From contig JAFGQP010000353.1 of the NCBI GenBank assembly GCA_016935635.1, positions 1 through 35,588 of the forward strand: a DNA stretch of 35,588 nt, written 5' to 3'. Source of the stretch: Sedimentisphaerales bacterium (lineage in GTDB: Bacteria; Planctomycetota; Phycisphaerae; Sedimentisphaerales; Anaerohalosphaeraceae). Position numbers and translations under genes: made by a program. Every line of letters begins with the position of its first letter. The first letter of the stretch is position 1. Of the stretch, positions 1 to 35,588 are shown piece by piece. The notes below the pieces were generated by a model that searched no databases, was not told where the DNA came from, and was given only the letters and a program-made list of their open reading frames with translations.

Positions 1-999
1 GCCGACCACCAGACCTCTTTGGGGGATTTATGCTCCCGATATCAGGTCCTTTTGACTTTCTGCGATAATGTTCAGGATGCCATCGGGTTTGCCGCCCAGA
101 CAGCCTACAACCTCATTCTTATCCAGTTTGACAAAATCGCTGGAAATATTCATACCCTGCAAACACTGCGTCAGTCCTGTCCCGAGGCACAGATTGTGCT
201 ATTGTGCTCGATGCGGCAGGAACCGTTTGCCAATAAACTCCTGCAGGAGCGAATTCATGGTTTAAAAATAGTCGATGATTATCTGTTATACCCATTGGGC
301 TTTGTTGAAAAAATCAAATCAGTCCTCGAGCCATCCGGACAGACAAGTCCCGTATCTGCTGCCACCGAACAGACGATTCAACAGCTTGAACTGCTGGCCA
401 CGGAAGACGACTTAACCCATCTGAAAAATCGAAGATATATCCGACAATTTCTCAACCAGATTCTGGAGTACGCTCGCACGGATAACTTTCACGTCACCCT
501 GCTGCTGTTCGACATCGACAACTTCAAGCACTACAACGACCAGTACGGCCACGCCGTGGGGGATGAAGTGCTCTACCAGGTCGGCCAGATTATGAAACGA
601 TGCTGCCGCAGCCATGACGTCGTCGCCCGCGTCGGCGGAGACGAATTCGCCGTGGTATTCTGGGATTTGCCCTCGGAGGTCTCGCACGCCGAGATGGAGC
701 CGGAACGCCGCAAGTCACTCAGCGAGCACCCCAAAGAGACCGTCTTCATGTCGGAACGCTTCCGCCTGCAGCTCAGCAAGACCAAATTGTCTTACCTGGG
801 TGCCTCCGGCAAGGGCCACCTGACCATCAGCGGCGGGCTGGCATCGTTTCCCAAGGACGGCTGGGACATGAAACAGCTCTTTGAACAGGCCGACCAAGCC
901 ATGCTCCAGGCCAAACGCAGCGGCAAAAACAGGATTCATATCGTCGGCGATTCTAACGATATGTCGGACGCTTCAAACCAGACCAACTCCCCCCAATAA
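1..999 (+). CDS. GGDEF diguanylate cyclase with degenerate receiver domain (5' partial)
   Basis: The frame is open from base 1, so the N-terminus lies outside the window; a TTG at 19 is unlikely to be the true start. Codons about 1-115 resemble a CheY-like receiver. The strand that normally ends in the phospho-acceptor Asp reads LILIQFD, with Gln where Asp is expected, so phosphorylation there looks impossible. Codons about 125-310 form a GGDEF domain with an intact GGDEF signature (codons 212-216) and an RxxD inhibitory site (R203-D206) exactly five residues before it. The protein should therefore make cyclic di-GMP from two GTP and be product-inhibited. A stretch rich in charged residues interrupts the domain after the signature. 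Cytoplasmic; no membrane segment is visible. The GGDEF call is firm; the degenerate receiver is read by eye. Confidence 0.9.
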   Translation, partial: ADHQTSLGDLCSRYQVLLTFCDNVQDAIGFAAQTAYNLILIQFDKIAGNIHTLQTLRQSCPEAQIVLLCSMRQEPFANKLLQERIHGLKIVDDYLLYPLGFVEKIKSVLEPSGQTSPVSAATEQTIQQLELLATEDDLTHLKNRRYIRQFLNQILEYARTDNFHVTLLLFDIDNFKHYNDQYGHAVGDEVLYQVGQIMKRCCRSHDVVARVGGDEFAVVFWDLPSEVSHAEMEPERRKSLSEHPKETVFMSERFRLQLSKTKLSYLGASGKGHLTISGGLASFPKDGWDMKQLFEQADQAMLQAKRSGKNRIHIVGDSNDMSDASNQTNSPQ

Positions 1000-1224
1000 T
1001 CCATCATTTTGATACCGGATGAGTCGGCTCTCCATACTTCGCATTCTGCACTATCATTGTCTGAATAGCACAAATTACGCTAACACTATCTTGCTATTTT
1101 AAAAATTCCTAAAAATTTTTTTCTTCCTGTCCGGCCAGCATTTATAAAAACTCACATCCTGTGCTATTTTGATTTTTCGAACAAAAAATGCAATTCCGCG
1201 CCCCTATATGGAGGCCAATAAAAA

Positions 1225-1341
1225 ATGAATAACATGCAAAGACAAACAAAAGATATAAACCCACTCAATCTGCCCATCTCCAGCAGCAGCGTTCATCGCC
1301 TGAATCCGTCAGATTTTGTACGATGCCCAGATGAAAGATGA
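1225..1341 (+). CDS. possible 38-residue small protein
   Basis: A short frame starts at ATG 1225 behind a strong Shine-Dalgarno sequence, GGAGG at 1210-1214, ten bases from the start. The product is polar, with Asn/Gln/Ser-rich and Arg-rich stretches, a run of four serines and one Cys near the end; there is no membrane segment or signal peptide. I do not recognise it. It could be a genuine small protein, a leader, or a decayed gene end. The support is the ribosome-binding site only. Confidence 0.3.
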   Translation: MNNMQRQTKDINPLNLPISSSSVHRLNPSDFVRCPDER

Positions 1342-1349
1342 AAAATAAA

Positions 1350-1377
1350 GTGACTCGCTGACATAACACGCTATAAT
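1350..1377 (+). promoter_or_regulatory. sigma70-type promoter upstream of the URO-D gene
   Basis: GTGACT at 1350-1355 (four of six matches to the -35 consensus), a 16-base spacer, and a perfect TATAAT at 1372-1377. Transcription would start near 1384, about 70 bases before the ATG at 1457. Found by eye; planctomycete promoters are poorly defined. Confidence 0.45.
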
Positions 1378-1456
1378 ATCTGATGGACTTGCAGCGGTGC
1401 AATCAATACAGGCTATGGTTGTCAAAAACACGATAATCCGTTTTTCAGAGACTGCT

Positions 1457-2452
1457 ATGAATCCCAAAGAACGCATTGATGCCATCATGAATGGCCAGCC
1501 CTATGACAGGTCGGCCGTAACCCCCATCTTCATGGCCTGGGCGGCCCACTTTGTCGGGCATTCCTATCGCGATTACTATTTAAACGGCGAGGTTCTGGTT
1601 AAGGCTCAGCTGGCAGTTGTCAGGGAATTTCAACTGGACCAGATCAGTGCGATCAGTGATCCGTGGCGTGAGGCAGCTGATTTCGGCATGGAATTTGAGT
1701 ACCCCGAACAGGGTGTCGGAAAACCTGTTCAATATCTGATTCAAACACCCGCTGATATCCATAAATTAAAATCGGTTAAAATCCAGGACAGCCGTCGTAT
1801 GCTGCAGCGTGTCCAGAGCGTACAGGCTATGGCCGCGGCTGTCGGCGCCACGCATAGTGTACTGGGATGGGTGGAAGGCCCGTTTGCAGAATACGCTGAT
1901 CTGCGCGGGGTTGAGAACGCCCTGATAGACCTGATGGACAGGCCCGAGCTGTTTCAGGAAACCGGAATAGTTCTTGTCCGGAATGCGATTGATTTTGCAA
2001 TTGCCCAGATCCAGGCCGGGGCGGACATGATCGGCATCGGCGATGCGGCTGCCAGCCTGATTGGCCCGGACTTGTATGAACAATATGTCCTGCCGATGGA
2101 GATCCAGCTGATTGATGCCATCCATGATGCAGGGGGATGCGTCAAGCTGCATATTTGCGGTAATATCAACAATATCCTGCTCTTTATGGCCCGCACTGGC
2201 GCGGATATCATCGATCTGGACTGGATGGTGCCTCTGGATGAGGCCAGGCAAAAAGTGGGGCCGAATATTGTTCTGTGCGGCAATATCAATCCCACCGAAA
2301 TTATGCTGCAGGGAACACCACAGCAGGTCGCAGAAGCCGCCAATGAGTGCCTGCAGAAAGGCGGCCGGCGGTTTATCCTGATGCCGGGATGTGAAGTTCC
2401 GCCGGGAACTCCCATCGAAAATCTTCGTGCCTTATGTGCTGCGATTTTGTGA
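1457..2452 (+). CDS. URO-D superfamily protein, MtaA/CmuA-like methyltransferase type
   Basis: A 331-residue TIM-barrel protein of the uroporphyrinogen decarboxylase superfamily. I start it at ATG 1457, because MNPKERIDAIMNG matches the usual family N-terminus; a GTG at 1397 and an ATG at 1415 would add residues unlike the family. It lacks the RQAGRY-type motif of heme-pathway HemE. It carries H232-x-C234 in LHICGN and C312 in MPGCEVPP, the His-x-Cys...Cys zinc-ligand pattern of MtaA/MtbA/CmuA-type methyltransferases. These activate a thiol or transfer methyl groups from a corrinoid protein. A second CGNINP lies near 275. Substrate unknown; no corrinoid protein is adjacent. The next gene starts 32 bases downstream and is probably cotranscribed. 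Confidence 0.85.
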   Translation: MNPKERIDAIMNGQPYDRSAVTPIFMAWAAHFVGHSYRDYYLNGEVLVKAQLAVVREFQLDQISAISDPWREAADFGMEFEYPEQGVGKPVQYLIQTPADIHKLKSVKIQDSRRMLQRVQSVQAMAAAVGATHSVLGWVEGPFAEYADLRGVENALIDLMDRPELFQETGIVLVRNAIDFAIAQIQAGADMIGIGDAAASLIGPDLYEQYVLPMEIQLIDAIHDAGGCVKLHICGNINNILLFMARTGADIIDLDWMVPLDEARQKVGPNIVLCGNINPTEIMLQGTPQQVAEAANECLQKGGRRFILMPGCEVPPGTPIENLRALCAAIL

Positions 2453-2484
2453 ACAACAGACGCTTGAACAACAGGATAAAAATA

Positions 2485-3450
2485 ATGACCGACAGGATTT
2501 GGATTATATTGCTGCTGGTGCATGGTTCGGCCGTTTACGCCGGGTCGGACTGCAATGAAGTCGCAACAGAGCTGATCCAAGATGCTCACTTCACACAGGG
2601 CTTTCGTGTCATTGCTCCTGGGCATGGTGCGCGAGTTGTCGAAGGGTACTTGAACCGGAATAAACATACTGCACCCGCCTGGGATCTGGTGCAGTGGCAC
2701 AGCCGATACCCCATCAGCAAGGCTGCCGTTCAGGAACTTGACGCCGGTGCCAGGCGGTTTGCAAATGAAGCAAAAAGCATCACGATTTGTCCGCCCGGCA
2801 GGCATTTGTCGGATTTGATATTGATGCTGGATTCGCATCCCGAATTTCAGGGTAAATTCAGGCAGGACGGACAGCCCTGGCCTCATCTTTTGGTTGAACA
2901 GGCCATCGCAAGGTCCCCTTCGATGGCGGAATTGAAAAGCCTGAAATTTCACATCGAGGCCAAGCTGCTCGAGGCAGAATGCGACATGGATGAAGGCTAC
3001 CGCTCCAGCATCCATACCGCCCAGGTGCCTTTTGTCCTTACGATTCAAAATTGCAACCCAAACTCCCCTGGATATGGAGATTTCGGATGGTTTATTATAC
3101 CCCTGTATGACCAACGCTATCGTGACTGGCCCGAATTCATCGCTCAGGACACCGCCGATCCATCCAAAAAGATGATCTACACACCCGGAGCAAAGGCCTG
3201 CGGCGTCAGGAGTCTGCATGACCGGCAGTGGGTAACGGTAGATACCGACCTCCTGCCGATCCTTCTTAAGGGCATGGAGAAATCGTGGAAGCGAGGCTAT
3301 CTGGCCGGCTCCCGGGATTTACATGACTATCGCATCAGCAGCTTCAACCTCGGATGGGAAGTTACAGGCCTTGCCAAAGCATCCATCCAAATTCGAAATC
3401 TGGGCCTCAAAGCTGTCATTCCAGGTTACGGCAAAAACAAAACTGATTAA
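2485..3450 (+). CDS. exported protein of unknown function
   Basis: A 321-residue protein starting at ATG 2485, with AGGA about eight bases upstream. An upstream in-frame start at 2434 would overlap the previous gene and bury the signal peptide. Residues 1-19 are a short Sec signal (hydrophobic WIILLLV core, VYA-G cleavage). The mature part is rich in Trp, Tyr, Pro and Gly and looks like an all-beta protein; stretches such as GDFGWFIIPLYDQRYRDWP and LGWEVTG suggest a jelly-roll or lectin-like fold. I do not recognise the family. It follows the URO-D gene by 32 bases and converges on the glycosidase operon, with only three bases between the two stop codons. Confidence 0.7.
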   Translation: MTDRIWIILLLVHGSAVYAGSDCNEVATELIQDAHFTQGFRVIAPGHGARVVEGYLNRNKHTAPAWDLVQWHSRYPISKAAVQELDAGARRFANEAKSITICPPGRHLSDLILMLDSHPEFQGKFRQDGQPWPHLLVEQAIARSPSMAELKSLKFHIEAKLLEAECDMDEGYRSSIHTAQVPFVLTIQNCNPNSPGYGDFGWFIIPLYDQRYRDWPEFIAQDTADPSKKMIYTPGAKACGVRSLHDRQWVTVDTDLLPILLKGMEKSWKRGYLAGSRDLHDYRISSFNLGWEVTGLAKASIQIRNLGLKAVIPGYGKNKTD

Positions 3451-3465
3451 ATGTTATTGAATCAG
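3443..3465 (-). terminator. intrinsic terminator of the glycosidase operon
   Basis: On the minus strand CTGATT pairs with AATCAG across an 11-base loop and is followed by TTTTGTTTTTG. The stem is short and AT-rich, but the T-rich tail and the position at the operon end fit termination. The hairpin also covers the stop codon of the convergent plus-strand gene. Confidence 0.4.
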
Positions 3466-4833
3466 AACGGCCCAGTATCCCTGTCCCGGGCACTGCAATG
3501 AGATGCTACTGCTTTCTGGACAGACAATCGGATCTTTCCATTTGCACTGCATAATATCCAGCCAACGCAATGTCACCTGCCGGGGTGCTTCCAAATTCAG
3601 CCTGACGGCCCCGCCGTTGGGAAAATAGACCGCATATTCTCTGGACGGACAGGCGATGCAGAAAGCTTCGTTGTCCTGCCGGTCCGATAACAGATCATTA
3701 TGGGGCTGACAATGGAAAATATCCATTTTGTCGGTCAGCATCCGCATACTTTTGATATTTGCCTGAGCTGTGCTGTTCAGACCCAGTCCGGATTTAGGGC
3801 GATGGAAGCGGGCAGACGCCATCCCGCCGAAGATATTTCTCCAAAACCGCTCTTGCCCATCCCGGTCGGTACCGAAAGATCCCGAGTCAGCACCGTATAT
3901 CTTGACATTGTTCAGGGGACGCAGCTTAGAGGCTATACGGATTCGCTGTTTTTGGGCATTGTCCCAGTGTTCCTGGCCGGTCTTATGATTGTTCTGTGAA
4001 ACATCCAGAAATGAATAGATTTCCGGGTGGTCAAATGAGGGATTATGCTGCCTGTCAGACAAATCCCACCGATCCCACATTTCGGTGGTATGAACCCGGA
4101 CTCCGGCGGCCTCGGCCTTTGTTTTGATATAGTCGGACCAGTAATAGCCCCACTCCGGCGTCACCGAAGTTTCGTTATCCATGCAATACAACACATGTCC
4201 ATAGCGCAGGGAATAAGACAGCATTTTATCGACAAATTTCTGTTGATATTGAAGCACAATCTGCTGATTCCGTTCTTTGGGGACCGACCAGAAAAAGTTG
4301 TTTTCGGTACGGGTGGGGTGCGAGTTGACCTCCGTCGGAAGTCCACTCTGCTGTGCGGAATAATTGATATTGTTTTTGGGGTTGAATGGATGGGCGGCCC
4401 AGTGCTCCCGGTAATAATCAAACGTCGCCCACACTTCAATCTGTACGAAAATATCCCTTTCATGCGTCCATTTCAGCATCGTTTCAAAACGGTTCCAGTA
4501 GTCCGGATTCCACTGATTTAAATCATATTTTCCATCGGGCAGTTTCTTGTATGCGTGGACTTCCCAGCCCATATCATTTCGGCTGCTCATGGTATTACGG
4601 ATATAATTGCCCCCGATTCGCTTGAGCGTATCAAGCTGCTGCCTGAGCTGCGGATGCTGAAAAAGATTATCATCATCACTGCCCCCAATCAGCAGGATGG
4701 GTTTACCTCCGTAGGTCCAGTAAGCCGGATTTTCAGGATACACCTCGATTGTTTTCCGTTCACCGGCATCGGACGCATGTGCCGTATTCAAGACTGCTAA
4801 GGTCACTATCAATATGCCCTGACACAGATTCAT
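3454..4833 (-). CDS. exported glycoside hydrolase, DUF4038/apiosidase-like, with collagen-binding-like C-terminus
   Basis: A 459-residue protein with an N-terminal signal (cleavage near HAS-D, residue 21) and AAGGAG at 4839-4844 ahead of the ATG. Residues about 30-350 are a TIM barrel of the kind labelled DUF4038 or GH140-like. The opening NPAYWTYGGKPILLIGGS is typical, and E221 in YCMDNET sits where clan-A enzymes carry the Asn-Glu acid/base pair. The nucleophile is less clear: the late strand IYGADSGS has D316 where Glu might be expected. Residues about 370-459 resemble the small beta domain called putative collagen-binding domain of a collagenase. GH140 enzymes remove apiose in pectin degradation; other relatives are uncharacterised, so the substrate is open. 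Last gene of the minus-strand operon, 55 bases after the peptidase gene. Confidence 0.8.
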   Translation of the reverse strand: MNLCQGILIVTLAVLNTAHASDAGERKTIEVYPENPAYWTYGGKPILLIGGSDDDNLFQHPQLRQQLDTLKRIGGNYIRNTMSSRNDMGWEVHAYKKLPDGKYDLNQWNPDYWNRFETMLKWTHERDIFVQIEVWATFDYYREHWAAHPFNPKNNINYSAQQSGLPTEVNSHPTRTENNFFWSVPKERNQQIVLQYQQKFVDKMLSYSLRYGHVLYCMDNETSVTPEWGYYWSDYIKTKAEAAGVRVHTTEMWDRWDLSDRQHNPSFDHPEIYSFLDVSQNNHKTGQEHWDNAQKQRIRIASKLRPLNNVKIYGADSGSFGTDRDGQERFWRNIFGGMASARFHRPKSGLGLNSTAQANIKSMRMLTDKMDIFHCQPHNDLLSDRQDNEAFCIACPSREYAVYFPNGGAVRLNLEAPRQVTLRWLDIMQCKWKDPIVCPESSSISLQCPGQGYWAVLIQ

Positions 4834-4888
4834 ATAAACTCCTTATGACCATTATATAGCCATTTGATATCAATTTCGATCTCCGCAG

Positions 4889-6631
4889 TCAATTCCCGTC
4901 AACAAACTGCTGAGCAAAATATTTCGGGGTCAGCGGCTCGCCTGTACTGCGGCGAATCATTTCGTTCCATGGATATAAAATTCCCGGGCCAAAAACCTGT
5001 TTCTTGAAATATTCGCCGATTCGCGGATCAGTAAGGAAGCTGACCTCCCGGCTGGCTTCGGAATTCAGAACATCATGGACCAGGTAATGGTGCCATTGCG
5101 AGGCCAGCAGCTCGCCGAGGATGTAGTTGTGATAATAACACGGTGCCCCGGTGAAATGAAGTTTGGAAGCCCAGCCGGCATCGGGCTTTTCGTCCGGGCG
5201 GTGAACCTGCTGGTATCGCTCAACGAGATCCCACCACAGCGTATTGAGGTCCTGATCCGGGTCGGCATAGACGGCCTTCTCGAAATGATACATGACCAGC
5301 ACCCATCGCGCGAACAAGATCTGCTGAAACTGGAGATATTTAAATGCAACCGGCTGCAGCTGATTCCGCTGGAGGTCTGTCAGACTGAGCATCTCCTGCA
5401 TCCAGGCGGCATTTCGCGAGAGCCGGCCGAAAAACATGGCCGCGGCTTCGGTGGTAAACGCATGTGCCGGGTCACGCAGCAGATACGGTTCCCGCATATC
5501 ATGATATTTGGCATACACCGCGTGTCCCAGTTCATGCAGCATGGTTTCCATCCACCGTTCGGTGCTGGTCACGTTGGCCAGAATACGAACATCGCCGCGG
5601 CGATCAATATTCATTGCAAAGGCGTGCGGATTTTTGCCGGGCTTTTCATACAGATCACTGCGAGCAATGATATCGTCAACCGGAAGCCCCACGCCGGAAA
5701 AATAATCGGCACTGAGTTTGACTACATCCTGCCCTGCGTAGTACTGGTCCATATTCGTTTCGTAGACAAACGGCGTTCGCTGAACAAAGGGATCATGATA
5801 ATGCCAGGGGCGAAGTTCCGCAGAAACAATGCCGTACTGCTGGGCCAGGATGGCATCCAGCTCCGACTTGAGCCGGGCAAAGGGTTCGTTCGTCAGGCGA
5901 TCCAGTTCCCCCAGCAAAACATCCAAATCCTCCACTGATTGCTCATTGGCGGCCAGAGAATACGTATGGAAGTTCGGATACCCGATACCCTGCGCCAGCG
6001 TATTGCGCATCCGGACCAGCCGCAGATAATCCTCAACGACGACAGCTCCCACCTCCCGCGACGCCTGCCAGGCCTTCTTGCGCAGAGCAGTGTCTTTTTC
6101 CGTCGTCAGAATATGATAAATGTCCGCCATCTGCGTCGGCTTTCCGTCTATGCTGCCGCGGTAATTATTATACTGTTCGGTAATCCGGGTCTGAAGCTGG
6201 ATCGTGGATTCCAGTAAAGCCGGGTCCATCTGGCTGCGCAGATAATCGATTAACAGCAGGTCAAGCTGGCGTGCCAGGCGGCGGTCTTGCACTTTGCCGG
6301 AGGCTTTCATTTCCCGAAGAAAGGCATAATCCTGCTGATTCAAATACAACCGATTGATTTGAAGCCGTAATTGCCGGACCTTGTTAAAGTCTTGCTGGCT
6401 GCCCGTAACCTCGGCGGCGTAGGAAGCCCGCCCCATGGCGGTACTGAGGGGTTCCAGGGTCTGAACATGGCGATCAAGAAATGTCTGCATCTGCGACTCC
6501 TGAGGATTCAAGCAGCCGATTGCGCCGAGCAGAACCACTATGAGCAAAAGGGCTTGACGGCTGCGTTTCAAATAGACGATGGCAGATAATGTATTAGCGG
6601 CAGGCTTGCTCCGGCTGAGTGAGTGCATCAT
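4889..6631 (-). CDS. M2 family (ACE-like) zinc metallopeptidase, probable lipoprotein
   Basis: I start this 580-residue protein at ATG 6631, seven bases after AAGGAA (6639-6644); an in-frame TTG at 6637 has poor spacing. Residues about 23-40 are a hydrophobic segment ending in GAIGC, a plausible though not ideal lipobox, so the enzyme may be membrane-anchored and periplasmic. The body matches peptidase family M2: zinc site H366-E-L-G-H370, third ligand E395 in TTEAAAMFFGRL, with spacing close to that of angiotensin-converting enzyme. Length is normal for one ACE domain. It lies 11 bases downstream of the GH127 gene inside a glycosidase operon, suggesting that peptide and glycan are attacked together. 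A related M3 oligopeptidase is the main alternative. Confidence 0.85.
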   Translation of the reverse strand: MMHSLSRSKPAANTLSAIVYLKRSRQALLLIVVLLGAIGCLNPQESQMQTFLDRHVQTLEPLSTAMGRASYAAEVTGSQQDFNKVRQLRLQINRLYLNQQDYAFLREMKASGKVQDRRLARQLDLLLIDYLRSQMDPALLESTIQLQTRITEQYNNYRGSIDGKPTQMADIYHILTTEKDTALRKKAWQASREVGAVVVEDYLRLVRMRNTLAQGIGYPNFHTYSLAANEQSVEDLDVLLGELDRLTNEPFARLKSELDAILAQQYGIVSAELRPWHYHDPFVQRTPFVYETNMDQYYAGQDVVKLSADYFSGVGLPVDDIIARSDLYEKPGKNPHAFAMNIDRRGDVRILANVTSTERWMETMLHELGHAVYAKYHDMREPYLLRDPAHAFTTEAAAMFFGRLSRNAAWMQEMLSLTDLQRNQLQPVAFKYLQFQQILFARWVLVMYHFEKAVYADPDQDLNTLWWDLVERYQQVHRPDEKPDAGWASKLHFTGAPCYYHNYILGELLASQWHHYLVHDVLNSEASREVSFLTDPRIGEYFKKQVFGPGILYPWNEMIRRSTGEPLTPKYFAQQFVDGN

Positions 6632-6642
6632 AAACAAATTCC

Positions 6643-9600
6643 TTATTCCAGAGTAATGTCGAGATAGACCGAATGGCGGCTGTAGGTTTCATAGAAAGGC
6701 TTAAGATTCACCCCGTTGGTGCTGTACCGCAGGGTGGCAGGATCGCCGGTGAAGGACTGACTCATATCCCTGGCATCCAGCGTCACCTTGCGCCATGCGG
6801 TACGGGGAGCCGACTCTTCGGCAGCCAGCAGAATCGGTCCGTAGAAAATGCTGGCAATATTGGGCTGATCCATGACCGAAACCAGACGGAAATCCATCGG
6901 CATCTTCAACTCAATGGTGTCGCCATCTTTCCAGATCTGTCCCAGGTTCTGATATGTGCCGGGAACAGCCTTGACAGACTGCGGTTTTCCGTTAATCGTG
7001 ACAAAGAATCCCTTTACGGCCCATTTTGGAACACGGACATAAACAGCAAAGCTTCCGCCTCCGGTCAGGCTCAGGGCAGTGGTATCCGCATAGGGGAAAT
7101 TGGTCGATTGCTTAATCGTAACCTTTTCCTGAGTCCAGGTCAGAGTTGAGGGCACATACAGATTGACATACAATGCACTGTCGTCGATGCTGCTGAAGTA
7201 AATGGAATCCTGAAGCTTGGTATTGCTTTCCAGACCTGTCCCATTGCAGCATGTAAATCCATCCATGCGAGCATTGCTGAAGCTTTTGCGTGCTCCCGGA
7301 TTGAGCGGAACATGGTAGGTATTGCCGGGATTATCTTCGTCCACTGAGGCCAGAATATGGTTGTACAGGGCCTGCTCGTAGTAATCCATATACCTGGCAT
7401 CCTGTTCAAACATGAAAAGCTGACGGCTCAGTTTGAGCATGTTGTACGTGGCACAGGTCTCATTCTGTCCGCCTTCGTTAAATCCATTTCTAAACAGGGT
7501 GTCCGGCTGAGCCGTAAAGCACTCGGCATTATTGGGATTCCGGGCCCCGGCCACACCACCGATGGAGTACATATAGGAATGGGAGCAGATGTCCCAGAAA
7601 TTCTGAGCCACCCGGTAATATACGGTATCCTGAGTCGCCCGGTAGGTCTCCAAAGAGCCAATGATCTGCGGGATATGCTGATTGGCATGCTTGCCGCGAA
7701 GGGTATCGACATTTTTAGCCAGACCATGCTCATGCGCCGCATTGCCAAAGAAGAAATCCGTATTGTCGAACAACCGAGCACATTCCAGAAAACGCCGGTC
7801 TTCGGTTATCAGATACAGCCGGGCCATCGCCTCGTTCATCCCGCCGTATTCACCGGCAATGTAGCGATTCCACATCTGGATACGGGTTTCTTCAGGCACT
7901 GCCTTGAGCCGCTTATAGACCCAAATTCCCATGCCTTTGGCGATATCCAGTGCTTTGGGATTGCCGCCGACTTCGTAGCAGTCCATCAGCCCGGCCAGGA
8001 TTTTGTGCAGGGTATAATAGGGTGCCCAAACCTGATTGTTACGCCCACCATAGCTGGCACCCTGTTCCAGCATAATGAACTGGTCCGGCGGGTAACCACT
8101 GATGAAGCCTTCACCCCAGTTCCAGTAGTCCGTACGAATGCCCTCGCGGCTCAAGTCCGAATCAAAGCCGACTTTGCCAGGCCCAGGCGGTACGGCAGTC
8201 GGATCGGGATTGCATGGGCCGCCTTGCGTCGCAGGTTTGCCGGATTTTTGCGACAGGTCAAACAGGACATTGATCATATAATCCATCTTCTGTGAGAAAT
8301 TGGCATGCAATTGGGCATCATAAGTCGTACTGGCATAAGCCTGAGCAATGGCAGACAAGTAGTGACCGCTGGCGTGCCCACGCAAACGGGTTGTCTGGCT
8401 ATCCCAGACACCCAACAGCCGGACACCTTCGGGCTGTTTTTGACCAAAGGCATCCCGGAAATTGTACAGGAAGTTATCCGGGTTGGTCCGGGCGAGCCCC
8501 TGAATGAATTTATTCCGGTTTCTAATAAACGGAGACTCTCGCCCTTCTTTGTCTGTATCCAGTGTAACCTGACTCAGAGCAAACGGTTTTAAAGCACGTT
8601 TTTCAGCCGGCTTGGCGACCGGTTCTGACAGCACGGTAACAGTCGCTTTCGGTTTAAATGAAGTACCGGGGACCGTGCCGATTATCGTATAGGTTCCCGC
8701 CTTTGCTGCATCGCTGTTATCCGTTGGGGCCGGCCAAATAACACGAACCCGAGGGCCTTCGGTATTATCACGGTAGATGCCCGGAATCATATACGGCAGA
8801 TGCGGCAGATGACCGACGGTCGTTTGAACTGTGATATCCGGCACGGCCATCAATCCTTTGACCAGGAGGCGGCCCCCCTGTTCCTGTTGGACTTTCGGCT
8901 GTTTGTCGGTTTTGTCTTCTATGGCTGCCATGTCTTTATCCGAAATTGCATTGCGGTGGATAACGGCCACCTGTTTGTCGTTCAGGGCAATGCTATAAAA
9001 GCGTATATCATAGACCTTGCCGCCCAAGCAAGCATCGCCTTCAAATAAGGACTTACCAATATACACGGTGTTGGCGGCAGGATTATCCTGATTCAGAATA
9101 TCGGCCAGTGACCATGGCACATCGGTACTCCGGCCCACACGGACACCGTTGACAAAAAGACTCAGCGTTTTTTCGGCAGCATCCAGCACCGCGGCCAGAT
9201 GCACCCACTGACCCTGTGACACGCGGGATGCGGCCGGCCCCATCTCCTGGCTATATCCCCGGGCCGTCATGCGGACACGGCAGCCGCTGGATTGTTCCTG
9301 GCCGACCGGCGTACAATAAAGATAGCCGTCTGTGCCCCGCCCCAGGTCAAAGAAACGCTGCCACGGGGTCGTATCCCTGAGATGAATCCAGCCGGTGACA
9401 CTGAGATTGTCGATATCAGCCAGGGCCTGTCCGGGAATTTGAACATAAGCGCCCTGTGTCCCCCCCGGCAAGGACAGCACTTTGCCGAACTGTTCATCGT
9501 CCACAAATGCGGCCTGCTGGCCATGCAGGGCGGCGTGATAACTGTTGCGGGACCGATCTTCGACATTTCCATTGAACAGATACCGGGCAATCAGCGCCGT

Positions 9601-9711
9601 CTCGCCAATACCATCTAGAAACTGGTCGCCCTCTGCACTTTGGGCCTCCACGGAAATCAGACTAGTCAGGATTGTCAAAGACCACAGGCATAAGATTTGG
9701 ATTCTGTGCAT
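6643..9711 (-). CDS. LamG-Ig-GH127 (DUF1680) beta-L-arabinofuranosidase-like enzyme
   Basis: A 1022-residue protein starting at ATG 9711 behind GAGGAG; an in-frame start 63 bases earlier would bury the signal. Order: signal peptide (1-28), LamG/concanavalin-like domain (about 35-245), bacterial Ig-like domain of the Big_4 kind (about 275-365), then GH127/DUF1680 (about 375-1022). The cysteine-glycosidase centre is intact: E751-T-C753 in GGQNETCATYN and C821-C822 in FTCCNGTG. These match the zinc-binding Glu-x-Cys and Cys-Cys of Bifidobacterium HypBA1, where the first Cys of the pair is the nucleophile. Families GH127 and GH146 share this motif; both release beta-L-arabinofuranose. Third gene of the operon, 84 bases after GH97; the peptidase follows closely. 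Confidence 0.9.
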   Translation of the reverse strand: MHRIQILCLWSLTILTSLISVEAQSAEGDQFLDGIGETALIARYLFNGNVEDRSRNSYHAALHGQQAAFVDDEQFGKVLSLPGGTQGAYVQIPGQALADIDNLSVTGWIHLRDTTPWQRFFDLGRGTDGYLYCTPVGQEQSSGCRVRMTARGYSQEMGPAASRVSQGQWVHLAAVLDAAEKTLSLFVNGVRVGRSTDVPWSLADILNQDNPAANTVYIGKSLFEGDACLGGKVYDIRFYSIALNDKQVAVIHRNAISDKDMAAIEDKTDKQPKVQQEQGGRLLVKGLMAVPDITVQTTVGHLPHLPYMIPGIYRDNTEGPRVRVIWPAPTDNSDAAKAGTYTIIGTVPGTSFKPKATVTVLSEPVAKPAEKRALKPFALSQVTLDTDKEGRESPFIRNRNKFIQGLARTNPDNFLYNFRDAFGQKQPEGVRLLGVWDSQTTRLRGHASGHYLSAIAQAYASTTYDAQLHANFSQKMDYMINVLFDLSQKSGKPATQGGPCNPDPTAVPPGPGKVGFDSDLSREGIRTDYWNWGEGFISGYPPDQFIMLEQGASYGGRNNQVWAPYYTLHKILAGLMDCYEVGGNPKALDIAKGMGIWVYKRLKAVPEETRIQMWNRYIAGEYGGMNEAMARLYLITEDRRFLECARLFDNTDFFFGNAAHEHGLAKNVDTLRGKHANQHIPQIIGSLETYRATQDTVYYRVAQNFWDICSHSYMYSIGGVAGARNPNNAECFTAQPDTLFRNGFNEGGQNETCATYNMLKLSRQLFMFEQDARYMDYYEQALYNHILASVDEDNPGNTYHVPLNPGARKSFSNARMDGFTCCNGTGLESNTKLQDSIYFSSIDDSALYVNLYVPSTLTWTQEKVTIKQSTNFPYADTTALSLTGGGSFAVYVRVPKWAVKGFFVTINGKPQSVKAVPGTYQNLGQIWKDGDTIELKMPMDFRLVSVMDQPNIASIFYGPILLAAEESAPRTAWRKVTLDARDMSQSFTGDPATLRYSTNGVNLKPFYETYSRHSVYLDITLE

Positions 9712-9795
9712 TTTTAACTCCTCAGATAGAATACCATCATACATTATTGTATTCAAACAGGTACGGTTATGCAAGCTCAGGGAGAAAATATTTGT

Positions 9796-11673
9796 TTATT
9801 GTCCGGGTCGAATCCAGACGGCCTGGCCGCCGCCTGCAGCGAGCGGCACATCCAGAATGGTCCCGGATTCCACCGGGCGCCTGTCAATTCGGACCCGGGT
9901 TCTTGTCGGGACCGCCTGATCATCCGAGTAGATGCTGGCGGTATATGCCCTGTTCCTATCCAGAAAATCCAGCGGAAGGGTCAGCCGACGCGGCTGTGAG
10001 TTATTAATCGCGCCGATGAACCAACTGTCGCCGCTGCGGCGTGCGATTATCGCAAATTTGCCAATCTCGCCTCCAATCACCTTTGTTTCATCCCAGACGG
10101 TCGGCACCTGACGGAAGAACTCCACTTCCGGTTCGTCCTTGTACATACCTGGCTTGTCGTACCAGTAAATCCACTGCAGCGGGCTGAAGGACACCACCGC
10201 CATCGCCAGTTGGTGGGCATGTGTGGTCTTGAGCCGGCTGTCATAGTAGCAGATGGTATAGTCGCCAATGCCTGCAACGTATCGGGTAAATGGCAGCGTA
10301 CAATTGTGCTCCGGCGTGGGCATGTGCTCGTTGCCCCGAATCCCCTCCACCGTCATCAGATTGGGATAGGTGCGGTTATTGCCGGTCGCCCGATAGCCAT
10401 CATGGATATTGAGCATGAGATGGTGGTCGGCCGCCAGGGCAATAGTTTGGGTCGTCCAGAGGCTTTCTCGCTGCGGGCCCACATCGATAAAACCGATCTT
10501 TACACCTTTGATACCCCACTGCTCATACAGCGGAAACAGGATATCCCGCTGGGTTTTGATCTGGCGCCGGTCAACATACACGATCAGCCCCACGTTCTTC
10601 TGGCGCCCGTAACGAATGATCTCTTCGATATTGAGGCCATCCTTTCGGGCGGTGGCTGCATCGCCGTTTTTCGTATCCTCGGATCCGTACCAACCTGCAT
10701 CCAGCAGTACGTACTGCAGACCGCCGACAGCCGCAAAATCGATGATGGCCCTGGAATTGGCCGTGGTCAGCGTGGTATCCCGCATCACCTTGCCCGGCTT
10801 GATCCAGGATGTATCCCGGAGCACACACGGGGGATTCAGATTCAGCATCAGATAATTGCGTTCCAGCAGGTCGCCCGGCCGCTTGCCTGCTATCAGCATA
10901 CGCCAGGGCGTGGCCTGGCCCGCTTTGAGGGTAACGGTCGAATCGTGCCGCTGATTGGGCCGGGCTGTATTGGAGGTGTTTCCGCCCAGTGCACTGACCA
11001 GCGCAGCGGGTACTCCTTCCAGTGGCGACAGCAACATGCGCGGATAATCCGTATTGGCAGCCTCCGCCAGCGATGCCCAGTATCCCTGGGCGTATTCCAG
11101 CGTCAGCGGGCGTTCACAATAAAGTTTGATATCGGCAATTTTCGAACGCTGGTACTCCCCTTCCGTACCCTGCTCCTCGTAGCCCCAGGCGTCGGCCGGA
11201 AATCGAAACTCGGTTCTTTCGCCAGGAAAAACAAATGCCTGCTTTTCCTGCTTTGGGAACAAGTACCGGAATGCAGCGCCTTTGTTGTATGCCCGGAAAA
11301 CCAGCTGCATCAGGCATCCAGAGTCGTGTTTGAGGTGTACGATCAGCTCACGATAATTGTCCGGCACGATCCGACGCTCGCCAAACTCATTAATCCAGTG
11401 TCCCTCATGGGTACGGGTTGTGGAGTCGATGACTTCGAAATTCTGATTAAAATCACCCTGGAAGCCCAGTCTGGATTCGAGCACGAGGGGCTTTCCCAGA
11501 TAGTCAATGCTGTAGGTCGGTATTCCTCCTGTCTGCAGATTAAATTGAATCATGATCTGCCCATCGGGAGACTCTACCCGGTTCTCGATCCGGCCCCAGG
11601 CCGGTACCTGAGACAACAGCACAACAAACATGAAAATCCAGGTTCCGCGAACATGATTCCGCTGCTTTTTCAT
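9796..11673 (-). CDS. GH97 family alpha-glucosidase/alpha-galactosidase
   Basis: A 625-residue exported protein; ATG 11673 follows GAAAGG by seven bases and opens a signal peptide ending near PAWG. The N-terminal super-sandwich opens with RIENRVESPDGQIMIQF, the centre is a TIM barrel (VLLDAGWYGSED, GIKGVKIGFIDVG, TVEGIRGNEH) and the C-terminus is a beta domain, as in GH97. The family contains inverting SusB-type alpha-glucosidases and retaining alpha-galactosidases, told apart by whether an Asp nucleophile is present in the barrel. KIGF has Gly where I would expect that Asp, which leans to the inverting type, but I recall this alignment only loosely. It would act in the periplasm or outside the cell. 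Second gene of the operon. Confidence 0.88.
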   Translation of the reverse strand: MKKQRNHVRGTWIFMFVVLLSQVPAWGRIENRVESPDGQIMIQFNLQTGGIPTYSIDYLGKPLVLESRLGFQGDFNQNFEVIDSTTRTHEGHWINEFGERRIVPDNYRELIVHLKHDSGCLMQLVFRAYNKGAAFRYLFPKQEKQAFVFPGERTEFRFPADAWGYEEQGTEGEYQRSKIADIKLYCERPLTLEYAQGYWASLAEAANTDYPRMLLSPLEGVPAALVSALGGNTSNTARPNQRHDSTVTLKAGQATPWRMLIAGKRPGDLLERNYLMLNLNPPCVLRDTSWIKPGKVMRDTTLTTANSRAIIDFAAVGGLQYVLLDAGWYGSEDTKNGDAATARKDGLNIEEIIRYGRQKNVGLIVYVDRRQIKTQRDILFPLYEQWGIKGVKIGFIDVGPQRESLWTTQTIALAADHHLMLNIHDGYRATGNNRTYPNLMTVEGIRGNEHMPTPEHNCTLPFTRYVAGIGDYTICYYDSRLKTTHAHQLAMAVVSFSPLQWIYWYDKPGMYKDEPEVEFFRQVPTVWDETKVIGGEIGKFAIIARRSGDSWFIGAINNSQPRRLTLPLDFLDRNRAYTASIYSDDQAVPTRTRVRIDRRPVESGTILDVPLAAGGGQAVWIRPGQ

Positions 11674-11734
11674 ATATGACCTTTCTTGCCTGAGACACTG
11701 ACTCAATTCCAACTGCATGTCATTCCACTGTCAT

Positions 11735-11760
11735 CCGGATCAGCGAACAGAATGATCCGG
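11735..11760 (-). other. intercistronic hairpin at the alginate-lyase-family/GH97 junction
   Basis: CCGGATCA at 11735-11742 pairs perfectly with TGATCCGG at 11753-11760 (8-bp stem, 10-base loop) over the last codons and stop of the upstream gene. No T-run follows, so it is not a normal terminator; it could stabilise or process the polycistronic message. Confidence 0.4.
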
Positions 11761-12993
11761 GCCGTCACTGCCATCCTGTTGAGTGTCCCGCGGGCTCAAT
11801 GTAAACAGAAGGGTTCCGAATCCGCAGCAATCGGCGTTGGGACCGGCTCCTTCGGGGCAACTCTTTTCTGCGGCCTGACGGGTATAGGGACAGTCCATCC
11901 CCTTGCGGTTCCGGTAGTGATTATAAACCATGTTCCAAATCGGGCGAAGCCGTCCCCGTCCATTGTCGGATATGTTCTTATGATAATATTTGCCGGTCTT
12001 GTCCCGCCAGGGAACAAACGGAACTTCAAGGCCCAAGTTGTATCTGGCAGTATATTCAAATCCTTTCAGCAGTCGATTGTCTGCGGCACCATACAGGTCC
12101 AGCCCCTGATTCCATGCTATCTCGCAGGCCTCTGCCAGATGGGCGATCCCCAACTGAACATGCTGCTGGTCCCGTCCGCTTTCCTGACACTGTCCTTGTT
12201 CATTGATGATGTAATTCGTCAGTGAACCATTATCCGTTCCATTACGGTACCAATCCACTGCACGGTCAAAAATCTCCTGATTATCACAGAAAACACCGAT
12301 GGCCATCATCGTTTTGACACAGCCTGTACTCCAATTACCATTGGCGAAAGCCGCAAAGTCCCGAATGACGGGATAAAAAACCTCCAGCAGCAGATTTTCA
12401 AAGCGGTCGATATCGTCTGCTGCCCATCCGGAATCTGTATGGCGAATCAATTCTGCCGCATACACCAGCTTGGCACCGTTCAGCGATGCCATGAGAATCT
12501 TATCCGACCCGACGATTTGCCTGAGCGTGGACGCATAGGCATTCAAAATCTCTTTGGCTTTGTCCGCATGGCGCCTGTCCCCGGTCAGACACCCCATCAG
12601 GGCGTTGTAATGAGCCGCATTGCAGTCAGCATCAAACTCGCTCTTGCGTATATTGTCACCCCGCCGGTTACCACGTCCAACCATCGCATACCCCCCTTTG
12701 ACCGCGTAGCCGAAACCGGCTTGAGGATGCCTGCGAAGCTGTTCATAGCCGCTTAGCCATGGCTGCTCGCCGGCCTTGACTTTACTTTTGATGAAATCCA
12801 ATTGCCCTTGACTGTGCAGCAGACCCGGATGGTTAAAGGCCGCCAGAGCCGGCAGGCTTAAAATGGCCGCCCATAAAATCAACCCCCAATACACCCTATT
12901 TACTCCGGAGACAGTCTTGTCTTGGCATCCATTTTGACTTATGATGGAGCTAAATACAGACTTTATATGAGATTCTCGAATTACCGTACACAT
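11740..12993 (-). CDS. exported alginate lyase family (alpha/alpha barrel) polysaccharide lyase
   Basis: A 417-residue protein. ATG 12993 follows AGGA by eight bases; the hydrophobic core (GLILWAAILSLPALA) begins only at residue 36, so the n-region is long. A GTG just before that core is an alternative start. The body fits the alginate lyase superfamily of mostly helical lyases (Pfam Alginate_lyase): conserved-looking SEFDADCNAAHYNALMG, FANGNWSTGCVKTMMAIG and ESGRDQQHVQLGIAHLAE. The GRDQ-H motif is shared by several Bacteroidota and planctomycete relatives, some of which cut glucuronan or alginate. The actual uronate polymer is unknown. First gene of a five-gene minus-strand operon; no clear promoter is visible in the 168 bases upstream. 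Confidence 0.8.
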   Translation of the reverse strand: MCTVIRESHIKSVFSSIISQNGCQDKTVSGVNRVYWGLILWAAILSLPALAAFNHPGLLHSQGQLDFIKSKVKAGEQPWLSGYEQLRRHPQAGFGYAVKGGYAMVGRGNRRGDNIRKSEFDADCNAAHYNALMGCLTGDRRHADKAKEILNAYASTLRQIVGSDKILMASLNGAKLVYAAELIRHTDSGWAADDIDRFENLLLEVFYPVIRDFAAFANGNWSTGCVKTMMAIGVFCDNQEIFDRAVDWYRNGTDNGSLTNYIINEQGQCQESGRDQQHVQLGIAHLAEACEIAWNQGLDLYGAADNRLLKGFEYTARYNLGLEVPFVPWRDKTGKYYHKNISDNGRGRLRPIWNMVYNHYRNRKGMDCPYTRQAAEKSCPEGAGPNADCCGFGTLLFTLSPRDTQQDGSDGPDHSVR

Positions 12994-13135
12994 GATTAAT
13001 CCTGTCAGACTTCAGGTCGATTTCTGCCTAGTGTGCATCATTTGGTTCCTATACTTTTGTTTCATGGCAGCTGATTTCAGACTGAACCAGCTTTACCAGA
13101 AAATCTTGACACCCCGAGCCAATAGTTCACGTCGA

Positions 13136-13151
13136 TCCGGATGTTAATCCG
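13136..13151 (-). terminator. weak hairpin after the polyol dehydrogenase gene
   Basis: CCGGAT and ATCCGG form a 6-bp stem around a 4-base loop, starting 11 bases past the dehydrogenase stop. No T-tract follows, so termination would be inefficient and read-through into the lyase operon is possible. Confidence 0.25.
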
Positions 13152-13161
13152 GGGTTTCCGG

Positions 13162-14355
13162 CTAAAAATACATTCGAACCAGCCTGAGCACCTCCGACCG
13201 ATAAGGAAGGTCCGTACAGGTCCACAGTAAACGTAAAGCCTGTTCGCATGAGGTATCTGCAGCCAGACCGGCCTGGCGAATGAAATACGCAATCCCCGCC
13301 GCAACACCCCTGGCGATATTGGCTGGTTCGACCCCTTGCTCCAGACACAGCCGCATGGTCCCGAACAGCCGGTCATTTTCCGACAGCTTGCGGCGCGGGT
13401 CGCGTGCGGCTCTTTCCACAGTGTCATCCAGCCAGGGGTTGGTCATGCGTTTGAGCAGGTCTTCGGCAAAGGCCCGGTAACCGGCGGGTGTAAAAAGGTC
13501 CTCGTTAAGATGGGCATACTTTTTAATGAGGGCCCGGCCGGACTCATTAATGAATGCGTCCCGGGCAATCTGCATCACCTGGGCATCGTGCTCCAGTTCG
13601 GCCATTTTTGTATAGCCTTTCCGGGCGGCCAGGTAGGCCAGCACGGCATGGATGGCGTTATGGCCGTAGAGCTTGGCCTCTTCAAAGGGCAGTACATCAG
13701 ATTTCTCAATAAAAACAGAGATGCCCGGGGTGAAGCCGGAAAGGGTGCACTGGGTAACGTAAATCCGGTTGAATTCCTCGACCAAAAAGGCGCGGTCAAT
13801 ACCGGGAGCAATCGGAATCAATCCCTTTTCGGCGATTTCGTTTTTATCGGTGACAACCTGGCTCATCTTGCCTATGACGGTATTGAGGTACTGAATGGGC
13901 TGGGCAGGCCTGAAGCGAACCTTGTCTTCGAGAATCCGGGCAGCGTGATTGTTGTTCTCAGCAGCGTAAACGAGGGTAGCCCGGGCCGTGCGGTGCTGCA
14001 AACCCTGGCGAATCAGCGAGACGACACTGGGGCTTCCTTTGTCATAAAAATCGACCGAAGGCAGCGCCGTAATGATTTCAGTGGCCTGCGACAAGGCTCT
14101 GACTAATTCCTGTCGGTCCTGCTCAATGGCGGGATTGAAACACTCAATACCATCGATGTGCTCGCTCCTGATGCCGTCAAAGGACGCCACGTTCACAACA
14201 TACCGGCCATGATTGGCACGGAGAGCCTGCACGAGGGCCGGGTCAATTTCGGCAATCACGATGCGTTTGAAGCGGTTGCTTTTGAAGGCCTCGGCGGCAA
14301 ACAGGCCGCTTTGAATAGGGCCAAATCCAAATCCTGCAAATATATGGTCATTCAT
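13162..14355 (-). CDS. polyol/mannitol-type long-chain dehydrogenase
   Basis: A 397-residue protein of the polyol-specific long-chain dehydrogenase/reductase family, which contains mannitol-1-phosphate and fructuronate dehydrogenases. The N-terminus carries a Rossmann glycine pattern (FAGFGFGPIQSGLF) and an acidic residue after the second strand (IAEID). The family signature K-x4-N-x2-H is intact as K228-LYGH-N233-AI-H236, giving the catalytic Lys, Asn and His. I start at ATG 14355, as the nucleotide-binding motif follows directly; the ribosome site is weak. It lies 54 bases after the PfkB kinase gene, so kinase and dehydrogenase probably act on the same sugar or polyol phosphate using NAD(H). 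Substrate not readable. Confidence 0.82.
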   Translation of the reverse strand: MNDHIFAGFGFGPIQSGLFAAEAFKSNRFKRIVIAEIDPALVQALRANHGRYVVNVASFDGIRSEHIDGIECFNPAIEQDRQELVRALSQATEIITALPSVDFYDKGSPSVVSLIRQGLQHRTARATLVYAAENNNHAARILEDKVRFRPAQPIQYLNTVIGKMSQVVTDKNEIAEKGLIPIAPGIDRAFLVEEFNRIYVTQCTLSGFTPGISVFIEKSDVLPFEEAKLYGHNAIHAVLAYLAARKGYTKMAELEHDAQVMQIARDAFINESGRALIKKYAHLNEDLFTPAGYRAFAEDLLKRMTNPWLDDTVERAARDPRRKLSENDRLFGTMRLCLEQGVEPANIARGVAAGIAYFIRQAGLAADTSCEQALRLLWTCTDLPYRSEVLRLVRMYF

Positions 14356-14409
14356 CCTGCTGCCCAGCCTATTCGTCGATCCCAATTTACGCCGCCATCA
14401 TTCATGCTG

Positions 14410-15612
14410 CTATTGGCAATCGGATGGTCCATAAAACACCTGCTCGGCCGGTCGATAGGTCCAGCCGGCATCCTGAATATTCAGCGGATTCATCGGTCGT
14501 GCCGGGTCGCTGACCATTTGAACCGTAGTTTGCCAGTCCTCGATGCCGCTGATAGCATCCACATTACGAACATTCTGCCAGCCGACGGTATTGGCCACCT
14601 TCAGACTCGCGGCAGGGTCCAGGCCTTTCAAAAAGGCTGTCAAAAATCCGGCAATGGTTGCATCTCCGGCCCCTGTGGCAGAACCAAACTGATCCGCCCG
14701 GTACGACCCGGACCATAATTGCCGCTGTGCCCAGGATTTCACATCAAAATCAACACACTGCTTCATGGCATCAAGACGTTCCGGCCCCGCAGTATGGAGA
14801 TAGTAGCCTCGGATGCCATTTTTAATCGCGACCACGGCGACCCCCATATCCATCAACTGCTCAGACATCCGACAACAATCGCCGGGGGTATAAGCAAGCA
14901 CAGGGTCGGCATCGCCGGCCTGAGCCTTTTTGGTTTCAAACAACCGGCGGTCCAGCATAAAGGCGATTTCTTCCACACTGGGCAGAAAGATGTCTACCCA
15001 GGGCAACACTTTCTTGAATATCGCAGTCCAGTCAACCTGCCCTGAGGGGCTGCTGGGATCCGGCAAGGTCACATCCATGCTGGTTACTGCGCCGGCCTGT
15101 TTGGCCTGCCGGAACATGCTGGCCAGTTCTTCGCCCTGGTCGGCATAGAATTGCTTCATCAGGGTCGGATAGCCGAAATGAAACAGCGAACAGTCTTTCA
15201 AGGCATGATAATCCACATCCGCAGCGGTAAAGGTATCATTGGTGCCTGGATTGTGCAGAAAGACCCGGTCGACTCCGGGCAGCGCCAGGACCACACTGTA
15301 GGAGCTGGCCTGCTCTGCCACAGTACGGAGGGAAGGGGCCCGCTGGGGCCCGACAAGCTTTTTAATCACATCGCCGATCTCATCATCTCCAACCTTGCCG
15401 TTGAGCAGGACATCGATACCGAGTTTAGCCAGTGCAAGACCGGTGTTGGCAACCGCCCCGCCGGTGCTGAGGACGGCTTTGCCGACATTGACCAGCTTTC
15501 CCGGGGAAAGAATGGTGCTGAAACTGCCTTTGATGTTGGGATTGAAGACGGGGGTGATATCCAGGCAGATGTGGCCTGCCACCATGGCTTTATTTCGTTC
15601 TGTTTGTTTCAT
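14410..15612 (-). CDS. PfkB family sugar kinase
   Basis: A 400-residue cytoplasmic kinase of the ribokinase/PfkB family, longer than the usual 300-330. The substrate-side glycine motif is GGAVANTGLALAKLG (from about residue 51) and the ATP/anion-hole motif is ATGAGDATIAGF, with catalytic base D317; the usual leading Asp of DTxGAGD is replaced by Ala. An unusual insertion near the N-terminus (FNPNIKGSFSTILSPGKL) and a C-terminal tail (from about 370) distinguish it from ribokinase. It should phosphorylate a sugar or nucleoside with ATP. First gene of a two-gene unit with the polyol dehydrogenase. A truncated, corrupted paralogue lies at 23899-24171. Confidence 0.85.
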   Translation of the reverse strand: MKQTERNKAMVAGHICLDITPVFNPNIKGSFSTILSPGKLVNVGKAVLSTGGAVANTGLALAKLGIDVLLNGKVGDDEIGDVIKKLVGPQRAPSLRTVAEQASSYSVVLALPGVDRVFLHNPGTNDTFTAADVDYHALKDCSLFHFGYPTLMKQFYADQGEELASMFRQAKQAGAVTSMDVTLPDPSSPSGQVDWTAIFKKVLPWVDIFLPSVEEIAFMLDRRLFETKKAQAGDADPVLAYTPGDCCRMSEQLMDMGVAVVAIKNGIRGYYLHTAGPERLDAMKQCVDFDVKSWAQRQLWSGSYRADQFGSATGAGDATIAGFLTAFLKGLDPAASLKVANTVGWQNVRNVDAISGIEDWQTTVQMVSDPARPMNPLNIQDAGWTYRPAEQVFYGPSDCQ

Positions 15613-15642
15613 AATCTTGTTCCGTCAATGATAAACGCCAAA

Positions 15643-15671
15643 ATTGTAGTTCTTAAGCCATGAATAGTCAA
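15643..15671 (-). promoter_or_regulatory. sigma70-type promoter of the kinase-dehydrogenase unit
   Basis: On the minus strand TTGACT (15666-15671), a 17-base spacer and TACAAT (15643-15648) give a near-consensus promoter. Transcription would start about 25 bases before the kinase ATG. AACGTT overlaps the upstream edge of the -35 box, but its flanks are not symmetric, so an operator there is doubtful. Confidence 0.6.
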
Positions 15672-16018
15672 ACGTTATCCTTAATGCAGTTTAAAAAAAC
15701 GGGGAAATAATGCCATACTTATTTAAAGATTAGGAGCATAATATCCCCCTGCTTGTGAATGACATTGTCCGGCCGCGACGCGGCTGTCGTCGGTTTATGT
15801 GATTTGTCGCCATCCTCAGAGAAAAATCATGCTTGTTATTTGGCAAATCCCATCAGGAGTTAAAGCCATGCAGACTGGTGCAGCCACTCTTTATTGGGCG
15901 ACATTGCATATCCCATATTGCTTGTAATAAGTTCCCTTTAGAAGCCCCAGAGCAAATCGAATAACGCTATATCAGGTTTGCTTACGTTAAGTATGGCCGG
16001 TTCATTGCTCGCGGGCAT
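15672..16018. other. intergenic stretch without recognisable gene
   Basis: About 350 bases between the kinase promoter and the end of the ABC-permease remnant. I find no convincing coding frame, RNA gene or terminator here. A GC-rich inverted stretch lies near 15771-15784 (GGCCGCGACGCGGC) and a near-palindrome CTTACGTTAAG near 15980. Confidence 0.5.
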
Positions 16019-16525
16019 TTAAAGTATCCACTTGCGACGAATATTTCTTAAACTGACTAAAAACAACATTGCACAAAATACAATCAGCAGAACGAAATTC
16101 GATACCAGCGGCAGATGACCTGCCTGATTGATAGAATTGTGATGAATATCTGCTCCATAAGTCAGGGGTAACACATACGACAAAGGCTTGAGCCAAATCG
16201 GGAATTGCTCGATGGGGAAAAACAAGCCGCACAGGAAAATCATCGGAAAGCGGAAGAAATTCGAAAATGTCTGGGCCTCGAACACCTCTTTGACTGAGAC
16301 TGCAATAAACAGCCCTAAAAAAGTCGAACTTACGGCAATGAGCACCATCGCCGGTATCAGTACAACCCAGTTAATAGTCAACCGGTCTGTGAAGAACATG
16401 ACAATAAGAATCGGTACCAGGGCATTTATGGTTCCGAAGATGATTGCTCCGGATGTCTTGGCCAGCATCAACGTTTCCAATGGAATCGGTGCCAGCAGCA
16501 GCCGTTCGAAGGAGCAGCTCGCATA
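16019..16525 (-). pseudogene. ABC-2 type transporter permease, 5'-truncated
   Basis: About 165 residues match the C-terminal two-thirds of a NodJ/DrrB-like ABC-2 permease: SFERLLLAPIPLETLMLAKT, then four to five hydrophobic segments, including the FLCGLFFPIEQFPIWLKPLSYVLPLTY stretch around the typical PxxxxPxxLxxLxxxxPLTY motif, and a charged end (RRKWIL). The same frame continues upstream to 16816, but those residues look nothing like a permease and lie opposite the IS3-family remnant. The first membrane helices are therefore missing and no partner ATPase gene is adjacent. Probably a dead gene end. Confidence 0.65.
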
Positions 16526-16589
16526 ACTAAAATGCGTTTTTCGTAAAAGCAGATTGTTCGGATGCTGCGCCAGGCTCCGGCCGAAAAAT

Positions 16590-16900
16590 AAACCGTTGCT
16601 CAGGCATGCAAAGTGTATGGTGTCTCGGAGCGGACACGGCATTGCCGGAGATTCGGGAGTTGCGGGAGACGGAGAAGAAAATGACTGGATCAGGAGATTT
16701 GCAGTTGAGAGGAGGCTTGGAATTGATACAATGAAGGACCCGCTTAAAAAGATATTTTGGCGCTGGGCGCGAATCCTCTCCGACAACCGACCACAGTTTC
16801 TCGCCAAAGACTTCATGGAGTTTATCTCAAATTCAATGAGCTGTACAGTATTGGGCTCGACTGCCGAACAGATAACATATTTATGTCAGCCTCTGCAGTA
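16590..16900 (+). mobile_element. decayed IS3-family insertion sequence remnant
   Basis: Translated across frames, this stretch gives pieces of both IS3 transposase proteins. OrfA-like: ACKVYGVSERTRH (helix-turn-helix), IRELRETEKK, then IRRFAVERRLGIDTMKDPLKK (leucine-zipper-like end). OrfB-like: ARILSDNRPQFLAKDFMEFI, the segment around the second catalytic Asp of the DDE integrase core (usual form SDNGPQF). The pieces lie in at least two frames, and most of OrfB is deleted between them, so the element is dead. After about 16830 the core continues only in another frame (LKFNELYSIG). I see no terminal inverted repeats. Confidence 0.6.
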
Positions 16901-16928
16901 ATCAAAGGCCGTTGCAATTAATTATGTA

Positions 16929-16957
16929 TTGAAAATAGTTGTTATGGCTGGTATAGT
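16929..16957 (+). promoter_or_regulatory. sigma70-type promoter of the metallophosphoesterase gene
   Basis: TTGAAA (16929-16934), a 17-base spacer and TATAGT (16952-16957) give a good promoter match. The transcript would carry a leader of roughly 125 bases before the ATG at 17091. Confidence 0.5.
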
Positions 16958-17090
16958 CAATCTATGAATAGAACAAGCGAAAAACATGGTTCTTGAAAGA
17001 TTCTAATAATACCCTAACATCTTGCATGTAAACTGGATAGAATGTAAATACTCGACAGGAATGGCAGTTCATCTTGCTGAAAGGCTTAAT

Positions 17091-18218
17091 ATGGTTTCGA
17101 ACAACCAACTTTTGGATCGTCGACGTTTTTTGAGTCTCTCCGGCTCCTCCTTAGCCGGCTTAACTTTGGCCACCTGCTCCATTGTATTGGGCAATGAGGT
17201 CCAATCCGCTCTGGACAAAAAGGCTCGTCGTACCCTCCGGCTTGCTCACATGACAGATCTGCATGTACAGCCAGAACGGTGGGCCGATAAAGGCCTTACG
17301 GCATGCTTACATCACGTTCAGAATTTAAAAGACCGCGCTGATTTAATCATTACCGGCGGCGACACAGTGATGGACAGCTTTAGCCAGGATGACCAGCGCG
17401 CAACACTTCAATGGAATCTATTCCATTCTATTATGAAGTCAGAATGTTCTTTGCCGGTAAAATCCTGCGTAGGCAATCATGATACCTGGGGCTGGAATAA
17501 AAAGAAAAGTAAAACATCGGGTCAGGAGCCTCATTGGGGCAAGCAGCGTGCAATTGATGAATTAAAAATTCCCAATCGGTTTTACAGTTTTGATCAGGCT
17601 GGATGGCATTTTATCATTTTAGATGGAACGCATACGGATGGCAAAAATGGATATATTGCCAAGCTGGACGAGGAGCAATTCTCCTGGTTATCATCGGATC
17701 TGGCAAATACACCATCCTCAAAACCTGTTTTGATTGTCAGTCATCAGCCGATTCTGTCGATAGCATCTTTATTTCGGGGAGATAATCAAAATGAAGGTGT
17801 CTGGACAATTCCGTCTGCCAGAATGCTTGTCGATGCCGGAATCCTCAAAGACCTTTTTAAAAAACACCCCGATGTAAAACTCTGCCTAAGCGGGCATTTG
17901 CACTTAGTCGACTGTGTTCACTATTGCGGAGTCACTTATTTGTGCAATGGTGCAGTCTCTGGCGCCTGGTGGAAAGGTGACAATCAGGAATGCGACGAAG
18001 GATATGGACTTATTGATCTTTATGAAGACGGGACCTTTGCCCATCAGTATGTAGCTTACAATTGGACGCCCATGCCGGAGCCAAAAAAAGAAAGCATGAT
18101 TTTGCGGGACAACGGTGCTCAATTTGGCTGTCCGAAAGTGCCGCGAAGACTTCCTCAATGTTATTTTCAGACTGCCTGCAATGCGCCATTTTGCACTCAG
18201 GAGATCCGCCTGCTTTAA
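17091..18218 (+). CDS. Tat-exported calcineurin-like metallophosphoesterase
   Basis: A 375-residue protein starting at ATG 17091, seven bases after AAAGG; upstream in-frame starts at 17022 (TTG) and 17061 would precede the twin-arginine signal. The signal contains DRRRFLSLSG followed by a hydrophobic stretch, so export is folded, via Tat. All metal-binding blocks of the calcineurin-like family are present in order: TDLHV, GGD, GNHD, SHQP and GHLH. It should hydrolyse a phosphomonoester or phosphodiester outside the cytoplasm with a two-metal centre. The last 30 or so residues are Cys-rich and unlike the family end, perhaps read-through after a small deletion. It stands alone on the plus strand. 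Confidence 0.88.
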   Translation: MVSNNQLLDRRRFLSLSGSSLAGLTLATCSIVLGNEVQSALDKKARRTLRLAHMTDLHVQPERWADKGLTACLHHVQNLKDRADLIITGGDTVMDSFSQDDQRATLQWNLFHSIMKSECSLPVKSCVGNHDTWGWNKKKSKTSGQEPHWGKQRAIDELKIPNRFYSFDQAGWHFIILDGTHTDGKNGYIAKLDEEQFSWLSSDLANTPSSKPVLIVSHQPILSIASLFRGDNQNEGVWTIPSARMLVDAGILKDLFKKHPDVKLCLSGHLHLVDCVHYCGVTYLCNGAVSGAWWKGDNQECDEGYGLIDLYEDGTFAHQYVAYNWTPMPEPKKESMILRDNGAQFGCPKVPRRLPQCYFQTACNAPFCTQEIRLL

Positions 18219-18579
18219 ATCGGTTTGTGCAGCAGGCCGTTTTAAATGCGTCAGAACTTTTTTTGCTTACATCAGCCATTTTCCAACGTCGATTTATAAA
18301 TTTCAAGGCTCTGCCGATTTTACTTGCCAATGATTGACATGTTTTCCTGACTTTGCAGGAATTGAGCCCCGGGGGGTATCTGCAGGTACAGACTGATACC
18401 ACAGGTAACAGTAAATGAGCGGCTATTCCAGCAATTCACTGCCCCAGCGCGACAATTTTTTAACATTGTGTTCAGCCAGGAAAGGGATGTCCCAAATCAG
18501 GTAGGCCACAGAGTAATGCACTCGAATATCAGTGCCTACCGGACTACATGAGTAAACGCTTTTAAGGTGCCTCATGCGG
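18219..18579. other. intergenic stretch with inverted repeats
   Basis: Convergent ends of the phosphoesterase and the DUF5107 gene. GGTAGGC at 18500-18506 pairs with GCCTACC at 18534-18540, 40-80 bases past the minus-strand stop, and GGTATC/GATACC pair across 18375-18400; neither has a T-tail. On the minus strand, 18423-18530 reads VHYSVAYLIWDIPFLAEHN and on to a stop, which is protein-like and may be a gene-end remnant. Confidence 0.4.
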
Positions 18580-21500
18580 TTATTCCACGATGACAGAAAA
18601 GGCAAGGGCCGGGCTGTCTGCGTTGGGAAATTTCCCCTGAAGTCCAATCCAGTTGGAAACGTTCACATCGGCGGGCGTCCCAACGGCAGACAGTATTGCG
18701 CTAAAGGCCTTTTGTTCCATCGGTTCCAGACGCATCGACCAGCGGTCCGGCGAGCAGGTCCAGCCTGCGGGGAGTTTGGACAGTACAATCTCGCCGTCAA
18801 CCGTGTCGGTACTGAAGTTATAGGCGAAGAACTCAAACGGCGTGTCTTTGCCGGGGCTGATTTTGTACTGGGGTTCCATAATCCAGGGCGTTTTGGGGTC
18901 TTGTACCATCTTTATCGCATGGGTCATGGCAATCTGTAATACAATCGGAGAGGCCTTGCCGGCACGATAGTCGGCGCGCTGGGGCTTATCCAGAGTTAAT
19001 TGTGCTGTCTGGTCAACCGGTAACACGATGAAAACAGGCGAGGATCGCAGCTTGTCCGGCGGGGTATTGCCCAGTGGACGTCCAAGGTAGTCGTAAATCG
19101 CATTGATGCGTAACGCCGGCAGCGGCCAGGGTACACTGAACTGACCCCGTGTAGGCCAGTCGCCGGGCTTTTCCGCCCAGGCCACGATGATATCCCGCAG
19201 CTGACCATCGGGGATGGCCCGGAAGGCATAGATATAGCAGTCCGGCTGGTCGGGCAGAGAGAATCGGCCAAGGCATTTTGCACCGGCTAATAAGCGACCT
19301 ATGGCGGCCTGAGCAACATACGAAAGACGCGGGGTCAAATCGTTTCGCAGCAATCCGAACTGGACTTTACGCTGGTTGTCCGGCCCTTCTGTATAATGGC
19401 TAAGGATGAAATGAAAATGCATATCGACACCTGCGTACAGGCCGGCAGCAAAGGACTGAGCCATATACTGGGCCTTTAAGAGGTCATTTTCGGGGCTTAA
19501 GTCAAACCCGGGAGCATTTCCGATACTAATCGTGCCGCGGTCGCATTCGGTCAGCCAGATGGGTTTGCCACAGGCGGCCTTGCGTGCGGGTGCGAAGATA
19601 TCAAGATAGCTTTCGGGCCAGTCATAGGAATGGATATTGTAGGTATCGAAATAGGGCCATGCCTGGTTTGCCAGGACTCCAGCGGTATGATGGGCGGAGC
19701 TGCTGCCTGCATAGGGATTCCAGCCCACGACGAGGTCGGAATTTGCCGCTTTGAAACCGAGATAGGCCGCTTTTTGAAAGGAACACATCTCGGCCATGGT
19801 ATGCCCGCCGAAATTGGAGGCGTTGGCTTCATTCCAGGGTTCCCAGGCCTGAATCCACTTTCCAAATTGAACGCCAAACTGATTGCACGCCTGATAGACA
19901 ATTCGCAGGTCCTGTGGAAATCGATTATTTTCATTGTCATTTGCTGTGGCCCATTGTGGGGTATCGTGATAGACCTGCAGGACTTTCAAACCGCTTCGGT
20001 TCTGAATGTCGGCGGCGGTGTGATACTGGGAATTCCGGTCGAATGTATCTTTTTCCGGCTGAATCTCATTCCATCGTATCCGGTCACGGATCCAATTAAT
20101 CCCCGCCAGCGCCGCAAGATTAGACAGCTGCTCCTGAATACGAGGATCCTTTTTGGCCAGCCAGGACATCGCGGCATCGATACAAACAGGTGAATCCTGA
20201 GGAGTGGGACAAGCCAGCCGGGCAAGAACCGCGGCAGTGGTATAGTTGAGGACCTTCCGGCTGCTGTCGAGAAATTCGATTTTATACCAGCCAATACCTA
20301 ATTTGCCGAGGGAAAGGCTGGACGAAGTTGGATTCATGGCACCTGAGGTGATTCTGCGTCCGGAGTCATCCAGGACCTGCCAGCGAGTCGCGGCATCCGA
20401 CACACCTGCGGGCACAGAGATCATCACTTCTTCATTGTCCACATAGATGTTTCCGGGATGCCCGGGCAAGGGAGCGGGAATGGCTCGTTGGATGGTCGGC
20501 TGAGGACATGAGGGCCATATCTGGCTCTGTGGTTCGGGTATATTCAGCTCTTCCAGATGGACAGCAGCCCAGATATGATATGGATCCAATCCGATGACCT
20601 TTTCAAACTCCTGCTTTGACAATGAGTATTCGTTTTGTCCCTGATAACCAAGCCCTTTAAGATAATGTGCTGCAGCGATTCTTTTGTTCTGAGATTGCTT
20701 TTCGCCGAATTTGGCGAAGAATTCGTCCTGACCGTCGCGGGAAAGGAACCGGTCGGCTTCTTTGATCAGGCGGGAGAATAATTCATGGGCCTTGTCTTGC
20801 TGGCCCAGTTTGCGGAATGCCATCGCCTGATCATAGAGGAACTGTCCAGCATCGACTTCAATTGAAACAGCTCTCCGATAACAGTCCTGAGCCGCTTGAG
20901 ACTGGTTCATATGTTCATATAAATCAGCAAGCCAGACAAGCGTTTTGACGGCGGTTTCATCCTGCATGGGCCTGCCGACTTCGAGGTTGTCGGGATAGCC
21001 CAGAGCGGCCTGATAAAGCTTAAGGGCTTCGGACATTTCGTCATTCAGATATTTTTGACGGCCATAGAGCAGGCAGGCGTCCACAAAGCAGTCGTGAATC
21101 TCTCCGCCGCCTTCCCATGTATTGAAATGATGGGTAGTCAGCAGAGTGAATGCCTTTTCGTAGTTTGCGGTCTGAAGATAGAGGATGGCTTTTCGGGCAA
21201 GGGCATCGTCACGTTTGGATACAGTTGTGCTGTTTTTTTCCATCCAGGCCAGACGCGTCTGGGCCGGTACACGGGCAGCCTCATACAGCTGGTCCAATTC
21301 ATAATACAGCCGGGGATCATTCGGACTGAGAGCCAGGGCCTTTTCCAAGAAGGCGATGGCATTGGGCACATCCTGTTTGACCCGCCATAAGGCAAAACCG
21401 AGATTGCGATAGGCGGTGGGATTGTTCTGGTCCAGTGTGCAGGCCTTTTCCCAGTGCGTAATGGCGTATTCGGGTTCATTATCATACCAGAGGTTGCCGA

Positions 21501-23847
21501 GGTAATAGTGGGCGCGGCCGTCTTTGGGGTTGTGCTTGATTGCCGCTTCTAATGCATCGATGGATTCAGGGCGAAATGGAAAACCATACACAGATGATAC
21601 TTTGGCGGCGGTGCTGAAATACGAGCGGGCCTGTTCGGCGGACCCTGTAAGCAAGCTGTAATAACCAAGTGTATAATCAATCATTGGAATCTTGCTCTTA
21701 TCTTTCAATCCGGCCAGATAGAGGATGGCATCCTCGTAGAATCCGCAGTTGCCATAATCCACGGCAAGCTCCAGAGACGACTGGATGTCGCAGGGCATGA
21801 ATGGTTTGGCTTTGGCCGTTTGACTGAACTCCAGCAGATACAATTCATTATGTGCCCAGACATCCAGCGGATCTATTTGCAGGGTATCAAGGGCGTTCTG
21901 CCGGGCCAGCGTATCGTGATTAAGCTTTCGCAGCACGGTTGTCTTGAGATTGCGTATCTTTGTATTTCGGGAATTGGTCGCAAGGGCCTGCTCGAGGTGG
22001 TCTAAAGCGGCAAGGAGTTTGCCGCTGCGACAGTCCAGCTCTGCCAGTGCATAATGTGAGGCACTATACCAGGCTGCATCCCAGGCGGCCCTGCTGAAGG
22101 CATCATAAGCAGGTTGATATTGCCCCTGCCCACGAAGGGCTGCACCGAGATAATAATACGCCTCGGTCGTCTTCGGGCGGGTATAGTTGGCGGTGATGCG
22201 GCCAAGGGCGGCTTCAAGGTGCTGCTGGGCTTTGCTGAACAGGCCTCGTTTACAGTAAAGGATTCCAAGGTGAGTGTTAACGCAGGAGTCATTGGGGTCG
22301 CGCCTGAGGGCTTCCTGATAGTAGGCGTAAGGGTCCACCTTGGTGTTATAGAACTGGTCCAGACGCAGGCCTGCCAAATACAATTCTTCATTGGTTTTGA
22401 TTTTCTGAGGGGCGACAGGAGGTACAACCGGCTGGGGGCGGGGCTGGAACTTGTCCGGTGAGGGAGGCTGATATTGAGCCAGGATTTTTTTGTCCGAAGA
22501 GACCGTCAAAACAAGATCCTGTTCGCGTGTGCCTTCGGCAAGCTTTGCCTCTGCTTTAAATGGAAGGTCCGGGCGGATGACGGCCTGGGTTTGATAGAGG
22601 ACTGTCTGGCCGGTACGCAAGGTCACTTCTGCATGGTCGAGAATGGAAGTCGCATTAACCCTGATTTTCGCCGAGCCATCAGAAGCCAGTTCCAGATTCA
22701 GCGCGGCGTGGGTGTTGGCATATTTAAGCCCTTCGATATCACGGATTGGATACCAGCATTGGGTGACGGTCTTGACTTCATAGGGTTGAATCCAGCTATA
22801 ATCGGGCTGGTTGTCGGAATAGGCTCCAGCCATGAGTTCCAGATACGGGCCATCATTGTCGGTGAGCATTTTATCCCACATTTTGCCCTCGTCGCCGCAG
22901 CCGAAGGTGAAGAACTTCTTGCCCGGGCAGACATGGCGGTCGGCAACATAGGCAACGCCCGCATTTTGACCATGATTGTATCCTGCGAAGAAATCGGCCT
23001 CTTCATACCAGCAGAAAAAAGACACGGGTTTAGCCAGATTTTTCCACCAGCTTATATTGACCTGATTATATTTCCAGCCGCCATACCGGCTGTTGGAAAC
23101 CGGCCATTCCGAAAATTCGTTTTTGGCATGCTGGGTAACATACTGAGTTTGCGGAGGGAAAATAACCTGATAGGTATCATCAACATGGACGGAAGGATTG
23201 GCCCAGTACAGGAATGAATGCACAAACGGAGTGGAATTCTGGATTCTCACCGTGACTTCCACATAAGATTTATCCGGATAGAGAGTCATGCCCAGCAGAA
23301 ATCGCATCCGATGGCGAATTTCCAGTTCGCCCATCCACAGGGTCTTGCTGCCGTCCGGATTTTCAACAATGGTATAATCCATCGGCATATAGGTTCGGGC
23401 GCGGTGGTGGTGCGGGAAATTCCATTCCACCCCGCCGGATATCCAGGCACCAAGCATCCCTATAAGTGCAGGCTTAATGACATGCTGACGATAAAAAAAA
23501 TCATAATTATTGGTCTTATCGAGAGCGGAAAAGATACGGCCGCCGATTTCGGGAAGCACGCATAGTTTAAGATAGGGATTTTCCAGATAGACAGCGTTGT
23601 ATTGTTTGTTTTCCTGCTGATTGGTCAGGACATCGGACATCGGATAAGGATAAATTCTTCCCTGGGCACCCTGATACCCCCTGCCGGTATAGAAACGGGG
23701 ATTGGGATCTGGCTGGTCCACAGTATAGGTCGGTATCTCCAGTGATTCGACCCATATCTGAACACCAGGCTGAGCGTGCAGTGCAACAGAAAAAACCGTA
23801 ATAAAAAACATGGTTATATGCAAACAAGCTGTTTTCACATCTTTCAT
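18580..23847 (-). CDS. DUF5107-TPR-GH39-like glycosidase fusion, exported
   Basis: A 1755-residue protein with a Sec signal (1-25). Domain order by eye: DUF5107-type beta domain (about 30-370; GGRIFSALDKTNNYDFFYR, GGVEWNFPHHH), a small beta region and a Pro-rich linker (to about 485), a long array of tetratricopeptide repeats (about 490-1130), a beta domain, a clan-A TIM barrel resembling GH39 (about 1215-1530) and a C-terminal NEW3-like beta domain (about 1660-1755). The barrel has acid/base E1340 in WEPWNEAN and nucleophile E1434 in WLTECDRG, so it should be an active retaining glycosidase. DUF5107-TPR proteins occur alone in other glycan clusters; the added glycosidase is unusual. It comes last in the big minus-strand unit, just after a kinase remnant. 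Confidence 0.88.
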   Translation of the reverse strand: MKDVKTACLHITMFFITVFSVALHAQPGVQIWVESLEIPTYTVDQPDPNPRFYTGRGYQGAQGRIYPYPMSDVLTNQQENKQYNAVYLENPYLKLCVLPEIGGRIFSALDKTNNYDFFYRQHVIKPALIGMLGAWISGGVEWNFPHHHRARTYMPMDYTIVENPDGSKTLWMGELEIRHRMRFLLGMTLYPDKSYVEVTVRIQNSTPFVHSFLYWANPSVHVDDTYQVIFPPQTQYVTQHAKNEFSEWPVSNSRYGGWKYNQVNISWWKNLAKPVSFFCWYEEADFFAGYNHGQNAGVAYVADRHVCPGKKFFTFGCGDEGKMWDKMLTDNDGPYLELMAGAYSDNQPDYSWIQPYEVKTVTQCWYPIRDIEGLKYANTHAALNLELASDGSAKIRVNATSILDHAEVTLRTGQTVLYQTQAVIRPDLPFKAEAKLAEGTREQDLVLTVSSDKKILAQYQPPSPDKFQPRPQPVVPPVAPQKIKTNEELYLAGLRLDQFYNTKVDPYAYYQEALRRDPNDSCVNTHLGILYCKRGLFSKAQQHLEAALGRITANYTRPKTTEAYYYLGAALRGQGQYQPAYDAFSRAAWDAAWYSASHYALAELDCRSGKLLAALDHLEQALATNSRNTKIRNLKTTVLRKLNHDTLARQNALDTLQIDPLDVWAHNELYLLEFSQTAKAKPFMPCDIQSSLELAVDYGNCGFYEDAILYLAGLKDKSKIPMIDYTLGYYSLLTGSAEQARSYFSTAAKVSSVYGFPFRPESIDALEAAIKHNPKDGRAHYYLGNLWYDNEPEYAITHWEKACTLDQNNPTAYRNLGFALWRVKQDVPNAIAFLEKALALSPNDPRLYYELDQLYEAARVPAQTRLAWMEKNSTTVSKRDDALARKAILYLQTANYEKAFTLLTTHHFNTWEGGGEIHDCFVDACLLYGRQKYLNDEMSEALKLYQAALGYPDNLEVGRPMQDETAVKTLVWLADLYEHMNQSQAAQDCYRRAVSIEVDAGQFLYDQAMAFRKLGQQDKAHELFSRLIKEADRFLSRDGQDEFFAKFGEKQSQNKRIAAAHYLKGLGYQGQNEYSLSKQEFEKVIGLDPYHIWAAVHLEELNIPEPQSQIWPSCPQPTIQRAIPAPLPGHPGNIYVDNEEVMISVPAGVSDAATRWQVLDDSGRRITSGAMNPTSSSLSLGKLGIGWYKIEFLDSSRKVLNYTTAAVLARLACPTPQDSPVCIDAAMSWLAKKDPRIQEQLSNLAALAGINWIRDRIRWNEIQPEKDTFDRNSQYHTAADIQNRSGLKVLQVYHDTPQWATANDNENNRFPQDLRIVYQACNQFGVQFGKWIQAWEPWNEANASNFGGHTMAEMCSFQKAAYLGFKAANSDLVVGWNPYAGSSSAHHTAGVLANQAWPYFDTYNIHSYDWPESYLDIFAPARKAACGKPIWLTECDRGTISIGNAPGFDLSPENDLLKAQYMAQSFAAGLYAGVDMHFHFILSHYTEGPDNQRKVQFGLLRNDLTPRLSYVAQAAIGRLLAGAKCLGRFSLPDQPDCYIYAFRAIPDGQLRDIIVAWAEKPGDWPTRGQFSVPWPLPALRINAIYDYLGRPLGNTPPDKLRSSPVFIVLPVDQTAQLTLDKPQRADYRAGKASPIVLQIAMTHAIKMVQDPKTPWIMEPQYKISPGKDTPFEFFAYNFSTDTVDGEIVLSKLPAGWTCSPDRWSMRLEPMEQKAFSAILSAVGTPADVNVSNWIGLQGKFPNADSPALAFSVIVE

Positions 23848-23898
23848 ATTTCGTACTCTCTTGAAGATATACCAATTGGGATTGATTCTTAGGTTGTG

Positions 23899-24171
23899 TC
23901 ACAATTCAGCAAGCGGAATACTCACATCGCTGATTGTTTCATCTCCAACCTTGCCGTTGAGCAGGACATCGATGCCCAGCCTGGCCAGTGCAAGACCGGT
24001 TTTGGCAATCGCCCGGCCGGTGCCAGGGACAGCTTTGCCGACATTGACCAGCTTTTCCGGGAAAAGAACGGTGCTGAAACTGCCTTTGATGTCGGGATTG
24101 AAGACGGGGGTGTTATTCAGGCAGATGCAGCCTGCCGCCATGGCTATATCCTGTTGAGCCTGGTTCACCAT
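23899..24171 (-). pseudogene. truncated PfkB kinase copy
   Basis: A 90-codon frame nearly identical to the N-terminus of the kinase at 14410-15612. Over about 206 aligned bases (23940-24145 against the corresponding part of that gene) I count 21 differences and no gaps. Homology stops after the GKVGDE segment, and a stop follows 11 codons later, so about 300 C-terminal residues, including the ATP site, are gone. The substrate motif is also damaged: GTGRAIAKTG instead of GGAVANTG. It begins 37 bases after the oxidoreductase stop, so it may be what is left of a kinase gene once belonging to that operon. Confidence 0.85.
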
Positions 24172-24208
24172 AATGCTCCACCCATGAGATTTGCTGAGAT
24201 TACACCGT

Positions 24209-25366
24209 CTACAGCCACGTGTAATCAACCGGTATCCATGTCCCGGTTTTGTGACTTCGGAGCACCGCCTCGACGATGAGGTCGGCGATGTGACCGTCCT
24301 GGAATGTGGCAAAATCCACATCTTTGGATTGGCCGGAGATATACCGATAGACATTCCGGCAGAAATTCTTGACAGCACTTGGATAGCCCTCGTTATGTCC
24401 TGCGGGGTAATGAGCGTAATCCCGAATGTCTTTATCCATTAAGACGGCGTCTTTGAGCATCAGTTCGTTGGGTTTGTTGCGGTTGCCAATCATCATCTCA
24501 TTGGGCTTTTCGTGGTCCCACCAGAGGCTTTTCTGCGTGCCGTTGAGTTCGATGACGATGTGGTTTTTTCTGCCTGCCGAGACCTGGGTGATGCAGGCCA
24601 TGCCGCGGGAGCCGTCTTCAAACTGCAGCAGGACATGGCCGTAGTCTTCGGACTCGATTTTGACGGTCTCATACTGATCGGGCCGGAGTTCTTTGCCGGC
24701 GAAGGTTTCGACGGCCACTTTGGGCTTTTTGCGGTAGTCATGCAGGGTCAGCAGGTCCGCAAACACTTTGACGATTCGCTTTCCTGTGACAAACTGAATC
24801 AGGTCAAACCAGTGCGACCCAACATCTGAAATCGCCCGGCTTGGCCCGGACATTTTGGGATCCAGTCTCCAGCTCCAGTCGGTATCATACAACAGCCAAT
24901 CCTGCATATAGCAGCCCTGCACCGCGAAGACTCTGCCCAGCTCGCCGTTTTGGACCATCCTGCGGGCCTGCTGAATCAGGGGATAGTAACGGTAATTGAA
25001 ATTCACGGCATGCACGAGGCCTTTGGATTTGGCCAGGGCCAGAAGCTCAGCAGATTCACCGCTGTTCATACCCAGCGGCTTTTCGCTGATACAGTGCTTG
25101 CCGGCGTTGAGGATATCCCGATTGACCTGCAGGTGCATGACATTCGGGGTGCAATTATGGACAACCTCAATGGCAGGGTCTCGCAGCATGTCCCGGTAAT
25201 CACCATAAGCTTTTGGAATATGGAGCTGGGCGGCCTTTTGGTCGGCCAAAGCCTGATTGGCTTCGGCCACGGCAGCAACTTCGACTGTGCCGAGCCGCCG
25301 CAGGGCCTCAATGTGCGCAGGGCCAATATAGCCCGTACCGATAATTGCGGCTTTGATGGTTTTCAT
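24209..25366 (-). CDS. Gfo/Idh/MocA family oxidoreductase
   Basis: A 385-residue cytoplasmic NAD(P)-dependent sugar oxidoreductase. The Rossmann motif is IGTGYIGPAH (9-18), the family signature is E95-K96-P97 with catalytic Lys, and D181-VGSH185 supplies the usual catalytic His region (DVGSHWFDL). The C-terminal half has the open-sheet substrate domain. ATG 25366 follows GGGAGA. It lies 17 bases after the xylose-isomerase-like gene. Relatives oxidise or reduce the hydroxyls of sugars, inositols or sugar acids, often forming 3-keto intermediates with isomerase-fold partners such as those upstream. Exact substrate unknown. Confidence 0.9.
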   Translation of the reverse strand: MKTIKAAIIGTGYIGPAHIEALRRLGTVEVAAVAEANQALADQKAAQLHIPKAYGDYRDMLRDPAIEVVHNCTPNVMHLQVNRDILNAGKHCISEKPLGMNSGESAELLALAKSKGLVHAVNFNYRYYPLIQQARRMVQNGELGRVFAVQGCYMQDWLLYDTDWSWRLDPKMSGPSRAISDVGSHWFDLIQFVTGKRIVKVFADLLTLHDYRKKPKVAVETFAGKELRPDQYETVKIESEDYGHVLLQFEDGSRGMACITQVSAGRKNHIVIELNGTQKSLWWDHEKPNEMMIGNRNKPNELMLKDAVLMDKDIRDYAHYPAGHNEGYPSAVKNFCRNVYRYISGQSKDVDFATFQDGHIADLIVEAVLRSHKTGTWIPVDYTWL

Positions 25367-25383
25367 CAGCAGGGTCTCCCGGT

Positions 25384-26418
25384 TCAGCAGCCCAACAGGT
25401 GCTTCATGATGAGCAGGTCCAGTTCTTCGTAATCCCGCTCTGCAATCAAGGCGGAGACTTTAGCATCATCGAGACTTCGGGACAGTTCCAGCAGTTTCAG
25501 GAAAATCGTTCTGCTGTTGCTCAGATGCTTGGCAGCGACAGCATCTTTCTGGGTTCGCATGGCTTTGACATCGAGACCGACCCACTGGCCCTGCTGCCCG
25601 TAATCGTGCTTGTCGAGGATGCGGACCTGGTTGAATGCCCTGCGGAGGTCCACGGAAGCGAAAGATTTGTCCTGATCGAACTTCAGACCGTTCTGATCAT
25701 TCAGGTGCACCGACCACAATTTCCTGTGGGCCAGAGCATACCCCATCTCATCAGAGGGGTCCAGGCCTGCCAGGATGGCATGGGCCGATTCGATGACACA
25801 GCCAACCCGCGAGGCATCACAGGTCAGCATCCCCAAGCCAATCGCATGGCCGATGGTCGGCAGATAGGCATGGTCCATCGGCTCATTGGGCTTGGCTTCA
25901 ATGGCGATTTTAATCTTTGGATTGTATTGCAGCATGGTGCTGATGGCCTCGGCAAGCCGGTCCACAGCGACCTTGCTGTCTTTGGCTTCCCGGATGTAGG
26001 TGCCTTCACGGGCAAGCCATAGAACAATCAGATAAGTCCCGAGTGCGTCGGCAATATCGATGGCCCGCTTGGACCTGTCGATGGCATACTGTCTGCACTG
26101 CGGGTCATTGCTGGTATAGCCGCCGTCGATAGTCCGGGGATCCTCCCAAAGTCTGGGGGCGACGAATTCTGCAACCAATCCTTCAGCTTCGAGACTTTTT
26201 TTGACGGATTTGGCTTCTTCAATGATTTGCTGGGCAGACAAGTCGTTCATTTTCGGAACCGCATCGTCATCATGAAACTGAACCCCGTCAAAGCCCATGG
26301 TTTTATATAGTTTGAGCTTTTTGCCAAATTCCACGGTTTTTCTCACCATCGGTCCGAAAGGATCTGCACCTTCGTGGATATTCCAGGGCCCAAATGTAAA
26401 CTTAAATACTCCCGCCAT
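25384..26418 (-). CDS. xylose isomerase family protein
   Basis: A 344-residue TIM-barrel protein that keeps the XylA active-site pattern: H49 in QFHDDD, W134 and REG, E174-A-K176-PNEP, LNDQ in HLNDQNG, and the late DVKAMRT block. These correspond to His54, Glu181, Lys183 and the metal ligands of Streptomyces xylose isomerase. It is shorter than standard XylA (about 388) at both ends. It should interconvert an aldose and ketose using two divalent cations; D-xylose is the default guess, but the operon (another isomerase-fold protein, Gfo/Idh and aminotransferase) allows other sugars. Start at ATG 26418 with AAGGAG seven bases upstream; 11 bases separate it from the gene before. Confidence 0.82.
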   Translation of the reverse strand: MAGVFKFTFGPWNIHEGADPFGPMVRKTVEFGKKLKLYKTMGFDGVQFHDDDAVPKMNDLSAQQIIEEAKSVKKSLEAEGLVAEFVAPRLWEDPRTIDGGYTSNDPQCRQYAIDRSKRAIDIADALGTYLIVLWLAREGTYIREAKDSKVAVDRLAEAISTMLQYNPKIKIAIEAKPNEPMDHAYLPTIGHAIGLGMLTCDASRVGCVIESAHAILAGLDPSDEMGYALAHRKLWSVHLNDQNGLKFDQDKSFASVDLRRAFNQVRILDKHDYGQQGQWVGLDVKAMRTQKDAVAAKHLSNSRTIFLKLLELSRSLDDAKVSALIAERDYEELDLLIMKHLLGC

Positions 26419-26429
26419 TGCGTGTCTCC

Positions 26430-27242
26430 TTAGCTCAGATAGTCCAGCGTTCTCGTTAATGATTTTTGATGGTCCAGCCTGGGGAAATATTCCAGGCCGA
26501 AGCAGCCTTGGTATCCCAGCTCATCAAGGGCTCTGATGATTCGGGGATAGTTAACTTCCGTTTCAAACAGTTCCGCCCTGCCGGGGACGCCGGCAGAATG
26601 AAAGTGCCCTATAATATCGATGTTCTTGTCGATAAATGCAAGAATATTTCCCTGCATAATCTGCATATGATAGATATCGTACAGCAGCTTGAGGTGAGGG
26701 CTTTTGAATTCGCGGATGAGTCTGACCGCTTCGTCGGTCTTATTGAAAAAGTACCCCGGGTGGTCCACGAGCGTATTGAGCGGTTCAATCAGCAAAGTGA
26801 CACCGGCTTTCTCGGCCATCTGGACGGCCTGTGCAAATGCAGCCCGGATGTGCTGATTCATCTGCTGGTCGGTAAGATTGTCCTGGGCCAGACCCGACAG
26901 GATAATGCCTTTGGAACAGTGGATGCTTTTGGCAAAATCGAGCATTTTCTGGATTTGCCGAACATAGCCTTCGTGATCTGCTTGCCGGGTCACATTACCG
27001 CCAATCGAACCATCCCAGGCACCAAAGGCAAAATCATTGTAGGCAATCTTCTTTTCTGCGGCCACTTGTGTCATTTTTGCAGCATTTTTGGGCTGTGAAA
27101 AATCGATTTCTTTGCCGTTAAATGTGCCTTCAGGATGCCAGAATTCAATATACCGGTAACCGATATCGGCAATTCGGGCAACTCTGTCTTCGAACGGCAA
27201 GTCGGTAAAAAAACATTCCGCACATACACTGATACGAGCCAT
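26430..27242 (-). CDS. hydroxypyruvate isomerase-like TIM-barrel protein
   Basis: A 270-residue protein of normal length for the hydroxypyruvate isomerase group of the AP-endonuclease-2-type barrels. Two catalytic-type glutamates are in place: E153 in LIEPLNTLVDHPGYF and E251 in FGLEYFP. The strand LKLLYDIYHMQIMQGN and the loop GHFHSAGVPGRAE are typical of Hyi. The first strand ISVCAECFF differs a little from the enterobacterial enzyme. It probably interconverts hydroxypyruvate and tartronate semialdehyde or isomerises or epimerises a keto sugar. GGAGA precedes ATG 27242. Twelve bases separate it from the DegT-type gene, so translation is likely coupled. Confidence 0.82.
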   Translation of the reverse strand: MARISVCAECFFTDLPFEDRVARIADIGYRYIEFWHPEGTFNGKEIDFSQPKNAAKMTQVAAEKKIAYNDFAFGAWDGSIGGNVTRQADHEGYVRQIQKMLDFAKSIHCSKGIILSGLAQDNLTDQQMNQHIRAAFAQAVQMAEKAGVTLLIEPLNTLVDHPGYFFNKTDEAVRLIREFKSPHLKLLYDIYHMQIMQGNILAFIDKNIDIIGHFHSAGVPGRAELFETEVNYPRIIRALDELGYQGCFGLEYFPRLDHQKSLTRTLDYLS

Positions 27243-27254
27243 AACAAGTCTCCG

Positions 27255-28601
27255 TTATTTTACAAATACCCTGGTTTCGGCCAGATAAACATTCAACACT
27301 TTATTGATCGCCGCTGCAATCCTGGTGCAATCTTCATTGCTCAGGTTGTAATCGATGTCAATCAGGATTGCACGTGCCAATAAGGACAGCGAATTGGGAC
27401 ACATGTCTTTGGTGTATTTGGGCAGTTCATTACGCGGAACACCGCTCCAGGGCAGCCGATCCGCCGATACGGACTTATACTGCAGGATATGGTCCCAGTA
27501 ATTATAGACATGCCAATCCCGGATTTTGGAATCATAAATGCCGCCGGCGGGAACACCTTCGGCCTGCAGGGCAGGCAACACATTGCGGGCGGTATCGGCA
27601 TCCGGCATAAACAGGGTCAAACAAATGCCTGTATCGCCCTGTTCATCCGGCAGGCGCCGGAAAGTCAGCCCCTCGAACCGTTCGATAGCGTCTTTGATTT
27701 TTTTCTTGGCCGCATGGTGTCTGGACACGATGGTTCTAGCCTTGCGAATCTGAGCCAGGGCCACGGCACCTTCCAGTTCGCTCATGCGGTAATTTTCCCC
27801 ACAAAACAGGTCTTCATTTTCCCGTTCGGGCCCGAAACGGTCAGGCCGCCAGCAGGCCGCACAGTCATGCCAGTTCAGGGCACGGGTATAAAGACGTTTG
27901 TCATCGGTGGTCAGGAATCCCCCTTCACCCGAGACAATGACCTTATAATAATCGAAACTGAAACAGCCAATGGTGCCGATGCTCCCGAGCATCTGGTTTT
28001 TAAACGAACCGCCGGCGGCCTGAGCGGTATCTTCGACCACCGGAATGCCATGCTTATTGGCAATATCCATAATCGCATCCATCTGAGCCGCGGCACCGCG
28101 CATGTGAACCGGGACAATGGCTTTAGTTCGTTTGGTAATGGCTTTTTCTATCGCTTCAGGGGCCATACACAGCGTATCATCAATATCCACAATAATCGGT
28201 ATGGCATTGGATGCCGCAACGGTGGCCGAGGTGGCAAAAAAGGTATAAGCCGGAACAATCACTTCATCGCCCATGCCAATCCCCAGTGCCCGATATGCCG
28301 TAATCAGGGTGGAGGTACAGGAGTTGGCCGCCATGCAATAGGTTGTGCCAATCAGGTTCCGCATGGCATCTTCCGCCGCGGCAACCTTGCTGGGACGAGG
28401 ATTGTAATACCGGAACAAATGCGGGCCCTTAATCCCATTATCCTGCTCTATCAGCGTTGTAATTGCTGCTTTCGTCTCGCCGGAATACTGCCACAGATCC
28501 AGCACTTCCAGCAGTTCATCTTTGCCAATTTTTGTCGGAAAGGGACCTAGTTTATCCACCGCCTTGGGTCCGCCATTGATTGCCAGTTTATTTGTTTTCA
28601 T
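27255..28601 (-). CDS. DegT/DnrJ/EryC1/StrS family PLP-dependent aminotransferase-like protein
   Basis: A 448-residue fold-type-I PLP protein. K220 in FSFDYYKVIVSGEGG is at the Schiff-base lysine position, D191 in VEDTAQA contacts the pyridine nitrogen, and the substrate loop YTFFATSATVAASNAIPIIVDID is typical. The opening MKTNKLAINGGPKAV is the usual start in this family; AAAGGA precedes the ATG. Such enzymes usually build amino sugars for surface glycans. Here the gene is first in a four-gene cytoplasmic block and sits directly behind an exported glycosidase, which hints at a catabolic role or at release of an amino group from a sugar. That reading is inference. Confidence 0.88.
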   Translation of the reverse strand: MKTNKLAINGGPKAVDKLGPFPTKIGKDELLEVLDLWQYSGETKAAITTLIEQDNGIKGPHLFRYYNPRPSKVAAAEDAMRNLIGTTYCMAANSCTSTLITAYRALGIGMGDEVIVPAYTFFATSATVAASNAIPIIVDIDDTLCMAPEAIEKAITKRTKAIVPVHMRGAAAQMDAIMDIANKHGIPVVEDTAQAAGGSFKNQMLGSIGTIGCFSFDYYKVIVSGEGGFLTTDDKRLYTRALNWHDCAACWRPDRFGPERENEDLFCGENYRMSELEGAVALAQIRKARTIVSRHHAAKKKIKDAIERFEGLTFRRLPDEQGDTGICLTLFMPDADTARNVLPALQAEGVPAGGIYDSKIRDWHVYNYWDHILQYKSVSADRLPWSGVPRNELPKYTKDMCPNSLSLLARAILIDIDYNLSNEDCTRIAAAINKVLNVYLAETRVFVK

Positions 28602-28662
28602 GCGAGCTGTCCTTTCAACTTAAATACATACAAGCCTATTGGGCTTTTATTTTTCTGCTTTT

Positions 28663-31600
28663 TTATTCATATTCCGCCCGAACGGTCAGCTGTTCCTGAA
28701 TCTGCGGAAGGACAATATATTCTTTTTCTTTGTTATAATCGGAGCAGGCTTTGCCATTGACTGTAACCGATTGGATTCGTTTTCCATCCGGGTGACGCAA
28801 TCGCAGAATCATGCGTTTACAGCTTTTTACAGCCCGTGCATCGATTTGGGCCTGAATGAAACCCTCGTTGACATGCGATGTAATCTGATATCCAACCGGG
28901 CCAAATCGGGTCTTGGCATTCTGGATATTGACAGACATCCCATCCTGCATCCAATGATTGGTGACAAACGGTGCCAGCCACAATTCATCGTCGTTTTGTT
29001 CCAAAACAAACATCATTCGGGTTTGAGCAAGGAACCAGCCGGTTTCATGGGTTTTGTTCCAGCCGCCGGTATTATGGAAATGTTCCCAGAAGGTAAGGTT
29101 TTCCCGGCTGATGAGGGTCGGGATGGCATTAAAGTAAGCACGGATAAACGGCTTAACATCGTCATTGTAGGCGTAGAGTTCTGTTATGCGGCAATAATAA
29201 GGCTGGACCTTATAGAATGCACCCAAGTCAAACCAGTTCTGCTGGACTTCTTCAGCCGAATATTCACCCATACCGCCTTTGAGGAACCAGTTGTCTTCAA
29301 GATAGCCGGATATCCAGTTGATTTCCCGGGTGTCTTTCTGCGTTAAAAGTCCCAATGGGACCAGATGATGCGGTCCGCTGCTGACATCCTTGCCCCAGGC
29401 ACGGTCGCCGTCTTCACCGGGATACATTTCTCCGACAGGCCCAAAGCAGCCGATAATGGCCGGGCTGTAGGGAATCCATGTGCCGTTGGAAAGCTGAATG
29501 ACAGGGGTACGAGCCTGCGACCAATGATAGGCACGAGACAATTCCTCACGGAATTCCATCGCCTTTTCAATGAAAACGTCGCCTCCGGGATAATCGATGT
29601 CTGCGTAGGATTCTGCAAGTCCTAACAAGCCAGCGTAGAATTCCCCCTGCGGTCTCACGAGGTAAGCAAAGCGGCTCCAGTCGGCAAATACACCCGGCGG
29701 CATCAGGCCGTACTCCGGAAGTTTCCGGCCGGCAGCATCCATCTGTTTTGTTTTTTCCCGCTCCCGCACGATCCACCTGCCGGCCTGTTCGAGTTTGGGG
29801 GCGACCGACTTGAGCCATTCGGAGTTGCGGTGAATCAAATAATAATCACCGAGTGTCCAGAGGTGCCAGCCCACCCCCCACAGGGTATAACCGGTAGTCA
29901 GCAGGCCGTCTTTATTGTAGCGGTTGATGAAGAAATCCAGCGAACGCCGGGCAAATTGTTCCTGGCCCATCAGGCTCATACCGTGAATCACCGCCTGGGC
30001 TTCGCTTTCGAGGGGACCGTAGCGGTCTGAGGAAATCCACGGGGATATCCGCTGACCATCCTGCTCATTTCTGGCCGCCAGCATACAGTGGACCTGAGAT
30101 GCGATAATCAGATCTTTCAAAAGTTTGCTGGGAACATCAATCGCCATGGAACCAGACAGAATATCAGTCCAGTATTGCTGGGTCCGTGCCAGAAGAGCTT
30201 GCGGGTTATTCAATTGCGGGATATCGTCATGGGTCATATCCCAGCCGGGAATATAAATCACGACTTTCTCTTTTGCATGGGCAGGCAGATTTCCCTGGAT
30301 GGTCACATTCCCCTTATCGATACTGATCTCAAGAGAATGGAGGGATGAGGTACTTGTGAAGGCAATGCACTTTTCTTTGCTGCCCGCAGTGAATCCCCCA
30401 GCGACGGTGTTCACAACGGCAGAATCCTTTTCGGTGAGTCTGAATGAAAGGTATAATTTGGCCGGAGCCTGGCCAGACGTTGTGTTTTCAATGGTGAATT
30501 CGGAGACAAACAGCGGCTGACTATTAAGCCACTTCAGGGTCGCGGTTCGTTGATTCGATGCTGGAGCCACAAAGGCACGATGTTCATAGACAACGCCGTT
30601 TTCCTTGAAGGTATGGACCGGCACCGGCAGCCAGTCGCCATATAAATGACGGGAAAAGGAAATATCTTTCGTGAAACCATAAGACGGCCAGATATGAAAC
30701 GTGCCGTTTTCTTTTTGTTTGCGGCCGCCGATCACATCGGAATACCATATTTTCCCGTGCCGTTCAACAATGTACTTGACATTGTCACAGGCCAAAGAAA
30801 GCATCACCGGTCCCTGGTCCTGAATCTGGCGATGCACTTTATCCATGGCGCGCTCGAAACTCTGATCGGGCATCTGACGCACTTTTTCAAGAACTGTCTT
30901 TCGCCCTTCTATTTTTTTTTCTTTATAGTCCTGTAAACTGAGAGGCTTATCGGCCAGAGTGACATAAAAACCATAGTCCGGGACGTACACACCGCCATTT
31001 TCGATGACATCCTCCACGGCAACGCCAAAATTGCCGGCTGGGAGCTGTACCTGGAGAATCGTACGGTCCGAACGAGGCAGGCTTTTCGTCACACAATACT
31101 TCAATTCCATAGTGAGAGGCCTGGACAGATTCCAACTCTGCTCCAGGGCGGTTTTATCAGAAGCAGACGATAAAATCTGACCATTATAAAGAGTAATCTT
31201 GCCGGTTCCATTGCCGGATTCCGACTGAACGGAAAGCTTAACTGTATTCCATTGGGATCGAGTATAAGCCTTGATGCTGCGAAGCACAATCGGCCGGACA
31301 GAGCGAGGAAATACCCAGCGGATTTTTACAGGATCCGCTAAAGCGCCATATTTGGAAGCCTTATCCGAGGCAGTTTTTATGTCTTTGAAATTGACAGGGA
31401 TAAACCATCTGTTTTCTGAAACTTCAATCTGGCCTGTCAGCTTAATCCAATCGCCCTGCCAGGCCGATTCCCCAATCCACCATTCTACGCGAGATTTTGA
31501 CACAGTGGGAATATGGGAATTTTGGGCAAACTCAATAGAAATGCCGCGAAGTTTTCGGTTTTCGTACCACTGCAATCCTATGCTTGTCTGCCCATCCGAG

Positions 31601-32304
31601 AAAGCAGGGACTTTGAAGCTTCCATCCGAAACCGGCATGATCTCGGTCCCATGAAAGATTTCTTCGACCTTGAGTTCTCCCACCCTGTTGGGGTGATAGC
31701 TGACTTTGGACGGATCCCAGGAATACACTTTAGCAAATGGTGCAATATCAAAGGCATTGCCACTGGACCATATCTCTGAAACCGACCCCGAAGCAGGAAT
31801 AAGCCTTATATCGGCCCAATTGGCTACATCGCTGTTGATTCCATCGGAGGCATCAGTCACAACCAATTCAAGCTGCCGGGCATCCCTGACTGAAACTTTT
31901 ACGGATTTAGGCGAATCTTTTTCTGTCATGATGCCGCTGTCAAAACCTATTTTACCGTCGACAACCACCTGAAATACCACCGTTCCATCAGCATTTCCAT
32001 CCTGGATGCCTGTTTTTGCCTCAAACGATTCAAATCCGCCTTCCAAATCCAGGACAATTCTGCTGGGGGCATGGGTACCCAACCCGTGAACAAAAGTTTT
32101 TCCAGACATGGTAATCGGCCGGGGCTTTCTGCCCCCCGGCGGCACGACAGCAGTGTTGATACCCAACTGCCCCCATCCCTGACTGACCGACACGATAGGC
32201 AATTCCTGATTTGAGACGCTTTCCGCCGGACACTGATTGACGATAATAAAGCCAAGCACGGACATCCCGATGATACAGATCAAGTTATTGAGTCCTACTT
32301 TCAC
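28663..32304 (-). CDS. NPCBM-containing six-hairpin glycoside hydrolase, exported
   Basis: A 1213-residue protein with a GTG start at 32304, seven bases after a strong AAGGAAG. The signal peptide spans about 1-28. Residues about 35-185 are an NPCBM carbohydrate-binding module (KTFVHGLGTHAPSRIVLDL, DSGIMTEKDSPKSVKVSVRDARQLELVVTD in pieces). Residues about 190-690 are beta-sandwich domains and 720-1110 an (alpha/alpha)6 barrel with landmarks DRYGPLESEAQAVIHGM, LWGVGWHLWTLGDYY, YGLMPPGVFADW and NWFDLGAFYKVQPYY; a beta domain closes it. This fits the six-hairpin glycosidase superfamily (GH78, GH63, GH15 relatives), but I cannot place it in a numbered family or name the catalytic acids. First gene behind the promoter/operator at 32353-32402. 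Confidence 0.8.
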   Translation of the reverse strand: MKVGLNNLICIIGMSVLGFIIVNQCPAESVSNQELPIVSVSQGWGQLGINTAVVPPGGRKPRPITMSGKTFVHGLGTHAPSRIVLDLEGGFESFEAKTGIQDGNADGTVVFQVVVDGKIGFDSGIMTEKDSPKSVKVSVRDARQLELVVTDASDGINSDVANWADIRLIPASGSVSEIWSSGNAFDIAPFAKVYSWDPSKVSYHPNRVGELKVEEIFHGTEIMPVSDGSFKVPAFSDGQTSIGLQWYENRKLRGISIEFAQNSHIPTVSKSRVEWWIGESAWQGDWIKLTGQIEVSENRWFIPVNFKDIKTASDKASKYGALADPVKIRWVFPRSVRPIVLRSIKAYTRSQWNTVKLSVQSESGNGTGKITLYNGQILSSASDKTALEQSWNLSRPLTMELKYCVTKSLPRSDRTILQVQLPAGNFGVAVEDVIENGGVYVPDYGFYVTLADKPLSLQDYKEKKIEGRKTVLEKVRQMPDQSFERAMDKVHRQIQDQGPVMLSLACDNVKYIVERHGKIWYSDVIGGRKQKENGTFHIWPSYGFTKDISFSRHLYGDWLPVPVHTFKENGVVYEHRAFVAPASNQRTATLKWLNSQPLFVSEFTIENTTSGQAPAKLYLSFRLTEKDSAVVNTVAGGFTAGSKEKCIAFTSTSSLHSLEISIDKGNVTIQGNLPAHAKEKVVIYIPGWDMTHDDIPQLNNPQALLARTQQYWTDILSGSMAIDVPSKLLKDLIIASQVHCMLAARNEQDGQRISPWISSDRYGPLESEAQAVIHGMSLMGQEQFARRSLDFFINRYNKDGLLTTGYTLWGVGWHLWTLGDYYLIHRNSEWLKSVAPKLEQAGRWIVREREKTKQMDAAGRKLPEYGLMPPGVFADWSRFAYLVRPQGEFYAGLLGLAESYADIDYPGGDVFIEKAMEFREELSRAYHWSQARTPVIQLSNGTWIPYSPAIIGCFGPVGEMYPGEDGDRAWGKDVSSGPHHLVPLGLLTQKDTREINWISGYLEDNWFLKGGMGEYSAEEVQQNWFDLGAFYKVQPYYCRITELYAYNDDVKPFIRAYFNAIPTLISRENLTFWEHFHNTGGWNKTHETGWFLAQTRMMFVLEQNDDELWLAPFVTNHWMQDGMSVNIQNAKTRFGPVGYQITSHVNEGFIQAQIDARAVKSCKRMILRLRHPDGKRIQSVTVNGKACSDYNKEKEYIVLPQIQEQLTVRAEYE

Positions 32305-32352
32305 AACACTTCCTTTCCGCGACGTATCAGAATCTTACAGAATTAGAACGCA

Positions 32353-32368
32353 ACATTAACGTTAATGT
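32353..32368. promoter_or_regulatory. perfect 16-bp palindrome, candidate LacI-type operator
   Basis: ACATTAAC/GTTAATGT is perfectly symmetric with a central CG, as in LacI/GalR-family operators. It abuts the downstream edge of the -10 box and so covers the expected transcription start, the classic repressor position. No LacI-type gene lies in the window, so the regulator would be encoded elsewhere. Confidence 0.6.
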
Positions 32369-32402
32369 ATTGTATTATATCCAGCCGGCCAAGTAAAGAT
32401 AA
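32369..32402 (-). promoter_or_regulatory. promoter of the large glycosidase/sugar-metabolism operon
   Basis: Two overlapping minus-strand sigma70-type matches: TTTACT (32392-32397), 17 bases, TACAAT (32369-32374); and TTATCT (32397-32402), 17 bases, TATAAT (32374-32379). Either would start transcription within or just after the palindrome, 45-70 bases before the GTG start at 32304. Confidence 0.6.
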
Positions 32403-32443
32403 TTTTGGATAAATCTTTTTGACCAAGACATACCTGACCTTTT

Positions 32444-33667
32444 TCATCGTTGCGCATGGGATGCATTCACCTGCTGTGCAAAGCCTGATATTTCCCTGGC
32501 CATGTCGCTGATTTTCATTTCGTTTTCGCAATTTTTCAGCCCGTTCTTGAACCTGTCATTGAGGGGATCTTTCCATTTTGACGGGATTGCGGCCTGGCCA
32601 TGCATGGCTCCGATAATGCCTCCAACTGTTCCGGCATTGCAGTCGGCATCGTAGCCGCACATGGTTGCAAGGCAGATGCTTTTTGTGAAATCCCCTTCAC
32701 CATAGAGCAAGGCCAGTACGCAGGCCGCCCCGTTTGGCATCACATGCACCCATCGCATATTTTCCCATTGATAAAGGCCTTTGACCGTATTGAATCGATC
32801 TTCAACAAAACCGCCTCTGCGGACGCCATCGTCATTCCAGCCGTAGCGATCGTCGAGCAATCGCCAGGTCTTTTGCCAGTCATACCCCGCCTCATGCCAG
32901 GATATGACATCCCGAACTGCAATTGCATATTCGCAATGTTCAGGAATAACCTTTAATGCCTCAAGAACAAGGTTTTTCACATCTTTTTGCGTCATCGCCA
33001 AACTCACCATTGCGGCGACGTATTGAGCTCCATAAATCCCGTTTCGAACATGGCTTATTGAGGCATCCCGAAGTGCGAACTCCGCAGCCTTTTGCGGCAA
33101 TCCCGGAGCAATCATGCCCCAGATATCCGCACGCATCTGGGCACCAATCCATTGTTCATACGGATTATCCACAACCGCCGATTCCGGAGGCCAGATGTCA
33201 CGTTTAAAATTGTGTAAGGCAACCCCTTCGGCCGTACACGCGAACTTCACATGCCTGACCCATTTATCAGCCAATTGACGCGGCGTAAAATAGATTCCAT
33301 ATTCACGTAACGTCAGCATGGACACAGTCATCAGGTCGGTATCATCATTGGCCAGAAAATGGTCGAATTTACCCTGAAGGGTTCCGGGATAAGGTGTTTT
33401 AAAATCGGCCGGGAAATAGTATACAACCGGATAAAAAACCACCCTTTTGGCTTCTTCTTCAATCTGCTGTTTGCTCCAGCCTTCCACAGGCTGCCCCAGA
33501 TTAAGACCGATGCACTTGCCCAGCAGACTACCGTGAATTCTGTCCATAAGGACATTGTCATCCTGGCTGCTTTTTTGTTTATCTTCAAAGGTTTGAGCCT
33601 TCAGGCTATCTGTGTTTATAAAGAAAAACGTCAGACCCAGGAAAACGATAACTCGGGGAATCTTCAT
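32444..33667 (-). CDS. exported ADP-ribosylglycohydrolase-fold protein
   Basis: A 407-residue protein with a clear Sec signal (1-24, KAQ cleavage) and GGAGAA before the ATG. Residues about 40-365 match the ADP-ribosyl-glycohydrolase family: HGSLLGKCIGLNLGQP near the start, ANDDTDLMTVSM with D108, D109 and D111 as first magnesium ligands, and GYDADCNAGTVGGIIGAMHG supplying the second ligand cluster. Classical members act on ADP-ribosylated proteins in the cytoplasm. This one is exported and lies next to glycosidases, so it more likely cleaves a sugar N- or O-glycosidic bond in a glycan. It ends 40 bases from the promoter of the next operon and is probably its own unit. Confidence 0.87.
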   Translation of the reverse strand: MKIPRVIVFLGLTFFFINTDSLKAQTFEDKQKSSQDDNVLMDRIHGSLLGKCIGLNLGQPVEGWSKQQIEEEAKRVVFYPVVYYFPADFKTPYPGTLQGKFDHFLANDDTDLMTVSMLTLREYGIYFTPRQLADKWVRHVKFACTAEGVALHNFKRDIWPPESAVVDNPYEQWIGAQMRADIWGMIAPGLPQKAAEFALRDASISHVRNGIYGAQYVAAMVSLAMTQKDVKNLVLEALKVIPEHCEYAIAVRDVISWHEAGYDWQKTWRLLDDRYGWNDDGVRRGGFVEDRFNTVKGLYQWENMRWVHVMPNGAACVLALLYGEGDFTKSICLATMCGYDADCNAGTVGGIIGAMHGQAAIPSKWKDPLNDRFKNGLKNCENEMKISDMAREISGFAQQVNASHAQR

Positions 33668-33979
33668 AGGTTGTTCTCCATATTTTTATTTGTTTCGGTG
33701 GATGAAAAAGCCTGTTTACTTTGTTTCCTGTGGTCTTATGTTTGCTATACTTCATTGTTTATGATGATAGAGGCGATATGTTGATGCTTGCTGTTTTTTT
33801 AAAATCCAGGCGTTTTTTAATGATTGAGTCAAAGATCCACGAACACCATCACTTCGCTCAATCTGTCAAGCGATATTCAAGTGTGATCATAGCGACCTGA
33901 AAATCACTAATCTTACTATGCCGATTTTTTATATCCGGCCCTTCACAGTAAAATATTTTCTCAGGGATAAGGCCACCGA
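33668..33979. other. intergenic stretch upstream of the ADP-ribosylglycohydrolase-like gene
   Basis: AT-rich; it should hold the promoter for the minus-strand gene. TTGACA occurs on the minus strand at 33867-33872 but has no good -10 box 16-18 bases downstream, and TTGACT near 33828 is equally isolated. I see no RNA gene or terminator. Confidence 0.4.
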
Positions 33980-34762
33980 TCACTTCCTGTTATAAACGAA
34001 AGTCCAGCCATCCCCATTTTGATAATCGTATCCCATGCCCCGCTGGCCTGTTTCTGGATTTTTGTTTGTAATATGCAGATAATCAACATGCAGATCAACA
34101 AAAAGAAGATTAGCCCAGCCATTTTCCTTTTTATTGTGCCAATAGGCATAAAAATAGGGGTCACAGTCTGCGCCATAGGCTACTGCAGGTATCCCACCGA
34201 CAAGAATCAGATTATACGGATTGCGTACGCTGCCAAGCTTCTTGCCCCACAATCCCTGAGCGGCCTTATTAGAATTACCGGAACTGTTATACTGATAACT
34301 GCGTCCCACTTTTTCCCAGTACTGAGGTCTGCGATCCACAGACATGGCGCCGCCGACAGCACCCTTGTCCGCCGGACAGATAAAGATTTTTGTGGCGGAT
34401 TCCAGCCGTTCCAATGATGCATCGCCTTCCACACCAATGTAGCTGTTGAGGATTCGTTTCTTATAAATATCCGTTTGGTATTCTGTACCCATTTTCCCGC
34501 CCCAGATGACATAGGTGTACATAGCGTGCTCGTCATCAGAAGCCATATAGGGCAAGGTACCCGTCGGAAAATATTGATCATTGTCCTGAATATACATGCT
34601 GAATGCCAGGCCCTGCTGTTTCATGTTGTTTTTGCACATCACCAGTTTTGCCTTTTCTTTTGCCATACCCAGCGAAGGTACAATAATTGAAAGAAGCAGC
34701 GCGATGATTGCAATGACCACCAGCAGTTCGATTAATGTAAATCCATTTTTATTCCTGTCCAT
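33980..34762 (-). CDS. type II secretion-type pseudopilin, planctomycete H-X9-DG-like
   Basis: A 260-residue protein. Residues 7-30 are a class III prepilin signal: GFTLIELLVVIAIIALLLSI, with cleavage expected after G7 and the conserved Glu at mature position 5. The long globular part has a C-terminal WHNKKENGWANLLFVDLHV segment, which fits the H-X9-DG pattern of planctomycete pseudopilin-like proteins except that Leu replaces the Gly. A prepilin peptidase should process it, and it should sit in the inner membrane or a pseudopilus. Planctomycetes carry many such copies, commonly beside secreted enzymes. ATG 34762 follows GGAG. Strand-like pairs of Cys (FICPAD, CDPYFY) could form a disulfide. 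Confidence 0.85.
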   Translation of the reverse strand: MDRNKNGFTLIELLVVIAIIALLLSIIVPSLGMAKEKAKLVMCKNNMKQQGLAFSMYIQDNDQYFPTGTLPYMASDDEHAMYTYVIWGGKMGTEYQTDIYKKRILNSYIGVEGDASLERLESATKIFICPADKGAVGGAMSVDRRPQYWEKVGRSYQYNSSGNSNKAAQGLWGKKLGSVRNPYNLILVGGIPAVAYGADCDPYFYAYWHNKKENGWANLLFVDLHVDYLHITNKNPETGQRGMGYDYQNGDGWTFVYNRK

Positions 34763-34840
34763 CTTCTTCTCCGCTTTATTTTTCTGCTTTTGTCAAAAAT
34801 ATTATTGTATCTTTATGTTTCTGCAAAAACCAGTTTTTAT

Positions 34841-34870
34841 GTGGCGCTCATCCCTGAGAATGAGCGCCAC
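34841..34870 (-). terminator. strong hairpin after the repeat protein gene
   Basis: GTGGCGCTCAT and ATGAGCGCCAC form a perfect 11-bp stem around an 8-base loop, 35 bases beyond the stop of the gene at 34905. On the minus strand it is followed by ATAAAAACTGGTTTTT, not a clean T-run, so termination is likely but not certain. Confidence 0.55.
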
Positions 34871-34904
34871 ATTCGTAATTCTTTACATGACCCTGCAGGG
34901 GGCG

Positions 34905-35588
34905 TTATTCACCTATCAGCGCCGTCGTGCAGTCCGGGTCGCCCGGATTCGAACAGCTTAACCAGTTCAGAGCCAACATCTCGAAATCTTCCAGGTTAAT
35001 ATAACAGTCCTGATTCAAATCTCCCGGATGAAAACCCCATTCGCCGCAAAAATCATTTTCAATCACTGCAACATTCAGCTTTACGGCGGCCACCGACGCA
35101 TAAGCAGTATCATCACTGCTGATTGTGTGTGTAATGACAGCCGTATGCGGATTGCCTTGTGTCAGTTTGTCATCCACAGCCGTAACGGTAACCGTCTGCG
35201 GCGTTGCCCAATTGTCTGTCGTGAAGACAAGCTGAGCAGGATTTACTGTTACGTCTTCATCGGCAGTCAGAGAAATCGTCACATCAGAGGTCGGTGCAAT
35301 CTGGAGATATATGCCATAGACATCCGAGGTCGTCCCTGCTTCACTCACTTCAAGTTCAGCATCCTCAAGCAGGACTGTCGGGTAATCATCGTCGCTGACC
35401 GCAACCTTCACACTCTTTAATTCAGATCCGGTGAAATAGGGATCGCTGCTGTCGACAGCATGGTTGATGATATAATTGATGGGTGTTTTGCCTTCAATAG
35501 TGATATCGTCAATCGCAGTCACTGTAATTGACTGGGGTGTCTGCCAGTCGGCAGCGGTAAAGGTCAGGGTTACAGGTACTCCAAAACC
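34905..35588 (-). CDS. repeat-containing secreted/surface protein with dockerin-like C-terminus (5' partial)
   Basis: The last 227 residues of a longer protein; the frame is open at the window edge. At least two Calx-beta/adhesin-like units are visible, each with the hallmark LxFTxxxWxTPQxxTVTAxDD. The Trp codons at 35544-35546 and 35208-35210 are 336 bases (112 residues) apart. The tail PGDLNQDCYINLEDFEMLALNWL followed by Cys-Pro-rich residues is the EF-hand-like, dockerin-related ending common on exported proteins of Phycisphaerae. It probably binds calcium and may anchor or sort the protein. A surface adhesin or a carrier for an upstream enzyme domain are both possible; only the missing N-terminal part can decide. 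Confidence 0.8.
   Translation of the reverse strand, partial: GFGVPVTLTFTAADWQTPQSITVTAIDDITIEGKTPINYIINHAVDSSDPYFTGSELKSVKVAVSDDDYPTVLLEDAELEVSEAGTTSDVYGIYLQIAPTSDVTISLTADEDVTVNPAQLVFTTDNWATPQTVTVTAVDDKLTQGNPHTAVITHTISSDDTAYASVAAVKLNVAVIENDFCGEWGFHPGDLNQDCYINLEDFEMLALNWLSCSNPGDPDCTTALIGE

Follow-up and report, generated by a model that had tools for sequence, protein, structure and literature searches.

Organization of the locus

Why would an aminotransferase of the DegT family, whose members are classically biosynthetic and are normally found building cell-surface sugars, be encoded in a tight run with two isomerase-like proteins and an oxidoreductase? Such a run is found in the window, a 35,588 nucleotide stretch of DNA from a Sedimentisphaerales bacterium which was analyzed as contig C2 of an assembly of 381 contigs that is 87.6% complete. 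The DegT, Hyi-like, XylA-like and Gfo/Idh/MocA genes lie next to one another on the minus strand (Table 1), and each open reading frame was located where the first-pass annotation had placed it, with computed gaps of 12 (DegT-Hyi), 11 (Hyi-XylA) and 17 bases (XylA-Gfo). Purine-rich stretches resembling ribosome binding sites were seen upstream of the genes when judged by eye. Within the window, no gene next to the module could be identified as a transporter.

The same annotation had set the four genes and a preceding secreted NPCBM glycosidase behind one promoter. Promoter-like sites did not exceed the number in shuffled sequences (15 vs 11.7 +/- 3.4) and the single promoter is therefore unverified. 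The NPCBM gene ends 61 bases before DegT and is itself separated from the upstream DraG-like gene by 139 bases. Its product does have an NPCBM domain and a signal-like N-terminus, but no catalytic family was matched in Pfam, so that the term glycosidase is not established. The AlphaFold model of its C-terminal part (pLDDT 41) was too poor for a fold search. Only two other loci have an NPCBM homologue next to DegT, directly upstream in L045 (24% identity) and, as a partial copy, downstream in L178.

Table 1. Features of the locus, with positions in the window
Feature	Position	Strand	Remarks
DegT/DnrJ/EryC1/StrS-family aminotransferase, KdnA-like clade	27255..28601	-	448 aa, PF01041 257 bits, K220 present
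Hyi/2-oxo-tetronate-isomerase-like TIM barrel	26430..27242	-	270 aa, PF01261 117 bits
XylA-like TIM barrel, distinct subfamily by sequence	25384..26418	-	344 aa, PF01261 69 bits
Gfo/Idh/MocA oxidoreductase	24209..25366	-	385 aa, PF01408
NPCBM protein, signal-like N-terminus, putative glycosidase	28663..32304	-	PF08305 129 bits
ADP-ribosylglycohydrolase-family (DraG-like) protein, signal-like N-terminus	32444..33667	-	Upstream, co-directional; membership uncertain
PfkB N-terminus remnant	23899..24170	-	Directly after Gfo; 228 bases 88% identical to PfkB gene
PfkB-family kinase	14410..15612	-	Orthologue directly after Gfo in sister genome L046/L063
Mannitol-1-phosphate-dehydrogenase-like (MtlD-like) protein	13162..14385	-	After PfkB in sister genome; also in alternative XylA architecture

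Sequence analysis of the four proteins

The DegT protein was assigned to its family by the PF01041 match and by the PLP lysine K220, which was invariant in 81/81 rows of the DegT alignment. The closest solved structure was KdnA (8-amino-3,8-dideoxy-D-manno-octulosonate transaminase, PDB 5k8b), matched over nearly the whole length at 256 bits, and the next were sugar and 2-deoxy-scyllo-inosose aminotransferases at approximately 170 bits. In the tree the window DegT fell within a 30-row set holding KdnA (support 100/99), apart from the ordinary DegT proteins of the same genome, with KdnA, of which only the matched stretch was entered, as a long, early branch. KdnA, which acts on a free sugar acid, is a biosynthetic lipopolysaccharide enzyme, whereas the window DegT sits with isomerases, has transporters in the loci of its relatives and has some 70 N-terminal residues that the KdnA match does not cover. 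The KdnB alcohol dehydrogenase that would adjoin a KdnA did not appear among those neighbors that could be recognized. DegT proteins linked to XylA came from several lineages, one of which grouped with 2-deoxy-scyllo-inosose aminotransferase (100/99), and the XylA-linked label required at least 11 changes on the tree.

The nearest curated family of the XylA-like protein was the actinobacterial xylose isomerase TIGR02631, at 200 bits against a cut-off of 447. With xylose isomerase (TIGR02631; PDB 5y4j) it shares the fold family, the catalytic His/Asp, the Lys and all metal ligands but one, the kept residues being His49, Asp52, Lys176, Glu174, Glu210, His213, Asp248, Asp250 and Asp283; residue roles and numbers for xylose isomerase itself follow the standard scheme. 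The full set of metal ligands is not present, since the ligand equivalent to Asp245 is His238, as it is in all 87 homologues collected at 60% identity or more. Where xylose isomerase has Thr90, Asn92 and Phe94, 87/87 homologues show Ala, Arg and Trp at the aligned positions, according to a sequence-level alignment of the pocket stretch anchored by flanking conserved blocks. Judged by these residues, the XylA-like protein is a separate subfamily, distinct from xylose isomerase. Elsewhere in the genome a single further xylose-isomerase match, a distant one at 26% identity, lies in a frame of 441 residues, as long as an ordinary xylose isomerase. The altered active site together with this second match led us to reject a plain xylose pathway.

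Hydroxypyruvate isomerase (TIGR03234, 160 bits) and 2-oxo-tetronate isomerase (NF043033, 151 bits) were both matched over the full length by the Hyi-like protein, but the scores lay under the respective cut-offs of 353 and 325, and its genomic partner is DegT. The best NCBIfam match of the Gfo protein was levoglucosan dehydrogenase, again over the full length, at a score (181 bits, cut-off 650) which falls short of an assignment as LgdA. The top solved relatives of the Gfo protein included 6a3f as well as L-glucose/scyllo-inositol dehydrogenases.

Conservation of the gene set

Conservation elsewhere had been proposed as one check on the module, and the four genes do recur together in six other genomes from two phyla, Planctomycetota and Verrucomicrobiota (L046, L070, L177, L043, L156 and L098). 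The set is interrupted by other genes in L043, and its order is DegT-Hyi-Gfo-XylA in L156 and XylA-Gfo-DegT-Hyi in the verrucomicrobial L098, where the Gfo protein is only 29% identical. The sister genome (L046/L063, UBA7708) carries, in this order, PIG-L, DegT, Hyi, XylA, Gfo, PfkB and MtlD-like with a GH92 gene beyond, DegT and PIG-L each being split between frames. The window carries its PfkB and MtlD-like genes approximately 8.6 kb downstream of the module, and the 228-base remnant just past Gfo corresponds to the start of this intact PfkB gene. Since PfkB directly follows Gfo in the sister genome, the remnant indicates that the downstream end of the module is rearranged in the window's genome.

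A strict DegT clade was defined which comprised 15 loci, 13 of them rows of the tree and two partial or split copies (L070, L046). A Hyi-like gene adjoined DegT in 13/15 loci, making this the most stable pair, the exceptions being L155 and L178, the latter on a contig that ends 500 bases further along. An XRE-cupin regulator was near DegT in nine of the 15, lying above the intervening NPCBM gene in L045, and XylA was linked in seven of the 12 loci whose contigs extended far enough. DegT-Hyi was present without linked XylA in L045, L180, L181 and L154. Viewed from the XylA side, DegT was near 13 of 79 XylA-like loci where approximately 1.1 were expected from the density of DegT in the window's relatives, and the other 66 had no DegT. 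This excess, the several lineages involved and the changes required on the tree indicate that the XylA-like gene has been joined to DegT repeatedly, though not exclusively. At the level of whole genomes of the order, a XylA-like gene occurred in 9/12 with this DegT and in 40/149 without it (p = 0.0013, uncorrected for ancestry).

From these comparisons the four genes appear as a conserved, movable set, associated more than by chance. The module is thus real and co-conserved as first described, but it is not obligate, as some members of the DegT clade keep only the Hyi-like partner and most XylA-like loci are without DegT, and in the sister genome it is larger by PIG-L, the PfkB kinase and the mannitol-dehydrogenase-like protein.

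Genes surrounding the DegT clade

Neighbors were pooled for this DegT clade (107 proteins) and for ordinary DegT genes of the window's genome and its relatives (88 proteins), with open reading frames called mechanically in both pools so that some members may be spurious. The clade pool contained TIM barrels (25), XRE-cupin regulators (7), Gfo proteins (6), sodium symporters of the SSF family (4) and MttB proteins (3), and no NDP-sugar or glycosyltransferase family matched two or more of its 107 proteins. The control pool, in contrast, contained 21 GDP-mannose dehydratase/epimerase and 13 UDP-glucose dehydrogenase matches. Symporters, a sugar ABC transporter and glycosidases were found near the loci of relatives. 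The suggestion that this DegT belongs to a catabolic set was upheld by the comparison. Because this clade is surrounded by TIM-barrel isomerases, XRE-cupin regulators, symporters and glycosidases, unlike ordinary DegT genes, surface-glycan synthesis is unlikely; it was rejected on this comparison, in which NDP-sugar enzymes dominate the neighbors of ordinary DegT genes and not those of this clade.

Several neighbors in relatives are linked to nitrogen. The module is accompanied by PIG-L deacetylases in L046 and L043 and, at the edge of the locus, in L177; in L207 a PIG-L gene adjoins XylA. A second common architecture around XylA consists of an FAD oxidoreductase, XylA, PIG-L, a weakly NagB-like protein, PfkB, DUF4432 and an MtlD-like protein; its succession of PIG-L, NagB-like protein and PfkB was counted in favor of catabolism of a nitrogen-bearing sugar. 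The NagB-like protein resembles NagB only marginally (E 0.0024 and 8e-4), and its AlphaFold model (pLDDT 38) was too poor for a fold search. L045 has a NodB-type deacetylase and a symporter. Methyltransferases of the MttB superfamily lie beside DegT or XylA in L070, L180, L156, L047 and L072, a sixth instance, in L062, being more distant, and these frames read through without a stop, that is, without pyrrolysine readthrough. MttB was near 5/21 loci against approximately 0.13 expected by density (P ~2e-7), a rough estimate as 16 genomes supplied the density and several kinds of search supplied the loci. URO-D-family proteins, a family which includes methyl-transfer partners, were present in L180, L072 and L124.

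PIG-L and NodB deacetylases and MttB methyltransferases are expected to act on amines, and the adjoining of MttB to DegT in relatives recalls the amine demethylation systems of that superfamily, for which we know of no amino-sugar substrate. With these genes around relatives, the substrate is more likely to be an amino sugar or another N-substituted sugar, which lends weight to the amino-sugar idea of the first-pass annotation, but the window's own assembly (87.6% complete) yielded neither PIG-L nor MttB, and the amine-exposing step is therefore not present here in the form seen in relatives.

Proposed pathway and alternatives

We consider it probable that the four genes encode the core, inside the cell, of a route that breaks down a nitrogen-bearing sugar, either an amino sugar or an amino-cyclitol, from which DegT would remove the nitrogen. 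The sugar, which may be N-acylated or N-methylated in some relatives, would be released by exported enzymes and imported by a symporter or ABC transporter, the transporter being seen only in relatives. Where needed, a PIG-L or NodB deacetylase or the corrinoid methyltransferase MttB could free the amine, after which DegT would move the amino group to a 2-oxo acid and leave a carbonyl sugar. The two TIM-barrel enzymes may then shift the carbonyl by isomerization or epimerization and Gfo may oxidize or reduce a ring carbon with NAD(P), before the PfkB kinase would phosphorylate the product and the MtlD-like enzyme, in a last redox reaction, would pass it on towards central metabolism. The direction, step order and substrate are what we infer around the directly observed gene set, residues, co-conservation and neighbors. 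Counted against this reading were the missing PIG-L and MttB, the lack of an adjacent transporter, the 66/79 XylA-like loci without DegT, and the direction of transamination, which cannot be read off sequence.

The principal alternatives are a 3-keto pathway of the Lgd type and inosamine breakdown. In the former, as for levoglucosan or C-glycosides, Gfo would oxidize C3, one TIM barrel would beta-eliminate and the other hydrate, with DegT in a side role, such as one on 3-amino-3-deoxy sugars. The levoglucosan-dehydrogenase match and the solved relatives of Gfo agree with this, and the Lgd pathway likewise combines enzymes of the Gfo family with two proteins that carry sugar phosphate isomerase annotations (PMC7676230). 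The window set, however, differs from the side-by-side LgdA-LgdB1-LgdB2-LgdC: an aminotransferase takes the place of the second Gfo, and the active site is of the isomerase type. With the catalytic residues and most metal ligands of xylose isomerase retained, the Hyi-like enzyme nearest to known isomerases, and Gfo a less constant member than the DegT-Hyi pair, we regard such a pathway as unlikely. Inosamine (rhizopine-like) catabolism, a special case of the nitrogen-bearing sugar route, would have DegT convert an inosamine to an inosose, Gfo act as inositol dehydrogenase and the Hyi-like protein as an IolO-like epimerase. It draws on the XylA-linked DegT lineage that groups with 2-deoxy-scyllo-inosose aminotransferase, an IolM-like dehydrogenase in L181 (73 bits), the resemblance of Gfo to scyllo-inositol dehydrogenases and a weakly IolC-like PfkB (57 bits, cut-off 300), but the window DegT belongs to the KdnA clade, outside the inosose clade, and NCBIfam scores for inositol enzymes were all far under cut-off, which leaves it quite improbable.

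Were the genes to make an amino sugar, destined for a surface glycan or a small molecule, this would suit the classical role of DegT enzymes; KdnA makes a lipopolysaccharide sugar and PIG-L deacetylases also serve biosynthesis. Given that no NDP-sugar or glycosyltransferase family matched two or more proteins of the clade pool, set against the strong presence of NDP-sugar enzymes around ordinary DegT genes, and given the transporters and glycosidases near relatives, we consider such synthesis very unlikely. That unrelated sugar genes are adjacent by accident is hardly credible: the genes are separable, as the four loci with DegT-Hyi but no linked XylA illustrate, but recurrence in two phyla, the excess of DegT near XylA-like loci and the genome-level co-occurrence, albeit uncorrected for ancestry, speak against it.

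Within the nitrogen-bearing sugar reading, we raise only tentatively, and with considerable doubt, a previously undescribed route for N-substituted sugars in planctomycetes and their relatives, in which MttB demethylation or PIG-L deacetylation would be followed by DegT deamination and isomerization by a re-tooled XylA with an altered metal site. The body of literature searched held nothing relevant on a DegT/XylA-type/Gfo catabolic cluster or on MttB with amino sugars, which is weak evidence of novelty. If this clade does deaminate sugars, annotations assigned automatically in many genomes of planctomycetes, lentisphaerotes and verrucomicrobia would be misleading. The finding would also point to a pool of nitrogen-bearing sugar with breakdown enzymes yet to be named, for which the XylA subfamily and DegT clade defined here are offered for direct assay.

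Gene order downstream of the module

Past the Gfo gene a truncated PfkB N-terminus was found. It shares 88% identity over 228 bases with the intact copy of PfkB, which lies at a distance of about 8.6 kb, and points to an old duplication or insertion between Gfo and PfkB. The module is separated from the displaced PfkB and MtlD-like genes by a 1755-residue protein containing DUF5107 and many TPR repeats. In the sister genome (L046) PIG-L and DegT are each split between frames, which may reflect either assembly error or decay. Beside DegT-Hyi at L181, PfkB and an MtlD-like gene flank a dehydrogenase weakly resembling scyllo-inosose 3-dehydrogenase IolM (73 bits of 450).

Genes associated with DegT and XylA-like proteins in other genomes

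An alternative conserved cluster comprised an FAD oxidoreductase with F5/8 domain, XylA-like, PIG-L, a weakly NagB-like protein, PfkB, DUF4432 and MtlD-like genes (L079, L083, L090, L091, L102, L103, L107, L108, L118, L121 and L138), the full complement being absent from some of these 11 loci.

MttB-superfamily methyltransferases adjoined DegT aminotransferases of several lineages (planctomycetes and Lentisphaerota; six loci). The window contains a URO-D-family methyltransferase homologue of MtaA/CmuA type (164 bits), approximately 22 kb from the module.

Neutral-ceramidase-like proteins were observed near DegT at L088 (where the PF04734 assignment was checked) and L080, with weaker cases at L048, L051, L053, L054, L057, L058 and L060; XylA was missing from some of these loci. 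This is possibly a second N-deacylase/DegT pairing.

Coordinates of features in the window and at other loci
Feature	Locus	Position
PfkB N-terminus, truncated	window	23899-24170
PfkB, intact	window	14410-15612
DUF5107/TPR protein	window	18580-23847
MtaA/CmuA-type homologue	window	1397-2452
PIG-L, split	L046	1443-2170
DegT, split	L046	2475-3829
IolM-like dehydrogenase (weak)	L181	12509-13849
MttB-superfamily methyltransferase	L070	5485-6909
MttB-superfamily methyltransferase	L180	5738-7156
MttB-superfamily methyltransferase	L156	10597-11142
MttB-superfamily methyltransferase	L047	7177-8628
MttB-superfamily methyltransferase	L072	8544-9971
MttB-superfamily methyltransferase	L062	about 10015-11412
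Neutral-ceramidase-like protein	L088	8630-9955
Neutral-ceramidase-like protein	L080	8635-9975
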